From positions 372,001 through 436,000 of the forward strand of contig BPHB01000002.1 of the NCBI GenBank assembly GCA_026003335.1: a DNA stretch of 64,000 bases. The letters are read 5' to 3'. The position numbers were made by a program, and so were the translations under genes. The notes beneath the pieces were generated by a model that ran no database searches, was not told the origin of the DNA, and worked only from the letters and a program-made list of their open reading frames with translations. Positions within the stretch are counted from its first letter, which is position 1, and each line of letters opens with the position of its first letter. Below, piece after piece: positions 1 through 64,000 of the stretch. The DNA is from Chitinophagales bacterium. Its GTDB lineage: Bacteria > Bacteroidota > Bacteroidia > Chitinophagales > CAIOSU01.

Positions 1-1
1 C

Positions 2-346
2 GAAAGCGATATAGCCGCTTTTGAATCGGGCACGGTGCACAGGGTCTATTCTACTTTCGCACTTGCCCGCGATGCAGAATGGGCGTGCCGGCTTTTTGTG
101 CTGGAAATGAAGGAAACCGATGAAGAAGGTATTGGCACATTCGTCAGTGTTGAACACCTTGCTCCCGCACTGATAGGTGAAACCGTAGAGTTTGAAGCCA
201 TCCTGGAGTCGGTTCGCGGCAATGAAGTTATCTGCACCTACACAGCCCGTACCCGGGATAAACTCATTGCGCGGGGCCGGCAAATACAGAAAGTATTAAA
301 AAAGGAAAAGCTTCAGCGCCTCCTTGAAAAAGGCACCCATGAGTAA
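2..346 (+). CDS. Thioesterase-family (hotdog) protein, 5' end cut by the window
   Basis: The reading frame is open from base 2 to the stop at 344-346, so the N-terminus lies outside the window. A GTG at 35 could serve as a start but the frame continues upstream with residues that fit the family (AFESGTVH before [14 protein letters not shown]). The pattern VYST[10 protein letters not shown] followed by a short beta-rich region resembles FlK-like small hotdog thioesterases that hydrolyse acyl-CoA esters; this is family resemblance only and no substrate can be given. The gene overlaps the start of smpB by 8 bp, so the two are probably co-transcribed. A role in general acyl-CoA turnover is inference. 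Confidence 0.6.
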
Positions 347-791
347 CCCGGTTGTCATAAAAAACAGAAGAGCCTCCTTTGACTACCACCTGCTGGAAAA
401 ATACGTAGCAGGGATGCAGCTTACCGGCAGTGAAATCAAATCCATACGCAAGGGCAAAGCCTCCCTGAATGATGCATACTGCATTTTCCGAAAAGGTGAG
501 CTTTGGGTAAAAAACATGCATATCGCTGAATATGAACAAGGCGCCTATGCCAACCATGAACCCCTTCGCCTGCGCAAACTGCTCCTGAAAAAAAGTGAAT
601 TGCGAAAGCTGGAAAAAAAAGTAAAAGAAAAAGGCATCACTATCATTCCCGTTTCCGTGTTTATTTCTGAACGCGGTTTTGCAAAAATGGAAATAGCCCT
701 GGCAAAAGGGAAAAAGACCTACGATAAACGTGAAAGTATTAAAGAAAAAGAATCCAAACGTGCACTGAACCGACTCCTGAAACGCCACTAA
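339..791 (+). CDS. smpB: SsrA-binding protein SmpB
   Basis: A 150-aa protein of the usual SmpB length. SmpB binds tmRNA and delivers it to stalled ribosomes for trans-translation. Visible family signatures are the N-terminal [17 protein letters not shown] segment, the [19 protein letters not shown] stretch, the [15 protein letters not shown] region, and the lysine-rich C-terminal tail ([10 protein letters not shown]-x-KEKESKR), which is disordered free and inserts in the mRNA channel. I chose the ATG at 339 over an in-frame TTG at 324 because [12 protein letters not shown] is the typical beginning. The start overlaps the upstream thioesterase gene by 8 bp. Confidence 0.96.
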
Positions 792-870
792 GCTCCGAGA
801 CTTTATCGTAAGATTTTCCAGAAAAGAGCACTCCCCCTGCTGACAGCGAAGGTTGGCGCCTTTGGCCGTC

Positions 871-902
871 TTCTGCAATACGCTGCCAGTTTATTATTTT
901 TG
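871..902 (+). promoter_or_regulatory. Candidate Bacteroidota promoter of the aconitase gene
   Basis: TATTTTTG at 895-902 matches the Bacteroidota -7 consensus TAnnTTTG. TTCTG at 871-875, 19 bp upstream, is a fair -33 element. It lies 33 bp before the aconitase ATG. Sequence match only. Confidence 0.45.
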
Positions 903-934
903 TAACTGATTGCTAATTGAAAAAAACTATTGTT

Positions 935-3208
935 ATGGCTTTTGATTTTGATATGATTAAAGCGGTGTACGAACGCTTTCCCCACCGGATTGAGAAAGCA
1001 AGAAAAGTACTGAACCGTCCCCTCACGCTGACCGAAAAAATCCTTTATGCTCACCTGTACAACCCGGATGAAATTCAGGACTTCACCCGAGGCAAAGCTT
1101 ACGTAGATTTTGCTCCCGACAGAGTAGCCATGCAGGATGCTACTGCTCAGATGGCTTTGCTTCAGTTTATGCAGGCTGGCAAAAACAAAACCGCAGTACC
1201 CACCACTGTGCACTGTGACCACCTCATTCAGGCCGAAGCAGGGGCAGATCCGGACCTTAAAAAAGCCCTCAATGAAAACAAAGAAGTGTATGACTTTCTG
1301 GCCTCTGTTTCCAACAAATACGGCATAGGTTTCTGGAAACCCGGTGCCGGCATCATTCATCAGGTAGTATTGGAACAATATGCTTTTCCGGGAGGAATGA
1401 TGATAGGCACCGACTCCCACACCGTGAATGCCGGTGGTCTTGGGATGATTGCCATTGGCGTGGGTGGAGCTGATGCCGTAGATGTTATGGCCGGCATGCC
1501 GTGGGAGCTTAAGATGCCAAAACTCATCGGGGTAAAACTTACCGGCAAACTCAGTGGCTGGACCTCCGCAAAAGACGTCATCCTTAAGGTGGCCGGCATA
1601 CTAACCGTAAAAGGCGGCACCGGATACATCCTGGAATATTTTGGGGAAGGTGCATATAAAATCAGCTGCACCGGCAAAGGCACCATTTGCAACATGGGAG
1701 CCGAAATAGGCGCCACCACCTCCACCTTTGGATATGATGAATCCATGAAACGCTATCTGGAAGCTACCGGAAGACAAGAAGTGGCAGCAGAAGCCGAAAA
1801 AATAAAAGAGCACCTCACTGCCGACCCCGAAGTGTATGCCCATCCTGAAAAATACTTTGATCAGGTTATTGAAATTGACCTCTCCAAACTGGAGCCCCAT
1901 ATCAACGGACCTTACACACCCGATCGGGCTTGGCCTCTATCAGAATTTGCTAAAGCCGTAAAAGAAAATGGGTGGCCGGCCAAACTGGAAGTGGGACTTA
2001 TCGGGTCCTGCACCAACTCTTCATACGAAGACCTTACCCGAGCAGCCCATGTGGCTAAGAGCGCCTTGAAAAAAGGTTTGAAGGCCAAATCTGAATTTAC
2101 GGTCACTCCCGGCTCAGAGCAGGTGCGCTACACTGCCGAACGGGATGGACTACTGAAAGTATTCGAAGACCTGGGCGGAGTAGTATTGGCCAATGCCTGT
2201 GGCCCCTGTATCGGCCAATGGAAACGACACAATGCCACTCCTGAAAATCCCAACTCCATCATCACCTCCTTCAACCGCAATTTTGCCAAGCGCAATGATG
2301 GCAATCCCAATACACACGCTTTTGTGGCCTCACCAGAAATCGTCACGGCTATGGCTATTGCCGGTGATCTCACCTTTAATCCTATGACCGATACGCTCCC
2401 CAATGAAAATGGGGAACAGGTAAAGCTGGAAGAACCTCTGGGCATTGAGCTCCCGCCCAAAGGCTTTGATGTAAAAGACCCCGGTTATCAGCCTCCGGCC
2501 TCTGACGGCAGCAAAGTGCAGGTAATCGTTAAACCCGATTCAGAACGCTTGCAGCTGCTGGAACCTTTCAAGCCATGGGAAGGCACCGACCTGAAGGGAC
2601 TCAAATTGCTCATCAAAGTAAAAGGCAAGTGCACCACTGACCACATCTCTATGGCCGGCCCCTGGCTGCGTTACCGTGGTCATCTGGACAACATCTCCAA
2701 TAACACCCTTATAGGCGCTGTGAATTACTTCAATGACAAAACCAATTCAGTAAAAAACCAGCTCACCGGCAATTACGAAGAAGTACCAAAAGTAGCAAGA
2801 GCCTATAAGGCTCATAACATAGGCTGGATAGTGGTGGGAGACGAAAATTATGGCGAAGGTTCTTCCCGTGAACATGCCGCCATGCAGCCCCGCTACCTGG
2901 GAGGACGCGCTATCCTGGCACGGTCGTTTGCCCGCATTCATGAAACCAATCTCAAAAAACAGGGCATGCTGGCCCTGACCTTTGCTAATCCGGCAGACTA
3001 TGATAAAATTCAGGAAGACGACACCATTGATATTATCGGATTGACCGACTTTCGTCCGGGAGTGCCTCTGACAATTGTATTGCACCATAAAGACGGCACT
3101 ACGGAAGAGTTTAAGGCTAATCATAGCTTCAATGAGCAACAAATAGAGTGGTTCAAAGCCGGCAGTGCGCTGAACCTCATTAAGGAAAAAGAAAAACAAT
3201 TAACCTGA
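935..3208 (+). CDS. Aconitate hydratase (mitochondrial-type)
   Basis: A 757-aa aconitase that isomerises citrate and isocitrate in the TCA cycle, using a [4Fe-4S] cluster. The three cluster cysteines are visible: Cys359 in IGSCTNSS and Cys422 and Cys425 in [10 protein letters not shown]. Other signatures are [14 protein letters not shown], near residue 165, and [11 protein letters not shown] in the C-terminal swivel domain, whose arginine and serine bind substrate. Length and the [18 protein letters not shown] start fit the mitochondrial-type branch found in many Bacteroidota rather than AcnB. I chose the ATG at 935 over an in-frame TTG at 917. It has its own candidate promoter and is not obviously in an operon with smpB (143-bp gap). 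Confidence 0.97.
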
Positions 3209-3242
3209 ATTAACTTACGAACCAAGCCCTGAACAACAACCT

Positions 3243-3767
3243 ATGATTGAAGTCATTCAGGGTGATATCACGCAAATGCGCGTGGATGCCATTGTAAACG
3301 CAGCCAATCGCACGCTGATGGGCGGAGGAGGCGTAGATGGCGCAATACACCGGGCTGGGGGTCCAAAAATACTGGAGGCCTGTAAAAAAATCGCAGCCCA
3401 AAAGGGCGGTTGCAACACCGGAGAAGCGGTCATTACCATTGCCGGAAATCTGCCCGCCCGCTATGTGATACACGCTGTGGGGCCGGTATGGCATGGAGGC
3501 ACCTCAGGAGAACGCGATCTTCTTTATGCCTGCTATCAAAACTCCCTGAAACTGGCACAGGAATACCAGTGCCGCACTATTGCTTTCCCCAACATCAGCA
3601 CCGGAGCATACAGGTTTCCCAAACAGGAGGCGGCCCAAATTGCCCATGCATCTATTCGGGATTTTCTTATTCAACCCGGTCATGGAATTCAGCGCGTGGT
3701 GATTGTGTGTTTTGATGAAGAAAATTTCCGCATTAACCGGGAACTGTTACAATCCACCGGGATATAA
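3243..3767 (+). CDS. Macro-domain protein, O-acetyl-ADP-ribose deacetylase type
   Basis: A single 174-aa macro domain of the YmdB/MacroD group, which hydrolyses O-acetyl-ADP-ribose and can remove mono-ADP-ribose from proteins. Signatures seen: IEVIQGDIT at the start, DAIVNAANRTLMGGGGVDGAIH (adenosine and distal-ribose loop), YVIHAVGP, and the PNISTGAYRFP loop near residue 117. The conserved Asn and Gly-rich loop needed for ADP-ribose binding are present. It follows aconitase by 34 bp on the same strand and runs convergently into the FAD oxidoreductase. No regulatory link to its neighbours can be shown. Confidence 0.93.
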   Translation: MIEVIQGDITQMRVDAIVNAANRTLMGGGGVDGAIHRAGGPKILEACKKIAAQKGGCNTGEAVITIAGNLPARYVIHAVGPVWHGGTSGERDLLYACYQNSLKLAQEYQCRTIAFPNISTGAYRFPKQEAAQIAHASIRDFLIQPGHGIQRVVIVCFDEENFRINRELLQSTGI

Positions 3768-3769
3768 TT

Positions 3770-4819
3770 TCATGTGTTGCGGTAGGGACTCAGAGACCAA
3801 TCTGAAGGCCTGTCGTAAACAAGAGCTTCTGCAAAGATGTGTCCGAAAAAAGGAGCCAGTGAAGCTCCCTTAGTACCTAGTCCGTTAAAAATCCCTAAAC
3901 ATGCATACTTGCTGTGCATGCCGATTAAAGGCCTGCGATCCACCACCGTAGGACGGATGGCTGCCTGGTGCTCCAGCACTTCAAATGGCAGGCGCACCGC
4001 ATTTTGCAGCTTGCGTATTAATGCTTCCCTTCCCTCAGGCGTGGGCAGGCTATCCTGAAAATCCCATTCATAGGTAGATCCCACCCGGAAAACCCCTCTG
4101 CCTAAGGGAACCAGATGAACTCCTTTATACCAGATTTTATCTTCCGGTACTCCGGAGAGCTTAACTGTTAGAATTTGCCCCTTAGACAACCGGAAAGGAA
4201 GACCCGGAAAAAAAGGATTATTGACGGCATGGCTTCCTTCACAGAAAATCACTTTTGTAAACCATAGTCCCGCATAGTGAGCCTTGTCTTTCAGCACCTG
4301 TAATTGACTGTATTGAAACTGGTCACTCCACAGCATGTTTCGGCTGACAAACCAGTTTCTCATTTCCCCCAGCAGCAGCGGATAATCCAGATAAAACACC
4401 TGGGATATTTCAACTCCTTCCAGGCCTGCATGGTGGAAACATTCCGGAAAGCGGTCCTGCCTGCTGATATAAGACGGGAGTTGCCCGGTTTCCATTTTGA
4501 TTCTGAAAAACTGATAGTCTTCCGGATTGGAGAAGATACGGCTTAGCACCCTTTGATGAAAAACTTCTATGCCGAGAACCTGTTCAATCTGGCGATAGGT
4601 GCCAAGGGCAAAAGGCAACAGTTCATCAATACGCCAGCTTTTTACCAGTCTTTTACCTGTTACGGGGTTGATTAATCCCAGTGCAATGCGGGAGGCGGAA
4701 GAAGGGTCAGGGGTGTCTATAATCAGCACCCGCTTTCCCTGACGATGCAGAAACCAGGCCAGCAGGGAGCCGGCAATACCCTGCCCTACAATAAGGAAAT
4801 CATAATCCATCACACTCAC
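3770..4819 (-). CDS. FAD-dependent oxidoreductase (DAO family)
   Basis: A 349-aa flavoenzyme of the glycine/D-amino-acid oxidase fold. The N-terminus has the Rossmann motif VGQGIAGSLLAW near residues 12-23 followed by an acidic strand end (VLIIDT), typical of FAD binding. The C-terminal part contains RPTVVDRRPLIG and GLGTKGASLAP, which resemble the second FAD-contact region of DAO proteins. Substrate is unknown; many Bacteroidota carry this gene as an uncharacterised oxidoreductase. It lies 36 bp downstream of purE on the same strand and may be the last gene of the purK-purE transcript. It ends 2 bp past the convergent macro-domain gene. Confidence 0.85.
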   Translation of the reverse strand: MSVMDYDFLIVGQGIAGSLLAWFLHRQGKRVLIIDTPDPSSASRIALGLINPVTGKRLVKSWRIDELLPFALGTYRQIEQVLGIEVFHQRVLSRIFSNPEDYQFFRIKMETGQLPSYISRQDRFPECFHHAGLEGVEISQVFYLDYPLLLGEMRNWFVSRNMLWSDQFQYSQLQVLKDKAHYAGLWFTKVIFCEGSHAVNNPFFPGLPFRLSKGQILTVKLSGVPEDKIWYKGVHLVPLGRGVFRVGSTYEWDFQDSLPTPEGREALIRKLQNAVRLPFEVLEHQAAIRPTVVDRRPLIGMHSKYACLGIFNGLGTKGASLAPFFGHIFAEALVYDRPSDWSLSPYRNT

Positions 4820-4855
4820 TGCGTGTTCATGTAGGTGGAATCAGGCAAACCGCAA

Positions 4856-5371
4856 TCAGGAATCAAAGGTGTTTCTGAACTCAGATTTTACTTCGGAAGC
4901 CATATTCAGTACTTTCTCTTTAAGAGAAGTTTTATATGCCTTCAGTTTATCGGCAACATGGGCATCCGCAATGCCGATAATCTGGGCAGCCAGTATTCCG
5001 GCATTCTTTGCTCCGTCCAAAGCCACGGTAGCCACAGGCACTCCGGCAGGCATCTGGAGAATGGAAAGAACCGAATCCCAGCCATCCATGGAATTGGATG
5101 ACCGGATAGGTACACCGATTACGGGCAAAGTGGTTACTGAAGCTACCATGCCGGGGAGATGAGCCGCACCTCCTGCACCGGCAATGATTACTTTCAATCC
5201 GCGTTCACGGGCTTGACGCGCATATTCAAACATACGCTCTGGAGTGCGATGAGCCGAAACCACGGTCAGCTCGTAACCCACTCCCAGCTGATCCAGGATA
5301 TCCGCAGCCTGGCGCATCACATCCAGATCCGTCTTGCTGCCCATGATTATGCCCACCACCGGCTGACTCAT
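4856..5371 (-). CDS. purE: 5-(carboxyamino)imidazole ribonucleotide mutase PurE
   Basis: A 171-aa class I PurE, which converts N5-CAIR to CAIR in purine synthesis. Signatures: [13 protein letters not shown] at the N-terminus (phosphate loop), [14 protein letters not shown] near residue 40 with the catalytic-loop histidine, and [15 protein letters not shown]. The length is standard. Its start overlaps the purK stop by 4 bp, indicating translational coupling; the product of PurK (N5-CAIR) is the PurE substrate, so both steps are encoded side by side. Confidence 0.97.
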
Positions 5372-6498
5372 GCAATAACCTTTAAAGTATGCTTAACAAA
5401 TTTAGCCTTTTCCTTTGCCGCTGAAAGATCCTTGTCCACAATAGTTACGTGACCCATTTTGCGAAAGGGCCTGGTGATTTTTTTTCCATACAAATGCACG
5501 GATACTCCATCCATTTTCAATATCTGCTCCAGCCCCTGATAACGGGCAGGGCCTTCAAAGTCCGGTTCGCCCAGCAGATTTATCATCACAGCAGGCAGCT
5601 TAATTGCCGTGGACCCCAGCGGCAAATTGAGAATAGCCCTCAGGTGCTGTTCAAACTGGGAGGTGATATTTGCTTCTATGGTATGATGGCCACTGTTGTG
5701 CACGCGGGGGGCCATTTCGTTGACCAACAGTTCCCCCTTGCGGCTTACAAAAAATTCCACAGCCAGCAGCCCCACCAGATTTAATGAGTGGGCCACCTGC
5801 GTAGCGATGTGTGCTGCCTGCTCTTCCATTTCCGGAGAGATGCTGGCCGGAGAAAACAAATACTCTACGAGATTGGCTTCAGGATGAAAGGCAAGTTCTA
5901 CTGCCGGATATGTCCGTACTGAACCCTCCGCATTGCGCGCCACAATCACGGAAATCTCCTTTTCCACATACACAGCTTTTTCTATGACTGAAGGCGCATC
6001 AAAGGCTTTGCTGAAGTCATCCGTATGCCTTATCTGCTGCACGCCCCTGCCGTCATAGCCACCCCTTCTTAATTTTTGAAAAAAGGGAAGAAAATCCTGA
6101 TGTTCAGCCAACTCCGATCGGGATTGGCATAACCTGAACTCTGACGTGGGAATGCCATTCTCTTTATAAAACTGCTTTTGAAATCCTTTATCCTGTATCA
6201 TCCGGATGCTAGCAGGGCGGGGAAAAACTTTTACTCCCTCCTCTTCCAGCCGAAACAAGGCATCGGTATTCACATGTTCTATTTCAATGGTCAACACATC
6301 CACCTGCTTTCCGAAGTTATACACGGTATCATAATCAAGCAGATTGCCCTGGAAAAATCTGCCGGCCAAAGAGCGACAGGGAGCCTCCGGGTCAGGATCA
6401 AGAATGGCAATGTCCAGGTTATAATTAATAGCGGCCTGAATCAACATCCGACCCAGCTGACCTCCGCCCAGTATTCCGATGCGTTTATCTATGCTCAC
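5368..6498 (-). CDS. purK: 5-(carboxyamino)imidazole ribonucleotide synthase PurK
   Basis: A 376-aa ATP-grasp ligase making N5-CAIR from AIR, bicarbonate and ATP. Visible parts: [16 protein letters not shown] at the N-terminus, [15 protein letters not shown] in the ATP-binding loop, [12 protein letters not shown], and the metal-binding [16 protein letters not shown] region near residue 270. The start at 6498 is an ATG 209 bp from the divergent hsp20 gene. It is coupled to purE by a 4-bp overlap. Confidence 0.97.
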
Positions 6499-6649
6499 AT
6501 TAAATGAGTGGCAAATTTAAAAGGATTCCCTTCGGATGACACCAGGCTTCCGACTTTTTGTCGTCAGCATTGATACAAGCAAGATTTTTTGTCAGCCCAA
6601 TATGGGTTTTTACTATCATTTTTTCCTCGTATCGCAAATGGAACACTAG

Positions 6650-6678
6650 TTGCAACCTCTGTAACGAAAATATATTTG
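6650..6678 (+). promoter_or_regulatory. Candidate promoter of the hsp20 gene
   Basis: TATATTTG at 6671-6678 is a perfect TAnnTTTG -7 element; TTG at 6650-6652 sits 18 bp upstream as a -33 element. The ATG of hsp20 is 29 bp downstream. No CIRCE-like or other heat-shock operator was recognised. Confidence 0.5.
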
Positions 6679-6692
6679 TTAACCCAAAAATG

Positions 6693-6699
6693 AAGGAGG
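6693..6699 (+). promoter_or_regulatory. Strong Shine-Dalgarno deciding the hsp20 start
   Basis: AAGGAGG at 6693-6699 lies 8 bases before the ATG at 6708. An in-frame ATG at 6690 overlaps this sequence, so 6708 is the likely start. Purine-rich strong SD sites are uncommon in Bacteroidota, so this one suggests high expression. Confidence 0.55.
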
Positions 6700-6707
6700 A
6701 TTTCAAC

Positions 6708-7115
6708 ATGACGCTGATTAAATGGAGAGGAGAAAGTGACGTACCGTCAGTCTTCTCAAGCTGGATAGAAGATTTTTTTAACGAAACCGGTTTTCCGAGA
6801 CGTGCGTGGGCTAATACCAGCCCGGCAGTAAACATTCGCGAAACGGACAACAGCTTTGTTTTGGAAGTGGCAGCACCCGGATTCAACAAAGAGGATTTTA
6901 ACCTCAGCGTGGAAAACGATGTGCTTACCATTTCCGGCAACAAAGAAACCAAGAGCGAAAAGGAAGAAAGCGGCTATACAAGAAAAGAGTTTAGCTATAG
7001 CTCATTTACCCGCTCATTTACCCTGCCGGAATCCGTGAACAGCGAAAACATTTCGGCTGCTTACACGAATGGCATACTGACGGTTACTCTTCCCAAAAAA
7101 ACCGGAAGCTGCTAA
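6708..7115 (+). CDS. Small heat-shock protein Hsp20, tail frameshifted
   Basis: A 135-aa alpha-crystallin-type chaperone that holds unfolding proteins. The alpha-crystallin domain is clear: PAVNIRETDNSFVLEVAAPGF, the DFNLSVENDVLTISG strand and the AAYTNGILTVTLPKK hallmark. As written the protein ends in TGSC. Skipping one A of the A7 run at 7095-7101 instead gives a tail PEAAKVKKTVKVS ending at 7143, which is exactly the usual Hsp20 C-terminus with its V-x-V oligomerisation motif. The frame is therefore broken by one base, either a sequencing or assembly slip, a real mutation, or corrected by slippage. A strong SD and promoter lie upstream and a terminator downstream, so it is a single-gene unit. 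Confidence 0.9.
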   Translation: MTLIKWRGESDVPSVFSSWIEDFFNETGFPRRAWANTSPAVNIRETDNSFVLEVAAPGFNKEDFNLSVENDVLTISGNKETKSEKEESGYTRKEFSYSSFTRSFTLPESVNSENISAAYTNGILTVTLPKKTGSC

Positions 7116-7167
7116 GGTAAAGAAAACGGTGAAAGTTTCTTAAGAAAGCAGTGCGATGAAACAAAAA

Positions 7168-7199
7168 GCGGAGGTGCGGAAAATCGCCTCCGCTTTTTT
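7168..7199 (+). terminator. Rho-independent terminator after hsp20
   Basis: The 7-bp stem GCGGAGG (7168-7174) pairs with CCTCCGC (7187-7193), followed by six T at 7194-7199. An A-run before the stem can extend the pairing. Confidence 0.85.
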
Positions 7200-7307
7200 G
7201 TTATGTTTTTCAGACGTATCTAATCTCCCCCTCTAACATCAGGAGGCAACTTTGGAGAAACAAAAAAAATTTACTTAATTGGCAACCCTTATTTTAGAAA
7301 AACACCA

Positions 7308-8066
7308 ATGAATAAATACTTCTTAACAGTTATTGCCCTGATCGGCAGTATGTATTACACATGGGCGGTTACATCCTGCACTTTTTTAAACGTTTACGTC
7401 CCCAATAATGGCATGTATGCTCTGGACGTAAACGGGGACTCCATTATTGATGTGGAGTTTTATTCCACAAAAAATCCTTTTGTAAACAATTACGTGATCG
7501 GAAAGAACGGAACCCTTATTGAAGTAAGAGTTAATAACAGCATAGAGGCAAAACGGTACAAAAACAACGAAGCCATTGGCAACTATCCCTTGAATGATAC
7601 GGCTTATTTGATTATCAACAGTCAGGGCGACTTTGCCGGAGGTAGTGATGGCTATGGTTTCATCGGTTTGCGCATCACTAAAAACGGCAAGCAATACAGG
7701 GCTTTTGTGGAATTGCTTGTTCAGTACTGGGAGGCAGGCATTCGCATTTATTGGGTTGCATTTAATGACGAAGCGGGGGCTGAATTGCGCACAGACGCCT
7801 GTGAAGTCAGCGGAATAACGGAAGCTGAGCTCTTTGCTGGGAAAATATTGTTCACTGATGGTAACCTGCAGGTGCATTTTGACACTTCCGTCCCCACAGA
7901 CTGCAAACTGCTTTTGTTTAATACAGCGGGACAAGTGCTATTGTCTGAAAAAATACGTTATGCTCTGACTGTTTTACCGCTGAGTACTCTCAGCAAAGGC
8001 TTGTATTATGCTGCATTACTGAGCGAAAAAAAGTTGATTGCGAATAAATCCATAGCGATTTATTAA
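7308..8066 (+). CDS. Secreted hypothetical protein with type A T9SS sorting domain
   Basis: A 252-aa exported protein. Residues 1-20 form a Sec signal peptide (MNKYFLTVIALIGSMYYTWA). The last ~75 residues carry the Por/T9SS type A sorting pattern: KILFTDGNLQVHF, LLLFNTAGQVLLSE, LPLSTLSKGLYYAALLS and a final basic/hydrophobic strand (KKLIANKSIAIY). T9SS carries such cargo across the outer membrane and the domain is cleaved or anchored. The middle part (residues 25-165) resembles no family that I recognise; it has a DVNGDSIIDVEF segment that could bind calcium. It lies between the hsp20 terminator and a 470-bp gap, so it is probably transcribed alone. Confidence 0.75.
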   Translation: MNKYFLTVIALIGSMYYTWAVTSCTFLNVYVPNNGMYALDVNGDSIIDVEFYSTKNPFVNNYVIGKNGTLIEVRVNNSIEAKRYKNNEAIGNYPLNDTAYLIINSQGDFAGGSDGYGFIGLRITKNGKQYRAFVELLVQYWEAGIRIYWVAFNDEAGAELRTDACEVSGITEAELFAGKILFTDGNLQVHFDTSVPTDCKLLLFNTAGQVLLSEKIRYALTVLPLSTLSKGLYYAALLSEKKLIANKSIAIY

Positions 8067-8538
8067 AAACTTTTCTTTCCTAGATTTTTCAGGTAAACCA
8101 GGAAGTTAACAAGAGGTTTATCGGCTATTTGCTTTTAGAAAACAGTTTCCCGTAGGGTGACATCCGTGCCAATGACAATACCATGCCCTATCATTTCCCG
8201 TAGTGATAAGCTATTTGTTTTCAAACAGTTTCTTGTAGCTGCAAATTACTCTTATCTGCAACAGGCTTAAGAAGAGAAGAAAGTACCAGATGTACACACA
8301 GGTTTGATCAGCATAGATTGCATTAAAATTATTATGTAAAAACCTGATTACCGGAACAAAGCTGTTATCAAGCCTAAGATTGTGCCTTCTTTGTTTGCAA
8401 ATGCACAAACCATCGCATCACTGCTATCAACCAATTGATGCAAACCGTGGAGTTACAATCGCGCGCCACATACTCTCGTTTTAATTAATCTTTCCTTTCA
8501 CTCTAATTTTCTACCTTTACACCTCTCAACTGACGCCC
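8067..8538. other. 472-bp gene-free stretch with an imperfect direct repeat
   Basis: No convincing gene is present; a 65-codon reverse frame at 8211-8408 lacks family features. The stretch holds an imperfect direct repeat (8124-8155 and 8210-8238) and, just before the adhesin gene, TACCTTTA at 8512-8519, a possible -7 element without a clear -33 partner. Confidence 0.5.
8124..8238 (+). repeat. Imperfect direct repeat pair
   Basis: GCTATTTGCTTTTAG-AAAACAGTTTCCCGTAG (8124-8155) recurs as GCTATTTGTTTTC-AAACAGTTTCTTGTAG (8210-8238), allowing a small gap. A further copy of TTTCCCGTAG lies between them near 8194. Function unknown; it could be a tandem-duplication remnant or a binding-site array. 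Confidence 0.45.
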
Positions 8539-11500
8539 GTGAAACGAGCCTCTGTTTGTATTTTTTTGCTCATTGTTGCAACTGCTGCCGAGGGATTGGC
8601 CCAATGCGAAGTGACGGCAAGCGTTGCCCCTTCTGAAGTAGTGTGTGGCGATTGTGCCACCCTGACGGCTTTCGGACGGGGCCAGGGCAACCAGGTGTTC
8701 AGTGATAATTTCAATTCCGGAAGTTTTTCACCGGGATGGGGGTCCACGGTGCAGGCCATGTTCACCAACCCCTGCAGCCCCAACGGGGTAGATGGCACCA
8801 CGCATGTGTGGATGGGCAACAGCTCACCGGTGCCGCGATTCATCCGAACGCAGGCCTATAACCTCACGTCCGCAACAGCCGGGGTGACTATTTGTTTTGA
8901 CCTGCTTTTTGCCGAGCAAACCGGTGACCCGGCTACTGCACCCTGTGAAGGCCCTGATGAGCCCGATGAAGGCGTTTATCTGCAATACTCTACCGATGGG
9001 GGTAACACCTGGAATACGATACACTATTTTGACCCTAACGGGGGCTCTGATCCTCAACTAATAAACTGGAATAACTGGTGTTTTCAATTGCCTCCTGCAG
9101 CCATTACCACACAAACACAAATTCGCTTCTTTCAGGATTTTGACTCCGGTGCGGATTACGACCACTGGGGTATTGACAATTTCGTCATCTACTACAATGA
9201 CCCCACCTATCAGATTATCTGGCTGCATGACGGCTATAACTACGGCATGGGCAGCAGTGGTGGCGCCAACCCCAACCCGGTGTGTCCGCAATCGGTCACC
9301 GATTATGTTGTGCAGATGTCCAACGGCATCCACACCTGCCGGGATACGGTCAGGCTGCAGGTGGTGAGCCCCACTATTACCATAGATGCCGGCAACGACA
9401 CTACCATTTGCCTGGGGGATTGTGTCACACTGCACGCGACTGCCAGAGTAATTAAGCGGCCGGCAAAAACCCCTACTTACCGGAATGGGGAAGTGGTTCC
9501 TGTGCCTACGGTGTTCGGCACAACCGGCAGTATTAACATCAATATTACAGATTTAAACATGACAACAGTGCAGCCTGGCTCAATCACTCAGGTATGTATT
9601 GAAAATCTCACCTTTTTCGGATTTAACTTCTTTCCCCCGCAGCAACTCACTGTTGGTGATTTAAACGTATATCTGGTTTGTCCTGATGGTACCAGAATAC
9701 TGCTTATTCCTTCGGGAGTAACGACCTCCACGCAAGCCATACAGGGGTATGTCAACACGTGTTTTACTCCGGTTTCAACAGCCAATATCGGAGCATCGTC
9801 CCCTCCGTACACCGGCAACTTCGCTCCCAACCAGCCCTTTTCCAATCTGAACGGATGCACGGCCAACGGAGTATGGTCTATTGAAATTACTCCTGCCAGT
9901 TCCCTGGGCTTTGGATTCGGATTTTTTTACGGCTGGTCTATCACCTTTAACGACCCGGAAATCAGCTACACGGCAAATTTCTCCTGGAATCCCACATCCA
10001 ATATGACCAATGCGAACACGCTCAGCCCTACCGTTTGTCCTTCAGCCACCACCACCTACACACTTACGGCAAGTGATACAGCCGGCTGCATTAATGCTAT
10101 GGATGCTGTTACCGTAACGGTAAATCCCAGCTGTTGCCAGCTTGATTTCACAGCTTCTATTACATCCCCTTCCTGCTCAGCCCCTGACGGGGCAATCAAC
10201 CTTACGGTTTTGTCCGGCTCCGGGAACTATCTCTTTGCATGGAGCACCGGCCAGAATACAGAAGACCTGTCCAACCTTATTGCCGGCACCTATACAGTCA
10301 CCGTAACTGATATATTGGCCAACTGTCAGCGGGATACTTCTTTTACGCTCACGAATCCCAATGCTCCGCAAATAACATCCATTGCCACCACCAATGAAAG
10401 TTGTCAGGGACTCCAGGATGGCTCCGCAACCGTCATGGCTTCCGGAGGATCAGGCGCTTTAACGTTCATCTGGAGTCATGGGCCTTCAGGTCCTGGGCTC
10501 TCATCTGTTAGCAATCTTGCCCCGGGCAGTTATTCGGTGACCGTTGAAGATACTGCCTTTTGCTTTGACGTAGATTCCTTCACTATAAATACGGGAGCCG
10601 TATGTTGCACGCTGCAGCTTGCATCCACTACTACCCTACCTGCCTGCGGACAGGCGGACGGTTCCATTCAGCTTACGGTTGTGGGATCAGGCAATTACTC
10701 ATTTCTCTGGAATACCGGAGATACCACTCAGAATTTAGTGAATATACCAGCCGGCAGTTACTCAGTAACTGTAACCGACCTTGCACAAAACTGTCAGCAG
10801 AATACCCTGGTGAATTTATCCAACCCGAACGCTCCCCAGATTAACAACATGGGGGCTACTGCTGAAAACTGTCGCGGCAGCAACGATGGCGCGGCAACGG
10901 TTGTTGCTATAGGCGCAGGACCCCTCACCTATTTGTGGAATACGGGTGATACTACGGTGACTATCACACAGCTGACTCCCGGCATATATTCGGTAACTGT
11001 TACAGACATTAACAACTGCCAGGCTATAGGCTCCATTCTGGTAAACCAGGGGCCCGTGTGTTGCACTTTGAGTGCCACCGTTGTAACTGCCGATGCCTCC
11101 TGCAGCGGCAATGACGGCACTATCACCGTTATTGTGGACTCAGCCACGGGCGTTGCTCCCTTTACCTTCAGCATTGACGGGAGCAACTTTTCCTCCGGCA
11201 ATCTGTTCGCAAACCTTGCTGCCGGAAGTTATCGGGTGATTGCACGGGATTCCAATCAATGTGCAGACACTTCCATGGTGGTAATTAACCAGGCTGGTAA
11301 CACCATCACCCTAACGGCAGCAGCAACTGCTGTAAGTTGCCACGGGAATAATGATGGCATGGCCTGGGTGCAGATAACCGGTGGTAATCCGCCCCTGAGC
11401 ATTCAATGGTCCAACGGACAGACGCAGGATACGCTCACCGGCCTTGCTGCCGGAACATATCGGGTCACTGTTACCGACAGTACCCAATGTTTCCGTACCG

Positions 11501-12252
11501 ACTCGGTCATCATAACCGAGCCCCCACCCTTCACCTTTGAGCTTGGTCTGGATATCGGAGTTTGCGCTGATTCTTCCATCATCATCGGGGGAGGAATACC
11601 TGCAGCAACCTTTTTATGGTCAACAGGCGAAACGGCTCCGACCATTCAGCCTGCGCAAACCGGCACCTACACACTTACTGCCACCAATGCCAGCAATTGC
11701 TCCTGGACTGATTCCATCACCGTCACATTTTTTGATATTCCACAGATAGATGCCGGACCTGACACCGCCATTCTGGATTATGAAACAATACAACTCCAGG
11801 CAACCTCCAACGGTAATAGCGGGCAATTTCAGTGGCAACCTGTACAATCCCTGAGCTGCTCAACCTGTGCCAATCCCATTGCCTCGCCTGCCTCCACTAC
11901 CACATATACGGTTACCTACACGGATGCCAATGGTTGCACCGCCTCTGATGCAGTAACCGTTACCGTGCTGCAGGCTGAATATTATGCCCTGGTACCCAAT
12001 GCTTTTACTCCAAACGGGGACGGTATAAATGATGTGGTTACCATTTTTCATAAAGGAGTAAAGCAAATCAACCTGAAAATATTCAATCGCTGGGGCGAAA
12101 AGATTTTTGAAACCACAGAACCGGATGCTGTATGGGATGGAACCTATCAGGGGAAAAAGCTCAACCCGGATGTGTTGGTATATTATCTTTTTGCTGAGTT
12201 CATGAATGGAAGAACCTATGCAGCCAAAGGTAGTCTCACACTAATCAGGTAG
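8539..12252 (+). CDS. Large SprB-repeat protein with gliding-motility C-terminal domain (T9SS type B cargo)
   Basis: A 1237-aa secreted surface protein starting at a GTG, with signal peptide residues 1-21. Residues ~50-230 form a jelly-roll-like module (DNFNSGSF-x-PGWGS, YLQYSTDGGNTWNTI, WGIDNFVIYY). Residues ~310-480 resemble a proprotein-convertase P-domain (INITDLN, VGDLNVYLVCPDGTRILL, WSIEITP). From ~545 to ~1020 there are about six SprB-type repeats (C-x5-DG-x-NG/WSTG-x3-L-x-L-x-AGTYTVTVTD). PKD-like segments (IDAGNDTTICLGDC) follow the same Cys-rich style. The last ~85 residues are a CHU_C/gliding-associated domain (PNAFTPNGDGINDV, IFNRWGEKIFE, W-DGTYQGK, YYLFAEF). Known SprB is a mobile adhesin of gliding Flavobacteria; a role in surface adhesion is inferred, not proven. 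Confidence 0.88.
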   Translation: MKRASVCIFLLIVATAAEGLAQCEVTASVAPSEVVCGDCATLTAFGRGQGNQVFSDNFNSGSFSPGWGSTVQAMFTNPCSPNGVDGTTHVWMGNSSPVPRFIRTQAYNLTSATAGVTICFDLLFAEQTGDPATAPCEGPDEPDEGVYLQYSTDGGNTWNTIHYFDPNGGSDPQLINWNNWCFQLPPAAITTQTQIRFFQDFDSGADYDHWGIDNFVIYYNDPTYQIIWLHDGYNYGMGSSGGANPNPVCPQSVTDYVVQMSNGIHTCRDTVRLQVVSPTITIDAGNDTTICLGDCVTLHATARVIKRPAKTPTYRNGEVVPVPTVFGTTGSININITDLNMTTVQPGSITQVCIENLTFFGFNFFPPQQLTVGDLNVYLVCPDGTRILLIPSGVTTSTQAIQGYVNTCFTPVSTANIGASSPPYTGNFAPNQPFSNLNGCTANGVWSIEITPASSLGFGFGFFYGWSITFNDPEISYTANFSWNPTSNMTNANTLSPTVCPSATTTYTLTASDTAGCINAMDAVTVTVNPSCCQLDFTASITSPSCSAPDGAINLTVLSGSGNYLFAWSTGQNTEDLSNLIAGTYTVTVTDILANCQRDTSFTLTNPNAPQITSIATTNESCQGLQDGSATVMASGGSGALTFIWSHGPSGPGLSSVSNLAPGSYSVTVEDTAFCFDVDSFTINTGAVCCTLQLASTTTLPACGQADGSIQLTVVGSGNYSFLWNTGDTTQNLVNIPAGSYSVTVTDLAQNCQQNTLVNLSNPNAPQINNMGATAENCRGSNDGAATVVAIGAGPLTYLWNTGDTTVTITQLTPGIYSVTVTDINNCQAIGSILVNQGPVCCTLSATVVTADASCSGNDGTITVIVDSATGVAPFTFSIDGSNFSSGNLFANLAAGSYRVIARDSNQCADTSMVVINQAGNTITLTAAATAVSCHGNNDGMAWVQITGGNPPLSIQWSNGQTQDTLTGLAAGTYRVTVTDSTQCFRTDSVIITEPPPFTFELGLDIGVCADSSIIIGGGIPAATFLWSTGETAPTIQPAQTGTYTLTATNASNCSWTDSITVTFFDIPQIDAGPDTAILDYETIQLQATSNGNSGQFQWQPVQSLSCSTCANPIASPASTTTYTVTYTDANGCTASDAVTVTVLQAEYYALVPNAFTPNGDGINDVVTIFHKGVKQINLKIFNRWGEKIFETTEPDAVWDGTYQGKKLNPDVLVYYLFAEFMNGRTYAAKGSLTLIR

Positions 12253-12293
12253 CGCAGCTTTATTTCTCAGAGTTAAAGGAGAATGATCAGGAG

Positions 12294-13532
12294 ATGAAAG
12301 TCTTAATAAAAAGCATTGCGCGACTTGTGCAAACCACTTCAGCCACTGCGCCCGTGAAGGGGAAAGACATGTCTCATCTTCCCTTAATAGAAAATGCCTG
12401 GCTGCTCATCAACGATGATCGGATTGAAGACCTGGGAACAATGGATAATTGTCCTGAAAATGCCGATATCATCATTGGTGCCGAGGGCAAAATGGTTTTC
12501 CCCTGCTGGTGTGATTCACATACGCATCTGGTTTATGCAGGAAGCCGCGAAATGGAGTTTGTAGAACGCATCAAAGGTGCTACCTACGAGCAAATAGCAA
12601 AGAAGGGCGGAGGGATTCTGAATTCTGCGAAAAAACTGAATCAAACTTCGGAAGAAGAACTCCTTGAACAATCTCTTCCGCGATTGAAAGAAATTATGAT
12701 GATGGGCACAGGAGCGGTGGAAATAAAAAGCGGATATGGATTGACGGTGGAAGGAGAACTGAAAATGCTGCGCGTAATAAAAAAATTGAAATCGCTTTCT
12801 CCGCTCACCATCAAAGCCACTTTCCTTGGCGCTCATGCCATTCCTGAAGAGTTTAAAGCAAACCGCAAAAAATATCTTGATCTCATCACGAAGGAAATGC
12901 TGCCTGCCATAAAAGAAGAACGGCTTGCAGATTTCATTGATGTGTTCTGCGATAAGGGTTTTTTCACTCCGGAAGAAACAGATACCATTCTTCAGGCGGG
13001 TGCTGCCATTGGATTGCGGCCCAAAATACACGCCAACGAACTCGGGCTTACAGGAGGCGTGCAGGCAGGCGTAAAAAACAACGCTTTATCGGTTGATCAT
13101 CTTGAGCATGTCGGGGAGGAGGAAATCCATGCTTTGCTGCATTCCGACACCATTCCTACCCTGCTTCCCTCCACCGCGTTTTTTCTCGGATTGAAATACG
13201 CACCTGCAAGAAAGTTGATTCAATCCGGACTGCCGGTTGCCCTTGCTTCGGATTATAACCCCGGCTCATCCCCTTCGGGCAACATGCCCTTTGTGTTGTC
13301 GCTGGCATGCCTGTATATGAAGATGACTCCCGAAGAAGCAATCCATGCAGCTACTATCAATGGCGCATGCGCCATGGATGTGCAAAATGAACTGGGCAGC
13401 ATCGCCAAGGGAAAAAAAGCCAATGTTTTCATCACAAAAAAAATCCCTTCGGTGGCGTTTCTGCCCTATGCTTTCGGCAGTAATCTGATTGACACGGTCA
13501 TCATCAACGGTAAAGTACAAACGGGGGAATGA
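12294..13532 (+). CDS. hutI: Imidazolonepropionase HutI
   Basis: A 412-aa amidohydrolase-fold enzyme hydrolysing 4-imidazolone-5-propanoate to formiminoglutamate, step three of histidine degradation. Signatures are the metal-binding DSHTHLVYAGSRE near residue 75, GTGAVEIKSGYGLTVEGE, GAHAIPEEF, the KIHANELGLTGGVQAG strand, SVDHLEHV and ASDYNPGSSPSGNMPF. The length is standard. An AAAGGAG purine stretch lies about 12 bp before the ATG. No other hut gene is in the window, so the pathway must be completed elsewhere. It converges on the fibronectin-III gene with a 57-bp gap and no clear terminator. Confidence 0.95.
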   Translation: MKVLIKSIARLVQTTSATAPVKGKDMSHLPLIENAWLLINDDRIEDLGTMDNCPENADIIIGAEGKMVFPCWCDSHTHLVYAGSREMEFVERIKGATYEQIAKKGGGILNSAKKLNQTSEEELLEQSLPRLKEIMMMGTGAVEIKSGYGLTVEGELKMLRVIKKLKSLSPLTIKATFLGAHAIPEEFKANRKKYLDLITKEMLPAIKEERLADFIDVFCDKGFFTPEETDTILQAGAAIGLRPKIHANELGLTGGVQAGVKNNALSVDHLEHVGEEEIHALLHSDTIPTLLPSTAFFLGLKYAPARKLIQSGLPVALASDYNPGSSPSGNMPFVLSLACLYMKMTPEEAIHAATINGACAMDVQNELGSIAKGKKANVFITKKIPSVAFLPYAFGSNLIDTVIINGKVQTGE

Positions 13533-13589
13533 TGACAGTCGGTTATCCACGCCTGCATCATCAGTACCTGACGCTCCTTGGTAAACGAA

Positions 13590-15119
13590 TCAGTATCGCA
13601 ATGATATGGCCTGGGAACGTTCGCTTTCCAGTCCTTCTTTGCTGACAGCCGTAACCTGATAAACATAAATCTTTCCCTTGCTAACCTGCTTGTCGGTAAA
13701 TGCCTTTTTATCGGCATTCACCATGTTCAGCAAACGAAAGGCAGCACCGTTTTCAGACCGGTAGATATTAAACCCTTTAAGATTTTCCTGGAGTGTATTC
13801 CAGTTCAGAACAATACCGTCTGCAGTTTTCATCACCAGTAACCCTCCGGGTGGCGGAGGTAATATTTCAGGTATAGTGATTGCCACAGGTGCGCTTTTCT
13901 TACCTTCTTTAGCAGAAATATTAACAGAGCACACCACATATTCGTAAGTGGTCCCCTGTTTCACTTCGGCATCTTCATAATAATTATTGCCGGTCTTAAT
14001 AGGTACAGAATTCAGCAATGCATAATTTTTGTCACCGGCTTTTCTGTAAACATTATAGCCGGCTACCTGCGGGTCATAGGCCGTCATATCTTCCCAGATG
14101 AGCAGCACGCGGTCATTGTGCAGTTTTGCTTTCAGATTCAAAGGGGGCATCAGTTTGGAAGGAAGGTCGGGAATAATACTCACCCGCTCGGAGTATGCAC
14201 TCACCAGGCCGCCCTGTCCCACGGTGGCAACCGCATAGGAATATACCGTTCCGCCTTCCAGACCGGAGGTGTCAAGATAGCTTTGCTCCACGGTGTCAGG
14301 CGGAATCAGCGAGCTAATCAGCTTCAGTTCACCGGTGTAACCCTCGGCCCGAAATACATAATAACCATCTGCCAGCACATCCAGCGGCTGCCAGTGCAGC
14401 AATACGCCATTTCCTGACTGGTCAGCGCTGAGCCGTTGCGGAGGCAAGGGTTTTTCTTTTGCCTCAAACATTCCGAACACTTTTGCACTGGGATAGCCTT
14501 CACCAAAGGGTCCGTTGACCACCACATAGTAGTAATAGTTTTCATTTCCCCGCTGCACCTTGTCGGTAAATTGGTTTTGATCGGGTGGAACGCGTGCAAT
14601 TTGTGTATATGGTCCTTCATACCGGTCGCTTCTGTAAATAATAAAATTGCGCAGATAGGGCGAAGGGCTGACTTCCCATGATAGCACGATGGCCTTTTCA
14701 TCAGAAAGACCAACCGCTTTCAAACGCTTGACAAGAGGGAGGATGCTGATGTCATAACTTTTAGCGGAAATGATTTCGGATTTTGGCAGGTCTCTGCCGT
14801 TCTCATCAACGGGGACGATATAATAATCGTAGGCGAAATTGGGTGTTACGGTAGTATCAAAAACCAGAAACAATATGGTGTCTTTTCGCATGCTGAAACC
14901 ATGCTCTGCATGGAGCTGGATGAAGTTGTTCTTCTTTTGCAGGCTGCGGAAAATTTTGAAGTCATTTAATTTCCGCTGACCGACCAGATACCATTGCAAT
15001 TGTATCATGGAAGTATCTTCCCAGACCTTGTACCGTGCCGGCACGGCAGTGGCTTGCGGAAAAAGCTCAGCCGCATACAGCAGGCAAAGCAGGGTTGCAA
15101 TTGTTTTCAGCGGGTTCAT
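13590..15119 (-). CDS. Secreted fibronectin type III repeat protein
   Basis: A 509-aa protein with a signal peptide (residues 1-22, cut after about FPQATA). The rest is a chain of four or five fibronectin type III modules, shown by repeated patterns such as VLSWEVSPSPYLRNFIIYRS, LLHWQPLDVLADGYYVFRAE, LLIWEDMTAYDPQVAGYNVYRK and VLNWNTLQENLKGFNIYRSE. Each module ends with the Y-x-Y-x-V strand (YYYYVVV, YSYAVAT, YEYVVCS, YVYQVTA). No T9SS sorting domain is visible. It lies 129 bp downstream of the TANFOR giant on the same strand, forming a set of three exported proteins with the barrel protein. Likely a periplasmic or surface partner of the giant (inference). Confidence 0.8.
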   Translation of the reverse strand: MNPLKTIATLLCLLYAAELFPQATAVPARYKVWEDTSMIQLQWYLVGQRKLNDFKIFRSLQKKNNFIQLHAEHGFSMRKDTILFLVFDTTVTPNFAYDYYIVPVDENGRDLPKSEIISAKSYDISILPLVKRLKAVGLSDEKAIVLSWEVSPSPYLRNFIIYRSDRYEGPYTQIARVPPDQNQFTDKVQRGNENYYYYVVVNGPFGEGYPSAKVFGMFEAKEKPLPPQRLSADQSGNGVLLHWQPLDVLADGYYVFRAEGYTGELKLISSLIPPDTVEQSYLDTSGLEGGTVYSYAVATVGQGGLVSAYSERVSIIPDLPSKLMPPLNLKAKLHNDRVLLIWEDMTAYDPQVAGYNVYRKAGDKNYALLNSVPIKTGNNYYEDAEVKQGTTYEYVVCSVNISAKEGKKSAPVAITIPEILPPPPGGLLVMKTADGIVLNWNTLQENLKGFNIYRSENGAAFRLLNMVNADKKAFTDKQVSKGKIYVYQVTAVSKEGLESERSQAISLRY

Positions 15120-15248
15120 ATTTTCTGTTTTTTATTGTGCTTTTGTATTTATGCCACTAAAGCACTAAAAGCATTTTGCTTTTCGTACGTCTCATTTGTG
15201 AGTTAACATGACTAAACACCTGCTCTTTCCACCCCGGATTTTTACCCC

Positions 15249-18200
15249 TTAATTTGTACACTTGCCATCGCTGATTTCAAAATCAAAACCATCCTTGGTA
15301 CTCACCGTAAGCAAAACGGCAAAACCCTTGCTGTAGCCATCGCTCCAGCAGCCCTTGCACAATCCCAGGTCAGCACACTGTTCTACCGATCCGTGCACAG
15401 AAAAAGAATTGCATCCGGTGAGTTTAATTTCTTTTGTGGTAACATTAAAAGTGCCGGCCGGAAATCCTGCCTGCAGGGAAGCTCCCACGTCCATGGATGA
15501 GCAAGTCAGTTTTGATTTGATATACAGCTCCACTTCTGCCAGGGCCACGGCACCGACCCCCAGTACGGTTGCCCCCTGCGGAGAATCAAAATCCATCCAT
15601 ACTTTGGCCGCCAGTCCTCCCGTTGCGGAAATTCCCGCACTGATAATACCGGCAACATCAATATCAAAGTTGGGCAGTTCTATGGGTGAACTTTTATATC
15701 CGGTAAAGAAAAACCCGTTGATGCCGTTTTTTAATTCTTCAGGCAGTGAAGTAAATTTTGACGGAATAAGGACGTCTTTATTTGCAGTGGGATAATTCCC
15801 GAACAGGATACCGCATTTGATGGTTTGTATTACCGGCACTGTCACATCAGCTATACCCAGAAAGTCCCATCCTTTCTGTTCAAAACGCATATCCATACCG
15901 CCATCCACCACCAGCCCTGCTATTTCCACCTTATTTATATCTATGTGTCCGTAGAGCGCCATCGTTTTCAGGTCAAAAGTGATTTGCGCCACACCAAAGG
16001 GGGTATTGATATTGGAGACCTTGATGCTCTCCTTGTTCAGTTCGGTATTGATAGCACCATAGGCGGTGAAATAGGTGCGCTTGCCTGCCGGTTGTTCCAC
16101 GCCCTTGCTTGCTTCCAAGATGCCGTTGAAGCGGAAGTAATCCCACGCATTATTCATCACAACCATATCGCCTTCCACGGCTGTCATTTTTGTTTTGGCG
16201 CTGTTGCTACCGAAATATATCGTTTGCCCTTTGGGATCTACGTCTACCCGGATAAATGAGGGCGTGCGCGATAGTTTTCCTTTGATCTTCAGCGTGGCTC
16301 CCTTGTCTTTCACGATGATATCTCCGCTGGTAAAGAAGCCTTTCTCGTCCAGCGTTTGCGCACCGGGCGTAACATCAGCAGAATAAGACACTCCGCCTTT
16401 GGCATTGAATTCAATTTTCATTGGGATGATTTCCAACACAGGTTTCCCGCTCACCTTCCTGAATCGGAGTGTCACACCTAAATCCGTTGGCATGCCGGGA
16501 ATGCCCAGATCATTTTTTCCTGACAGCAAAAAGAAATCCGAATAGGTGGTTAAGGAAGTAACTGTCATTTTCATGACGTTGTAAAAGGTAGGCGTAGCTT
16601 TGATGCCGCTGAACTGTGTTTCCCCGTTGCTGATGACCTGGAAGGAGCCGAAATATAATTTATCCGGAGTGCCGGGCAGGCCGCTGGCTACGGCTGCAGG
16701 ATTATCTCCTTCAGCGAGTACGGTCAGCACCCAATGGCCTTTCTTGTCTTCACCCACCACGGGGTCATAACCGAAAAAGCGTTTGGAAGGATTTTGCGTC
16801 ATCACCTGTACGGGCACCACACCCGACAGTGAGAGCGACTTTATATCATATTTTAAATCCAGCGAAGTAGGCTTTATCTCCATATAGGTGACAGGCACAT
16901 CCACCAGCCCGGTTACTACCATTCCCTTGTAGCTCACCAGCGAGCCGCTTTCCTTCCGGTATTCCCAGCCTTCGGCAATAACGTCCCATTTTTCCAGCTT
17001 AAACTTCAGCTTGTCGCCCTTTTTGAATGCTGTGATGGAATTGGGTTTGATAATTATTTTCCCCGCATCAATTTTTAAATCAGCAGGCACCATGTTGGGA
17101 ATAGCCGTGCTCAGAATGGCATAAAGTGCGATATTATCCTCATAGATATAAGAGCTGTCTTTATTTGCTATCGCATTGAAATTGTGAATCTTCATTTTCA
17201 TGTCTCCTCCTGCACTGTTCACCAGTCCGAATTTTTGTTTTGGATAGACCACTCCCGGGGCACGAAAAGCAATCACTTCCGGTTTTGTTTTACCCCATTC
17301 GCTCAACAGCATTTCCGTTCCCTGGTTGAAGGCGAGATAAGTGGACACGAAATCAAAGGCCACCTGATCTACCTGCACTTTGCCGCGCAGCATTCCCTTC
17401 TTTTGCGTATCGGCATACACTGAGAGCAACACATTTTTCGGATCAGAAGACATCAGCTTGCCCCGGAAAGCATTGAACATTTTCAGTTTTATGTAAAAGC
17501 CGTCAGTGAGGATAGAAGCAGCCACAGGCTCCCACTTTCCGGAAACCGATTTCAGCGTCACCTGCGAAAAGCTGAGGCGTGTGTCTTTATTTTCCAACTG
17601 AAAATTGGGATTGTCTGCCAGTTGAACAAAAGCGCCACTCACCTTTATTTCTCCGCTGGACAGCTTTTCAAGACTTTCAAGTTCCACAGGCATGCCCCAG
17701 ATTTTTGCAAGGCTCACATCTGCAATTTTCAGATTGAAGTTAACGGGCTGTGCTGTGGGCAGCGCTACTTCTTTGGATTCACCTATGTAGGTGGTGGATT
17801 CGTCTGCGGCTTTGGTCGCTTTGATAAGTTGCTTACCGCTTCCGATGGGAATGCCTGCCAGCGTGTAGCTGCCATCGGCTTTGCTGAAGGTGGTGATAGA
17901 ATTTGAGCCGCTGCCCATATCCAGAAAAACGCGTGCGCCTTCTACCGGCACATGGTCGGGTCCTGCTGTCACCGTTCCGCTGATCACAGCTCCTTTTTGC
18001 AAATAGACATATTTCGAAACCGGATATTTTGAAGCCGGATTGTGTACCCAGAAGGAAGTAGCGACATATTCGCTGCCATCAGGCGGTATCACTTCCACCA
18101 GAAAATAATCAGACGCATTGGCAAACTCAAATTGCACATTACCCAACTGATCGGCTACCTGCACCATATCCAGAATCTTCACCTTAGCTCCGGGTATTGC

Positions 18201-21200
18201 CCCGTGCATAATCTGCTTGGATTGCGGATGCACATATTCGTAATCCACGGTGAACTTCATGCGATGCAGCTTCCTGTACACTTTGAACTTACCCAGGTCA
18301 TTCATCTGCCCGTAGAGCACATCGACCTTAAACGTATCCGGAAAATATTCATCCGGAGGAATGATGATCAGGTCTTGCTTGATGCCGGAAGCTGCGGGGA
18401 AGGAAAAAACTTCCTTCATAGAAAAAGGATTTATCGTGAACAGGGGCTGTGTTTCCTTGAACGGACTGAAACCCAATTTCACATCTGAATGCACAGCAGC
18501 ACCGTTTTCATCAATTACTTCACCGCGCACATAAGCCATTGGTTTGAGAATAATATTGCCCCAGTTCTTCTGCTGGCCCATCTGCAATTGTTCGGAGGTT
18601 TTCATCACGGTTTCATATCCGTATTTTTCTACAATTGTGTTCCATGCTTTGTTGGGCGGAAGGTTGTTGAATTCAAAATATCCTGCATTGTCAGATTTTC
18701 CCTGCAGCTTGGTCTGGTCTTTCGTATCCCAGTTGAAAATGGTTGCTCCGGCAATTGGAGAATTTTCGTGCATCACTCTTCCAAATACACGCGGATAGTC
18801 AGGGTCCATAATCATTTGAAACGCATAGGTCTTTACTTCATATTCGCTGTTGAAAGTGATATTATAAATCGTCCCCCCGGGAGATGGGTAGGCGCCATAA
18901 GAGGAAGAAGTCATCGGATACTTTACATTGTCAAAATAATACATGAATTTGGGGTAAACCTCCAGCGCACTTTTGTAGTTTACTTCACCCTTTGTCTTTG
19001 AGGTTTCCAGAAACATGAAATAGTGGTCATCCTGATTGTATCCGTAGTGGCGCATCAGATTGGTGAAGATGCAATGGCCGGGCTCGTTGTTTTCGCTGGT
19101 GACACCTTTAGCTACTACATCCCAGTTGCCCAGGGTTCCCACAGCTACTTTCTCACTGAGATTTTGCCCTTCATTGAGCGGCACGTTGGCAGGCCGTTTC
19201 CCGGGCAAGCGAACCACATAGGCTTTCACGGCATCCAGCGGGTTACCCTGCCCATACTTCTGATCCTTTATTTTCGGATTGCTGATTACGCTTAAATCAA
19301 GATTGTAACTTTTGGCGTAGGATACCAACGTGCCCACATTTACCTGCTGCCACGGCTGCACGATAATATCATAGTCAGGACTGCAGTAATACTCATCTTC
19401 CACTACCACCCGGAAAACCCGGTACAAGTCGCCCGTCACACTTTTAGAAGGTACTTTGTGAGGCGGCCCGCCATACTTATCCGGTACTATGAAATAAGCC
19501 GTGTACTCAAAATTCTTTTGCACCAGGCCAGTGCTGTCCTGGCTGACAAAGGTGAATGTGAAGTTCCCATCCGCATCGGTATAGGTGGTTGCCACTACTT
19601 TATTCAGATCGGTAAACTGATTCAGAAAGGTTGAATACTCAGGCAGCACCCGCAGGCTGGAGTAGGTGGTTTTTGCATAATTCTGGTCCTTGCCTCCGGT
19701 TACCACGGCATCTTTCACCACATAGGTAACCACCAGGCTCACACGGGTATTTTTCAGCGGACGTGAGTTTACCGGATCCACCATGCCCACTAAAATATAT
19801 TGATCGGCAACCTGCATCTGCGAAAAGCTATTTTGATTGATTTGCGTTACCCCACCGCTGCCGGTACTCTTTTTCGGCAAACCATCAGGAGGAAAGGTAT
19901 ATTTCAGCCGGCCTGAGACTTTTGATATGGGGGCAAAAAACGGCTGACCGGGCACGGTAACAGGCAGGTCATTAATCGCATAATAGGTAGCACCAGCAGG
20001 TTCGGTTTCTTTCTGCGGCAGTTCTTCTTTCCCGTACTGAAACCAGCATACTTCGCTGCGTCCTCCGTTGGCGAAGCGCGCTTTGGAAACATCATCATGG
20101 GCAATGAGCTGAAAGGCATATTTCTTCCCTTTCTCCAACATGGATAATCCGGGGCCGTAAAGGAAAGTAACGCCTGTTACATCCTGTTCAAAGAAGGCAG
20201 GCGTGGTCGCTGTTTCCATTACTTCAGAGGGATTCATGGTGTTGGTGGGAAACTCCGCAATTTTCAGGGTATATACGGTGGTAGCAGGCGCACCGGGCGA
20301 TGGCGTCCACCCGAATAAAATGTTTGGCACCTCGGCATAATCAAAAACCTTCCCGCACTGTGGCCGCAGCAGCACGGGCGGCTGCAAATCGCGGATAGAA
20401 AAGGTGTTGCTGCATCCGTAAGGTGCGTCAGCTGATAATGCATTGCCATCGGCATCGTAAGCGACAAAACAGATCTGGTAATCACCTTCCGGCAAACCGG
20501 TATTCATGGTTTCAGCTTTACTGATGCCGGCAAACTGCAGATTGCTGAAATCAAAATACACTTCCAGGTCTAAACCAGATGCCGTATAGGGAACTCCGGC
20601 CTGCAGGCTAAGTAATGATGTTGGAACAAACCCGGGCATGGTGGTAATAGTCACTCCGTTATTTCCCTTCATCTGCATACGGAAATACACCTCCTTGTCG
20701 GCAGAGGAATGCAGCATCACCATGGTCTTGCCGGGATAATCTTCCAGCCGGGAAGTGAACGGTGGAACCACTCTCGTATTAAGGGTAAATGTCAGCACTG
20801 GTGCGGTGATGGAAAAGCTGGTGCATCCGGTAGGAGGAGCACCCGTGATGGGATCACCTGCTCCGCGCCACAGGCGGAAGCAAAGCTGATACTGTCCGGG
20901 GGGCAGTCCGGTTGTAGTGGCAGTTGCAGCCGTGATGCCGGTGAAAACCAGATTGGCCGCATTAAACAACTGGTCAAAGTCGGCCCCGTTGAGTATGAGC
21001 GGCTCATTCACATCAATCGGAGGCAACACCACCTGCAGATTGTTTACATCGGTTTGGATGCTGACGCCATTGTTGCCGGTGATGCTTACACTCAATAAAG
21101 GATCGTCCACATAATAATTTGAGTTAATGGTTACGGTTATATTGTCCTGCAGGTCATTCAGCGGTTCGGTGTAAGGCGGGATGATGACGGTCGTAATGGT

Positions 21201-21719
21201 GACCGTAGGCGGTGCAATGGAAAAGCTGGCGCAACCGGAAGGAGGTGCTCCGCTTACGGGATTGGCATCGGCATCCCACAAGCGAAAACAGACGGAGTAA
21301 TTTCCCGGAGGCAACCCGGTGTTGTAAACATCTATGGAACTGACATTGGTAAAATTCAGATTGCTGCGCAGAAACAAATCATTCAGGTCAGCGCCTGAGA
21401 GCGACTGCGGAACACCCTGAATGATGACAACAAAAAAAGGATTGTTGCTATTGCTCTCAATCAGCACGCCATTATCACCGGAGATGGTCATCTTCAATAT
21501 ATGATCTCCGTTGAGTGTGGCAGAAAAAATAGTTGTGGTGATATTGAATTTCAAATCCCCCAGCGGTACATTATAGGGCGGAGTAATTTGTGTGGTAACG
21601 GTTGCCTGCGCGAAAGAAGCAGCCGGCAGCATAAAGAGGCTGATTAACATGGTGCAGCAGGCCAACCTGAGGCAGGTGAGTGCACTACTTATTTTTGGGA
21701 ATGTTGAATGTGTAAGCAT
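15249..21719 (-). CDS. Giant TANFOR-domain surface protein (2156 aa)
   Basis: One of the two giant secreted proteins of the window. Signal peptide residues 1-38 (ends ASFAQA). Three tandem ~135-residue TANFOR-like repeats follow, roughly 40-175, 177-312 and 316-448. Each opens with a PPY/PPF-x3-L-x-D/Y segment, has GNNGV or GDNGV near its middle, LSGADLNDLF-like and LPPGNYSVCFRLWD strands, and ends GCxSFSI. Next come FnIII-like (FGWTPSPGAPATT-x-YTLKIAEF, ~455-560) and several carboxypeptidase-regulatory-like modules (FGRVMHENSPIAGATIF, GTVTAGPDHVPVEGARVFLDMG). The long C-terminal half has no family I recognise and no T9SS tail. The chosen start overlaps the end of the barrel gene by 35 bp; the internal Met24 would leave too short an export signal. 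Confidence 0.8.
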   Translation of the reverse strand: MLTHSTFPKISSALTCLRLACCTMLISLFMLPAASFAQATVTTQITPPYNVPLGDLKFNITTTIFSATLNGDHILKMTISGDNGVLIESNSNNPFFVVIIQGVPQSLSGADLNDLFLRSNLNFTNVSSIDVYNTGLPPGNYSVCFRLWDADANPVSGAPPSGCASFSIAPPTVTITTVIIPPYTEPLNDLQDNITVTINSNYYVDDPLLSVSITGNNGVSIQTDVNNLQVVLPPIDVNEPLILNGADFDQLFNAANLVFTGITAATATTTGLPPGQYQLCFRLWRGAGDPITGAPPTGCTSFSITAPVLTFTLNTRVVPPFTSRLEDYPGKTMVMLHSSADKEVYFRMQMKGNNGVTITTMPGFVPTSLLSLQAGVPYTASGLDLEVYFDFSNLQFAGISKAETMNTGLPEGDYQICFVAYDADGNALSADAPYGCSNTFSIRDLQPPVLLRPQCGKVFDYAEVPNILFGWTPSPGAPATTVYTLKIAEFPTNTMNPSEVMETATTPAFFEQDVTGVTFLYGPGLSMLEKGKKYAFQLIAHDDVSKARFANGGRSEVCWFQYGKEELPQKETEPAGATYYAINDLPVTVPGQPFFAPISKVSGRLKYTFPPDGLPKKSTGSGGVTQINQNSFSQMQVADQYILVGMVDPVNSRPLKNTRVSLVVTYVVKDAVVTGGKDQNYAKTTYSSLRVLPEYSTFLNQFTDLNKVVATTYTDADGNFTFTFVSQDSTGLVQKNFEYTAYFIVPDKYGGPPHKVPSKSVTGDLYRVFRVVVEDEYYCSPDYDIIVQPWQQVNVGTLVSYAKSYNLDLSVISNPKIKDQKYGQGNPLDAVKAYVVRLPGKRPANVPLNEGQNLSEKVAVGTLGNWDVVAKGVTSENNEPGHCIFTNLMRHYGYNQDDHYFMFLETSKTKGEVNYKSALEVYPKFMYYFDNVKYPMTSSSYGAYPSPGGTIYNITFNSEYEVKTYAFQMIMDPDYPRVFGRVMHENSPIAGATIFNWDTKDQTKLQGKSDNAGYFEFNNLPPNKAWNTIVEKYGYETVMKTSEQLQMGQQKNWGNIILKPMAYVRGEVIDENGAAVHSDVKLGFSPFKETQPLFTINPFSMKEVFSFPAASGIKQDLIIIPPDEYFPDTFKVDVLYGQMNDLGKFKVYRKLHRMKFTVDYEYVHPQSKQIMHGAIPGAKVKILDMVQVADQLGNVQFEFANASDYFLVEVIPPDGSEYVATSFWVHNPASKYPVSKYVYLQKGAVISGTVTAGPDHVPVEGARVFLDMGSGSNSITTFSKADGSYTLAGIPIGSGKQLIKATKAADESTTYIGESKEVALPTAQPVNFNLKIADVSLAKIWGMPVELESLEKLSSGEIKVSGAFVQLADNPNFQLENKDTRLSFSQVTLKSVSGKWEPVAASILTDGFYIKLKMFNAFRGKLMSSDPKNVLLSVYADTQKKGMLRGKVQVDQVAFDFVSTYLAFNQGTEMLLSEWGKTKPEVIAFRAPGVVYPKQKFGLVNSAGGDMKMKIHNFNAIANKDSSYIYEDNIALYAILSTAIPNMVPADLKIDAGKIIIKPNSITAFKKGDKLKFKLEKWDVIAEGWEYRKESGSLVSYKGMVVTGLVDVPVTYMEIKPTSLDLKYDIKSLSLSGVVPVQVMTQNPSKRFFGYDPVVGEDKKGHWVLTVLAEGDNPAAVASGLPGTPDKLYFGSFQVISNGETQFSGIKATPTFYNVMKMTVTSLTTYSDFFLLSGKNDLGIPGMPTDLGVTLRFRKVSGKPVLEIIPMKIEFNAKGGVSYSADVTPGAQTLDEKGFFTSGDIIVKDKGATLKIKGKLSRTPSFIRVDVDPKGQTIYFGSNSAKTKMTAVEGDMVVMNNAWDYFRFNGILEASKGVEQPAGKRTYFTAYGAINTELNKESIKVSNINTPFGVAQITFDLKTMALYGHIDINKVEIAGLVVDGGMDMRFEQKGWDFLGIADVTVPVIQTIKCGILFGNYPTANKDVLIPSKFTSLPEELKNGINGFFFTGYKSSPIELPNFDIDVAGIISAGISATGGLAAKVWMDFDSPQGATVLGVGAVALAEVELYIKSKLTCSSMDVGASLQAGFPAGTFNVTTKEIKLTGCNSFSVHGSVEQCADLGLCKGCWSDGYSKGFAVLLTVSTKDGFDFEISDGKCTN

Positions 21720-23382
21720 AACCCAGATCCAATTTTGTTTCGGTAAAAGAGGGAACAGATGCCAGATCCGAATTTTTTCTCTGCAGGCTGAAGGATAATT
21801 TAAACTGATGCTGCCTCAGTAATTTGTAGGAGGCATTCACGCGCACAATATGCACCGTACTCGACCTGACCTCATTATTAACTGTTGCCAGCCAGGAATA
21901 ATTAACTCCCGTATTAAGCTGATTTTTTAGAAAAGATTTGTTCACTCCGATAGTTGGTCCACAATACACCATTTCAAAAGAGGCAACATCATTTCGCGTC
22001 CAAGTAAATCCAGTCATCACGCTGAAAGCATGTTTCAGCAGCGAAAAAATGTAATTGGCAAAAACACTTTCCATATTGTAATCGCTGAAAACAGCGGTAA
22101 CATCATTGCGGTCGTTCAGTTTTGCATAGGTGCCTGTAATCGTAATGATGTTTGATGTTCTTGCATTCATGAACATCAGCACAGGCGTCAGCTGCACATT
22201 GTGGCTGATCTGTGAAATTTCATACAGGCTGTCCAGAGGCGTAGTGCCCTCCTTCTGCCGCACATCATAATTGGAATAACTACCATCAAGGCTGAATTTA
22301 TCATTAGGTTTAAGGGAAAAGCCCAGCATGCCCGCAATGCGGTGTGTCTTCACAGCTTTATCATTATCCAGGTCATCATACTGCAAGCCGATGCTGCCAT
22401 ACAGGCGAAGTTTTTTCTGCCACACCAGCACAGAAGGATCAAGGCTGAAGCGCATCAGGTCATCCTGAAAATAATAAGCGCCCATGCTGCGGTATCCCGG
22501 CTCTATGCGCCTGAAAAGAAATTTGACCGAAAATTTTTCTATGGCATATTCCAATGAGGATTTGATAGCAAGGTCAGAGCGCGTGCTGGCATTTTCGTTC
22601 AGCATGAAGGCCAATATTTTTAATCCCTTATAGTTGCCTGCGGGTTCGGAGATTCTGGTATCTGCGGTATAGAGGCTGTTGGCTATTTCCAGGTCAAAGG
22701 TGAAATGTTTGGCGAATTTCTGGTGGGTAATGAGCGCCAGGACTACATTCTCAGCCGGAGACAACGGATATGTAGCAGGAATAGAATCCAGAGAATTTTC
22801 TTTATCCCACCCTTTCAGCAATAGAATATCAAAAAAATTATCATCAGTTCCGTATCCGAGCTTAAAGCAATATGCCAGACGGGTAAAAGCAGGCGTGACA
22901 TAAAAACCGGACTTACTGCCCGGCTCTATTGCTTTTTTCAACCTTCCGTATAGAGCAGCGATACGAAACCTTTTGGGCGTCAATTCTACGCCCGCTGTTA
23001 AAATATTGTGACCGCCCAGTGAAAACTCAGACCAGGTGATGTTCTGAAATGCCAGATAAAGTTTTATCCAGCGATAAGATGGTGTAAAACCTATCCTATC
23101 AAGAGACTGCCTGAAATCCCGTTGCTGCTCAGTAATCAGGAAGCTAAATGGTATAGAAACCCCATACACAGAAACGGTAGGATTTCCCTGAATAATCCAT
23201 GAAAATGGCTTTCTGTAACTATTCTTGCCGGCTACATGAAAGTAGGAAGCGTTGGCGCTAACCTGACCGTTTAGTGAAAATGGCCGCTCGTTCTTAATAT
23301 TCTCAAGATTCTGCGCCAGTCCGCTGAACATGGGAGACAACATCAGAACAAGCATACCGCCCGTTAGGTAGGGGCTTCCCAT
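21685..23382 (-). CDS. Predicted outer-membrane beta-barrel protein, unknown function
   Basis: A 565-aa protein with signal peptide residues 1-23 (LMLSPMFSGLAQ). The mature part alternates polar and hydrophobic residues in many short strands with aromatic girdles (FSWIIQGNPTVSVYG, WIKLYLAFQNITW, YRLGYAYTFN-type C-terminal strand LGYAYTFNIP), typical of an outer-membrane barrel. No plug or carboxypeptidase-like N-domain is seen, so it is not a SusC or TonB receptor. The 3' end overlaps the TANFOR gene, and the fibronectin-III gene follows, so all three are probably one transcript. I infer that it could anchor or help to localise the giant protein; the family itself I do not recognise. Confidence 0.65.
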   Translation of the reverse strand: MGSPYLTGGMLVLMLSPMFSGLAQNLENIKNERPFSLNGQVSANASYFHVAGKNSYRKPFSWIIQGNPTVSVYGVSIPFSFLITEQQRDFRQSLDRIGFTPSYRWIKLYLAFQNITWSEFSLGGHNILTAGVELTPKRFRIAALYGRLKKAIEPGSKSGFYVTPAFTRLAYCFKLGYGTDDNFFDILLLKGWDKENSLDSIPATYPLSPAENVVLALITHQKFAKHFTFDLEIANSLYTADTRISEPAGNYKGLKILAFMLNENASTRSDLAIKSSLEYAIEKFSVKFLFRRIEPGYRSMGAYYFQDDLMRFSLDPSVLVWQKKLRLYGSIGLQYDDLDNDKAVKTHRIAGMLGFSLKPNDKFSLDGSYSNYDVRQKEGTTPLDSLYEISQISHNVQLTPVLMFMNARTSNIITITGTYAKLNDRNDVTAVFSDYNMESVFANYIFSLLKHAFSVMTGFTWTRNDVASFEMVYCGPTIGVNKSFLKNQLNTGVNYSWLATVNNEVRSSTVHIVRVNASYKLLRQHQFKLSFSLQRKNSDLASVPSFTETKLDLGYAYTFNIPKNK

Positions 23383-23407
23383 GGAGAATTAGTTGTTAAA
23401 TTTCAAA

Positions 23408-23438
23408 TGAAGGTAAAGAAAGAAAAACTTGAAACAAA
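23408..23438 (-). promoter_or_regulatory. Candidate promoter of the barrel-TANFOR-FnIII unit
   Basis: Read on the minus strand: TTTG (23438-23435), 19 bp spacer, TACCTTCA (23415-23408). The -33 element matches exactly and the -7 element partly (TAnnTTTG). The ATG at 23382 is 25 bp further on. Confidence 0.4.
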
Positions 23439-23493
23439 TGACTTTTATCCGAAGTTTTTACCAAGAGATTACAGCTAACTTGGACAAAAAGCC

Positions 23494-23925
23494 ATGAGCA
23501 AGTACTTATTCCTTTTTTGTGCCACAGGCTGCCTGGGCATCACTGCCGAAATTTTTTTCACGGCTGTTTATGACATTCTGCAGGGAAGGGCGGAGATTCC
23601 GCTCATGCTGAAAGGACAGTCCTATATCTGGATGTTTCCCATCTATGGATTGGCAGGCATTCTCTTCCCGCCAATAATAAAGCGCCTCAAGGAGTGGCAT
23701 GTGTTGCTGCGCATGTGCTTGTATGCTACCGGGATTTTAGCAGTGGAATTTATTACAGGATGGCTGCTTGATATCACCACCGGCCAGTGTCCATGGGAAT
23801 ACAAAGAAGGCTGGCACGTGCTGGGATATATCCGGATTGACTACTTTCCTTTATGGGCCCTGTTTGGATTGCTGGTAGAAAAAACGCTTCGCTATCTGAT
23901 GCGGCTTGAGATTCAACCCGAATAA
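23494..23925 (+). CDS. Small membrane protein, putative ABC-transporter type IV (PF06541-like)
   Basis: A 143-aa protein with about four transmembrane segments. It matches the pattern of the family called putative ABC-transporter type IV/CmpB: GITAEIFFTAVYD near the N-terminus, MFPIYGLAGILFPP, LAVEFITGWLLDITTGQCPWEY and YIRIDYFPLWALFGLLVE. The true function of this family is not established. The 3' end overlaps the end of the convergent acyltransferase gene by 13 bp. Confidence 0.7.
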   Translation: MSKYLFLFCATGCLGITAEIFFTAVYDILQGRAEIPLMLKGQSYIWMFPIYGLAGILFPPIIKRLKEWHVLLRMCLYATGILAVEFITGWLLDITTGQCPWEYKEGWHVLGYIRIDYFPLWALFGLLVEKTLRYLMRLEIQPE

Positions 23926-24683
23926 AGAATATCGTGCTTTACGATATGTTCCTTCATCAGGGTGTGCACCTTTTCTTTCAGCTCCGGGATGTCTTTCTCT
24001 TTCAACCCTTCGGTGGAAACCGGCTCCAGAAAATGACAGCCAAGCGGGCAATGATGGAGCAGCCACTCATCATTCGGATAAAGTCTGCGCGTGTTGAGCA
24101 GCACCATCGGAATCACCGGCAGCTGACACTCTATTGCCAGTCGGAATGCACCATCTTTAAAGGGCTGCAGCGGTTCCGGGGTACGATTGCGGGTACCCTC
24201 CGGAGCAATCAGTACTGAAATATTTTTACCAATGATCTCCCGCATCCTTTCCATACTCTGCCTGCGGCTTTCCGGATTGGAACGGTCAACCAGTATCAGC
24301 GCTTTTCTGAACATAAAGCCCATTACCGGCAAGCGGACAAGCTCTTTTTTGCCCAACGGACGATAGCGGTTTTTCATGGCAGCAGCAACGATGACAATGT
24401 CGGCAGTGGAACCATGATTCATCACAAATACATAAGAGCGGTTTTTCTCAATATGCTCCTCCCCCCTGATATCCAGCCGCACTCCGTTCAGGAAAGCCCA
24501 TGTCACCGCCCACGGACGATAACACTTATACATCAGGTCCACTCCCCTGCCGAGTGTGATAATGGCTACTACTATATGATAAACAAAAGCAATCAGCATG
24601 AGCAGGAAAAACGTGAGGTAAGCCCATATAGTAAAAGCAATCCGCAAAAAGAGCATAGCTGCAACCTTTATTATTGTTCTCAA
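23913..24683 (-). CDS. 1-acyl-sn-glycerol-3-phosphate acyltransferase (PlsC-like)
   Basis: A 256-aa membrane-associated acyltransferase transferring an acyl chain to a lysophospholipid (normally lysophosphatidic acid). An N-terminal hydrophobic segment (~residues 7-45) is followed by the catalytic NHGSTAD (H-x4-D) near residue 90 and the substrate-binding APEGTRNR block near residue 160, then LPVIPMVLLNTRRL. Both blocks are intact. It is divergent from the alpha/beta hydrolase (25 bp apart, shared promoter region). Substrate specificity is inferred from the family. Confidence 0.9.
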   Translation of the reverse strand: MRTIIKVAAMLFLRIAFTIWAYLTFFLLMLIAFVYHIVVAIITLGRGVDLMYKCYRPWAVTWAFLNGVRLDIRGEEHIEKNRSYVFVMNHGSTADIVIVAAAMKNRYRPLGKKELVRLPVMGFMFRKALILVDRSNPESRRQSMERMREIIGKNISVLIAPEGTRNRTPEPLQPFKDGAFRLAIECQLPVIPMVLLNTRRLYPNDEWLLHHCPLGCHFLEPVSTEGLKEKDIPELKEKVHTLMKEHIVKHDILYSG

Positions 24684-24708
24684 ATTACAATGATTAGATT
24701 TACTTTCC

Positions 24709-25584
24709 GTGAGGGATTTTGAACATCACTATGCGCAGGTAAACGGCATCCGGCTGCATTACGTAGCTGCCGGAAACGGACCGCTGGTCATTCTGCTCCA
24801 CGGATTTCCGGAATTCTGGTATGCCTGGCATAAGCAGCTCCCTGCGCTTGCCCGGCACTTCCGTGTCATCGCACCAGACTTGCGCGGCTATGGCGACAGT
24901 GATAAGCCGAAGGCAATCAGCAACTACTCCGCTAAGGTGATTGCCCGGGATATCGTTGAGCTCATCCATGCTTTGGGAGAAACCAAGGCGCATATTGTGG
25001 GTCATGACTGGGGCGGAGCTATCGCCTATATGATGGCTCAGCATTTCCCTCAATCTGTCAGCAAACTCATTGTATTGAATTGCCCGCTGCCGCAGTTATT
25101 GCTGAAAAGCTTTTTTACCAATTTCAGCCAGCTCAAAAAGAGCTGGTACATGTTTTTCTTTCAGCTGCCTCAGCTTCCGGAACGGTATATCGGTAAAGAT
25201 CTGCGGACGTTTTTTTACCGCGGGCTCCGGGGATGGGCGCATAACAAGGAAGCCTTCACCAAAGAAGATATTGAAGAATACGTAAAGGCCTATCAGAAGC
25301 CCTATGCCATCACCGGGGCTGTCAACTACTACCGGGCTGCGTTTCGTGACGGCCTGAAAAAAGAAATCCGAAGCATTACCCCTATACAGGCCGACACACT
25401 GGTAATCTGGGGTGAAGATGATAAAGCGCTGGGAAAAGAACTAACCTATGGAATGGAAAAGCATTTCCAAAACCATTTTGAGATAAAATATATTCCCGAT
25501 TGCAGCCACTGGGTGCAGCATGAATATCCCGATAAGGTGAATCAACTTATACTGAATTTTATCAAAAAAGAAACGGCCTCATAA
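24709..25584 (+). CDS. Alpha/beta hydrolase, epoxide-hydrolase-like
   Basis: A 291-aa alpha/beta hydrolase starting at GTG. The motifs HGFPEFWYAWH (oxyanion HGFP) and GHDWGGAIAY with nucleophile Asp100 identify the epoxide hydrolase/haloalkane dehalogenase branch, in which an Asp replaces Ser. The catalytic base is His267 in DCSHWVQHEYP, and the acid is probably the Asp in WGEDD near residue 240. The cap domain contains Tyr residues that could activate an epoxide. It is followed after 27 bp by an SDR gene, so a two-gene unit is likely. The physiological substrate is unknown. Confidence 0.88.
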   Translation: MRDFEHHYAQVNGIRLHYVAAGNGPLVILLHGFPEFWYAWHKQLPALARHFRVIAPDLRGYGDSDKPKAISNYSAKVIARDIVELIHALGETKAHIVGHDWGGAIAYMMAQHFPQSVSKLIVLNCPLPQLLLKSFFTNFSQLKKSWYMFFFQLPQLPERYIGKDLRTFFYRGLRGWAHNKEAFTKEDIEEYVKAYQKPYAITGAVNYYRAAFRDGLKKEIRSITPIQADTLVIWGEDDKALGKELTYGMEKHFQNHFEIKYIPDCSHWVQHEYPDKVNQLILNFIKKETAS

Positions 25585-25611
25585 TCTGCTATCGGCCAAC
25601 AACCTCCGGCT

Positions 25612-26403
25612 ATGACATACCAAGACAAAATCGTATGGATTACGGGAGCTTCCTCAGGGATAGGAGAAGCAGTAGCTCGTGTGTTTGCTGCCGAAGGAGC
25701 GCATATCATCATTTCGGCAAGAAGAGAAAAAGAATTGAAACGCGTGCAAGCGGCCTGCCCCGACACCTCCAGAGTGACAGTTGTCCCGCTTGACATAGCG
25801 GATTATAAAAATATTGCCGGCATCGTAACACCCGTTATTGAAAACCTGGGCAGGATTGATCTGCTGTTCAACAATGCCGGCATCAGCCAGCGATCCCTGG
25901 CAAAGGATACCTCCCTTGAAGTATATGAACGGATTATGCAGGTAAACTTCATGGGCACCATAGCCATGACCAAAGCCGTCTTGCCGTTCATGCTCCGGCA
26001 GCAATCCGGACACATAGCCGTGGTCACCAGTCTCACCGGTAAGTTCAGCACGCCCCTGCGCACCGGTTATGCCGCCTCCAAACACGCCCTTCACGGTTTC
26101 TTTGACGGATTACGTGCCGAAGTGTATCGGGATAATATAGCCGTAACGATCATCTGTCCGGGATTTGTGAAAACCCATGTTTCGGAAAACGCCCTCACCG
26201 CCGATGGCACCCCCCAGCGTAAAATGGATGACGCCATCCGCACCGGCATGGACCCTGATTACGTTGCCAAAAAGATACTGCGTGCTCTCAAAATGAGAGA
26301 AGAAGAGGTAATTATCGCTGGTCGGGAAAAATGGGGAGTATATATCAAGCGCTTCTTTCCGAGCCTGTTCTCCCATCTTATAAAAACCGCCAAAGTAACC
26401 TGA
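25612..26403 (+). CDS. Short-chain dehydrogenase/reductase
   Basis: A 263-aa classical SDR. The cofactor motif GASSGIGEA is at residues ~11-19, NNAGIS near 88, and the catalytic Tyr153-x3-Lys157 lies in GYAASKHALHGF, with the catalytic Ser in VVTSLTG. The sequence resembles DHRS7B-type membrane-linked reductases, but the substrate cannot be assigned. The basic residue in SARREKE after strand 2 favours NADP(H). It follows the epoxide-hydrolase-like gene closely and is probably co-transcribed with it. Confidence 0.9.
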   Translation: MTYQDKIVWITGASSGIGEAVARVFAAEGAHIIISARREKELKRVQAACPDTSRVTVVPLDIADYKNIAGIVTPVIENLGRIDLLFNNAGISQRSLAKDTSLEVYERIMQVNFMGTIAMTKAVLPFMLRQQSGHIAVVTSLTGKFSTPLRTGYAASKHALHGFFDGLRAEVYRDNIAVTIICPGFVKTHVSENALTADGTPQRKMDDAIRTGMDPDYVAKKILRALKMREEEVIIAGREKWGVYIKRFFPSLFSHLIKTAKVT

Positions 26404-26527
26404 TATTCAGCACACTACGATGCAGAATCAAGTCCATTGATCCAACAATACCCTACTGCTTTATTCATCCACGCCAGGATTTGGCAAGCCTTTTGAATCT
26501 ACAGTGCCAAAAGAAATTTACACACCT

Positions 26528-27400
26528 ATGAGAACACATCTTCAAAATCCGAAAGTTCTGGCTGGTGCTGCAACCCTCCTGTTCGTATTGTCCATCGTGG
26601 GTACGGGCATTTTGTATAATCAGAATCAGACCTTAAGCGAACTCCTAGCCGGAGAAAAAGCGCTCACCGAAAAACTGACCGCAGAGCAAAACCGACTGCT
26701 CCAGGACATTGAAACACATAAAAACCAGCTCAAACAAATTAAAACTGAAAAAAAAGAGGTGGAACAACTTCTGGCGTCAGCTAACGAACAGCTAAGTAAA
26801 AAAGAAGAGGCACTCCAGAAGATGAGCCGTGAAAATAAAAATATCAAAACGCAACTTACAGAGCTCCAAAAGATACGTGAGGAGATGAACAAAGAAATGA
26901 CACATCTGAAACTGACCATTCAGACACTGCAGGATGAAAATAACAGATTGACTAGAGAAAATACATCCCTGCAGGCTGAACTGAACAAGTTAAAGGAAAA
27001 GCTGGAGATGACCCTTCCCCGTGCCAACAATTTCAGAGTGGAAGTTTTTCGTAAAAGGAAAGATAAACTTACCGTCAGTGCCAAAAAGGTGCATACCGTT
27101 AGTGTGACCTTTGACCACAATCTGGCTCCACTGGCATCTTTAGGCAATCAGGAAGTATTTGTGGTACTCAAAGATAAAAATGGCAAAGTGCTGAAATCTG
27201 ACAAGAGCGGTAAAACATCTGTTCAGATAGAGGGCGCACAGAAAGAATTGGAATACACTACCTTTGAAACCATACAATCCGGCAAAACCATGACCATACG
27301 TTTTATGCCGGAAGAAGAACTATCAGCAGATATTTACACGGTAGATGTATATACCAAAGATAATTACCTGGGCAGCGTGAAATTCAGGCTTTCCAGATAA
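26528..27400 (+). CDS. Membrane-anchored coiled-coil protein, unknown function
   Basis: A 290-aa protein. Residues ~9-26 (VLAGAATLLFVLSIVGTGIL) make one membrane anchor; residues ~35-160 form a long heptad-rich coiled coil; residues ~165-290 are a beta-rich domain (FRVEVFRKRKDKLTV, KKVHTVSVTFDHN, YTVDVYTKDNYLGSVKFRLS). I chose the ATG at 26528 over a GTG at 26504. The family is common in Bacteroidota and has no assigned function. A terminator follows directly, so it is probably a single-gene unit. Confidence 0.7.
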   Translation: MRTHLQNPKVLAGAATLLFVLSIVGTGILYNQNQTLSELLAGEKALTEKLTAEQNRLLQDIETHKNQLKQIKTEKKEVEQLLASANEQLSKKEEALQKMSRENKNIKTQLTELQKIREEMNKEMTHLKLTIQTLQDENNRLTRENTSLQAELNKLKEKLEMTLPRANNFRVEVFRKRKDKLTVSAKKVHTVSVTFDHNLAPLASLGNQEVFVVLKDKNGKVLKSDKSGKTSVQIEGAQKELEYTTFETIQSGKTMTIRFMPEEELSADIYTVDVYTKDNYLGSVKFRLSR

Positions 27401-27424
27401 AAGAAAACAGGGCAGAGGATGAAG

Positions 27425-27461
27425 GCGGGTGGTGAGTTTACACTGCCCGCTTTCTTTTTTT
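27425..27461 (+). terminator. Rho-independent terminator
   Basis: GCGGG (27425-27429) pairs with CCCGC (27446-27450), with a second inner helix GTG/CAC, followed by a T-rich tract to 27461. Confidence 0.7.
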
Positions 27462-27605
27462 ACCCCTTGTTATCCATTCCATTTTTCATTTTACATATCC
27501 CACTCATGCGTTTATAGGCACAGCGTACCGCTTGATATTCCATCACCACTCTCCTCAGGGTGGTAGCGCAAAGCAAAACTTTTAATTTAGCGCAAACCCT
27601 TTGGC

Positions 27606-29204
27606 ATGCGTCCTATAAAATCCAGGATCAACCCCCAGTCAAAATCCTTTAAGGACAATTATGAGAAAATGACGGCTCTCGTTGGGGAACTCAATGAAAA
27701 ATTAAAAGAGAGCCTGAACCAGGGCAGTGAGAAACATCTCAGGCGCGCCCGGGAAGCCGGAAAATTTTCTGCCCGCGAACGGATTGAACTGGTGTTGGAT
27801 AAAGACAGCCCTTTTCTGGAACTGTTGCCCCTGGCGGGTCTTGGACTGGACGGCTTCGGGCCCGGTGGAACCGTGGTGACAGGCATCGGCCTGGTAAGCG
27901 GCAAACTGTGCATGATCAACTCCAACGTGGGCACCAAAAAAGGCGGAGCCATTGATTACGCCACCCTTCAGAAAAGTCTGCGCACCGGGGAAATCGCCCG
28001 CGAAAACCGCCTGCCCATGATTAATCTGGTGGAATCGGCAGGCGCCAACCTGCCTGAGCAGGAAAAGATTTTCAACTACGGAGGCATCACCTTCCGCGAG
28101 ATCACCAGGCGCTCAAAAATGGGACTCACCACCATCAGCGTAGTGTTTGGAAACGCCACCGCAGGCGGAGCCTATATCCCCGGCATGAGCGATTATGTGG
28201 TGATGGTAAAAAAAGCAGCCAAGGTGTTTCTTGCCGGCCCCCCGCTGGTGAAAATGGCTACAAACGAAATCACCGATGACGAAAGCCTGGGAGGAGCAGA
28301 AATGCACAGCCGCATCTCTGGCGTCAGCGATTATCTGGCCCAGGACGAACCGGACGGCATCCGCATTGCCCGCGAAATCATGTCGTTCCTGAAAAGCCCT
28401 GAAGACGCTTTCATCCCCCGGGAACCTGTCAAGGAACCCTTATACAACCCCGATGAAATACTGGGCATCGTCAGCCCGGACTTGAAAATCTCCTTTGACG
28501 CCCGAGAAATCATCGCCCGCATTGTTGACGGCTCTGAATTTTCAGAATTCAAGCCCGAATACGGCCCCACGCTCGTTACCGGCTTTGCAAAGATTCACGG
28601 CTATCCGGTGGGCATCCTCGCCAACAACGGTGTGTTGTTTTCTGAATCGGCAAATAAAGGCGCACACTTCATCCAGCTCTGCAACCGCAACGACACGCCT
28701 CTCATTTTCCTGCAAAACATCACCGGATTTATGGTGGGTAAAAAGTATGAAGAAGGAGGTATCATCAAAAACGGAGCAAAACTGATTAATGCCGTTTCCA
28801 ACAGTGAAGTGCCGGCCATCACCATTATGATGGGTGCCTCCTATGGTGCCGGCAACTACGCAATGGCCGGAAGGGCTTACCAGCCGCGGTTTCTGTTCGC
28901 ATGGCCCAACTCCAGAATTGCCGTAATGGGCTCTGAACAATTGTCGGGTGTGATGGAGATTATTCAGCGCCAGGCAGCAGAAAGCTCCGGCATGCCCTAT
29001 GATGAAGAAGCCGGCAGGCAGATGCGTGAATATATGATTCAGGAGGTAGAGAAGAAGTCCACTGCATGGTATTCTACCGGCAACCTGTGGGACGATGGGG
29101 TGATTGACCCCCGCGAGACAAGAAATTATCTCGGCTTTTGTCTGGCAGTGGTAAACCAACAGAAAGTGAAGGGCACCGGTGAGTTTGGGGTGTTCAGGAT
29201 GTAA
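27606..29204 (+). CDS. Acyl-CoA carboxylase carboxyltransferase (methylcrotonyl-CoA carboxylase beta-like)
   Basis: A 532-aa carboxyltransferase subunit, which moves the carboxyl group from biotin to an acyl-CoA. Signatures: VESAGANLPEQE, GNATAGGAYIPGMSDYVVMV, FLAGPPLVKMATNE and LGGAEMHSRISGVSDYLA, then the second half with FLQNITGFMVGKKYEEGGI and MGASYGAGNYAMAGRAY. The AGPPLVK and H-x-R-SGV pattern favours the methylcrotonyl-CoA (MCC) branch over propionyl-CoA carboxylase. The downstream biotin subunit and enoyl-CoA hydratase support a leucine-degradation operon, interrupted by the four-helix-bundle gene. Confidence 0.9.
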   Translation: MRPIKSRINPQSKSFKDNYEKMTALVGELNEKLKESLNQGSEKHLRRAREAGKFSARERIELVLDKDSPFLELLPLAGLGLDGFGPGGTVVTGIGLVSGKLCMINSNVGTKKGGAIDYATLQKSLRTGEIARENRLPMINLVESAGANLPEQEKIFNYGGITFREITRRSKMGLTTISVVFGNATAGGAYIPGMSDYVVMVKKAAKVFLAGPPLVKMATNEITDDESLGGAEMHSRISGVSDYLAQDEPDGIRIAREIMSFLKSPEDAFIPREPVKEPLYNPDEILGIVSPDLKISFDAREIIARIVDGSEFSEFKPEYGPTLVTGFAKIHGYPVGILANNGVLFSESANKGAHFIQLCNRNDTPLIFLQNITGFMVGKKYEEGGIIKNGAKLINAVSNSEVPAITIMMGASYGAGNYAMAGRAYQPRFLFAWPNSRIAVMGSEQLSGVMEIIQRQAAESSGMPYDEEAGRQMREYMIQEVEKKSTAWYSTGNLWDDGVIDPRETRNYLGFCLAVVNQQKVKGTGEFGVFRM

Positions 29205-29236
29205 AGCCGTTAGCCTTTTGCATTTAGCTATTAGCT
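29205..29236 (+). repeat. Left flank repeat of the four-helix-bundle insert
   Basis: The AGCC/TAGC-rich stretch begins directly after the carboxyltransferase stop and ends at the ATG of the small gene. Its AGCCGTTAGCC start matches, inverted and with one mismatch, the end of the right flank at 29596-29624. Confidence 0.5.
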
Positions 29237-29605
29237 ATGAAAAACTTTAGAAAACTTCTCGTTTGGCAAAAATCCATGGATTCAGCAGAACAGGTTTTTG
29301 AGTTGGCAGCATTCCTGCCATCGGAGAAAAAATATGGATTGAAAAGTCAGATTACCAGAGCTGCTGTTTCAATTCCTACCAACATTGCGGAAGGAAGCAG
29401 CAGAAACAGTGACAAGGATTATCAAAGATTTCTTGAAATTGCGCTTGGCTCTGCATTCGAGTTGGAAACACAATGGATAATTGTAAAAAGGTTTAAAAAC
29501 GTGTATGCTGATTTGATAGATAATACTTTTAAGCTTCTTAATGAGGTACAGAGAATGCCAGGGGCGTTTATTGCCAAGTTATCTCGTCAAAAAACTAACC
29601 GCTAA
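29237..29605 (+). CDS. Four-helix-bundle protein (23S rRNA IVS/S23 family)
   Basis: A 122-aa all-alpha protein of the family found in 23S rRNA intervening sequences and, more often, as free-standing genes (PF05635-like). Family marks: FRKLLVWQKSMDSAEQVFELA at the start, the loop YGLKSQITRAAVSIPTNIAEGSSR, and the helix RFLEIALGSAFELETQ. It has no known biochemical activity. It lies between the two carboxylase subunits, an odd place, and is flanked by short imperfect inverted repeats. I infer insertion of a small mobile or recombining cassette. Confidence 0.9.
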   Translation: MKNFRKLLVWQKSMDSAEQVFELAAFLPSEKKYGLKSQITRAAVSIPTNIAEGSSRNSDKDYQRFLEIALGSAFELETQWIIVKRFKNVYADLIDNTFKLLNEVQRMPGAFIAKLSRQKTNR

Positions 29606-29624
29606 AAGCTAATGGCTAATGGCT
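29596..29624 (+). repeat. Right flank repeat of the four-helix-bundle insert
   Basis: TAACCGCTAAAAGCTAATGGCTAATGGCT contains two tandem GCTAATG units, the second of which supplies the ATG of the biotin carboxylase gene at 29619. Its end is the near inverted copy of the left flank (29205). Confidence 0.5.
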
Positions 29625-31599
29625 CATTCCATCACTAAAATATTAATCGCCAACCGCTCCGAGATCGCCATTCGCATCATGCGAACCTGCCGAAAGATGG
29701 GCATCGCAACAGTGGCTGTTTTTTCTGAGGCTGATAAGAATGCCCTTTTTGTAAAACACGCGGATGAAGGCATTGCCCTGGGCGGATATGCAGCAAGTGA
29801 CTCTTATTTGAATCAGGAAAAAATCATTGCCGCAGCAAAGCGCACCGGGGCAGACGCCATTCACCCGGGCTATGGGTTCCTGTCGGAAAACGAATCCTTC
29901 GCCAGGCGATGTGAGCAAGAAGGGATCCTGTTCATCGGCCCTAACTCCAAAGCCATTGAAGCCATGGGCGATAAAATACGGGCGAAAGAAATCATGCAAA
30001 AGCATGGGGTGCCGGTGGTGCCCGGCTATGACGGAGAAGATCAGTCCATGGAAACCCTCCGGAAAGAAGCAAAGAAAATCGGGTTTCCTGTTTTGCTGAA
30101 AGCCTCAGCCGGGGGCGGTGGCAAAGGCATGCGCATCGTGCGCGAGGAGAAAACGCTGGAAAAAGATATTGAAGGTGCCAAACGCGAGGCACTGAGCGCA
30201 TTCGGAGATGATACCTTACTGATTGAAAAATATTTTGACAGCGCACGACACATTGAGTTTCAAATTTTAGGCGACAAGCACGGCCAGGTGATACATCTCT
30301 TTGAGCGGGAATGCTCCATACAAAGACGCTATCAGAAAATCATAGAGGAATCGCCCAGCCCGGTGATGACCGATGCATTGCGCGAAAAGATGGCTGCAGC
30401 CGCCCTGAAAGCAGCCCAGGCAATTAAATATGACAATGCCGGAACTGTAGAGTTCATCGTGGACGATAAACTGCATTTTTATTTTCTGGAAGTGAACACC
30501 CGGCTTCAGGTGGAACATCCGGTAACCGAAATGGTCACCGGCCTGGATCTGGTGAAACTGCAGATTGAAGTTGCGCAGGGGCTGCCGCTTCCGCTCAGCC
30601 AAAATGACGTGAAGCAAAACGGCCATGCGGTGGAGTGCCGCCTCTATGCGGAAGATCCCTACAACCATTTTCTGCCGGCCACCGGAAAAGTGCTTGCCTA
30701 CCTTCCCGATGAAAGCGGTTGCACCCGCTACGACAGTGGTGTAGAAAACGGTTCGGTGATTGACATCCACTACGATCCGATGATCGCCAAGGTGATTACC
30801 TGGGGCAATACGCGCAGCGATGCCATCCGCAAGATGAAACATGCGCTGCGGAGAGACCGTCTTGCTGGGTGTTGTTACAAACAAAAACTTCCTCATTGAT
30901 ATTCTGGATCACCCGGATTTCACTTCAGGAAAATTCAGCACACATTTTATCCAACAACATCCGGAGCTCACAAGCCGTAAGGCGCCTGCTGAAAAAAGCC
31001 TCCATCACGCAGCCATAGCCGCCACACTCTGGATGTGGCATCAGCGGGAAACTGATAGGGTACTGTTAAAGCATCTTCCCTCTGGCTGGCGTAACAATTT
31101 TTATAAAATGCAGGAAGAAAAATTTGCGGTACAGGATCAGGAAATAACAGTACTTTACAGGAAGCTCTCAGAAGGTTTCCACATGAAAATTGCGGATAAA
31201 GAATATTTCGCTGAACTGTTTCAGGCAACAGGTAATCGTATTACCTGCGAAATGGAAGGCCATCGCAAAACTTTCATTATTGCGCAATCAGCGGAAACTC
31301 TTTTCATCCATGATGATGGAACGGGAAGCGTAATGCTGAAAATGCTCCCGCGCTTCCCCGAAGCAGAAGCCGAGAAAGTGAAAGGCGGCTATATTGCACC
31401 AATGCCGGGCGAAGTGGTGAAAGTGCTGGTGCAGCCCGGTGATAAGGTAAAGGCCGGAGACCCGCTGGTGATTCTCAGCTCGATGAAAATGGAAAATACC
31501 ATTGAAGCCCATGAAGAAGGCATAGTGGAAGAGGTTTATGTAGAGCCCAAACAATTTGTGGAAGCGGAAATGATGCTTGTTAAAATAAATTCAAAATAG
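29619..31599 (+). pseudogene. Biotin-dependent acyl-CoA carboxylase alpha subunit, broken by a 1-bp frameshift
   Basis: Two frames together encode a standard ~660-aa alpha subunit (biotin carboxylase, BT domain, biotin carrier). Frame 1 (29619-30899) has SITKILIANRSEIAIRIMRTC, HPGYGFLSEN, the ATP-grasp loop ASAGGGGKGMRIV and EVNTRLQVEHPVTEM, then turns to nonsense after KMKHALR. Frame 2 continues from ETVLLGVVTNKNFL (codon GAG at 30853) to 31599 and ends with the biotinyl domain; the target lysine in SSMKMEN is codon 31486-31488. One extra base near 30852 accounts for the break. It could be a true lesion or an assembly error; I cannot tell. If real, the enzyme loses its carrier domain. It pairs with the beta subunit upstream. 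Confidence 0.85.
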
Positions 31600-31612
31600 A
31601 AAACAACTCCTA

Positions 31613-31648
31613 TACCTCCCCTCCTTCCGGGAGGGGCAGGGGGAGGTT
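31613..31648. repeat. GC-rich REP-like hairpin
   Basis: CCCCTCC (31618-31624) pairs perfectly with GGAGGGG (31630-31636) around TTCCG, and an outer CCTCCCC/GGGGGAGG alternative is possible. It has no T-tract, so it is probably an intergenic palindromic repeat rather than a terminator. Similar CCTCC...GGAGG repeats are common in Bacteroidota genomes. Confidence 0.6.
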
Positions 31649-31718
31649 GCTCAATGAATAAAGCACCAAACCACAATATCAAGTATTTAAAACAGTTGCG
31701 AAAAGAGCTACGAAATAC

Positions 31719-32543
31719 ATGATTACCTACACCGAGGACCAAACTGCTACTTTCCACTCTCAGACTTTTGCCTATCTGCTGGTGGAAGAAAAAGATCATG
31801 TGCTCACCATCACCCTCAATCGGCCGGAAAAAAAGAATGCCATGAATCCGGTGATGATGCACGAGATTGTGTATGCGCTGAACTATGCCCATTACAATCA
31901 TGATGTTTGGGTAGTAGTGATAAAAGCTAACGGAGACGTTTTTTCTGCAGGTGCTGATTTGAAAGCGTTTGCCGGAGCCGCGGACGAAAAGAAATCAACC
32001 ATCCCTGAACCTCCGTCACAAGTGGCAATCGGAGATGCCTTTAATCATCTGCATAAACCATGTATTGCCCGCGTGCATGGCAATGTATATGCCGGAGCAC
32101 ATCTTATCGTGTGCGGCTGCACCCATGTAATAGCATCCGGCAACGTGCAGTTCAGCCTTCCTGAAGTGAAACGGGGTATCTGGCCTATGCAGGTGATGGC
32201 CAGCCTGGCGCCCATCATGCCTGCCCGCCAGCTGCTGGATTATTGCATGCGTGCCAAAACGTTATCGGCTGAAGAAGCGCTGAAGCTCGGCCTGGTCACG
32301 CAGGTAGTGGAGCTTTCCGAGCTGGATAACACGGTGCAGGCGCTCGTGGAAGAAATAAAAACGCTTTCTCCGTCTGCCATTCGCCTGGGGCTAAAAGCCT
32401 GGGACGAGCTGAAAAGTATTGAACCTGCGCAACAGCATCAGTTCCTGCTCGGTATGCTGCAACAGGTGCTTCAGACTGAGGATGCCGCAGAAGGATTGCG
32501 GGCTTTTGCGGAAAAGCGAAAGCCGGTGTGGAAAGGGAAATGA
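31719..32543 (+). CDS. Enoyl-CoA hydratase/isomerase family protein
   Basis: A 274-aa crotonase-fold enzyme. Signatures: LTITLNRPEKKNAMNPVMM, the oxyanion-hole segment FSAGADLKAFAG near residue 70, and HGNVYAGAHLIVCGCTHVIAS near residue 122 (HGxxxGGA-like, here HGNVYAGAH). The glutamate expected near FSLPEVKRGIWP is present. With the carboxylase subunits upstream it may act as methylglutaconyl-CoA hydratase in leucine breakdown, but the fold covers many reactions. The intergenic hairpin (31613) separates it from the alpha subunit by 119 bp. Confidence 0.85.
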   Translation: MITYTEDQTATFHSQTFAYLLVEEKDHVLTITLNRPEKKNAMNPVMMHEIVYALNYAHYNHDVWVVVIKANGDVFSAGADLKAFAGAADEKKSTIPEPPSQVAIGDAFNHLHKPCIARVHGNVYAGAHLIVCGCTHVIASGNVQFSLPEVKRGIWPMQVMASLAPIMPARQLLDYCMRAKTLSAEEALKLGLVTQVVELSELDNTVQALVEEIKTLSPSAIRLGLKAWDELKSIEPAQQHQFLLGMLQQVLQTEDAAEGLRAFAEKRKPVWKGK

Positions 32544-32598
32544 TAAAACACACAGCTTTCAACAGCACCGATGTTTTCTGGCAAGGGCCTGAGCTGAA

Positions 32599-35196
32599 TC
32601 AGCTGCATTTGGAGTGCCCGCAGCTCTTACAGGTAAGGCATCCTTCCGAATAAGCCAGGGATTCCTGACCGCACTGGGGACACGTTTTGTCATCGGGCTC
32701 TGCATCAGGAGGCAGATATTTTTTCAGCGCCCTGACCACCCCGTTTTTCCAGGTATTGAGCGAGGCATCATTCAGATTCAGATGCTCTACCATATCTATT
32801 ACATAGGGCAATGGCATGCCGTGGCGCAAAACTCCCGATATAAGCTTGGCATAGTTCCAGAACTCCTTATCAAAAGAGCGGGACAATCCTTCAATGGTCA
32901 CTTTATAGCCGTCACGGTCTTCATACTGAAAATCATAGCGGCTCTTGCCCTGGCCGTTTTTGTTTTTGATCACCCAACCTTTTGTGACATAGTTGGGCAG
33001 TAAGAAGGAGTCTTCGGTTTTACCGGTAAAGATTTCGTAAGGTCTGCCTTTGTAGAGTCCAATCACGGCAATCCATTTTTCGTTGTTGTTCATAAACCTG
33101 ACGATATCGGCTTCCAGCACTCTGGGGCGTTTGGGAGCCCGGGTTTCGGTAAATTCATTTTCTTCTTTTTTCGTATCGGCCACCAGCACACCCGAGCGGG
33201 AGCCTTCGCGATACACCGTGATGCCTTTACATCCGCTCTTCCATCCGGTAACGTAAATTTCAGCTACAAGCTCCTCTGAAATATCTTCAGGTACATTTAC
33301 CGTGACACTGATGCTGTGATCCACCCATTTCTGTATGGCGCCCTGCATTTTCACTTTATTTACCCAGTCTACATCCCGGGCTGTGGCTTTATAGTAGGGT
33401 GATTTCTTAATAATTGCATTCAGTTCCTTTTCATCCAAAGAAGCGACCACGTCCGGATCATAGTTGTTCTTTTCCAGCCATGTGATGAACTTATGATGAA
33501 ACACCCGGTATTCTTCCCATGCATCACCCACCTGGTCAACAAAATCTACGCGCACGTTTTTATCATTGGGATTGACTTTTCTTCTGCGTTTGTAGGATAC
33601 CATAAAGACCGGCTCAATGCCGGAGGTGGTCTGAGTCATCAGGCTGGTGGTGCCGGTGGGGGCAATGGTCAGCAGGGCGATATTGCGCCTGCCGTATTTC
33701 TGCATGTCGCGATACAGATCTTTATCTTCGTTTTTCAAACGTAACAGGAAAGGATTGTTCTTCTCACGCTGGGCATCAAAGATCTTGAATGGTCCGCGTT
33801 CTTTAGCCATCTGAACCGAACTGCCATAGGCGGCAAGAGCAAGGGTTTTATGCACCTGCACTGAGAATTCCAGAGCTTTATCGGTGCCATAGGTGAGCCC
33901 TAAAGCGGCAAGCATATCTCCTTCGGCCGTGATACCCAGTCCGGTACGTCTGCCTTCTATGCATTTTTGCCGTATTTTCAGCCAGAGGTTGCGTTCGGTA
34001 AGTTTAAATTCTTCCTCTTCCGGGTCGGAATCAATTTTATCCAGTATCTGCTGTATTTTTTCCAGCTCCAGATCCACTATATCGTCCATTATGCGCTGCG
34101 CCATAGCCACATGCCTGCGGAATAGCTCAAAGTTGAAGGACGCCTCCGGAGTAAAGGGATTTTCCACGTAACTGTAGAGATTGATTGCTACCAGACGACA
34201 GCTATCATAGGGGCAAAGCGGAATTTCTCCGCATGGATTTGTGGAAATGGTTTTAAAGCCCAGGTCTGCATAGCAGTCAGGAATGGATTCCCGGATAACC
34301 GTATCCCAGAATATGACACCGGGTTCTGCTGATTTCCAGGCATTATGGATGATTTTCTTCCATAAGGCAGCGGCATCAATTTCTCTTACGATTTTGGGAT
34401 TATCTGATTCTACCGGGAACTGCTGGCGATATGTTGTTCCGCTGATGGCTGCCTGCATGAACGCATCATCCACGCGCACCGAAATATTAGCTCCGGTAAC
34501 CTTCGTACCATCCAGTTTAGCATCAATGAATTTTTCTGCGTCCGGATGCCGAATGGATAAAGTCAGCATGAGGGCGCCCCTGCGGCCATCCTGGGCTACT
34601 TCACGGGTGGAATTGGAAAAGCGTTCCATGAAAGGCACAATACCCGTAGAGGTAAGAGCACTATTCATCACCGGGCTGCCGGAAGGACGGATGTGGGAAA
34701 GGTCATGGCCTACCCCGCCCCTGCGTTTCATGAGCTGTACCTGCTCTTCATCGGTTTTCATGATTCCCCCGTAGGAATCCGCTTCCCCTCCTCCTATCAC
34801 AAAGCAGTTGGACAGAGAGGCTATCTGAAAGTTGTTGCCGATACCGGACATGGGGCCACCCTGGGGAATGACATATTTAAACTCCCGCAACAGCTCGTAT
34901 ATCTGGCTTTCAGACATGGGATTGGGATATTTCTTTTCAATCCGCGCCAGCTCGCGGGCAAGCCTGCGGTGCATATCATCGGGAGTAAGCTCATAAATAT
35001 TTCCCTGCGAATCTTTCAGCGCATATTTGTTTATCCATACGTTGGCAGCCAGCTCATCTCCCCCGAAATACTGAACAGTATGTTTGAGGACCTCCTGATA
35101 GGGGTAGGCCTTTAAGGTTGGCTGCTGTGTTTGCTGCTGGCTAACGTCTTTCGGGGAATTTTTAACTTTTTGCACTGCTTCTTCAATCATTTCCAA
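32599..35196 (-). CDS. nrdJ: Adenosylcobalamin-dependent ribonucleotide reductase (class II)
   Basis: An 865-aa class II reductase, making deoxyribonucleotides with a B12-generated thiyl radical. Core signatures: SLSNCFVIGGGEADS near residue 130, NPCGEIPLCPYDSCR with Cys322 and the catalytic Asn-x-Cys-x-Glu, TIAPTGTTSLMTQTTSGIEP. The C-terminal 90 residues end in a zinc-ribbon-like CPQCGQESLAYSEG-x4-CKSCGHSKCS, as in the longer vitamin-B12-dependent NrdJ proteins. It has its own candidate promoter. I looked for a cobalamin riboswitch in the 140-bp leader and saw none of its conserved box. It is divergent from the export permease. Confidence 0.95.
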   Translation of the reverse strand: MEMIEEAVQKVKNSPKDVSQQQTQQPTLKAYPYQEVLKHTVQYFGGDELAANVWINKYALKDSQGNIYELTPDDMHRRLARELARIEKKYPNPMSESQIYELLREFKYVIPQGGPMSGIGNNFQIASLSNCFVIGGGEADSYGGIMKTDEEQVQLMKRRGGVGHDLSHIRPSGSPVMNSALTSTGIVPFMERFSNSTREVAQDGRRGALMLTLSIRHPDAEKFIDAKLDGTKVTGANISVRVDDAFMQAAISGTTYRQQFPVESDNPKIVREIDAAALWKKIIHNAWKSAEPGVIFWDTVIRESIPDCYADLGFKTISTNPCGEIPLCPYDSCRLVAINLYSYVENPFTPEASFNFELFRRHVAMAQRIMDDIVDLELEKIQQILDKIDSDPEEEEFKLTERNLWLKIRQKCIEGRRTGLGITAEGDMLAALGLTYGTDKALEFSVQVHKTLALAAYGSSVQMAKERGPFKIFDAQREKNNPFLLRLKNEDKDLYRDMQKYGRRNIALLTIAPTGTTSLMTQTTSGIEPVFMVSYKRRRKVNPNDKNVRVDFVDQVGDAWEEYRVFHHKFITWLEKNNYDPDVVASLDEKELNAIIKKSPYYKATARDVDWVNKVKMQGAIQKWVDHSISVTVNVPEDISEELVAEIYVTGWKSGCKGITVYREGSRSGVLVADTKKEENEFTETRAPKRPRVLEADIVRFMNNNEKWIAVIGLYKGRPYEIFTGKTEDSFLLPNYVTKGWVIKNKNGQGKSRYDFQYEDRDGYKVTIEGLSRSFDKEFWNYAKLISGVLRHGMPLPYVIDMVEHLNLNDASLNTWKNGVVRALKKYLPPDAEPDDKTCPQCGQESLAYSEGCLTCKSCGHSKCS

Positions 35197-35240
35197 CTAC
35201 ATTTTTGATTCAGCAATTTAACTATGGTGCCTCTTGGTAG

Positions 35241-35248
35241 CAAAATTA
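35241..35248 (-). promoter_or_regulatory. Candidate -7 element of nrdJ
   Basis: The minus strand reads TAATTTTG, a perfect TAnnTTTG. The -33 partner is poor. An inverted repeat (35252-35270) lies just upstream in the spacer and could be an operator. Confidence 0.35.
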
Positions 35249-35251
35249 CCG

Positions 35252-35270
35252 CCTGTAATTTATGAACAGG
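35252..35270. promoter_or_regulatory. Inverted repeat CCTGT-N9-ACAGG in the nrdJ leader
   Basis: The 19-bp element CCTGTaatttatgaACAGG has perfect 5-bp arms and spans the presumed -33/-7 spacer of nrdJ. It is a possible repressor site; it does not resemble the NrdR box. Confidence 0.3.
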
Positions 35271-35336
35271 ATATACACTTGAAAATCAAAGGTGTTGTGG
35301 ATTATCTGAAAAGCTCTCTTTAGCTTTACCTGCTCA

Positions 35337-36158
35337 GTGATGAAGACCATTCAGGTTTTATCTGCCCGGCCGGATTCTTTTAAAACTTATCTGCTGAAGA
35401 TATGGCAAAACAGGGCTCTCATTACCACACTTGCCAAAAGAGACCTGAAAATTAAATACGCCCAGACTTTCTTCGGGGTGCTGTGGGTTATGCTCCACCC
35501 GCTACCCTCGGTAATTATTTTTACCTTTTTTTTTGATCGGCTGATACAGGTAGATACCGGTCCGCTGCCTTATCCGATTTTTGCCCTTATTGGCATGACG
35601 GGGTGGTATTTCTTTACTAATCTGGCTTTCGGGGCAGGCAATTCTCTCATTGAATCCCAACAGCTGTTAAAAAAGCTTGCCTTTCCGAAGCTGATCCTGC
35701 CCCTGTCTAAAGTGCTATCCACCGGGGTGGATTTTATTATGTCCTTCTTTATTACCATCCTGGCAATGTTCCTGTTTTCGGTATATCCGGGCTATACGGT
35801 AGTCTTTCTGCCGTTATTTATCCTGCTGAATATCTTTATAGGGCTGACGCTGGGAATATGGCTTTGTGCAGTATCGTTCCGCTATCGCGATGTGCACCAT
35901 TTTCTGCCCAACGTAGTGAATTTTCTGGTATGGCTCACCCCGGTTTTTTATCCTACTACTATTTTGCCGGAGAAGTTGCATTACCTGATGTACATCAATC
36001 CCATCGCTCTGGTGATTGAGGGGTATCGGTTTTCACTCACCGGCATGGCTTTGCCCTCACCCTGGTATGCCTTGTCAATGATTCCGGTGCTAATTTTATT
36101 TCTAGTAGGAATTACTTACTTTAGAAAAATTGAAGATAAAATCGTTGATTACATTTAA
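35337..36158 (+). CDS. ABC-2 type export permease (Wzm/TagG-like)
   Basis: A 273-aa integral membrane protein with about six transmembrane segments, of the ABC-2 family used for polysaccharide, O-antigen or teichoic-acid export. Features: ALITTLAKRDLKIKYAQTFFGVLWVMLHPL before TM1 (the amphipathic coupling region), GMTGWYFFTNLAFGAGNSLIE, and FLVWLTPVFYPTTILPE near residue 200, the usual Wzm signature. Its partner ATPase is not adjacent but lies at 47398, across the PhyH array. It starts a tight + strand unit to 42544, beginning 12 bp before the first PhyH gene. Substrate unknown. Confidence 0.85.
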   Translation: MMKTIQVLSARPDSFKTYLLKIWQNRALITTLAKRDLKIKYAQTFFGVLWVMLHPLPSVIIFTFFFDRLIQVDTGPLPYPIFALIGMTGWYFFTNLAFGAGNSLIESQQLLKKLAFPKLILPLSKVLSTGVDFIMSFFITILAMFLFSVYPGYTVVFLPLFILLNIFIGLTLGIWLCAVSFRYRDVHHFLPNVVNFLVWLTPVFYPTTILPEKLHYLMYINPIALVIEGYRFSLTGMALPSPWYALSMIPVLILFLVGITYFRKIEDKIVDYI

Positions 36159-36170
36159 ACACCCTCAGCC

Positions 36171-37019
36171 ATGAGAAATGTTTTTCGCAATCCTGACCTG
36201 CAAAAACAGTTCAATAAAACCGGGTATGTGGTTGTTGACCTGCTTTCTCCCTCTGAAGTAGATGAGTTATTGCATCTTTACGAAGCTATAGATGGCGTCA
36301 AGGGCACTTTGCGCACCAATAAGGATAACACCTACGAACTCAGCTTTTTTGAAAAGGATGTGCTTTCCAAGCGTAGAAAGTTTGATGCGATGTACAACTT
36401 CTTCAAACCTCATCTGGATCGCTTTCTGGACAATTACAAGCCCATTATCATCAACCTGTTTAACAAGCAGCAGGGCATAGGAGAAGTGCCGGTGCATCAG
36501 AACTGGACCTTTGTGGATGAACGGCAGTTTACTTCCGTTTCCGTGTGGTGTCCTTTGCAGGATGTAAGCCGAAAGAACGGCACGCTGGAAGTAGTGCCGG
36601 GTTCTCATAAGGTTATTTGTGATTATCGTGGTCCGTCCATACCCTGGGTCTTTGACAATCTGAGTGAGATTATGAAAGAAAAGTACATGGTGCCCCTTGA
36701 ACTACGAGCCGGGCAGGTGGGTATCATTGATGACGGTGTAATCCACTACTCAGGGAATAACCATACTTCGGATGACAGGCGCGCTGTTCAGCTTATTATG
36801 AAACCGGCCGAAGCACCTACCATTCATTGCTATAAAGACGAAGTCGATGACAATATCATCCACATCCTGGAAGTAGATGATGATTTTTTCTTTGACTTCA
36901 ATATGTGGGACAAACCCCGCGGAGGCAGAAAACTGAACTCAATTCGTTACCCTATAAAAAAACTAACGGAACAAGAACTGTTGGAACGCTGCAACCGCAA
37001 TCTGGCTGCAATGGTATGA
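36171..37019 (+). CDS. PhyH-like dioxygenase domain 1 with a substituted iron ligand (H-x-N)
   Basis: A 282-aa phytanoyl-CoA-dioxygenase-family protein (Fe(II)/2-oxoglutarate fold). The double-stranded beta-helix is clear: VSVWCPLQDVSRKNGTLEVVPGSH, LRAGQVGIIDDGVIHYSG and DRRAVQLIMKP. The usual first metal pair H-x-D reads His109-Gln-Asn111 (HQNW), so the Asp ligand is replaced by Asn; the distal His192 is present. The enzyme may have weak or no activity, or use another metal set. It starts MRNVFRNPDLQKQF-x-K-x-GYVVV, the same opening as its paralogs, and sits 12 bp after the permease. No substrate can be assigned. Confidence 0.85.
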   Translation: MRNVFRNPDLQKQFNKTGYVVVDLLSPSEVDELLHLYEAIDGVKGTLRTNKDNTYELSFFEKDVLSKRRKFDAMYNFFKPHLDRFLDNYKPIIINLFNKQQGIGEVPVHQNWTFVDERQFTSVSVWCPLQDVSRKNGTLEVVPGSHKVICDYRGPSIPWVFDNLSEIMKEKYMVPLELRAGQVGIIDDGVIHYSGNNHTSDDRRAVQLIMKPAEAPTIHCYKDEVDDNIIHILEVDDDFFFDFNMWDKPRGGRKLNSIRYPIKKLTEQELLERCNRNLAAMV

Positions 37020-37022
37020 TTT

Positions 37023-37859
37023 ATGCAAAATATTTTCAAAGACTCCTCTATCAATCAGGCGATTGAGAAAAACGGCTTTGCTGTAATACCTTTTATTGAC
37101 AGCCGTATCGCTGAGGAGCTCAAAAGATTTTACGCTTCCCTACCCGCTGCGCAGGGTGCCACCGGCACACATGTAACCATGTTTAATCCTTCTTCAGACT
37201 ATCGCAGGAAGGTGCATGAAAAAATTTCTGAACTATGCGGCAGTCGCGCTACCCAACTCACGCATGGCTATCGTGTGCTGTACACCAATTTTATGATAAA
37301 AGAACCGGGGCCGGAAGGAAACTTTCCGGTGCATCAGGACTGGACATACGTAGATGAAAAACAATATACTTCTATCGCCTTCTGGATACCTCTGCATGAC
37401 GTAGATGCGCGCAACGGGGCACTGCATGTGGTCAGAGGCAGTCATCATTTCCTGACTGCGTTACGCGGACCCTATGTGCATGAACCGTTTCAGCATCTGA
37501 GCGATGTGATTAAAAACCATTTCTCTGAACCGGTTAACCTCAAAGCCGGAGAAGCGCTGGTATGGGATCACCGGCTGATACACTTTTCCCTGCCTAACTT
37601 AACCAGCCAGCCTCGGTTGGCATTTACCCTGATAATGGTTCCGCAACAGGCTCCCGTGTGCCATTGCTACGGGCTGCCGGAATCACAGGGTACGTTGATT
37701 GAATTGTATGAAGTGGATACCGAGTTTTACATGCATTACACTATCGGCCAGCGTCCGCAGGGAGTAAAATTACTTACAACTATAAAACAGCCTGCATTGT
37801 CATTTACGCCCCAACAATTTGAAACAACCTACTTCAGATATAATCGCCCCGGATGCTGA
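37023..37859 (+). CDS. PhyH-like dioxygenase domain 2
   Basis: A 278-aa Fe(II)/2-oxoglutarate dioxygenase of the phytanoyl-CoA family. Ligands seen: His104 and Asp106 (HQDW) and His187 (RLIHFS), with the 2OG-binding basic residue probably in TSQPRLAFTLIMVP. Supporting strands: TSIAFWIPLHDVDARNGALHVVRGSH and LKAGEALVWDHRL. The gene follows the first paralog by 3 bp and is followed by the methyltransferase after 1 bp. Unlike paralog 1 all ligands are intact. Confidence 0.85.
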   Translation: MQNIFKDSSINQAIEKNGFAVIPFIDSRIAEELKRFYASLPAAQGATGTHVTMFNPSSDYRRKVHEKISELCGSRATQLTHGYRVLYTNFMIKEPGPEGNFPVHQDWTYVDEKQYTSIAFWIPLHDVDARNGALHVVRGSHHFLTALRGPYVHEPFQHLSDVIKNHFSEPVNLKAGEALVWDHRLIHFSLPNLTSQPRLAFTLIMVPQQAPVCHCYGLPESQGTLIELYEVDTEFYMHYTIGQRPQGVKLLTTIKQPALSFTPQQFETTYFRYNRPGC

Positions 37860-37860
37860 T

Positions 37861-38631
37861 ATGGCGGAGAACTACAAAAAGCAATCAGATAAAGTTGCTG
37901 CCTACTACGACCATTGGCAGCAAGGATATAATGAGGTTTATGGCAACTTTATTCAGGCTTTTCGCCCCTCGGATGTAGATGAGTTGATGCAATACATTGC
38001 CGCCAGCGCCCATATTCATGACGGCCTGAAAATTCTGGATGCCGGATGCGGTGTGGGTGGCCCGGCCATCTGGTTGGCTTCCCGCTTCAACATTGAAATA
38101 GCAGGTATCACAATTTCCGAAGTGCAGGTAAGCCAGGCTCAGGAGCACGTCAGACAGAGTGATTTGAGTGATAAAGTGTCTATTACCCAGGGTGACTATC
38201 ATGAGCTCTCCCGGCACTATCCGGCTATGTATTTTGACCGTGTTTTGTTTCTGGAATCTTTAGGGCATGCCGGAGACCCTGCCAGAGTGATTCGTGAAGC
38301 GTGGACTACACTCAAGCCGGGAGGCAGCATCTATATCAAAGATTTTTATTACAAAGAACCAGATGATGCATACTGGAGCACCCGAATCCGGAAAACCATG
38401 GAAAACATCAATCGGCTGTATGCATACAACTGCCTGAACCTAACCGAGATTATAACAGCACTGCGGAGAACGGGATTTGAAATTGACTTTATCCGGAAAT
38501 TTGCTTTTAAAGATGATATATCCGTTAGGCAGGAATTTGAAACCCGTTTCGGCATTGACATCTTTGGCGGAGAACCGGAGTTTTATCCTGCCGAATGGCT
38601 GGAAATAAAATGCATCAGACCACAATCATGA
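37861..38631 (+). CDS. SAM-dependent methyltransferase
   Basis: A 256-aa class I methyltransferase. The SAM loop is LDAGCGVGGPAIWLA (motif I) near residue 60, with ITISEVQVSQAQEHV, ITQGDYHEL and the FDRVLFLESLGHAGDP strand. LKPGGSIYIKDFYY is the post-motif. It resembles small-molecule and lipid methyltransferases (UbiE/cyclopropane type), but the acceptor is unknown. I chose the ATG at 37861, 1 bp after the PhyH stop, over a TTG at 37819. The 3' end overlaps the next gene by 4 bp (ATGA), so it is translationally coupled to the array. Confidence 0.88.
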   Translation: MAENYKKQSDKVAAYYDHWQQGYNEVYGNFIQAFRPSDVDELMQYIAASAHIHDGLKILDAGCGVGGPAIWLASRFNIEIAGITISEVQVSQAQEHVRQSDLSDKVSITQGDYHELSRHYPAMYFDRVLFLESLGHAGDPARVIREAWTTLKPGGSIYIKDFYYKEPDDAYWSTRIRKTMENINRLYAYNCLNLTEIITALRRTGFEIDFIRKFAFKDDISVRQEFETRFGIDIFGGEPEFYPAEWLEIKCIRPQS

Positions 38632-40268
38632 GTCAAACCGTTTTTTACGATGCAACCCTGCAGCAAATCTTTGAGCGGGAAGGGATTGTTTCTCTACCCC
38701 TTTTTAGTAAAGAGGAATTGGTTTACCTTCAGGAGATATACCAGCAAACCCTCCCTCCCTCCCACGGTCTTAGCTTTCACTCCACCATGTTTATTCCTGA
38801 TATGGATTACCGAAAAAAAACCGACCAGGTCCTCCGTTCCATCCTATCCGGCAAAATCAACCGCCTCCTTAAAGAGTATCGCTTGCTCTTCGCCAACTTT
38901 ATCACCAAGGAGGCTTCTCCCGACACTGCCGTAGGTATTCATCAGGACTGGAATTTCACCTCTCCCGAATACCTGTCGCTGAATATCTGGATACCCCTGG
39001 TAGATATTGATAAAAAAACCGGGCTTTTCTATGCCCTGAAGGGAAGTCACCACGTATTTTCCAACCTGCGCTATACACCCTATGAAACAGATGCCTATGC
39101 GGAACTGGAAAATTACATCCGGAAAAATGCCACACCCTTCCGCGTGCGGGCCGGTGAAGCATTGATTTACCATGGTGCCATGGTGCATTTTTCCGACCCC
39201 AATATATCAGGGCAGCCTCGCATAGCGGTGGGGTGCGCGCTTATACCCCAGTCGGCTCCCAATCTGCATTACTACCGCAGGCCACAAGACAAGAAAATTG
39301 AAATCTTTACAGTAGATGAATCCTTTTATCATAGTTTTAATTTCTTTGAAAGGCCTGCCCGAGCGGAAAAAACAGGTGAACTGAATGCATGTCCTGGTCT
39401 TCCTGCTCTGTCTGAATTAATTTCAAACCGTATGAGCTCCATGCGCAGAATATTCAGGAACGATGTGTTGGAAAGCGAAATTTCCCGCAAAGGATATGTG
39501 ATAATCCGCAACATGGTAGAGGAGCAGGTTTGTGATGACCTCTATCATTTTTTTGATCAGCATGACACGGTTGATCATCGCCCTTTTTCCATCACGAATT
39601 GGAGCAATAATGCCGCATATCGCAGTAAAACATTTCAGTACATTGCAGAAAAACTGCTGCCCGTAAGCCGGCAATATCTACTCAACTACCGGCCGGTGAT
39701 GGGTGTATTTACTGCCAAGCGCCCATCAGTAAAAAGTGACATGCTGCTGCATCAAGATTGGAGCCTTGTGGATGAAAGTGTATTTCGCTCAGTAAGCGTT
39801 TGGGTTGCCTTATGCGACATGAACAAGCGCAACGGCAACCTGCAGGTAGCCGAATACAGCCACCTGTATGCAGGCTTGCCGCGTGGAATGAACATCCCGG
39901 TGCCCTTTGAAGATCTGCGTCAGGAAATTCAAACTCATTTTTTGACAGACCTCCCACTCGCCAAAGGCGATGCTGTTGTTTTCGATCACCGCCTTATTCA
40001 TGCTTCACCGGAAAATCAAACCGAGCGTATCAGGCTGGCTGCGGTGTTGGCGTTGATTCCTTATGAAGCCGATTTGATTCATTATTACAAGTACGTGGAT
40101 AACGACCACGAGCTGGAAATTTTGAAAATGGATGAAGGGGCATTTCATCTGATTGACTTTTTTGATATGCCTAATAAGCCCCGCCATATAGAAGTTTTAA
40201 AGACTATTCCGGCTGAATTCGGGTCTATCACTAAAGAAGATATTCTTCAATACTATTCCCATGTATGA
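38628..40268 (+). CDS. Tandem two-domain PhyH-like dioxygenase
   Basis: A 546-aa fusion of two complete PhyH domains (paralogs 3 and 4). Domain 1 has His105-x-Asp107 (HQDW) and distal His in MVHFSDPN; domain 2 begins near Met272 with MRRIFRNDVLESEI-x-RKGYVII, the same opening as the stand-alone paralogs, and has His375-x-Asp377 (HQDW) and RLIHASPEN. The internal opening suggests that two neighbouring genes became one by loss of a stop codon. The start overlaps the methyltransferase stop by 4 bp, and its end overlaps the next gene by 4 bp. Substrate unknown; two active sites could act on two positions of one molecule (inference). Confidence 0.85.
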   Translation: MSQTVFYDATLQQIFEREGIVSLPLFSKEELVYLQEIYQQTLPPSHGLSFHSTMFIPDMDYRKKTDQVLRSILSGKINRLLKEYRLLFANFITKEASPDTAVGIHQDWNFTSPEYLSLNIWIPLVDIDKKTGLFYALKGSHHVFSNLRYTPYETDAYAELENYIRKNATPFRVRAGEALIYHGAMVHFSDPNISGQPRIAVGCALIPQSAPNLHYYRRPQDKKIEIFTVDESFYHSFNFFERPARAEKTGELNACPGLPALSELISNRMSSMRRIFRNDVLESEISRKGYVIIRNMVEEQVCDDLYHFFDQHDTVDHRPFSITNWSNNAAYRSKTFQYIAEKLLPVSRQYLLNYRPVMGVFTAKRPSVKSDMLLHQDWSLVDESVFRSVSVWVALCDMNKRNGNLQVAEYSHLYAGLPRGMNIPVPFEDLRQEIQTHFLTDLPLAKGDAVVFDHRLIHASPENQTERIRLAAVLALIPYEADLIHYYKYVDNDHELEILKMDEGAFHLIDFFDMPNKPRHIEVLKTIPAEFGSITKEDILQYYSHV

Positions 40269-41164
40269 AGTGGCTGCAATCCATATTACCCTCACGCAAG
40301 CCGTCTGGTGCGGAACGATTTGCATTTCCGTTTTTCCGCGATCGTACGATACAGCAGGAAATAGCGCAAAAAGGATTTTCAGTGCAGCCCCTTCTTTCGC
40401 TGGAAGAAGTGGAGCTTCTGCGACAGGATTTTTTCAGGCTGGTGGAAATGCTTCCAGAGCCACTGCCTGACAAGCACTGGACAAGCGGCCGCGTGGACGA
40501 TCCCGAAATCAGAAATTTTGCCCGTCAGGCTATTGAAAAAATCGTGCCCCGCAGACTGGAACAATACTTTGATCCTCGTATCACCGACTTTATCGGAGGC
40601 ATATTCCTGGCCAAAAAGCCTTCTCCGGTTAGTGAGTTAACTGCACATCAGGACAGCTCTCATACCGATGAAACCAGGTATCCGGCAGCCTATGCATGGA
40701 TTGCCCTCACCGATACCACGCCTGAAAACGGAGCTATGCATGTGTTGCCCGGCAGCCATTTATTTGGCAATCGCTTCCGCTCTTTGAACGTTCCCTGGCT
40801 GTACGCGGGGATGGAAGAACTCATGACCCCATATCTGGTTCCCGTTTCTATGAAGGCCGGTGAGGTTTTGTTTTTTGATAGTGCCGCCATCCATTATTCA
40901 TCCAATAATATGAGCAGTTACATACGTCCTGCAATCAACTATTTCATTAAACCCAAAGAGGCTCTTTTTCTCCATCATTACATAGATGAAAAAACGCCTG
41001 CCGGTTTTGTGGAAGTTTATCATGTAGATATTGATTTTTTTTACAATTGCGATTTTATGCAGCGCCCTCCCTGCCCGCCTTATCGTAAGCTGGGAATGGA
41101 GCCGGCTATTCCTCCCCTGCAAAAGGAGGATTTTAAAGTTTTATTAAGAAAATATTGCCGTTAA
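40265..41164 (+). CDS. PhyH-like dioxygenase domain 5
   Basis: A 299-aa PhyH-family protein with a longer N-terminal extension (about 20 residues) and an Asp/His site His128-x-Asp130 in AHQDSSHTDE, plus the strands AYAWIALTDTTPENGAMHVLPGSH and MKAGEVLFFDSAAIHYSSNN. The distal ligand lies in AAIHYS. It is more divergent from the others. The start overlaps the two-domain gene by 4 bp and its stop abuts the arylsulfotransferase GTG, so the whole unit is coupled. Confidence 0.83.
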   Translation: MKWLQSILPSRKPSGAERFAFPFFRDRTIQQEIAQKGFSVQPLLSLEEVELLRQDFFRLVEMLPEPLPDKHWTSGRVDDPEIRNFARQAIEKIVPRRLEQYFDPRITDFIGGIFLAKKPSPVSELTAHQDSSHTDETRYPAAYAWIALTDTTPENGAMHVLPGSHLFGNRFRSLNVPWLYAGMEELMTPYLVPVSMKAGEVLFFDSAAIHYSSNNMSSYIRPAINYFIKPKEALFLHHYIDEKTPAGFVEVYHVDIDFFYNCDFMQRPPCPPYRKLGMEPAIPPLQKEDFKVLLRKYCR

Positions 41165-42544
41165 GTGCAGCACATAAATAAAGCATTGAGTATTGCCGTC
41201 TGCCTGGGCTTTTCTTTTACCATGACAGGGCAGGCCCCTTTTTTCGTACCCAATAAAGACCTATCGTTGACTTCTGAATGGAGCAATCTGGAGGGATACT
41301 ACTTCCTCTCACCGGTTCAAATCACCCCGGTTATCTCCACCAGCTCCCATCTGGTCATTCTGGACGATGATTTGAATGTAGTATTCTATAAGGCTTTTCC
41401 CCGTCCGAAAAATCACAGCGGCATCGGGGGCGTATCTATGGATTTCAAAATACACAAAAACGGGCTGATGTCTTTCTATCATCATGATGGGCAGCAGGGT
41501 GCATTTTACCTCATGGACAGCACCTTTCGGATCGTGGATACCCTGACCTGCATCAATAAATTCACAGATTCACACGGATTGCAGATTCTGAAAGACGGAT
41601 CTTATTACCTCCTCTGCAATGATTCCCGCTACGCGGATTTAAGCAATAGTAAGTATTTCAATACACGGAAGATGAGTACACGGACAGAAGTAAGGGGCAC
41701 CGGCTCAGTAATTCAACACATCAGCAAAAACAAAAAGCTGCTTTTTGAATGGAATGCCTTTGACCACTGCCGGTATGAGGATGAAATACTGGTTTATGTA
41801 GATAACGACACCATGATAGACTGGGGGCACGGCAACAACATTACCATAACCGATGACGGTAATTTACTGCTCACCTTGCGCAATTTCTGGCAGGTATTGA
41901 AGATTTCACGAAAAGACGGATCTGTGCTTTGGCGGCTGGGAGGGAACAGAAGTGATTTTACCTTCATCAATGACAGTGCCGGATTCAATCATCAACATGA
42001 TGCTGAGTTGCGCGGCAATCTGCTGTCGGTTTTTGATAACGGAAAATATCACAATCCTCCTCTTGCAAGGGCACTCATTTACAAACTGGATTTTAATCAC
42101 AAAACCGCTGAAAAAGTTTACGAATACAAACACCATTTTCATTACAGCTCTGACGCTCAGGGTAGTTTTCAGCTTTTGCCCAATGGGTATAAACTCATAT
42201 CCTGGGGTAAGGGCAATGATCAGCTCCTATTTGATATCACACAGCTTGACCGGAATGATTCCATTATGTTTGAACTGGATCTCGGCCGCAACTATCAGAC
42301 TTTCCGGGCCTTTTATGGTGATATTCCCTGGGAACTGAAACGTCCGGTCATCACCTGTTTTAAAAAAGATGGAAAGATTTACCTGGATGCCGGACCCGGT
42401 TACAAAGAATACATCTGGTCTAATGGTGAAAAGACGCGGATTATTGAAGCACAAGAGGGGCACAGGTATCAGGTCTTCGTCAATCAGGGGATTGGACTTA
42501 TAGGCTCCCGAGTGATCAATCCTTCATTGAAATGCAACTTATAG
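41165..42544 (+). CDS. Arylsulfotransferase-like secreted protein (ASST family)
   Basis: A 459-aa protein starting at a GTG abutting the previous stop, with signal peptide residues 1-22 (ends FTMTGQA). The rest is a beta-propeller-like chain with DSHGLQILKDGSYYLLCND, WGHGNNITITDDGNLLLTLRN, VLWRLGGNRSDFTF, GFNHQHDAELRGN and FQLLPNGYKLISWGKGN, the pattern of arylsulfotransferase (PF05935/PF14269-like) proteins. Family enzymes move sulfate from phenolic sulfate donors to acceptors in the periplasm, with a catalytic His; which His this is I cannot say. It ends in overlap with the convergent PAPS-type sulfotransferase gene (42539). It closes the + strand unit. Confidence 0.72.
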   Translation: MQHINKALSIAVCLGFSFTMTGQAPFFVPNKDLSLTSEWSNLEGYYFLSPVQITPVISTSSHLVILDDDLNVVFYKAFPRPKNHSGIGGVSMDFKIHKNGLMSFYHHDGQQGAFYLMDSTFRIVDTLTCINKFTDSHGLQILKDGSYYLLCNDSRYADLSNSKYFNTRKMSTRTEVRGTGSVIQHISKNKKLLFEWNAFDHCRYEDEILVYVDNDTMIDWGHGNNITITDDGNLLLTLRNFWQVLKISRKDGSVLWRLGGNRSDFTFINDSAGFNHQHDAELRGNLLSVFDNGKYHNPPLARALIYKLDFNHKTAEKVYEYKHHFHYSSDAQGSFQLLPNGYKLISWGKGNDQLLFDITQLDRNDSIMFELDLGRNYQTFRAFYGDIPWELKRPVITCFKKDGKIYLDAGPGYKEYIWSNGEKTRIIEAQEGHRYQVFVNQGIGLIGSRVINPSLKCNL

Positions 42545-43591
42545 TCTATCGGGTGTCGCAAGCAGTTCCATCTGTGTCTGCAAGCTTTTTATAAAGTCCT
42601 GCCGCGGCTTCAGATGAGCCAGCTCTTCGGGAGTAGCCCTTTTCCAGGCCTCTCTCTTAAGACGGTTATTTTCCTCTTCAAAAGCCAGCAACTCACTGAT
42701 TGAAAATCCTGCCTGTGGCACTGCCTCTGCCGTTTCCCCAAGATTATTATAACCAAGCCTGAGCAGCATATCACCGGCTTCCCCTTCAAAGATGGCCACT
42801 TCTTCATTTGTAAGACGGTCATGATATTTACCCGTATTGTTTTTTATAATCGGACGAGACACATTTTCCCACATTCTTCCGGCTAAAGCAGTCTTCCTGG
42901 ATTCAGGAGATTTATAATAGGCTAAGACCGATTTGTCAAACGCAACTCCTGTTTTTTCACATATCTCACGAATGTATTTTTCCGGCTCCTTTATGAAATC
43001 TTCATACCGGATGATGCTAAAGGCCCCGGAAGGAAGTTTTTGAAGAAATAGGAGCGCCAGTTCCTGCTCTATTTTCCATTTGTTTGCCAGAAAGTAGATG
43101 TGCTTATCTCCTATAAGAATATTTCTGAATGAAGCGGCCACATCACGTCCATCGCGATAGAGGTATATAAAAAAGGGACGGTGTCCCTCCCGTTCAAAAT
43201 GATGCAAATGATAAACGGTTTCCATGCTCTTGCAGCACCACACTTTTTTCCGGCTTTTTTCACACTGCAACTCATACGTGCGGATAAAAACCTCCAGCAA
43301 AGACCGGTGCCGGCAACGGTGCATAATGGTATCCCGCTCCAGTGGCAGGTTATCCCAAGGCACAGGATTTAGTTCCACCAATCGGCAGACATCCTCCACC
43401 AGCCTGGTAAAATTTTTATCCTCTTGCAGATTGCCATAGATTTTCAATAGCGGATAAAACGTGTGCAGGATATGGGGAGGATGAGGCGCAAAGACTTCCG
43501 GCAGCTGATTCAGCATCACACGCAACAGATTGCTGCCGGAACGCTGCGTTCCGATAAACTGTATGGCATGAAAATGAGGTTGTGTTTGCAG
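42539..43591 (-). CDS. PAPS-type sulfotransferase, 5' end uncertain
   Basis: A cytosolic sulfotransferase-domain protein. The 5'-phosphosulfate-binding loop FIGTQRSGSNLLRVML lies upstream of every in-frame ATG or GTG: the first ATG (43525) and GTG (43528) follow it. In-frame, only a CTG at 43591 (after a TAA at 43606-43604) is available, and I use it as the outer limit. An ATG at 43569 is out of frame by one base; one more T in the following TTT run would give MPYSFIGTQRSG, a normal start. The second signature YLYRDGRDVAASF (3'-phosphate binding) is near the middle. It transfers sulfate from PAPS to an unknown acceptor. It is the last gene of the reverse unit with three PhyH genes. Confidence 0.75.
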   Translation of the reverse strand: MQTQPHFHAIQFIGTQRSGSNLLRVMLNQLPEVFAPHPPHILHTFYPLLKIYGNLQEDKNFTRLVEDVCRLVELNPVPWDNLPLERDTIMHRCRHRSLLEVFIRTYELQCEKSRKKVWCCKSMETVYHLHHFEREGHRPFFIYLYRDGRDVAASFRNILIGDKHIYFLANKWKIEQELALLFLQKLPSGAFSIIRYEDFIKEPEKYIREICEKTGVAFDKSVLAYYKSPESRKTALAGRMWENVSRPIIKNNTGKYHDRLTNEEVAIFEGEAGDMLLRLGYNNLGETAEAVPQAGFSISELLAFEEENNRLKREAWKRATPEELAHLKPRQDFIKSLQTQMELLATPDRL

Positions 43592-43673
43592 AAACGAATG
43601 TTTTTAGGTTATGAATAAATAGGAAGCACAAAATTTCTCCAAAAAAGAATACTTCCTTTAAAAAAGTACAAAT

Positions 43674-44462
43674 TTATTGCTTCAGGGATGGTGCAATGCC
43701 GGCAAGCTGTTCGCTGCTCAAGGTGGCTACCACTTTTCCTTCTGGTCTTTTACCCAGTTGAAAACGCTGATAGTATGCATCATCCAGTTCAATAATCTCC
43801 ACCCTATCATCTTTCATGTAATAAAACCATACGGGGGCCTCCTGAGGCAACAAAACAGAAACGGCTGCAATGCGAGGCTGCCCGGACAAGTTGTCTCCGG
43901 AAGCGTGCAGCAAGGCATGACTGAAAAACAAAGCCTGTCCGGCCTTCATGCCTATAGTACGCATTTTGCCCAGCAAATACGCTTCCTGTCCGGCAAAGGG
44001 TTTGGGTATGGTTGGACTACGGGGAACCTTATATTCAAGATGGCTACCTTCCAGAACTTTCATAGCACCATTATGCTCATCCACGTCTGTGAGCGGTATC
44101 CAAACCGAAAGAGAAACGAACTGTGATTCATCGGTAAAGGTATCGTCCTGATGTACAGGCCAACTGCTTGCGGGCGCACTGTTTTTCACTGCAAAACAAT
44201 TGATCAGCGTTTTACAGTCAACCAGCATGGTTTGTATCTTCGGGAAAAGCACCGGCTGCAGCAACTGATGTATCTGTCTGCGTAGCTCTACATTCTGATT
44301 ATCCCAGAGGGTGAGATAAAATCCCCGTGAGCGCTTATCTCCGTATTGCTCATAAATGGCTTTCAGTTGCTCCACCTCACCGCTACTCAGAAAGGAAGTA
44401 ACTACATAACCGTATTTGCGGAAATGCTCCTCGTAAAGTTTGTTGTGGAAAATTTTTCTCAT
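43674..44462 (-). CDS. PhyH-like dioxygenase domain 6
   Basis: A 262-aa PhyH-family protein with His104-x-Asp106 in HQDDTF, LSVWIPLTDVDEHNGAMKVLEGSH, MKAGQALFFSHALLHASGDN and the IAAVSVLLPQEAP strand. It opens MRKIFHNKLYEEHFRKYGYVV, the family start. Its start overlaps the end of the next paralog by 4 bp. It is part of the reverse unit of three PhyH genes and the sulfotransferase. Confidence 0.85.
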   Translation of the reverse strand: MRKIFHNKLYEEHFRKYGYVVTSFLSSGEVEQLKAIYEQYGDKRSRGFYLTLWDNQNVELRRQIHQLLQPVLFPKIQTMLVDCKTLINCFAVKNSAPASSWPVHQDDTFTDESQFVSLSVWIPLTDVDEHNGAMKVLEGSHLEYKVPRSPTIPKPFAGQEAYLLGKMRTIGMKAGQALFFSHALLHASGDNLSGQPRIAAVSVLLPQEAPVWFYYMKDDRVEIIELDDAYYQRFQLGKRPEGKVVATLSSEQLAGIAPSLKQ

Positions 44463-45277
44463 TGCACTTGCAGATATGACAATAATTCTTCTTCGCTGAT
44501 GGGTCGCGGTATGTATTTTCTTATTCCCTTGCTGGGGTATCCTTCAGGGCGCTGATGCTTGCTAAAACTGAGCCAGAAATCCACATTTACTTCAAACTCT
44601 TCAAATTCACCAGGCGCAAGACCGGGATAATGAAAATAGGCAATGGGTGTTGCCTCACGGGGAATAATGCCGCTGATGACAGCCGGCCGTTCCTTACCGG
44701 ATACATTAGGCAAGGAATTGTGAATCAGACGTGGGTCATAAATGAGTGCTTCTCCTGCCCGCATCGGACACACCATCATTTTAGGACCATATACATGCCG
44801 GAAATCCCAGAAACGATAAGGAATACCAAACCCCCGGTAGGGATTGGGTATTTTATGACTTCCTGGCAACACACGGACGGCTCCGTTGACCTCATCGGTG
44901 TCAACCAATGGAGACCAGATATTTACCGAAGTGTATAGTGATTCATCTACCAGACAATCGTCTGTATGATCGTAAATGGTACTGTCAGGGCCGGTTTTAA
45001 CTATGAATGTTGCGGCAAGCGAGATATAATCTACAAATAACTCCTCAACAGGACGTTTGAAAAAGCCCTTTAGAAAAGTATCCGCTTGTGCACGATACTC
45101 CACATCGCGGCAATCAATGGAGGAATAAAAATCGCGTGTAGACTCGCGAGGCTTCACCGCATCATAAAAGGCACGCATGGCTTTTACCTCTTCGGCAGAA
45201 AAGAGGGGCAGGATAAAATATCCCTGCTTCAGAAAAAGCTCCTGCAAGGCTGCATCTTTAAAAATGGGTCTGTTCAT
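44459..45277 (-). CDS. PhyH-like dioxygenase domain 7
   Basis: A 272-aa paralog with His104-x-Asp106 in DHTDDCLVDE (HTD rather than HQD), TSVNIWSPLVDTDEVNGAVRVLPGSH and MRAGEALIYDPRLIHNSLPN. I chose the ATG at 45277 because MNRPIFKD is aligned with the openings of the other paralogs; an alternative ATG at 45295 would add six residues. It overlaps the upstream paralog by 20 bp. Confidence 0.83.
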   Translation of the reverse strand: MNRPIFKDAALQELFLKQGYFILPLFSAEEVKAMRAFYDAVKPRESTRDFYSSIDCRDVEYRAQADTFLKGFFKRPVEELFVDYISLAATFIVKTGPDSTIYDHTDDCLVDESLYTSVNIWSPLVDTDEVNGAVRVLPGSHKIPNPYRGFGIPYRFWDFRHVYGPKMMVCPMRAGEALIYDPRLIHNSLPNVSGKERPAVISGIIPREATPIAYFHYPGLAPGEFEEFEVNVDFWLSFSKHQRPEGYPSKGIRKYIPRPISEEELLSYLQVQ

Positions 45278-46094
45278 ATTGCTTTTTGTAGTCATTCAGA
45301 CGTGCAATGAGCTCTTGCCCGGTAATCTGTGTAGCAGCTGGCGGAATTTCTCCCACCTTTCTGTATTTTTCAATACTATCGCCAAAAGCAAATTCTTCCA
45401 GAAAGTGGTCATCGGCTTCATATCGGCTAATGATACCGGTTTGCTCATCACGAAAGTAATGAATCATGCGGGCTTCCTCCGGTATCAATACGATGCCGGC
45501 TGCCACCCTCACCTGTGCAGAGAGATTGTCACCCGAAGCGTGAAACAAACGATGGTCAAACGCCACCGCGTCTCCTGCCTTCATTTCCAGAGGCGTAAGG
45601 TATGCATTGGGAATTTCTCCCACGCCAGTGCCAATATTAGAGCCCCGGATATTACCGGATACGCGATGTGAACCGGCCACCACGCTCATACATCCATTGT
45701 GCTGTGATACATCACACAGCGCGCACCAGATAGTGATGCCCACAAAACGATCTTCGTCAATCAACGTCCAGTCCTGATGTATTTTAAATGCACTGCCTCT
45801 GCAGGGTTGTTTAATCAGATAGTGACCGTAAACTGACTTGTATCCCGTTATGAGCGTAGCAGCCGAAGGGTAAAGCAGCCGCTGCAAATACTCGCTTGTT
45901 TTTTTCCGGAAGTTATAATCTTTGCTCCAGTGCGAAGTAAAAAAGGGCTCATTTACCCCTGCTTCCGGGGCTACAGATTCATAAAAAGCCAGAGCCTGAC
46001 GCACGCTCCCGGCATCTAAAAAGCCTGGAATCACCACATACCCCAGCTTCCTGAATGCTTCATCTCTAGCGATGTCTGTAAATATGCGATTCAC
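45258..46094 (-). CDS. PhyH-like dioxygenase domain 8
   Basis: A 278-aa paralog and first gene of the reverse unit. His106-x-Asp108 (HQDW), VGITIWCALCDVSQHNGCMSVVAGSH, LEMKAGDAVAFDHRLFHASGDN. It opens MNRIFTDIARDEAFRKLGYVV. The 160-bp region upstream separates it from the divergent acyltransferase; this region may hold both promoters, though neither is a clean match to consensus. Confidence 0.85.
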   Translation of the reverse strand: MNRIFTDIARDEAFRKLGYVVIPGFLDAGSVRQALAFYESVAPEAGVNEPFFTSHWSKDYNFRKKTSEYLQRLLYPSAATLITGYKSVYGHYLIKQPCRGSAFKIHQDWTLIDEDRFVGITIWCALCDVSQHNGCMSVVAGSHRVSGNIRGSNIGTGVGEIPNAYLTPLEMKAGDAVAFDHRLFHASGDNLSAQVRVAAGIVLIPEEARMIHYFRDEQTGIISRYEADDHFLEEFAFGDSIEKYRKVGEIPPAATQITGQELIARLNDYKKQYEQTHF

Positions 46095-46253
46095 GAATTT
46101 TTTAAGTAAATGTTCAAGTTCGCATCAAAAAATACACCTCCTGAGTATAAAAGTCAATGATTTTGAAGAAACTATCCTGCCTTATCTCCTCAGGCTTTTC
46201 CCCTCATGAAACGATGAGCGGCTTTATCTTTACCATCATTTTCTGACATTGCT

Positions 46254-47387
46254 ATGGGAACGTTGCGATTTATCTATGTCATCACTTTTCTGCTGGGTCA
46301 TATTTATTCCATGTTTGGCTTCCGATACCATGAGTTGGCTTCGTCACCGATAGCCTACGAATCATTTTTCATGCTTTCGGGGTTTTTTATCACATTGGTA
46401 TGGGAAAAAGAATATGGTGTTGCTGAAAAGGGTTATCTGAAGTTTCTGCTCCGCAGAATCTTACGCATCATGCCGGTTTATTGGCTGGTGCTGATATTGT
46501 CTATTGTCATTTCATTTATATCGTGGAGATTATTTCAGGAACCGCTCTTGCTGCAGTCGTATCTGCAGCACTGGGATGACCTCAACTGGAATGTAAAAGC
46601 CTATCTGATATTTGCCAATCTTTTTATTCTCGGACAGGAAGCCCTGTTTTATGTAAAAATAGATTATACCAGCGGGTGCTTTCAATGGTCGCAGCAGTTT
46701 ATTGATGGCGATCCTCCTTTGCATACTTTTCTGTTTGTTTCGCAGGCATGGATGATTAGTTTCATTTTCTACTTTTACCTGATTGCCCCGTTGCTCTGCC
46801 GGCTTAAGAGTCACTGGCTGGTGTTGCTTTCAGCAGTGCTGATAGCAGCGCGTTTCATTGGCTACAGGATGGGATATGATTATGAACCGTGGGTTTATCA
46901 TTTCTACCCTTTTGAATTTGTATTCTTTCTCTTCGGGATGCTTTCAAGCAGGATTTACCTGCGCTACACAGAGGTGTTTGCCCGGTATAAAAAGCCCGGC
47001 TTTGTGTTATTCGTTTTTATAGCTGTTCTCACCTGCATGCTGGACGCTATTTCTCTTCCTGCTTTTACCATTCAGCGAGCCTACTATACCCTGCTTTTTT
47101 TCACTATGCCGATTATCCTGGAGGCTACTTCGGGAAATAAATGGGATAGTTATCTGGGTCAGCTTACTTATCCTCTTTATATCTCCAATTTTATAGTAAT
47201 CAAAATTATTGAAACGCAGCACATAGAAAACCGGGCTGTGCTGATGATTTCCTTTTTTGCCGCCTCCATTTTACTGTCTATGTTCCTGCTGAAATATTTC
47301 AATCAACCGATTGACCGCTATGTGAAACGCTGGCTGCTGCGTCCTGCCCGTACAGACCGGAGAATAGCCTTATTTTCAGACAGCTAA
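46254..47387 (+). CDS. Membrane O-acyltransferase (acyltransferase 3 family)
   Basis: A 377-aa integral membrane protein with about ten hydrophobic segments. The beginning has the family histidine in FLLGHIYSMFGFRYH, followed by FFMLSGFFITLVWEKEY and LRRILRIMPVYWLVL, typical of OafA/YrhL-type acyltransferase 3 proteins, which add acetyl or other acyl groups to surface glycans and lipids. The C-terminal SGNH domain found in some relatives is absent. It ends 10 bp before the ATPase gene, so it opens the third unit. Confidence 0.85.
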   Translation: MGTLRFIYVITFLLGHIYSMFGFRYHELASSPIAYESFFMLSGFFITLVWEKEYGVAEKGYLKFLLRRILRIMPVYWLVLILSIVISFISWRLFQEPLLLQSYLQHWDDLNWNVKAYLIFANLFILGQEALFYVKIDYTSGCFQWSQQFIDGDPPLHTFLFVSQAWMISFIFYFYLIAPLLCRLKSHWLVLLSAVLIAARFIGYRMGYDYEPWVYHFYPFEFVFFLFGMLSSRIYLRYTEVFARYKKPGFVLFVFIAVLTCMLDAISLPAFTIQRAYYTLLFFTMPIILEATSGNKWDSYLGQLTYPLYISNFIVIKIIETQHIENRAVLMISFFAASILLSMFLLKYFNQPIDRYVKRWLLRPARTDRRIALFSDS

Positions 47388-47397
47388 TTCCGCTCAG

Positions 47398-48675
47398 ATG
47401 GATCAACCAATTGTAATTGTAGAGGGGCTCTCCAAGGTCTACCGAATTACAGGCAAACAGTCGGGCAGTATTTTCTCCGAAAAGCTAACCGAGGTAAAGG
47501 CCGTGCACGATGTTTCATTTGAGCTTAAAGAAGGCGAAATATGCGGGCTGATAGGGAAAAACGGAGCCGGCAAAACTACGCTGCTGGAAATGCTCAGCGG
47601 CATTGTCAAGCCCAGTGCAGGCAGAATTACATTCAAAGGCAAGGTGGCTTCAGTAATTGATATCGGAACCGGTATGCACCAGGATCTTACCGGCATTGAA
47701 AATATCTATCTTGCCGGAAACCTGCTGGGCTACAGCAATAAAGAAATAAAAGAAAGACTACCCGACATCATTGCCTTCAGCGAGCTGGGCGATTTTATCA
47801 AACGGCCGGTGAAATATTACTCCAGCGGCATGTTTATCAGACTTGCATTTTCAACCTTGACGCATCTGGAGGCAGATATTCTGCTCATTGATGAAATTAT
47901 CGGAGTGGGCGATATTGCCTTTTCAGAGAAAGCGCTTAAACGTATCATGGACATCTGCCGCAAAGGAAAAACCGCGCTCATTGCCAGCCATAGTATCTCT
48001 TTTATCACCTCCAGCTGTAACACCGCCATGTACATGCACCAGGGCAAACTTATAGACAAGGGCCCGGTTTCGGAAATCATTGAACAATATGTTGAGCAGA
48101 TATTGCAGGAAACTTCCTTTTCTCCGGGAATAATATCTCCTCCTCAATCATCATCGGCATCAGCATTACAACCACGGGTAAAAGACATCAGGCATTCGAA
48201 AAACTATCAAAACCCTGATCAGGCTTTTAACAATGGCATCCGCCTGATAAAGGCTGAAATATCCAGCCCCGACAGCCAGGAGGAAGAATTTACCATGGAA
48301 AATACGCTCATCCTCTACCTGGAAACGGAAATAGATCTGGAGGAAGAAGTCATTATGTCGGTGCATTTTAATTACAACTATAATCAACCAGGCCTATGTC
48401 TTTCGCCTCTGTATAGCAAACAGCCCTTTGTTCCTCTTAAAGGGAAAGGACACTATCGGTTCCAGACCACCATACCCAGCGGAATCATGAATGCAGGCCT
48501 TTATACGATTTCTGTCTTTTTTGCCAGCTTGCAGCACGAACTTTTAAGTCAATACAAAAACATTATTGTCTTTAAAATCAGGCTTCCGCATGCTATGGAG
48601 GCCAACAACTATTATGAAGGAGGATTTGCCGGCCCTGTATTTCTGAAGACACACTGGCAAATGACTTCCTGCTGA
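47398..48675 (+). CDS. Wzt-like ABC-transporter ATPase with C-terminal binding domain
   Basis: A 425-aa ABC ATPase of the polysaccharide/O-antigen exporter type. Walker A GKNGAGKT at residues 53-60, signature SSGMFIRL near 142-149, Walker B ILLIDEIIGVGD, and SHS in the switch loop. The C-terminal ~150 residues (after ~260) form an extra beta-rich domain (LYLETEIDLEEEVIMSVHFNY, FQTTIPSGIMNAGLYTISVFF) like the substrate-selecting Wzt domain. Its permease is likely the one at 35337, separated by the PhyH array. It would energise export of a decorated glycan or lipid. Confidence 0.9.
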   Translation: MDQPIVIVEGLSKVYRITGKQSGSIFSEKLTEVKAVHDVSFELKEGEICGLIGKNGAGKTTLLEMLSGIVKPSAGRITFKGKVASVIDIGTGMHQDLTGIENIYLAGNLLGYSNKEIKERLPDIIAFSELGDFIKRPVKYYSSGMFIRLAFSTLTHLEADILLIDEIIGVGDIAFSEKALKRIMDICRKGKTALIASHSISFITSSCNTAMYMHQGKLIDKGPVSEIIEQYVEQILQETSFSPGIISPPQSSSASALQPRVKDIRHSKNYQNPDQAFNNGIRLIKAEISSPDSQEEEFTMENTLILYLETEIDLEEEVIMSVHFNYNYNQPGLCLSPLYSKQPFVPLKGKGHYRFQTTIPSGIMNAGLYTISVFFASLQHELLSQYKNIIVFKIRLPHAMEANNYYEGGFAGPVFLKTHWQMTSC

Positions 48676-48694
48676 ATGTAAAAACTAAAAGCAC

Positions 48695-48967
48695 ATGTAC
48701 TTTATTCAGTGTTACCTGCCACCGGAAAAATCAGACACCATAGAACAACTGCGCAGCAAGCATAGGCAGTACATTGCCACCCGCCTTTCCATCATCAAAT
48801 ACGGAGGCATCGTCATCGATGAGAGAGGTGCGATGGAGCGCATTTGCTATTTCTTACAGGTATCGGCACAAGAAGAAGCCGAAAATTTTCTTCGCGCTGA
48901 TCCCTATTTTCCATGCTACAACAATATTGAAATACGGAAATTTGTACAAAGAATACCACAAGAATGA
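48695..48967 (+). CDS. YciI-like small protein
   Basis: A 90-aa ferredoxin-fold-like protein with the YciI-family pattern: MYFIQCYLPPEKSDT, LRSKHRQYIATRL, ISY-like GGIVIDERGAMERICYFLQVSAQEEAENFLRADPYF in short stretches. The catalytic-type His of this family corresponds to His in KHRQY. The stop overlaps the start of the flavoprotein gene by 4 bp (ATGA), so the two proteins are likely made in a fixed ratio. Function in this setting unknown. Confidence 0.75.
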   Translation: MYFIQCYLPPEKSDTIEQLRSKHRQYIATRLSIIKYGGIVIDERGAMERICYFLQVSAQEEAENFLRADPYFPCYNNIEIRKFVQRIPQE

Positions 48968-50730
48968 GTATCAGAAAGACAAAATACCTGATCATCGGAG
49001 CCGGACCAGGCGGTTTGCAGATGGGTTATTTTATGCAGAAGCAAGGTCTGGATTATGCCATCCTGGAAAAAAGTAATCGCGCAGGTAATTTTTTTCATAA
49101 GCAGCCGGTACATCGTACATTAATTTCCATCAACAAAAAATACAATTATTTCACCGAAGAAGAATTTAATGAACGACATGACTGGAACTCGCTGCTTTCA
49201 GATGACCCCAACATGCGTTTTACCCGCTATTCTGATGAGCTGTTTCCGCACGCTGACGACATGTGCCGCTACCTTCAGGACTTTGCAGACCGCTTTCAGC
49301 TTAATATTCACTATAACACAGAAGTAAAAAAAATATCCAAAAAAGCAAAAGGACCGTTTACCCTTACCACAGCCAACGGCATTACTTACGAAAGCCAGGT
49401 GGTTTTGATGGCATTGGGAGCCACCCTGCCCAATATGCCTGAAGAAATTGAAGGCATTGAACACACTATTGCTTATGGCGATCAACCTCTTGACCGCGAT
49501 TTCTACCGCAACAAGCGTGTGGCGGTGCTGGGTGGGGGCAACTCCGCCTTTGAAACGGCCAATTATCTGGCGCCTGCCGCTGCCTACGTGCACATCTTCA
49601 TTGACAAACCGCTCAAAATGGCTTGGGACACACACTTTGTAGGTGACCTGCGAGCTATCAACAATACAGTTATTGACATGTACCAGCTCAAATCGCTGCA
49701 CGCTATTTTAAATCCACGTATCCGGAAAATCAGACGCCTGCCGAATAATTGCCTCCAAACCACACATGAATATGACTATCCAAGGTCCAGCGTGCCCGGC
49801 ACTCTGCAACTCACCCGTGAATATGACATTATCATCAACTGCACCGGATGGAAATGGGTTAACCTGCAATTGTTTGACAAAAAAACGCGCCCCGCACTAA
49901 AAGACTGTGGTAAACTTCCCCTGCTAACCGAAACGTGGGAATCCGTCAACATACCTGGATTGTATTTTATAGGAGGCGCAATGAAAAGCCTGGATGAAAA
50001 ATCTGCCTCAGGATTTATCCATGGTTTTCGCTACAATATTCGCACGCTCTTTCATCTGCTGTTGAGCCGCTATGACGGAATCCCTTATCCTTACAGGGAA
50101 ATGAAACCTTTTGTGTGGGAAAAATTTCTGGACTACATGTATCAGCGCTACAGCACTACGGCCGCTCTGTTTCAACTATTTGGCTTCCTGTGTGACCTGT
50201 TGATATTCAATGAAGACAAAAGTGAAGCAGTGATATATCCCGAACTGCCGGTTGCCTATGCGCGGAACATGATACCTCCCAACCGGCATGCCCTGCTTTT
50301 CACGCTGGAGTTTGGTTTTGAAAAATATCAGGAAACGAGCCTGAACTTTTTAGGGCCTTCTGATCCAAACAATACCCGGTGCGCAGCCTTTCTGCATCCG
50401 GTAATCCGGCACTTTCATAAAAACAAAGTTTCTGAATTTCACTTTGGCGATTCACTGCTTGCCCGCTGGGATAGGCCACACAGCGAAGGCGGAGCCGTTA
50501 TCTCTTACCATTATGATTTCCAAAAATGGGCTAAAGAGAAGTTGGGCCTGCAGATCAAGCTGCCCAGAAAAGCTTCTTCTAATGAGGGTCCATTCAGAAA
50601 ATGGACGGCTGCAGAAATAAAGAAATGGAAAAAAATGCAGGCCTCCATGAAGGCGGAGAAGCCGCGTTGCAGAGACGGCAAGCCGGAGCGTGTGTATCCG
50701 TTTTCAACCATGGAAAGCCACCCCGAATAG
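48964..50730 (+). CDS. FOXRED2-like FAD-dependent oxidoreductase
   Basis: A 588-aa flavoprotein. FAD site GAGPGGLQMGYFMQKQGLDYAILEK near the N-terminus, NAD(P)-type GGGNSAFETANYL near residue 190, and NCTGWKWV near 297. The pattern HRTLISINKKYNYFTEEEFNERHDWNSLLSDD in short pieces resembles eukaryotic FOXRED2 and bacterial flavin monooxygenase relatives. A C-terminal extension (~385-588) has no domain I recognise. It could oxidise or hydroxylate the product of this locus; that is inference. It overlaps YciI by 4 bp and ends just before the divergent nucleotidyltransferase. Confidence 0.8.
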   Translation: MSIRKTKYLIIGAGPGGLQMGYFMQKQGLDYAILEKSNRAGNFFHKQPVHRTLISINKKYNYFTEEEFNERHDWNSLLSDDPNMRFTRYSDELFPHADDMCRYLQDFADRFQLNIHYNTEVKKISKKAKGPFTLTTANGITYESQVVLMALGATLPNMPEEIEGIEHTIAYGDQPLDRDFYRNKRVAVLGGGNSAFETANYLAPAAAYVHIFIDKPLKMAWDTHFVGDLRAINNTVIDMYQLKSLHAILNPRIRKIRRLPNNCLQTTHEYDYPRSSVPGTLQLTREYDIIINCTGWKWVNLQLFDKKTRPALKDCGKLPLLTETWESVNIPGLYFIGGAMKSLDEKSASGFIHGFRYNIRTLFHLLLSRYDGIPYPYREMKPFVWEKFLDYMYQRYSTTAALFQLFGFLCDLLIFNEDKSEAVIYPELPVAYARNMIPPNRHALLFTLEFGFEKYQETSLNFLGPSDPNNTRCAAFLHPVIRHFHKNKVSEFHFGDSLLARWDRPHSEGGAVISYHYDFQKWAKEKLGLQIKLPRKASSNEGPFRKWTAAEIKKWKKMQASMKAEKPRCRDGKPERVYPFSTMESHPE

Positions 50731-50735
50731 ATCTT

Positions 50736-51428
50736 TCATATCCAAAAAGATCCTCCCTGCAGCCACAAATTATTGAGCGTAACAAAGTCCTTGTAAGTGT
50801 CCATGCATTGCCAGGCTCCTTCATGCAAATAGGCATATAATTGTCTGTCGGCAGCAAGGGTACTGAGCGGTTCATTTTCAAGCATGCTGCCAAGCCGAAG
50901 ATAATCTGCCACGGCCGGCTTAAACACGAAAAAGCCTCCGTTAATCCAATGATCCGAACGACTTTTTTCTTTAAACTGGGTGACTATGTTATGTGCATCC
51001 ATTTCCAGAATGCCGTAGGGAATAATTGGCTTCACTGCTGTGAGAGTAGCTATTTTACCTGCCTGCTGATGATTTTTTAACAAATCACTGACGCTAAGCG
51101 AACTCAACCCATCAGCATAGGTGCAGAAAAAATCCGCATCTACATATTTCATAGCACTGAGAATACGTTCGGCAGTACCGAGGTTTTCGCTTGTATGATC
51201 AAAGGTTATCTGCCATCCCGGTACAGGATGATTGTCAAAATAGGCTGCAAAATCTTCATGGCGATAACCGGTGCATAGCACAAAATCGGTAAAACCCGCC
51301 TTTTCATAAATCTTCATGACATGCCATAATATAGGTTTGTCTCCTATTTTCCACAGCGGCTTGGGAAGATCGGTTTGTTGATTTTTAAGCCTTTCGCTTT
51401 TACCTCCGCAAAGTATGATAGTTTTCAT
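50736..51428 (-). CDS. Nucleotidyltransferase, glucose-1-phosphate cytidylyltransferase (RfbF)-like
   Basis: A 230-aa sugar-phosphate nucleotidyltransferase. N-terminal NTP loop MKTIILCGGKSERLKNQQTDLPKPLWKIGDKPI is split here as ILCGGKSERL and LPKPLW; CTGYRHEDFAAYF and YADGLSSLSVSDLL supply the sugar-binding and metal sites, and GGFFVFKPAV follows. The pattern resembles RfbF (CTP:glucose-1-P). It may provide CDP-glucose for the RfbG-like dehydratase at 61435, although the two genes are 10 kb apart. Another NTP cannot be excluded. It lies 4 bp downstream of the SGNH gene on the same strand. Confidence 0.78.
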   Translation of the reverse strand: MKTIILCGGKSERLKNQQTDLPKPLWKIGDKPILWHVMKIYEKAGFTDFVLCTGYRHEDFAAYFDNHPVPGWQITFDHTSENLGTAERILSAMKYVDADFFCTYADGLSSLSVSDLLKNHQQAGKIATLTAVKPIIPYGILEMDAHNIVTQFKEKSRSDHWINGGFFVFKPAVADYLRLGSMLENEPLSTLAADRQLYAYLHEGAWQCMDTYKDFVTLNNLWLQGGSFWI

Positions 51429-51432
51429 CTTT

Positions 51433-52731
51433 TTACTCTTGGCCTTTTCTGTTTAAAGAATCGCGGTGTGCTTCATCGCTATGCCTGGGCAACTTTTCCT
51501 TTTCATCAGAAAACGGAAAAAGATTGTATGCAGCAAGGTAATGGAATATTTTTTCTGCAAACATATCTGAGGCATTTTGATTCCAGTGCCCATCATAAGG
51601 CAGAAAATATTGCATGATAGCATCCGGATGAATCGTATCAAAAATGGAATACCCGTTAAAAAAAACAAAGTGATATGTATCGGCCAGCATTTTCAGTTCC
51701 TCATTGAGGGATAGAGGACTTCCTTGCTTGTATTGTTGCGCACCCTTGGCTTCAGGTACGGAAGCCAGCAGCAGGGGTGTGTTTGTCTGCCGACACCATT
51801 CCAGCATCTCTTTCAGTTTATGCATCTGAGTATCGCCATATTTTTTTCGCATGCTTTCCCATGACACCTGCTCTGTTTGTTTTCCGGCAATGTAAAGGTT
51901 GTATTGTCTTTGCATTTCAGAGCGCAATCGTCTGCGTAGGAGCAGGTCATTAGTTAACACACGCAGAAAATAGGGCGTATATAATCGCCACATTACAGGC
52001 GCATACCTTTTCATGCGAAATTGTTCCGCAAGGGCAGCCCGCTCCCCGTTCAGAATAAGGGGTGCCTTGTTTTTGAGGGTATAACCATGCAATGAATCCA
52101 CCCAATCCCAGCGACAGAGGTTATCGGTGTGGTCCATTACAAAAAATTTTCTGGACAAATCATTCCCAAAGCAGGCGATGATTACACCATCATAGGCATA
52201 TCCGATTTGATTGAGCCATAGGAAAACCCGATGCCAGGTATAGATGCCCGAACCATTGAGGGCAAAGGAATGCAACTCCACGGAGTCATTCCCCATCTGT
52301 CTGAAGCGCTCCTGCACGGCAGCAGGCCAATTGCGGGCCAGGAAATATCCATCTGTAAAGGAATCGCCAAAGACGATCCAACGAAAAACTTTTTTATCTG
52401 GCTTTGCAACAGAAGCCTCAGAGGGAGAAATAAATCCCCAGTTATTAGGCTTCACCTGATTGTAAAATACCGTCTTGCCCCGACAAACCTTAAACGCTAC
52501 GGCATTACGCTGCAGCCATCGGAAGCCACTCACAGAGTCTATCATACTGCAGGGCTTCGTAAAGTAAGGAACTATGTTAAAGCTATAGTAAAAATTCTCA
52601 AACGGACCAAAATAAGGAATAACTTTAAGGGCAACAGCTACCTGCAAACCCAACTCCAGCGAAATTATCAGGATAATCACGAGAACGGCCGTGCGGTATA
52701 GTTTCTTTAGCAGTTTTTTTGATTTTTTCAT
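51433..52731 (-). CDS. Membrane-anchored SGNH/GDSL-like protein
   Basis: A 432-aa protein with an N-terminal anchor (residues ~12-32, AVLVIILIISLELGLQVAVA) after a lysine-rich stretch. The SGNH hydrolase blocks are visible: GDSFTDG (Ser nucleophile), GNDLS (Asn), and DGHWNQNASD near the C-terminus (catalytic His and Asp-type). Such anchored proteins act on O-acyl groups of surface glycans; the AlgX/OatA-type comparison is inference. It lies 4 bp upstream of the nucleotidyltransferase and has its own good promoter. Confidence 0.75.
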   Translation of the reverse strand: MKKSKKLLKKLYRTAVLVIILIISLELGLQVAVALKVIPYFGPFENFYYSFNIVPYFTKPCSMIDSVSGFRWLQRNAVAFKVCRGKTVFYNQVKPNNWGFISPSEASVAKPDKKVFRWIVFGDSFTDGYFLARNWPAAVQERFRQMGNDSVELHSFALNGSGIYTWHRVFLWLNQIGYAYDGVIIACFGNDLSRKFFVMDHTDNLCRWDWVDSLHGYTLKNKAPLILNGERAALAEQFRMKRYAPVMWRLYTPYFLRVLTNDLLLRRRLRSEMQRQYNLYIAGKQTEQVSWESMRKKYGDTQMHKLKEMLEWCRQTNTPLLLASVPEAKGAQQYKQGSPLSLNEELKMLADTYHFVFFNGYSIFDTIHPDAIMQYFLPYDGHWNQNASDMFAEKIFHYLAAYNLFPFSDEKEKLPRHSDEAHRDSLNRKGQE

Positions 52732-52748
52732 TGATTTAGCTGCAAATT

Positions 52749-52778
52749 CAAAATTATAAAACTACTTCCGAGGCCCAA
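52749..52778 (-). promoter_or_regulatory. Promoter of the SGNH-nucleotidyltransferase unit
   Basis: On the minus strand TTG (52778-52776), exactly 19 bp, then TAATTTTG (52756-52749), a perfect TAnnTTTG. The ATG at 52731 is 17 bp downstream. This is the best promoter match in the window. Confidence 0.6.
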
Positions 52779-52783
52779 CAGCC

Positions 52784-53509
52784 ATGCACACGTTTGAAAA
52801 CACTATAATTGTACCGGCTTATAATGAGGAAAAACGGATACTCAACTTTGTTCCCCATCTGTTCAGATTTATCCAAACCCATCTTCCGGCCACCGAGGTC
52901 ATTATTGTAAATAACGGAAGCACCGATAACACGGAGCACGTGGTAAGACAAGCCATTAAGGAACATGGAGCAGAACCTTTTACCCAACTAATCAGATGCC
53001 ATAAAAATGAAGGAAAAGGCAATGCCGTAAGAGCAGGCGTAAAGGCCGCCAAAGGAAGCAAAAAAATAATTTTTGTGGATGCAGATGGTGCCATCGCACC
53101 TGAGGAAATTCCAGCGATGCTTAAAAAACTGGAGGAGTTTGATTTTGTTGCCGGTGACCGTTTTTCTCATCTCGCTATTGTAAAGACTACCATACTGAGA
53201 AAATTTTTCAGCCGAGGTATTAATTTGCTGATTTCAATAATTTTTCAACACGACTATTGCGACAGTCTATGTGGCTTTAAAGGGTTCACGCGTAAAACAG
53301 CCGAAGTGCTCTTTGACGACTTGATTGAAAAACAATGGATTTTTGACGTTGAACTTCTCTTTAAGGCTCGCAGGAAAAATTTTTCCGTTGCCTTTCTACC
53401 CATTAAATGGAATCTCGTAGAAGATTCTCATATTCGTTTGTGGAAAGATCCTTTCATCTGGATGTTAAAACTCATTGTGCTTAGAGTAAGGCTAATCAAC
53501 TATCATTAA
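52784..53509 (+). CDS. GT2 glycosyltransferase (dolichyl/polyprenyl-phosphate type)
   Basis: A 241-aa family 2 glycosyltransferase of the ALG5/DPM1 type, which transfers a sugar from a nucleotide to a lipid phosphate. IIVPAYNEEKRIL at the N-terminus, NNGSTDNTEHVV, GKGNAVRAGVKAAKG, and the metal motif VDADGAIAPEEI are all present; DSLCGFKGFTRKTAE and WIFDVELLFKARRKNF follow. There is no transmembrane segment. It is divergent from the SGNH gene and convergent with a polytopic membrane protein, which may use the lipid-linked sugar. Confidence 0.88.
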   Translation: MHTFENTIIVPAYNEEKRILNFVPHLFRFIQTHLPATEVIIVNNGSTDNTEHVVRQAIKEHGAEPFTQLIRCHKNEGKGNAVRAGVKAAKGSKKIIFVDADGAIAPEEIPAMLKKLEEFDFVAGDRFSHLAIVKTTILRKFFSRGINLLISIIFQHDYCDSLCGFKGFTRKTAEVLFDDLIEKQWIFDVELLFKARRKNFSVAFLPIKWNLVEDSHIRLWKDPFIWMLKLIVLRVRLINYH

Positions 53510-55174
53510 CTATCTTACTCTGTAAATCTGATAATTGCCTTCTAAAGAAACTGAAGGCAGCTGGGAGGGTATAGTTTCAAAATGCAGTTCTGTATGGTAA
53601 AAAGCCGAAGCCATTGACTCAAAAATTTTATACCGATCGCGGCTGAATACGAAGAAAACCGGTCTGTCGCCTGCCTTAAACCGGCTAGCATACAGGAACC
53701 CGAAATCAGTGCTTTGAAACAGATGCAAAGCTTGCTGCCGCATGGAGGGAGCCAGAAACATAAAACCATTGTCAAAGGAATACGGAACAATGCTCTTTTT
53801 CAAGAAGATATCCCTGAACAATGCCGGGTGTGTTTTGACAAACGTGTATAAATCAAAACACACGATGCTTCCTTCGGGCAACTGATTAATTTCCCGGAAA
53901 AGGGCATTCATCTGCTTCCACTCATCCTTACGGAGTTGCAATTTTTCACTCAATCTTATCAACAACACTCCGGCCAGTAAAAGCCAGAGGATAAAGCCTG
54001 TTCTCACTGTGAAAAGATTCCGGCTATTCTTTCTCCAAAAAAACAAGCACAAAATGATCACCCCCTGCAGCAGCGGCATCATCACATGACGCTCGGTTTT
54101 CATAAATATTGCCAACCCCGTCATCACGCAAGCAAAATAGCCCACCGCGAAAAGCATGCTCAGAAAGGGAACCAGAACTTTTTCTCTTTGGTATATCACC
54201 ACCGACACCCCAAGAGGAAACAATAACACCCACAGGTATGACGAGAAAAGACCTGCCAGTCTTCTTGTAATTTCTTTTTTGTCTTTATCTAAATAGTTGA
54301 GCCAGTCACGAAGCCTTTTATCTTTGGGTTTCACGCACATGGCATCAAACCGTTTTTTATTAATCATGGCTGTATCGGCAAGAAAATGATTGCTTGCGGC
54401 CATCAGAGCTACCGAATCCTGTCGGTTGCGTATGCAAAATGCATCGGAATCCTGATGAAAATCCCAAAGCGTAAACTGATAGGGGCGGATAGTAAGGTAA
54501 TACCTGTCGGCATCTGTCCATGGATAATTGAGCGCAAAGGACAGAAAGAATAGTATCGGCAGAAGAAATATGTAAGTTCTGGCAGTAATGATGCCGTTCG
54601 TAACCCATCCTCTGCTACCGGAGATCCATGCTACCGGCAGCGCTGCCAGAACTGCCAGAAAACCTGCTTCAGCTCGCGTAAGCAAACCCAGCGTGAAGGT
54701 GCTTCCATAGAAAATCATCCAACGCAGAGGCAATTTTTTTTCAGACGCCACAAGATGCAGCAAGGAATAAAATGCGAGCAGAAAGGCATGTTTGGTAATC
54801 TCCGGATAACGGAAATATTCAAACATAAAAAGTGCATACAGGAAGACCAATCCTACACGATCATTGGGCACCTGTTTGAGAAGCCAGGATAAGCCCAGCA
54901 CAAAAGCAATGGAGACAAGCAGAATGGTCCAAAGGTCATACCATGGAAAAGCGGGCACCAGCTGATAAAGCATTTTTATCATCTCACTGATAAATACATG
55001 AAAGCCAAAAGTGTACAGAAAAGGCTCAGGCTTACCGGAGAAGTAGCCGCTGATCAGACGCTGGGTATAGACATCAGACCCTCCTTCATAAAAAAAACCA
55101 CCAGTCAGCAAACATGCCGCTACACTGCCTGTGAGCCCTGCAGCAATCCATCCGTAATTTTGCTTTCCCTGCAT
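53510..55174 (-). CDS. Polytopic membrane protein, GT-C glycosyltransferase-like
   Basis: A 554-aa protein with some 10-12 transmembrane stretches in the first 420 residues (LLVSIAFVLGLSWLLKQV, LPILFFLSFALNYPW, LLFPLGVSVVIY) and a soluble C-terminal part. The topology resembles PMT/GT-C enzymes that use lipid-linked sugars, but the expected acidic loop motif near the N-terminus is not clear, so the family is inferred. It ends 1 bp after the convergent GT2 gene and is last in the reverse unit from 58738. Confidence 0.6.
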   Translation of the reverse strand: MQGKQNYGWIAAGLTGSVAACLLTGGFFYEGGSDVYTQRLISGYFSGKPEPFLYTFGFHVFISEMIKMLYQLVPAFPWYDLWTILLVSIAFVLGLSWLLKQVPNDRVGLVFLYALFMFEYFRYPEITKHAFLLAFYSLLHLVASEKKLPLRWMIFYGSTFTLGLLTRAEAGFLAVLAALPVAWISGSRGWVTNGIITARTYIFLLPILFFLSFALNYPWTDADRYYLTIRPYQFTLWDFHQDSDAFCIRNRQDSVALMAASNHFLADTAMINKKRFDAMCVKPKDKRLRDWLNYLDKDKKEITRRLAGLFSSYLWVLLFPLGVSVVIYQREKVLVPFLSMLFAVGYFACVMTGLAIFMKTERHVMMPLLQGVIILCLFFWRKNSRNLFTVRTGFILWLLLAGVLLIRLSEKLQLRKDEWKQMNALFREINQLPEGSIVCFDLYTFVKTHPALFRDIFLKKSIVPYSFDNGFMFLAPSMRQQALHLFQSTDFGFLYASRFKAGDRPVFFVFSRDRYKIFESMASAFYHTELHFETIPSQLPSVSLEGNYQIYRVR

Positions 55175-55175
55175 C

Positions 55176-55619
55176 CTAAGGCTTTAATGTAATCAGTGGC
55201 GTACTTAGAACATTACTGGAGTTACCCTTACGATCCACAAGACGAATACGGTACGAGAAACGTTCTGTGCCGGTATCTCCCAAAAGAGGAATGAAGCGGA
55301 TGACGACATAAAACCTGCCGGTGACAGCTCCTTTGAGACTGTCCGGAAGCAGCCGCGGCACAGAATAGTCCAACAGCATGCTATTGCGTGTGTCTTCAAT
55401 AAACAAGGTCGTTTCCGATTCGCTGCCTATATCCCCGTTGCGATCTTCATAGGCCACACACAACACGAGACTATCCTGCATTGCCCTCAAATCCAGCGCA
55501 CTGATTTCACAGAGGCTGATATGCGGGCTGTTATATTTTTTCACTCCGTAGTATGCTATACCTAACAGCACCACCACAGCCAAACCAAGCAACCTAAAGA
55601 AGAGTCGGCCGTTTTTCAT
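55176..55619 (-). CDS. Membrane-anchored Ig-like hypothetical protein
   Basis: A 147-aa protein with one N-terminal membrane anchor (RLLGLAVVVLLGIAYYGV, residues ~9-26) and a beta-rich outer part containing ALDLRAMQDSLVLCVAYEDRNGDIGSES, in which DRNGDIG looks like the D-x-N/D-GD-x-G loop common in Bacteroidota surface proteins. The start overlaps the next gene upstream by 4 bp. Function unknown; the context is the cytochrome/DUF1501 block. Confidence 0.6.
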   Translation of the reverse strand: MKNGRLFFRLLGLAVVVLLGIAYYGVKKYNSPHISLCEISALDLRAMQDSLVLCVAYEDRNGDIGSESETTLFIEDTRNSMLLDYSVPRLLPDSLKGAVTGRFYVVIRFIPLLGDTGTERFSYRIRLVDRKGNSSNVLSTPLITLKP

Positions 55620-56116
55620 TTGCTTGCCAGGGGTTCAGCCGGAATGTGACCTTCCATATCCGGTGCTCCGTTCAATATCCAGGCAGCAATATTGGCAATC
55701 TGAGAAGGGGCCAGTGGCTTATCGGTATGCTGCGGCATGCGATCATCATCATTCACAAAGCAGCACCGGGTTATTCGCTGATATAGCACGGAAGCAGCAG
55801 TGTCATAAGGCACCACGCGATACCTGAACTCATTGATATGATTATTTTTAATAATAGGATGATACACCAATGTCTGATAAGATGACTGAATGGTAGTAAG
55901 ATTGGGCTCAAATGACCCGTCATGACATCCGTTCACAGCACAGCTTTTGGCAAAAATGTTTTTGTGGATGCCGGCTATGGATAAAGAGTCCAGAGGTGGC
56001 GGTGATGGCCGGGCTGTTTCTGCGAGGCGGTTGTCAGCTGTAGAATCAGGGCTATAAAGCTCACACCCTGCTAGCATAATAGAAAGTACCAAAAACAAAG
56101 TAAACTGCTCCTTCAT
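55616..56116 (-). CDS. Cytochrome-like lipoprotein (C-x4-CH)
   Basis: A 166-aa lipoprotein: signal residues 1-17 with lipobox LAGC (Cys18). The mature part has NIFAKSCAVNGCHDGSFEPNLTT, where C-x4-CH could bind heme c in a variant spacing (normal is C-x2-CH). A Met ligand could be in DDDRMPQHTDK. It ends in an alpha-helical IANIAAWILNGA like cytochrome c domains. Related proteins occur with DUF1501/DUF1553 proteins in Bacteroidota and Planctomycetes; the heme assignment is inferred. Confidence 0.62.
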   Translation of the reverse strand: MKEQFTLFLVLSIMLAGCELYSPDSTADNRLAETARPSPPPLDSLSIAGIHKNIFAKSCAVNGCHDGSFEPNLTTIQSSYQTLVYHPIIKNNHINEFRYRVVPYDTAASVLYQRITRCCFVNDDDRMPQHTDKPLAPSQIANIAAWILNGAPDMEGHIPAEPLASK

Positions 56117-57411
56117 ACGAAAGCGGGTTCAAGGAATTTACCCTTCAGCAATAGTTTGGTTTTATCATGAAAGCCGAGGATGCGGGCAATGGTAGCTGCA
56201 ATGTCAATACTTTCACCATACACCGACTTTATCACCTGGTTTTGTACTACTTTGTGTTTCGGGCCAAGAACGAGGCAAAAAATTTCACGGCTGGTCTTGT
56301 CACTGGTATGATCAAGCGCATAGCGACCATATTTATCTTTAAGCGTATTGGGCTTTAAGTTTCTGCCATGCTCCGGCACAGCTATTAAAATGGTATCATC
56401 ACGCAGGGTTTCATCTTCCTGAATCGTTTGCCACAATCGGGCAAGGGCGTAATCTCCTTTGCGGATATTGTTACAATAAAGAGTGAAATCAGTATGCCCC
56501 CTGTCTATAGCCATCATGTTTACAATCAGCAATTCAGGTTTAAATTCCGTAAGGACTTTTTGCGCAAAGTAAATGTTATACAAATCTTCATTCATTGCCT
56601 CCTTACCTATTCCATAAGGGTCGTCATACAGACCCTGTGCCGATTCGGCAGCACATTTTTTTATAAAAGCATCAATGCGGAGAATATCTTCAGGTGTATT
56701 GCCAAAAGCCGGATAAATAAAATTTCCAGCTAACCTGAACTGCGCGTTTACGAGAAAGCGAAGGTTATTTATTTTATCGTTCGTCAGCAGCGAGGTCAGG
56801 GTTTCACCCCCGAGAATGCTGCGGTTATCACGTCCGAGGAGCGCATAGGGATGAAAATAATTAGCGCCATAAGCTGGCCCGTATTTTTCATGCTCGCTGT
56901 AATTACAGATATTGAAAGGATCATTCCTTTCTGCTATCCACCAGGCATTAATAGCAGATTTTTGCGGTTCGTTGTGCTTGCGGTAATATTCAAAGATGGT
57001 TGGATAGGGTGAGCGCTTCTTGGGGTTATGGCCATTGACAAAATACGTACCTGTGAGGGTGGTAAGATGGCCGCTGACATGAGCCGTAGGTCCCTGCATA
57101 AAGCGGAATTCACGAAACAATGTACCGAAGCGCTGCAGCGGAGTCTGAACCACCCGTGGCAAAGGCGTCATTCCCGGGGCAATATCAGCGGAAATGGGAG
57201 CATCTCCGGCAATGGTGTTGGGCATGAGATTGCCCTCCTCCATGTGCATGGATTCAATGTTGCGCACGCCACCGGAAAATAAACACAACACCACATGATT
57301 GGCAATCCGGCTGCCGGTAGCTGCAAATAAACGTCCTGAGGGAAGCAGAAAAGGCAGGGAAACAGCCGCTGCCGCTTTGCCCACCTGAGATATAAACGTG
57401 CGTCTTTTCAT
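56113..57411 (-). CDS. Tat-exported DUF1501/sulfatase-like protein
   Basis: A 432-aa protein with a twin-arginine-like signal (MKRRTFISQVGKAAAAVSLPF, residues 1-30). The alkaline phosphatase/sulfatase-fold pattern is seen: HVVLCLFSGGVRNIESMH, GHLTTLTGTYFVNGH, NMMAIDRGHTDFTLY and LIAVPEHGRNLKPN. The metal-site Asp and His residues appear conserved, though the normal catalytic Ser/Cys is not obvious. It shares a 4-bp overlap with the cytochrome-like gene. The enzyme could act on a sulfated or phosphorylated glycan, but this is inference. Confidence 0.7.
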   Translation of the reverse strand: MKRRTFISQVGKAAAAVSLPFLLPSGRLFAATGSRIANHVVLCLFSGGVRNIESMHMEEGNLMPNTIAGDAPISADIAPGMTPLPRVVQTPLQRFGTLFREFRFMQGPTAHVSGHLTTLTGTYFVNGHNPKKRSPYPTIFEYYRKHNEPQKSAINAWWIAERNDPFNICNYSEHEKYGPAYGANYFHPYALLGRDNRSILGGETLTSLLTNDKINNLRFLVNAQFRLAGNFIYPAFGNTPEDILRIDAFIKKCAAESAQGLYDDPYGIGKEAMNEDLYNIYFAQKVLTEFKPELLIVNMMAIDRGHTDFTLYCNNIRKGDYALARLWQTIQEDETLRDDTILIAVPEHGRNLKPNTLKDKYGRYALDHTSDKTSREIFCLVLGPKHKVVQNQVIKSVYGESIDIAATIARILGFHDKTKLLLKGKFLEPAFV

Positions 57412-57417
57412 ACCGGC

Positions 57418-57918
57418 TTAATACCTTTTATATTCCTCGGAAGTCATCAAAGCGAAGTACACATCTCTGACCTTTATGTCCGGATTGTTTCTGATAACAG
57501 TGGCCATATTGAAAATCTCATATTGCCCAGGCCTCCTGTTCAGTAAAGCAAGATAGAGCCTTTCTGTAAAAGATTCAATGTCAGCCCGCATCAGGCTGTC
57601 AGGGGGAAGCAAAGAGTCAGCCCGCTCCAGGAGATAGCTGATGTATCCATCATAATTCAATGTTACATCGCCCTGAGACAGGAAGATGTTCTTGATCTGT
57701 TCCAGCTCCATGGGCGGTATTGCCCTTCCGAATAAATCAGTGTAGGCAATAGAAATAAATTGAGCATCCGTTTTCAATCGGGGTTTATTTGCCGTGTATT
57801 CGTAAAGGGTCGTATCCGGCAGATGATATGTAGTTTGATGAACACAAGAGAGCAACAAGAATAATCCTGTAAACACCCCAGCAAGGGACATGCTGTTATG
57901 GTTGTTTGAATGTTTCAT
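57418..57918 (-). CDS. DUF4214/DUF1549-like lipoprotein (short)
   Basis: A 166-aa lipoprotein (lipobox LLLSC, Cys25 from the chosen ATG). Its FTERLYLALLNRRPGQYEIF and VYFALMTSEEYKRY pattern resembles the Y-x-ALLGR repeats of DUF4214 or DUF1549-type proteins. I chose the ATG at 57918 over an upstream one at 57987 because it gives a compact lipoprotein signal and a 23-bp overlap with the preceding gene. Sixth of a group of exported proteins; role unknown. Confidence 0.55.
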   Translation of the reverse strand: MKHSNNHNSMSLAGVFTGLFLLLSCVHQTTYHLPDTTLYEYTANKPRLKTDAQFISIAYTDLFGRAIPPMELEQIKNIFLSQGDVTLNYDGYISYLLERADSLLPPDSLMRADIESFTERLYLALLNRRPGQYEIFNMATVIRNNPDIKVRDVYFALMTSEEYKRY

Positions 57919-58738
57919 ACAGGAGCAGACTTTTGAGAAGTTGTTCGTAGTTGCGGTTTTTTTTGTATTGCAGCGTGAAGAAGACACTTTCCTCGGGGGT
58001 GGGTTCGCGATAAAGAAGGCGAAGAAAAGCTTTTCTTACCTGTCCTTCAAAGTAAGCATAAGACTCAAAAAACAGGTTTATAAAATCTTCTTTGGAAGCC
58101 CCCGATTGGTAATCCAGAATTGCCGGAAAACCATCTACCATTTTTTTTCCCTGTTCAAGTTCAAAGGTTGTGGGATTGCGATCCAGAAAGTTGTGATACA
58201 TGCTTACTACAAAGTTTTCAGTCCCCATATTGATGAAATCATAGTAAGAATTATGTACGAGCCTTTTATGAAGACCAATATTATCCAGATTACCGGTCAG
58301 CAGGTCGCGGGGTATTGCCTGCAATGCACGCAGGCGACTGATTTCTTTTCTGCCGGCTTCATTCCGTTCGGCTTCTTCCCAGATTTTTATGGTTTTTTCA
58401 ATTTCAGCCGAATCAGGGTTGAAAATAAAATTCATTAATTCATTACGTGCCAGCAGGTATTGATGCTGGCGGTATTCTGGATGACGCAAAAGAGAATCTA
58501 TCAGCCTCTCAGCGGAAGCATAACTCAATCGGGAATCCTTTAACTGTGCGTTCCAGTAGGCAGTTTCACCACTGTCGGCTTTTCTTCCAAGCAACTGTAT
58601 GTAGCAGTTTTGTACAAACTTTTCAATCCTTACCAGACTGTTGTCCGGAGCATAAGGCAACCTATCCAGTTGAACCATTGCCCTGTCGTGACAACCGCAG
58701 ATCAGTAAAAAAAACACTAAAAGAAATGCATCCCGCAT
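57896..58738 (-). CDS. DUF4214/DUF1549-like lipoprotein
   Basis: A 280-aa lipoprotein (lipobox LICGC, Cys16). Two copies of a helical repeat are visible: VQNCYIQLLGRKADSGETAYWNAQL and AFLRLLYREPTPEESVFFTLQY, of the type in DUF4214/DUF1549 proteins. It is the first gene of a five-gene reverse unit to 55176 with short overlaps. The pairing with the DUF1501-like protein copies the arrangement known from Planctomycetes, where such pairs are exported and of unknown function. Confidence 0.6.
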   Translation of the reverse strand: MRDAFLLVFFLLICGCHDRAMVQLDRLPYAPDNSLVRIEKFVQNCYIQLLGRKADSGETAYWNAQLKDSRLSYASAERLIDSLLRHPEYRQHQYLLARNELMNFIFNPDSAEIEKTIKIWEEAERNEAGRKEISRLRALQAIPRDLLTGNLDNIGLHKRLVHNSYYDFINMGTENFVVSMYHNFLDRNPTTFELEQGKKMVDGFPAILDYQSGASKEDFINLFFESYAYFEGQVRKAFLRLLYREPTPEESVFFTLQYKKNRNYEQLLKSLLLYETFKQP

Positions 58739-58863
58739 CGTTGAAAGCCGCCTCCTATTAAAATTAACAGATTACCGTATTATACGGGAATATCCGTTTT
58801 CCTTCAAGGAAATCCAATGCGGCATCATGAAGGTATTCAACCATTACGCAAACATTCCGTGAT

Positions 58864-60558
58864 TTAGGGGTTCGGTTTTTTGACATGGTAACAATAGATT
58901 TCGTTTTCCCGAAAAAGGAGCTGAAGGTCTGATCTTGAATTCAAAAAAACAGTAATGTCGGTTTCTCTGCCCCGAACAAAATCTCTATGCCATATAATAA
59001 AATCAAGATTGTTTTCACTAATGAGATGTTCCATCTTTCCCGGCAGAGTTAAATCCGAAATCAGGCTGTCATTCCGCATTCTGCTCCACGGAGTAATGCC
59101 GGCTGAGCCGTTAATACAGGCATAACGCTTTACCGATGACCAGTAGGAATACATGTATTCGCGCGAAATTTCATCGGGGTAACGGGAGAAGTCCGGCAGC
59201 CCTTTGAGAATGACAGAAGGAAGATGCAAAACCACAGTTTGGTGCACAGGTTTATCTGAGTAATGAATAAATGATTGTTCCCAGCTTGCGTAAGGATTCG
59301 CGGGATATACAGGCATTCGGAAAGGGATATTTTCCGTAAGGTAGACCACCACAAAAGCTATCACAAGTAAACCGCCAAAGGGCTTTTTGCTTATAGCCTG
59401 TAACCCATGAACAGCCATCAAGGTCAGGCCTATTACAGCGATCAAATATCCCCGGGCCGGAGTGCGAAGAAATGTTCCGTCACCAACCCAGTCGTAAAAT
59501 AACTTCATCGGCATGGGAAATACTTTGCCATCGCTCAGGTAATATCCGCTGCCGGCCGAAACAATAAAACCCGTCAGTATGATGAGAGGAATTTCCAAAG
59601 GTATTTTCACCCTTTTCACAAGCACGTAAAGCAGTAATGCCACCAGGGAAATTCCCGGAAAAGCCGATCTGATAAGATACTGAACAGGAAACTGCAGGTC
59701 ATTCAAAGAAGGATAAATCAGATTACCCGGCACAACCCGCAGCCAGTCGATAGGATGTATGTTTGCCAGATACGAAGCAGGTGATCCCAATGCATTGTTG
59801 TAACAGTCAGCCAAACGACCGGATAAAACAAAATACCATGTGAAGGGCAGCGTCCCAGCCAAGATTATCAGTCCGGATAACAGTATGCCACCAAACACTT
59901 TTCTATCGCTAAAAAAGACCTTGAGATTCGCGGCAAGCATAGCCAGTACCGCAACGTTCATGTAAACGAAAACCGTAGAGGAAAAATAAATCTGCAGGAT
60001 GTTGCTTAAGGTAAAGAAGTAAAGAAATTTCCACTGTTTTCCGATCAAGAACCGTTTGAGAAAATAAAGAGCAAGCAGGGCGTTGCCGGCAAAGTAGGCA
60101 TTCTGGTGGTCAATGTGGCCGAAAATATAATTGGCAGCTGCAAACAAAAGACCTCCCGCAACACAAATCCACGCTGAGTGAATATAGGCAGATGCAAGAA
60201 AGTAAAAACCCAAAGCATTCAGAGTGCATAAAACCACGGTAAACACAGCAAATGCATAGACGGGGTCATTACAAAACAGCCGGATACACAAATAAACCAT
60301 ACCACTCAGAGGGGAGGGCTCCGCAAACTTCATAAGCCCCCTTTCCGGATGCATAGAGTATCCCGAAGGCTCACCGGTAAATACGGAGCGCAGATAGTTG
60401 CCCAGTTCCTGAAAAGCAGCTACATGCCACCAACTGTCATAACGACCCGGGAAAGCATAATCCGTAAAGAGCCGATGAAAAACAAAAGTAAAAAGTAAAG
60501 CCGCAAGCAAGGCACACCAGACTACTGTGCCCTTCCACTGGCTTTGATTACAGGGCAT
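58864..60558 (-). CDS. Polytopic membrane protein, GT-C-like
   Basis: A 564-aa membrane protein with about a dozen transmembrane stretches. It has YDSWWHVAAFQEL near residue 40 and a loop with FGHIDHQNAYFAG near residue 140, and a soluble C-terminal end. It resembles large GT-C or YfhO-like proteins handling lipid-linked sugars; the family is inferred from topology. It is alone on the reverse strand between the lipoprotein unit and the + strand GT2 gene. Confidence 0.6.
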   Translation of the reverse strand: MPCNQSQWKGTVVWCALLAALLFTFVFHRLFTDYAFPGRYDSWWHVAAFQELGNYLRSVFTGEPSGYSMHPERGLMKFAEPSPLSGMVYLCIRLFCNDPVYAFAVFTVVLCTLNALGFYFLASAYIHSAWICVAGGLLFAAANYIFGHIDHQNAYFAGNALLALYFLKRFLIGKQWKFLYFFTLSNILQIYFSSTVFVYMNVAVLAMLAANLKVFFSDRKVFGGILLSGLIILAGTLPFTWYFVLSGRLADCYNNALGSPASYLANIHPIDWLRVVPGNLIYPSLNDLQFPVQYLIRSAFPGISLVALLLYVLVKRVKIPLEIPLIILTGFIVSAGSGYYLSDGKVFPMPMKLFYDWVGDGTFLRTPARGYLIAVIGLTLMAVHGLQAISKKPFGGLLVIAFVVVYLTENIPFRMPVYPANPYASWEQSFIHYSDKPVHQTVVLHLPSVILKGLPDFSRYPDEISREYMYSYWSSVKRYACINGSAGITPWSRMRNDSLISDLTLPGKMEHLISENNLDFIIWHRDFVRGRETDITVFLNSRSDLQLLFRENEIYCYHVKKPNP

Positions 60559-60585
60559 CCTGATTTTTATTGCTTTCTTATGTTA

Positions 60586-60599
60586 ATTCCGTTACTTTT
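60586..60599 (+). promoter_or_regulatory. Weak candidate promoter -7 region of the GT2 gene
   Basis: The sequence TACTTTTA, about 25 bp before the ATG at 60623, partly fits TAnnTTTG, with TATTG about 20 bp upstream as -33. Weak. Confidence 0.25.
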
Positions 60600-60622
60600 A
60601 ATAGGAACAGCCCTCAAAACTA

Positions 60623-61327
60623 ATGAAACCCCTGGTAATCCTACCCGTTTTGAATGAAGAAGCAGCCATTGAAGGTATGTTAAAAAAAATCAGGGACTGC
60701 GGTCTGGAAGTAGTTGTGGTGGATGAACATTCTTCTGACGCCAGTGCGGCAATTGCCAGCCGCATGGGAGCTGAAGTTGTTCAGCGTGACGGAACAGGCA
60801 AAGGACAGGCAATTAAAAAAGGTCTGGAGCTTGCCACCCAAAGGGGACATGACTACCTTTTATGGATTGATTGTGATGGCACCTATCCGGCAGAAAGACT
60901 GTCGGAGTTTACCCGTTTTGAGCAATTTGATATGATTGTTGGCACCCGGCCGATGCATTCCATAGAGTTTAAACGCAGAATAGCCAACTACCTGATGACT
61001 GGCTTTGTTAACCTGCTTTTCGGCAGCTCCTTCAAGGATGTGGCTTCCGGCATGAGAGCTGTAAGAGTCGCTACATTCAAAAACCTGATTACCGCTGACA
61101 GTTTTGACATAGAACCCCAACTTTCCTGTATCGCTGCCCGGGAAGGTTTTTCCGTAAAAGAGATTGACATACCATACTATGCCCGTACAGGAACCAGTAA
61201 AATCCATATCCTGCACTTTTTTCTGATTCTAGCCAGAATTTTCAGGGAAAGGTTGACAAAATCCGCGCATTCCGGGCAAAAGCTTCAGTCCAATAAAGCT
61301 ATTTTACAATGTAAGAAAACAACATAA
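60623..61327 (+). CDS. GT2 glycosyltransferase (DPM1/ALG5-like)
   Basis: A 234-aa family 2 glycosyltransferase without a membrane segment. LVILPVLNEEAAIEGML, VDEHSSDASAAIA, GTGKGQAIKKGLELA and the metal motif DCDGTYPAERL are visible, followed by GTRPMHSIEFKRRIANYL. The sequence is close in plan to polyprenol-phosphate-mannose/glucose synthases. It precedes the CDP-glucose dehydratase gene by 107 bp and may be co-transcribed with it. Confidence 0.88.
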   Translation: MKPLVILPVLNEEAAIEGMLKKIRDCGLEVVVVDEHSSDASAAIASRMGAEVVQRDGTGKGQAIKKGLELATQRGHDYLLWIDCDGTYPAERLSEFTRFEQFDMIVGTRPMHSIEFKRRIANYLMTGFVNLLFGSSFKDVASGMRAVRVATFKNLITADSFDIEPQLSCIAAREGFSVKEIDIPYYARTGTSKIHILHFFLILARIFRERLTKSAHSGQKLQSNKAILQCKKTT

Positions 61328-61434
61328 CATCCGGGATTTATAAACTCTTAATTATTTTACAGCAATTATATGGATGCAGGAATGTGAGCTACGAATTTTG
61401 AGTATTTTTCACCTCAATTTTTACTTGTTGGGTA

Positions 61435-62511
61435 TTGTCTGTGATTCATCAATTATTTCAGGGAAAACGTGTTCTGATTACCGGCCACTCAGGATTTAAA
61501 GGCTCCTGGCTCAGCCTTTTTCTATTGGAACTGGGCGCCAGTGTTTACGGGATATCAGAGGATATCCCTACCAGCCCCAGTTTGTTTGAATTGGCAAACC
61601 TGAACAAGCAGGTTAAAAGTGTATGGACAGACATCAATAATTTCTCTGCTATTAAGAAGGAAATTCAACGCATAAAACCGGATTTTATATTCCATGCCGC
61701 TGCCCAGCCTATTACATCAGTCGGATATAGTGACCCTCTTAAAACCTTTCAAACGAACATCATGGGCACAGTACATATACTGGAAGTATTAAAACATTTA
61801 CAAAAAGAGTGTGTTGCCATTCTTATCACCAGCGATAAATGCTATGAAAACAAAGAGTGGGTCTGGGGCTACAGAGAAATAGATATGCTGGGAGGTAAAG
61901 ACCCATACAGCGCCTCCAAGGCCGCTGCAGAGTTAGTGATTCGTTCCTACTATGAGTCATTCTTTAGGCAAACGGATGGAAGAATAAAAATTTTATCCGT
62001 AAGGGCTGGTAATATCATCGGAGGGGGAGACTGGTCCACACACCGCTTAATACCGGATTGTATAAGGCACTGGCAGCAGAACAAGCCCGTCCCGATTCGC
62101 AACCCTCGGGCTATCCGCCCCTGGCAACACGTTCTGGATGCCATATATGGGTATTTGCTGGCAGCATACCGCCTGCACGAAAAACCCGAACTAAACGGTG
62201 AAGCCTATAATTTCGGACCTCCCGCAGAAGCTGCCTTAAGTGTTTTAGAAGTAGTTAAAGCTTTCTCTGCTTATTTTAAACTACCTGACCTCACGTATCA
62301 GACCATTACCTCATCAGAATTCAAAGAGGCCAGTACACTGAAACTCAATAGTGACAAGGCACATGCGCATTTAGGCTGGAAAGCACAGCTCAATATAAGC
62401 GACACACTAAAGCTTACAGCACAATGGTATAAAAGCTTTTTGTCAGGAAACAAAAATATGCGTGCATTTACTCAAAACCAGATAAGAAATTTTCTCAGAG
62501 AGGCACAATGA
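61435..62511 (+). CDS. rfbG: CDP-glucose 4,6-dehydratase (RfbG-like)
   Basis: A 358-aa SDR-type sugar-nucleotide dehydratase. VLITGHSGFKGSWLSLFL is the NAD-binding start, FHAAAQPITSVGYSDPL, ITSDKCYENKEWVWGYREID and the catalytic-type YSASKAAAELV (Tyr-x3-Lys) are the signature of RfbG, and NIIGGGDWSTHRLIPD follows. It would turn CDP-glucose into CDP-4-keto-6-deoxyglucose, precursor of 3,6-dideoxyhexoses. The start is TTG at 61435; a GTG at 61441 is also possible. It overlaps the decayed GT2 (ATGA at 62508). Confidence 0.88.
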   Translation: MSVIHQLFQGKRVLITGHSGFKGSWLSLFLLELGASVYGISEDIPTSPSLFELANLNKQVKSVWTDINNFSAIKKEIQRIKPDFIFHAAAQPITSVGYSDPLKTFQTNIMGTVHILEVLKHLQKECVAILITSDKCYENKEWVWGYREIDMLGGKDPYSASKAAAELVIRSYYESFFRQTDGRIKILSVRAGNIIGGGDWSTHRLIPDCIRHWQQNKPVPIRNPRAIRPWQHVLDAIYGYLLAAYRLHEKPELNGEAYNFGPPAEAALSVLEVVKAFSAYFKLPDLTYQTITSSEFKEASTLKLNSDKAHAHLGWKAQLNISDTLKLTAQWYKSFLSGNKNMRAFTQNQIRNFLREAQ

Positions 62512-62870
62512 TGAAAAGTATAGCTATAGTCTGCATGGAGGACGGTTTGAGTGAAAAAGAAAGCATTCCGAGGATGGTGGATGCATGAACAAAAACCGGA
62601 TTTGATTTTTTAAAGTGATGGAGAATCTACAGACGTCACTTTGCATATAGCCAGCAGAAATGGAATGAAATATTGTTCCGGCAGATATCCTAAAAGGATA
62701 TGGCACCGGAATACGGCAAGCCTGGGGCAGCACCAAATCGAGAATAGAAAATAATCGTAATTACAGATTGTGATTCCACGTATTCCATTGATCCTATGCC
62801 GGAGTTACTGAAATGCTTACCTGAATATGATATGGTAATTAAAAGCGGAAATTGTAAAGAAGATGATTAA
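62508..62870 (+). pseudogene. Decayed GT2 glycosyltransferase fragment
   Basis: The ATG overlaps the dehydratase stop (ATGA). Translation of three frames gives degraded but recognisable family 2 pieces in the right order: SIAIVCMEDGLSEKESIPRM (N-terminal, ends at a stop at 62586), PDLIF-stop-SDGESTDVT-x-HIASRNG (nucleotide-binding loop), GYGTGIRQAWG, then DCDSTYSIDPMPELLKCLPEYDMVI (metal motif region) ending at TAA 62870. At least two frame changes and internal stops are needed, so it is a pseudogene. It shows that the operon once carried a further GT2 gene. Confidence 0.75.
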
Positions 62871-62914
62871 TCTCCCCATTAGTTTCACAACAAAAAACGA
62901 TTACACCCCTGGAT

Positions 62915-63898
62915 TCACGTGCTAAGATACTTTGCTTTGAAAGCATAATATTGATTCCAGAGTGTTTCCAATCTATAAGTTTTGTCCAAGCCAAAAACAA
63001 CTGCCCCACAAACGATAAAGCCAATGTATATCATAAGATGTATGATACTTATAGCAGAGGCAATCTCAGCAGGTACCCTAAGTTGTAACAATGCAAAAAG
63101 GAGCACTGCCTCAGGCAGACCCAGCCCCTGAACACTTAAAGGAACGATAAAACTTAAACTCATCAACGGTATAATGAGCAATAAGATCAGCGGATTAAGA
63201 GACACGCCCATGGAGGAAGCAAGACAATAAATGACCACCGAGCTGAACATGTGATACAGGAGAGTCATCCCAACCAACGAAATATATTGAGCAAAACCAG
63301 GACCATCATGGACAGTCTGTCCAAGCAACAAACGCAATGGCTTGTAGCTTATCATTCCTGCGAGCATCTTTAACCAGAAGCGATGAGTAAATAAACCCGC
63401 CAGTAAAAAAGACACGACCACAAGACCTACTTTAGCGCTTATCCCGGGAAGCTCAAACACCTCAAAAAACCAAAAGCCCGAAAGAAGGAGAAACAGTGTG
63501 ATCATACCAGAGACCCGCATAGCTATGATCACCTTTGTAATATCAGATAGACCAAGTCCTTGCATTTTTAAAAATAACGCTCTGAAAACATCCTCTGCAT
63601 CCGGTACAGGAACCACAAATTCCATAAACAACAACTTTAACTCATTAATAAGGAAAGACCACAAGGACTGATATGTGCTTAGCGCTCTGGTTGCCAGATA
63701 AAATTTGAAGCCCAAAGTGATAAATCTCAAAAACATGAAAAATATTGCCGCCCCAAGAAAAAGATAATCAGCCTTACCTATATACATACTTACCTCTCTC
63801 CAACTCACATTAAAGAGCAGAAAACGATACATCAAATAAAAGAATAAAGCAAAAAGCGCAACCTTTACGACCAATTGAATTAATGCCGTATTCCTCAA
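62915..63898 (-). CDS. Lysylphosphatidylglycerol synthase TM-family flippase-like protein
   Basis: A 327-aa membrane protein with about eight transmembrane segments and the family pattern (PF03706-like) FMEFVVPVPDAEDVFRALFLKM and PLSVQGLGLPEAVLLFAL. The start is a TTG at 63898, as no in-frame ATG lies between it and the upstream TAA. Such proteins move or help to move lipids and lipid-linked sugars. An 18-bp palindrome lies 40 bp upstream. Direct neighbours suggest a role in glycolipid transport. Confidence 0.8.
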   Translation of the reverse strand: MRNTALIQLVVKVALFALFFYLMYRFLLFNVSWREVSMYIGKADYLFLGAAIFFMFLRFITLGFKFYLATRALSTYQSLWSFLINELKLLFMEFVVPVPDAEDVFRALFLKMQGLGLSDITKVIIAMRVSGMITLFLLLSGFWFFEVFELPGISAKVGLVVVSFLLAGLFTHRFWLKMLAGMISYKPLRLLLGQTVHDGPGFAQYISLVGMTLLYHMFSSVVIYCLASSMGVSLNPLILLLIIPLMSLSFIVPLSVQGLGLPEAVLLFALLQLRVPAEIASAISIIHLMIYIGFIVCGAVVFGLDKTYRLETLWNQYYAFKAKYLST

Positions 63899-63936
63899 GC
63901 GTATAAGTATATTTTACTTCATTTTGGTATTATGCA

Positions 63937-63954
63937 CTTATCCTGCAGGATAAG
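63937..63954. repeat. Perfect 18-bp palindrome
   Basis: CTTATCCTGCAGGATAAG is fully self-complementary. It lies 40 bp upstream of the flippase-like gene (minus strand). No T-tract follows on either strand, so it is not a standard terminator; it could be an operator. Confidence 0.6.
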
Positions 63955-64000
63955 AAAAAACGCCAATTGTGCATCCGGCAATAAATTTAGGGGTTTATCT

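Follow-up and report, generated by a model that had tools for sequence, protein, structure and literature searches.

A row of PhyH-type oxygenases between exporter halves, including a member whose iron-binding site is unusual, suggests oxidation and methylation of a surface sugar polymer before export

A row of PhyH-type oxygenases, one of them with an unusual iron-binding site, lies between the two halves of an ABC exporter in a Chitinophagales genome, which suggests that a surface sugar polymer is oxidised and methylated before export. The locus is part of a stretch of 64,000 nucleotides, hereafter called the window. Its gene set is conserved in mostly uncultured Bacteroidota and apparently undescribed so far: among the matches listed and in the open-access literature searched, neither an HxN triad nor a PhyH array within a Wzm/Wzt locus was found described.

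The oxygenase array and its exporter

A first-pass annotation had described seven genes with eight PhyH domains, flanked by an ABC-2 permease and a Wzt-like ATPase, and proposed a profile check of each domain. This content was borne out: eight PF05721 domains were found on seven ORFs, each above the curated cut-off of 22 bits, the seven proteins matching with E values from 6e-20 to 3e-38 (Table 1). Nine PhyH matches are found in the whole 3.9 Mb genome, eight of them inside the array stretch of about 10 kb; the ninth is on C3, where fatty-acid desaturases adjoin it. In the alignment, both histidines and the 2OG-binding arginine after the distal histidine are invariant in all eight window domains, and the 2-His-1-carboxylate triad (HxD...H) is present in seven, the number given in the annotation, the exception being 36171 with HQN...H. 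The openings said to be shared by all proteins fared less well, as the exact string GYVV is present in only three of the seven and M-R/N-x-x-F is not common to all. Two true starts probably differ from those of the listed ORFs: from our reading of the sequence, that of the two-domain protein would be 38628, with a 4 bp overlap with the methyltransferase stop, and that of the methyltransferase would be at about 37861.

Table 1. Genes of the array and its exporter, with positions in the window
Feature	Coordinates	Strand	Evidence
ABC-2 (Wzm-like) permease	35337..36158	+	PF01061 (ABC2_membrane) E 1.3e-15
PhyH with H-Q-N instead of H-x-D (HxN subfamily, group A*)	36171..37019	+	PF05721 E 1.3e-23; HxN clade support 100
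PhyH, HQD	37023..37859	+	PF05721 E 9.7e-22; alignment row A1
SAM-dependent methyltransferase, sugar O-methyltransferase-like	37819..38631	+	Methyltransf_31 E 7e-18
Two-domain PhyH-PhyH protein, HQD + HQD	38595..40268	+	PF05721 E 3.1e-38, 2 stretches
PhyH, HQD (group J)	40265..41164	+	PF05721 E 3.4e-20; grouped with L038, L039, L040, L067
ASST-like (arylsulfate sulfotransferase family) protein	41165..42544	+	PF14269 E 3.2e-24
PAPS-type sulfotransferase	42539..43525	-	PF13469 E 9.4e-13
PhyH, HQD	43674..44462	-	PF05721 E 5.8e-23
PhyH, HTD (group N)	44459..45295	-	PF05721 E 6e-20; grouped with L038, L039
PhyH, HQD	45258..46094	-	PF05721 E 9.8e-27
Acyltransferase 3 (OafA-like)	46254..47387	+	PF01757 E 5.2e-19
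Wzt-like ABC ATPase with C-terminal carbohydrate-binding domain	47398..48675	+	PF00005

The exporter resembles the Wzm/Wzt O-antigen ABC transporters in its permease and in its ATPase with a C-terminal carbohydrate-binding domain, but its two subunits are parted here by the oxygenase array. The best PDB match of the Wzt profile is 8dku/7k2t (E 2e-92), which we take to be the Aquifex aeolicus transporter, and the match covers the full-length O-antigen Wzt. As the C-terminus of the window's own Wzt gave no relevant match when used as a single sequence, we used a profile of ten C-termini, which matches the Wzt carbohydrate-binding domain (8dky/6o14, E 1.2e-5); the assignment of this domain is, thus, a profile-level one.

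A profile of relatives of the 37819 methyltransferase has 3bus (presumably RebM), MitM and the D-glucose O-methyltransferase 6uv6 as top matches, followed by phosphoethanolamine N-methyltransferases. Such relatives are fused to PhyH domains, in both orders, in 14 ORFs from 11 distinct loci; one of them, L019:10658-13213, is an 851-aa methyltransferase-PhyH-PhyH fusion, the PhyH-PhyH part of which is matched by the window's 38595 (31% over 527 aa). Judged by the top matches, the methyltransferase is sugar-O-methyltransferase-like; it is also a core partner of the array. Neither this gene nor the ASST-like 41165, the sulfotransferase 42539 and the acyltransferase 46254 figured in the first-pass annotation. 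Of these remaining genes, the sulfotransferase 42539 has relatives adjoining the arrays of loci L077 and L113 (49% and 47.5% identity), the ASST-like 41165 has a distant counterpart adjoining that of L077 (26% over 276 aa), and the acyltransferase 46254 has no relative at E 1e-8 among the compared loci.

Recurrence in other Bacteroidota genomes

Arrays related to this one are also found in other Bacteroidota MAGs, where their genes form old orthologous groups. The same gene order, which the first-pass annotation had suggested looking for elsewhere in the phylum, is often kept: permease, HxN-PhyH, PhyH set, methyltransferase, Wzt. Among 28 chosen loci, 19 have group A* followed by B and C, and eight keep the full series from permease through A*, B, C and methyltransferase to Wzt in that order; record titles of the conserved-order loci range from Chitinophagales to Fluviicola. 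The idea of a local family expansion had, thus, to be abandoned, the paralogs being groups held in common by genera, families and differently titled orders. Recent local duplication was likewise rejected for most domains, as the trees place most window domains with domains from other genomes; one small clade unites 43674, the second domain of 38595 and a G037 domain. A locus can carry up to 11 PhyH domains. Glycosyltransferases and sugar-modifying genes are abundant in the neighbourhoods of the compared loci; the conserved core itself contains no glycosyltransferase.

We then considered the 49 HxN loci that are well flanked, i.e., by 5 kb or more on either side. A permease is found near HxN in 35 of them, Wzt in 30, the methyltransferase in 31 and at least three PhyH genes in 43. 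The tie between array and exporter, therefore, holds for most loci and not for all: a homologous permease was not found in 14 of these 49 loci, nor Wzt in 19. Nine of the 14 (L038, L044, L067, L071, L082, L085, L089, L090 and L113) carry at least five PhyH domains, so array and exporter can part. Paralogs scattered in close genomes without the exporter genes had been named in advance as a refutation, and these loci are exceptions in that sense. A few HxN genes are separate from both array and exporter (L042, L111), and L023, a further exception, has array and exporter without HxN.

The permease-less loci are also what would speak for an accidental neighbourhood, the array being an unrelated tandem expansion. 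However, the genome has only five ABC2_membrane matches in its 3.9 Mb, yet 37 of 73 testable loci have a homologous permease immediately upstream of HxN, and in 46 of the 73 it is one of the two nearest genes on that side; the gene order also recurs across differently titled orders. An accident is already disfavoured, and we regard it as highly improbable.

An oxygenase subfamily with an altered metal triad

The one deviating domain, which the first-pass annotation had not recognised as a conserved orthologue, is the hallmark of these arrays. This HxN domain of 36171 belongs to a single clade in trees in which the D/N column was masked, with a support of 100 (12 members), or of 82 when distant members are included (37). 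The distant members were tested in a tree because the score gap between HxN and HxD is not clean in general; all 37 HxN rows fall on one side of a single branch. The compared loci supply 539 domains, of which 89 are HxN and 447 HxD, HQG being seen only in two paralogs of one MAG (L037, L038). No locus of this set has more than one HxN; the 8-kb stretch L170 has two distant members, and several genomes have two or three (e.g., G508, G567, G512, G520, G032 and G486). In view of the clade and its recurrence across loci and genomes, a sequencing error or a private mutation was rejected.

On the HxN profile, three of the 449 HxD/HxG domains of this set reach 200 bits, namely the window's 37023, which is the nearest HxD domain by score (212), and one domain present twice (L101, L034) at 204, the lowest HxN score being 222. 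One has to keep in mind that the scan that collected 79 loci used motif patterns, one of which demands HxN, so that the loci are mostly conditioned on Asn. For this reason, the test of the Asn was repeated on whole-genome profile matches, using 40 stretches picked from the match list and leaving out the genomes already sampled as well as G005, G006, G541 and G556. All 41 domains at or above 200 bits, the lowest HxN score there, have Asn; the other 45 comprise 42 with Asp and three that are cut off.

The rest of the site is kept. Both histidines and the 2OG-binding arginine are present in 87 of the 89 HxN domains, the remaining two being cut off, and the arginine is found in every domain that is readable at that position among the 539. 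Identity between loci is higher for HxN than for group B in 158 of 210 locus pairs, and than for group C in 176 of 190; by this measure, no oxygenase of the set is better conserved than HxN. The HxN protein is also the most constant member, and it probably retains metal and 2OG binding.

What this enzyme does is a harder question. SyrB2-type 2OG halogenases have an HxA/HxG triad. SyrB2, found by both profile (E 4.5e-4) and Foldseek, has lost the carboxylate ligand within a PhyH-like fold as HxN has, but HxN has Asn where the SyrB2-type enzymes have Ala or Gly; the likeness covers ligand loss and fold only, and a halogenase label for 36171 was rejected on account of this residue. In the TlxIJ (talaromyolide) heterodimer, a variant PhyH-type subunit is paired with a catalytic one (PMC12141560), and 7vbq figures among the structures that HxN matches in fold (Z 16.1, rmsd 3.5, 187 aligned; predicted model of 36171, pLDDT 87). 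The HxN protein could, like TlxI for TlxJ, be a catalytically dead partner that helps HxD enzymes to bind substrate, and HxN is indeed fused to an HxD domain at 12 of 80 non-redundant loci. However, TlxI is without the 2OG-binding Arg (PMC12141560), whereas HxN keeps Arg and both His with only the carboxylate ligand changed; HxN is the most conserved oxygenase; and the predicted model of a fused protein has no firm inter-domain arrangement (pTM 0.51) and does not support a fixed HxN-HxD contact. We give this reading a real chance, short of an even one. It competes with an active HxN enzyme and leaves the glycan part of our explanation untouched. More speculatively, and with considerable doubt, HxN may be a non-haem iron enzyme that is active although its third ligand is neutral, a conserved feature, and its reaction may go beyond plain hydroxylation, for which anion or halogen transfer, epimerisation and oxidative ring closure are candidates. 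Together with the HxD oxygenases and the O-methyltransferase, it would then build bridged or otherwise heavily oxidised, orthosomycin-like sugars into a surface polysaccharide that these mostly uncultured Bacteroidota export.

Probable tailoring and export of a glycan

The explanation that we consider probable is that a cell-surface glycan is both tailored and exported by this locus, the PhyH and methyltransferase set modifying the polymer exported by Wzm/Wzt. The domains, their order, orthology and fusions, the conservation of HxN and the Wzt domain are seen in the sequences; the glycan substrate, the order of the steps and all the chemistry are inferred, as follows. In the cytoplasm, the PhyH enzymes would oxidise different sugar positions using Fe(II), 2-oxoglutarate and O2, the methyltransferase would O-methylate the glycan and, in this strain, the sulfotransferases and the acyltransferase would probably add further groups; the permease 35337 and the ATPase 47398 would then move the lipid-linked polysaccharide across the inner membrane, the C-terminal domain of Wzt binding it. 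The sequential oxidation proposed by the first-pass annotation is, likewise, a hypothesis. Between the glycan and the lipid offered there as alternatives, we favour the glycan because Wzt carries an O-antigen-type carbohydrate-binding domain. A lipid-only substrate, to which the PhyH name and the desaturases beside the ninth PhyH could point, is ranked lower on the same ground. The fold neighbours include SnoK, SnoN, AviO1, HygX and EvdO2, in keeping with the glycan reading. On the other hand, PhyH enzymes act on many substrates, and the scores of proline hydroxylase, PHYHD1 and fungal terpenoid/alkaloid enzymes come close to those of the sugar enzymes.

That a polysaccharide locus of the Wzm/Wzt type can include a PhyH gene has a precedent in the LPS cluster of Xanthomonas citri, where XAC3597 accompanies wzt/wzm, and a transposon mutant of this gene from a biofilm screen had reduced swimming and EPS and/or LPS defects (PMC3130047). 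The likeness is one of gene description; one PhyH gene is named there, in a gammaproteobacterium.

Orthosomycin antibiotic clusters carry a few oxygenases. As here, several PhyH-type 2OG oxygenases are found per cluster (EvdO1/EvdO2/AviO1, HygX), and the array profile finds EvdO2 and 6ec3, titled EvdMO1; EvdMO1 is reported to be a methyltransferase-oxygenase fusion, and methyltransferase-PhyH fusions also occur among our loci. The orthosomycin enzymes are implicated in orthoester formation on oligosaccharides (PMC8234114). By analogy, our PhyH and methyltransferase sets may be said to resemble those of orthosomycin oligosaccharides, a likeness of gene content and fusions; our loci differ in their larger number of PhyH domains, O-antigen-type exporter, HxN member and Bacteroidota hosts.

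Alternatively, the product of the array could be a small molecule, either secreted or in the membrane (e.g., an oligosaccharide antibiotic of the orthosomycin kind, or an oxidised lipid), and the ABC exporter would secrete this instead of a polysaccharide. PhyH, methyltransferase, sulfotransferase and acyltransferase genes together are reminiscent of natural-product tailoring, and the pathways of natural products account for many of the closest relatives with a solved structure. FabH-like, radical-SAM-like and UbiA genes are repeatedly found in the vicinity, and some arrays have no exporter in the examined stretch. Nevertheless, the Wzt with its O-antigen-type domain is a feature of polysaccharide export, no polyketide or NRPS core was noticed in an unsystematic look at the loci, and a gene order conserved between differently titled orders of Bacteroidota would be more in line with a component of the cell envelope than with an antibiotic of sporadic occurrence. 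We, thus, hold a small molecule to be unlikely, and retain glycan tailoring as our working explanation.

Significance

The diversity of surface polysaccharides usually comes from glycosyltransferases, acylation and methylation. If the glycan reading is true, extensive oxidation of glycans ahead of export would be a trait of a large group of environmental Bacteroidota, brought about by several 2OG oxygenase domains, up to eleven, that stand in a set order within a Wzm/Wzt locus. The HxN subfamily, with one conserved metal-ligand change and the rest of its site intact, would make the role of the carboxylate ligand in the superfamily directly testable.

Gene Content of the Window Locus

The interval between an ABC-2 permease gene and a Wzt-like ATPase gene encodes seven proteins with eight PhyH domains, all above Pfam's cut-off, in line with the family assignment of the first-pass annotation; the host genome (G000; 3.9 Mb, 24 contigs, the window being C2:372001-436000) holds one other PhyH match, on contig C3. 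The three gene runs described earlier were also recovered (+ strand, 35337 to 42544; − strand, 46094 to 42539; + strand from 46254), as was the H-x-D metal site in seven of the eight domains, its acid being Asp in these seven and Asn in the domain encoded at 36171, a variant that we call HxN; all eight keep both His ligands and the 2OG-binding Arg (alignment A1). The "GYVV" motif said to be common to all is found in its exact form in only three of the seven proteins.

Features of the window and of the compared stretches (L-numbers)
Feature	Stretch	Position	Strand	Remark
Small ORF, four-helix-bundle-like (by eye)	Window	29237-29605	+	Between apparent carboxylase subunit genes
Biotin-dependent carboxylase alpha subunit (by eye)	Window	29619-31599	+	Apparently split between overlapping frames 29619-30899 and 30841-31599, as from a frameshift or assembly error
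ABC-2 permease	Window	35337-36158		
SAM methyltransferase	Window	37819		Among PhyH genes
ASST-like protein	Window	41165		Among PhyH genes
Sulfotransferase	Window	42539		Among PhyH genes
Acyltransferase	Window	46254		Among PhyH genes
Wzt-like ATPase	Window	47398-48675		
Ninth PhyH of G000	L036 (contig C3)	9995-10783		Flanked by two fatty-acid desaturases
HQG PhyH paralog	L037	4685-5542	−	
HQG PhyH paralog	L038	13093-13944	−	
Second type of PhyH array	L017	6706-10225		No HxN
PhyH array with exporter	L102	1-20825		Titled Lysobacterales

Age and Distribution of the Array

PhyH domains are present in 31 of 60 genomes (59 relatives and G000), 10 of which have 7 to 17 matches. A set of 20 stretches was drawn from 13 genomes, namely 12 relatives and G000 itself (its ninth-PhyH region); with the window, they gave 109 PhyH matches, 107 of which entered a tree after a weak match in L036 and a fragment in L032 were dropped. 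In this tree, most window domains have their partners in other genomes, chiefly in G037; the array is therefore an old paralog set and not a recent local expansion. All 12 HxN domains group in a single clade (SH-aLRT 100) even with the D/N column masked.

Scanning the HxN alignment against a GTDB-based collection of 84,980 species, with one search pattern that demanded Asn, yielded 79 loci, and 80 out of 119 related stretches were kept. The titles of the scan loci are almost all Bacteroidota and nearly all MAGs (Chitinophagales, Flavobacteriales, Fluviicola, Saprospiraceae, Sphingobacteriales, and others, with one Verrucomicrobia and one Lysobacterales). At E ≤ 1e-60, the HxN profile matched 49/396 genomes of the order and 13/395 of the class, own genome counted; at 1e-20, it matched 2/395 in a phylum sample, namely G000 and a genome whose two PhyH domains are HxD. 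HxN is thus common in certain families of the order and rare outside them. The Lysobacterales-titled stretch combines a permease and Wzt with six PhyH domains, all HxD and none HxN; exporter-linked arrays may therefore exist beyond Bacteroidota. A second array type without HxN occurs in several genomes (L026, L031, L033, and L017), with its own permease and Wzt in L031 and a Wzt in L033.

Conserved Gene Order

For 28 loci picked for length and variety, a tree of their 194 domains defined orthologous groups, designated by letters. Groups B and C come after the HxN group (A*) in 19 of these loci, and the order permease, A*, B, C, methyltransferase, Wzt is found in eight: L040, L063, L064 (titled Cytophagaceae), L093 and L103 (Fluviicola), L097 (Crocinitomicaceae), L100, and L104. 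The neighbors of A* there are groups H-D, O-D, or G, and C is followed by F, L, P, or others; in the rest of the 28, some of the ordered genes are absent from the stretch examined. The window locus is a divergent version of the conserved order: it has groups A*, J, and N in common with L038 and L039, none of its remaining domains belongs to a lettered group, and Wzt and three of the PhyH genes are placed in separate runs.

At least 5 kb is available on both sides in 49 of the 80 non-redundant HxN loci, among which 35 have a permease, 30 Wzt, 31 a methyltransferase, and 43 at least three PhyH genes. Permease and Wzt occur together, within the stretch examined, in 34/80. Several findings speak against the association: a permease was not found in 14 of the 49, nine of these having at least five PhyH domains. 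HxN genes also occur without array or exporter (L042, L111) or with one other PhyH and no exporter (L108). Conversely, HxN is missing from L023, which has permease, Wzt, and groups B, C, E, and I; its genome (G017) gave no match at 1e-60.

The HxN Subfamily

We compiled 539 domains (relatives' stretches, scan loci, stretch L117, and the window, duplicates included), comprising 447 HxD, 89 HxN, 2 HxG, and 1 unreadable, with never more than one HxN per locus; removing duplicates left 485 (402, 80, 2, and 1, respectively), related strains still being in the set. Both His and the Arg are present wherever readable, all three in 87 of the 89 HxN domains, the other two being cut off. An Asp-Asp pair precedes the distal His by five and four residues in 88/88 readable HxN domains versus 1/447 HxD. 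As one scan pattern had required Asn, we repeated the test on whole-genome profile matches in 40 stretches: Asn occupies the site in all 41 domains scoring at least 200 bits, of which 39 carry Asp-Asp, one Glu-Asp, and one Cys-Asp, and the remaining 45 comprise 42 with Asp and 3 cut off. The score does not separate the two classes everywhere, since 3/449 HxD/HxG domains of the 539-domain set reach 200 bits, including that at 37023 in the window (212), and the weakest HxN domains score 200-222. Once distant HxN members are included, all 37 HxN rows fall on one side of one branch (moderate support, 82), so a single Asp-to-Asn change suffices. These distant genes (200-266 bits; L163-L170, with two on opposite strands in L170) lie outside arrays in other genomes of the order; the subfamily is therefore older or broader than the arrays. 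HxN is apparently a new PhyH subfamily.

Compared over the same locus pairs, HxN identity exceeds that of group B in 158/210, C in 176/190, and H in 36/36, and is higher in the majority of pairs against all eleven groups compared, which argues against a decaying gene. The AlphaFold2 model of the 36171 protein has a confident PhyH fold (pLDDT 87.2, pTM 0.88). Among solved structures, it resembles SnoK (Z 18.4, rmsd 3.4, 217 aligned) most, followed by SnoN (Z 18.1), both of which act on a sugar of nogalamycin; proline hydroxylase H11, AndA, PHYHD1, AviO1, MysH, and EvdO2 come next, all near Z 16-17, and HygX is among the Foldseek matches. Because enzymes with other substrates score nearly as high, the fold does not fix the substrate. 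HxN could be an active enzyme with altered chemistry, or it could be a helper subunit, for which TlxI offers a precedent; however, TlxI has lost the 2OG Arg that HxN keeps (PMC12141560). A fused HxN-HxD protein, a form present in 12/80 loci, gave a model with no confident inter-domain arrangement (pTM 0.51).

Another metal-site variant, HQG, the halogenase-type triad, was seen in two PhyH paralogs, 86% identical, of one MAG; their arrays share groups with the window, whose nearest protein is that at 43674 (32-34%, BLAST).

Exporter, Methyltransferase, and Neighborhood

Positions 8-370 of the 400 of the Wzt profile align to a full-length O-antigen-type Wzt (8dku, 7k2t; E 2e-92), and a profile of 10 Wzt C-terminal domains matches that protein's carbohydrate-binding domain (8dky, 6o14; E 1.2e-5), all four entries being the Aquifex O-antigen transporter; the window C-terminal sequence gave no relevant match as a single query. 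Contig C1 of G000 carries a second ABC-2 permease and Wzt-like ATPase, mutually adjacent, so the split window pair is an additional system.

The best matches of the methyltransferase profile are 3bus (RebM), MitM, and a D-glucose O-methyltransferase, with phosphoethanolamine N-methyltransferases and others lower. Methyltransferase-PhyH fusions (14 ORFs, 11 distinct loci) take the forms methyltransferase-PhyH-PhyH (850-851 aa) and PhyH-methyltransferase (493-611 aa) and tie the methyltransferase to the oxygenases. Against the L019 fusion, the window methyltransferase is 48% identical over 245 aa and the two-domain PhyH 31% over 527 aa; by this comparison, the pair, in which the PhyH start probably overlaps the methyltransferase stop, looks like its unfused equivalent. 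EvdMO1 (6ec3), a known enzyme matched by the array profile, is likewise reported as a methyltransferase-oxygenase fusion.

A UbiA-like cluster recurs in 24/80 HxN loci, along with glycosyltransferase-like, FabH-like, GNAT-like, and radical-SAM-like proteins and other 2OG oxygenases (names assigned by eye; Pfam was run for UbiA of L028 and L036). The arrays in L077 and L113 also have sulfotransferase relatives next to them. Near the ninth PhyH of G000 are UbiA, glycosyltransferase, and vitamin-K-carboxylase-like genes; in G037, UbiA and glycosyltransferase genes of matching type are directly upstream of the array permease. Downstream of the window locus come a nucleotidyltransferase, glycosyltransferases, an SGNH protein, and a sugar epimerase/dehydratase: the neighborhood is that of a cell-surface glycan.

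Proposed Function

No such PhyH array is described in the open-access literature searched. On gene content and fusions, we read the locus as a probable Wzm/Wzt glycan locus whose oxygenases and methyltransferase resemble an orthosomycin-type set. The domains, their order and orthology, the fusions, the conservation of HxN, and the Wzt domain are observations, from which a glycan substrate, the order of steps, and the chemistry are inferred. Most likely, a lipid-linked glycan, or its nucleotide-sugar precursors, is what the oxygenases and the methyltransferase act on in the cytoplasm; Wzm/Wzt would then export the product, perhaps recognizing a modified end.

Follow-up and report, generated by a model that had tools for sequence, protein, structure and literature searches.

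A conserved H-x-N clade of PhyH-type oxygenases in Bacteroidota with a candidate second-shell aspartate

The PhyH array and its first gene

The window, i.e. the whole stretch of 64,000 nucleotides from a Chitinophagales bacterium analysed here (contig BPHB01000002.1, positions 372,001 to 436,000), harbors eight PhyH domains, and one more is found on another contig of the same genome. Within the window, the array of PhyH genes is bracketed by an ABC-2 permease (35337) and an ABC ATPase (47398):

35337..36158, + strand: ABC-2 permease, Wzm/KpsM-like (PF01061; nearest NCBIfam model galactan Wzm, below cut-off), directly upstream of the H-x-N gene
36171..37019, + strand: PhyH-type oxygenase of 282 aa with the H-x-N motif, first of the array's PhyH genes
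37023..37859, + strand: PhyH, HQD
37819..38631, + strand: SAM-dependent methyltransferase (PF13847, PF08241; family F1, present in 25 loci)
38595..40268, + strand: tandem PhyH with two HQD domains
40265..41164, + strand: PhyH, HQD
43674..44462, - strand: PhyH, HQD
44459..45295, - strand: PhyH, HTD
45258..46094, - strand: PhyH, HQD
47398..48675, + strand: ABC ATPase, Wzt/TagH-like, with an extra C-terminal domain (PF00005; nearest NCBIfam model galactan Wzt, below cut-off; family F2)

Genes of the array overlap at stop and start (ATGA) or by tens of bases (37819-38631, 40265, 44459-44462), suggesting translational coupling. The array also includes, at 41165-43525, genes for an arylsulfotransferase-like protein (PF14269) and for a sulfotransferase (PF13469), which hint at a sulfated product and are not conserved in the majority of the other loci. 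Elsewhere in the window (29619-31599, + strand) the alpha subunit of a biotin-dependent carboxylase seems to be split into a 426-aa biotin carboxylase ORF and a 252-aa ORF, which overlaps the former in a different frame and ends in the biotinyl-like motif SSMKMENT; the translations point to either a frameshift or an indel of the sequencing, near 30841-30899.

PF05721 is the only Pfam family reported for the protein encoded at 36171-37019 (84.9 bits, cut-off 22), placing it among the PhyH/DSBH domain proteins. Codon 111 of this open reading frame is AAC (36501-36503), which bears out the original observation of an H-x-N motif in the first PhyH paralog, and the accompanying statement that all other domains of the array read H-Q/T-D holds as well, with HQD or HTD in the window's seven remaining PhyH domains. 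The full H-x-D...H iron triad is therefore replaced by H109-x-N111...H192, and an arginine, R203, is found at the 2OG-binding position about 11 residues past the distal histidine. The residues of interest are:

36495..36503, + strand: H109-Q110-N111 (CAT CAG AAC), proximal iron motif, Asn replacing Asp; Asn in 63/63 members of the clade described below
36732..36734, + strand: Asp188, distal His minus 4, proposed second-shell carboxylate; conserved in the clade, at the offset of AspH D721
36744..36746, + strand: His192, distal iron ligand; invariant, aligned with the distal His of human PHYH (2A1X)
36777..36779, + strand: Arg203, 2OG-binding Arg position; Arg in 62/62 assessable H-x-N domains, aligned with the PHYH Arg in 2A1X

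The AlphaFold2 model of the window protein, calculated from a 47-row alignment, has a pLDDT of 91.3 and a pTM of 0.90. In this model one strand ends at residue 187 and the next starts at His192, so that residue 188 is predicted to lie in the turn that precedes the distal histidine. The closest solved folds among the matches listed (VIA) are SnoK as the best (Z 18.8), SnoN, PHYHD1 and EvdO2. With the PhyH family (PF05721: PHYH, PHYHD1, SnoK, SnoN, EvdO2, HygX) the clade shares the fold, the two histidines, the arginine and the order of the motifs, whereas it differs in having Asn for the ligand Asp and an Asp four residues before the distal histidine.

A single H-x-N clade, its conservation and its genomic setting

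When 40 related genomes were searched with the whole protein, thus without any requirement for H-x-N, the 11 best matches (39-45% identity, well above the paralogs with at most 33%) all turned out to be H-x-N proteins (HQN or HEN). Two patterns run against 84,980 species genomes yielded 62 loci, nearly all of them in Bacteroidota metagenome-assembled genomes, with one labelled Lysobacterales and one Verrucomicrobia. The PhyH domains gathered from 62 public contigs plus about 20 genomes of a sample amount, after de-duplication, to 344 distinct ones, of which 63 are H-x-N, 280 are H-x-D and one is N-x-D; 63/344 is not an unbiased frequency because one of the two scan patterns itself demanded H[QE]N. 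The H-x-N group is rare, and no further genome with a match at E < 1e-50 was found in a 395-genome sample of the phylum. Nothing relevant on an H-x-N motif in 2OG enzymes was found in the openly accessible literature.

In a tree computed with columns 111 and 188 left out, the Asn state at position 111 maps to a single change, with all 63 H-x-N domains in one clade (support 99) and no H-x-N outside of it among the 344 PhyH domains. Close orthologs, nearly all from Bacteroidota and with 35-45% identity to the window protein, account for 62 of the 63; the remaining one, L025, is a divergent basal paralog (31% identity) inside the same clade. L025, with HQNL and D188 (14669-15547 of L121, G033:C49:73001-93000), is a second H-x-N PhyH of its genome and belongs to a separate cluster containing PhyH. 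The distant relatives on plasmids of Nostoc, Oscillatoria and Methylomagnum have H-x-D.

A sequencing error or the decay of an Asp codon, for which one G-to-A change (GAC to AAC) would suffice, is to be regarded as a negligible prospect, given Asn in 63 of 63 clade members, open frames and purifying selection. In particular, a base error at codon 111, which had been named as a possible refutation, is excluded by the orthologs sharing Asn; in the ortholog alignment proposed along with it, Asn111 is invariant in the first 12 sequences (38-45% identical to the window protein). Deamidation of Asn111 to Asp was put aside as well, the residue being followed by Trp; N-W is an unfavoured site for Asn deamidation.

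The H-x-N domain has dN/dS values of about 0.03-0.07 (pairs with dS below about 1.2), similar to its H-x-D neighbours, and in a comparison of five PhyH classes across one shared set of 22 loci, the H-x-N class ranks first in mean pairwise identity (0.651 versus 0.643, 0.600, 0.585 and 0.461). The clade is under strongly purifying selection, and a decaying pseudogene is ruled out by the dN/dS values together with this conservation rank. His109, His192 and Arg203 are retained wherever they are covered, while Trp126 and Ser194 are invariant or almost so. These His, Arg, Trp and Ser positions align to those of human PHYH (2A1X), which binds 2OG through such residues. The earlier suggestion that the protein may be inactive is not favoured in view of the retained iron histidines, 2OG arginine and Trp/Ser pair, the purifying selection and a new Asp placed as in AspH (see below).

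Upstream of the H-x-N gene, a same-strand ABC-2 permease is the nearest gene other than PhyH in 40 of 60 loci, and downstream the next gene is another PhyH in 51 of 56. The genes are commonly arranged as permease, H-x-N, tandem PhyH (c3=c1), more PhyH, methyltransferase and ABC ATPase. Among named models, TIGR04324 (sporadic carbohydrate cluster 2OG-Fe(II) oxygenase) comes closest for two of the H-x-D neighbours, with which a carbohydrate setting would be shared, but their scores stay below its cut-off (best 44 versus 150) and the H-x-N protein has no match. Similar tools occur outside Bacteroidota on the plasmids of Nostoc, Methylomagnum and Oscillatoria (L219, L220, L221), with PhyH domains fused to glycosyltransferases, as on the Nostoc plasmid, or to methyltransferase-UbiA, and with a set of Wzm/Wzt-type transporter, methyltransferase and PhyH; the Methylomagnum plasmid carries a permease, an ATPase with a Wzt_C domain, a methyltransferase and a PhyH gene, the latter being an H-x-D relative. 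Because of the genomic setting of the array and these plasmid relatives, we infer a glycan or lipid-linked glycan as substrate.

The same neighbourhood bears on the main rival explanation, in which the H-x-N protein would be a non-catalytic partner, i.e. would not turn over 2OG and would join an H-x-D neighbour as a subunit for structure or for substrate binding, in the manner of TlxI with TlxJ. In L071, L073 and L089 the H-x-N domain is indeed fused to a class c1 H-x-D domain, and its gene nearly always adjoins other PhyH genes. The TlxI-TlxJ heterodimer is likewise a pair of 2OG oxygenase homologs, in some cases fused, of which one is atypical. TlxI has, however, lost the 2OG-binding Arg, whereas Arg203 is retained in the H-x-N clade together with both histidines and the gained Asp188, an invariance that would not be expected of a dead subunit. 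The AlphaFold2 model of the fused L089 protein, with a pTM of 0.52, does not depict a confident packing of the H-x-N against the H-x-D domain and is uninformative on their docking. The structural partnership with the neighbours that had been considered originally is conceivable in view of the three fusions; overall we regard the non-catalytic role as unlikely.

Asp188 and the comparison with AspH

Position 188 is Asp in all 62 H-x-N domains covering it. Among the 281 other domains Gln (102), His (80) and Asn (59) prevail, while Asp (2) and Glu (1) are exceptional, so that an acid is present in 3 of 280 H-x-D domains; the two with Asp at this position still keep Asp111. None of the seven solved H-x-D PhyH proteins aligned there (SnoK, SnoN, EvdO2, AviO1, PHYHD1, MysH and PHYH) has an acid four residues before the distal histidine. 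The loss of the first-shell acid in the clade is thus accompanied by a new acid at one fixed position. A Fisher test of acid at 188 against the motif gives p ~1e-65 with the relatedness of the sequences ignored, and as H-x-N arose once, common descent instead of function may be what links N111 to D188.

Further clade-specific positions are Y55, F59, N95, Q207 and I209, and therefore the whole pocket is altered. A repurposed metal site, binding another metal or catalyzing a non-oxidative or redox-neutral reaction such as an isomerization, would be in line with such a rebuilt pocket and with the presence of the epimerase SnoN and the carbocyclase SnoK among the nearest folds listed; with the 2OG-binding residues retained, this alternative is considered improbable.

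Human AspH provides a precedent for an iron site of this kind. Although its H-x-G motif offers no carboxylate ligand, this hydroxylase is active (PMC13168262). The site of the missing Asp is occupied by an iron-bound water molecule, W1, which is held by the second-shell residue D721, and the D721A variant is much less active (PMC13168262). According to the sequence of the AspH PDB entry, D721 belongs to the segment IFDDSFEH ending with H725 and is therefore located at distal His minus 4, the very offset of Asp188. The corresponding consensus of the H-x-N clade, ILDDSIVH, is a similar string with the Asp four residues before the distal histidine as well. The H-x-N clade and the H-x-G proteins of the AspH family (PF05118) have in common that the motif provides no first-shell carboxylate, and the clade carries the acid at distal His minus 4 that would be expected of an AspH-like site lacking its ligand carboxylate. 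On the other hand, AspH belongs to another family, PF05118 not being reported for the window protein, and its Gly leaves room for a water molecule where the H-x-N clade has Asn. AspH is absent among the 50 VIA matches listed, which excludes nothing.

The association was also found within PF05118 itself, in 83 proteins from genomes of the phylum Bacteroidota (loci L122-L206). Asp or Glu is present at distal His minus 4 in 53 of 56 H-x-G members, leaving three without an acid, and in none of the 27 H-x-D members (Fisher test, p ~1e-18, with relatedness ignored and possibly few independent events). Two PF05118 genes in divergent orientation, both H-x-G with Asp at minus 4, are located in the genome of the window, about 33 kb past its end (G000:C2:468762-470072).

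Loss of the ligand Asp is known from 2OG halogenases as well (PMC12346261, PMC8252765), and the SyrB2/CytC3-type enzymes share with the H-x-N clade both this loss and the PhyH fold, to which SyrB2 belongs. The Asn might accordingly open the iron site to an anion such as chloride, the part that Ala or Gly plays in SyrB2-type enzymes, making the protein a halogenase or pseudo-halogenase. Contrary to the H-x-A/H-x-G motif of the halogenases, however, the window protein has Asn, whose side chain is larger than that of Ala or Gly and occupies the site, and a halide would be repelled by the carboxylate of the invariant Asp188, which argues against halogenase use. For AspH, it has been argued that the water on D721 hinders halide binding (PMC13168262). 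The window protein scores 20.1 with the chlorinating-enzyme model TIGR01762 (cut-off 226.3), and no protein above this cut-off was found in the 395 Bacteroidota-phylum genomes. A halogenase function is thus very improbable.

The proposed iron site and its implications

Judged from the residue patterns and the analogy to AspH, the clade probably represents an iron site that has been rebuilt and still works, and neither an error nor a dead gene. On balance we favour an active Fe(II)/2OG oxygenase in which the ligand carboxylate has shifted to the second shell. Asp188 would supply, one shell further out, the negative charge that usually contacts the iron itself, and would form a hydrogen bond either to Asn111, which in turn would bind iron via its amide oxygen, or to a water ligand of the iron, in the manner of D721 in AspH. 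This contact between residues 111 and 188 is suggested by the sequence offset and the AspH analogy. His109, His192 and Arg203 would still hold iron and 2OG, so that the first shell would be altered and more neutral while the oxygenase still works. More tentatively, with slightly less confidence than doubt, a natural 2-His-1-Asn iron site is conceivable, with the neutral Asn or an Asn-held water binding the iron and the carboxylate at minus 4 in the second shell.

In collagen prolyl 4-hydroxylase, Glu was the only replacement of the Asp ligand found to keep activity, D414A, D414G and D414H being inactive (PMC2767507). Because such uncompensated ligand changes are often fatal, the coupled Asp188 matters for the proposed oxygenase. 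As for its role, the operon context suggests that the H-x-N enzyme would oxidise a sugar, a lipid-linked glycan or a nucleotide-sugar bound for the Wzm/Wzt-type ABC exporter, acting together with the H-x-D PhyH enzymes and the methyltransferase.

2OG oxygenases are routinely judged as active or dead by the H-x-D/E...H triad, which the H-x-N subfamily breaks in a conserved manner, and the second change of the clade mirrors the AspH site of an unrelated branch. If the proposed arrangement is true, an acid at distal His minus 4 would be a sequence rule marking functional acid-less 2OG oxygenases, which together with AspH would separate working acid-less oxygenases from halogenases and dead copies. 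If confirmed, the clade would allow the influence of ligand charge on 2OG chemistry to be tested in a natural system. The locus itself points to an undescribed, PhyH-rich glycan-export operon across uncultured Bacteroidota.
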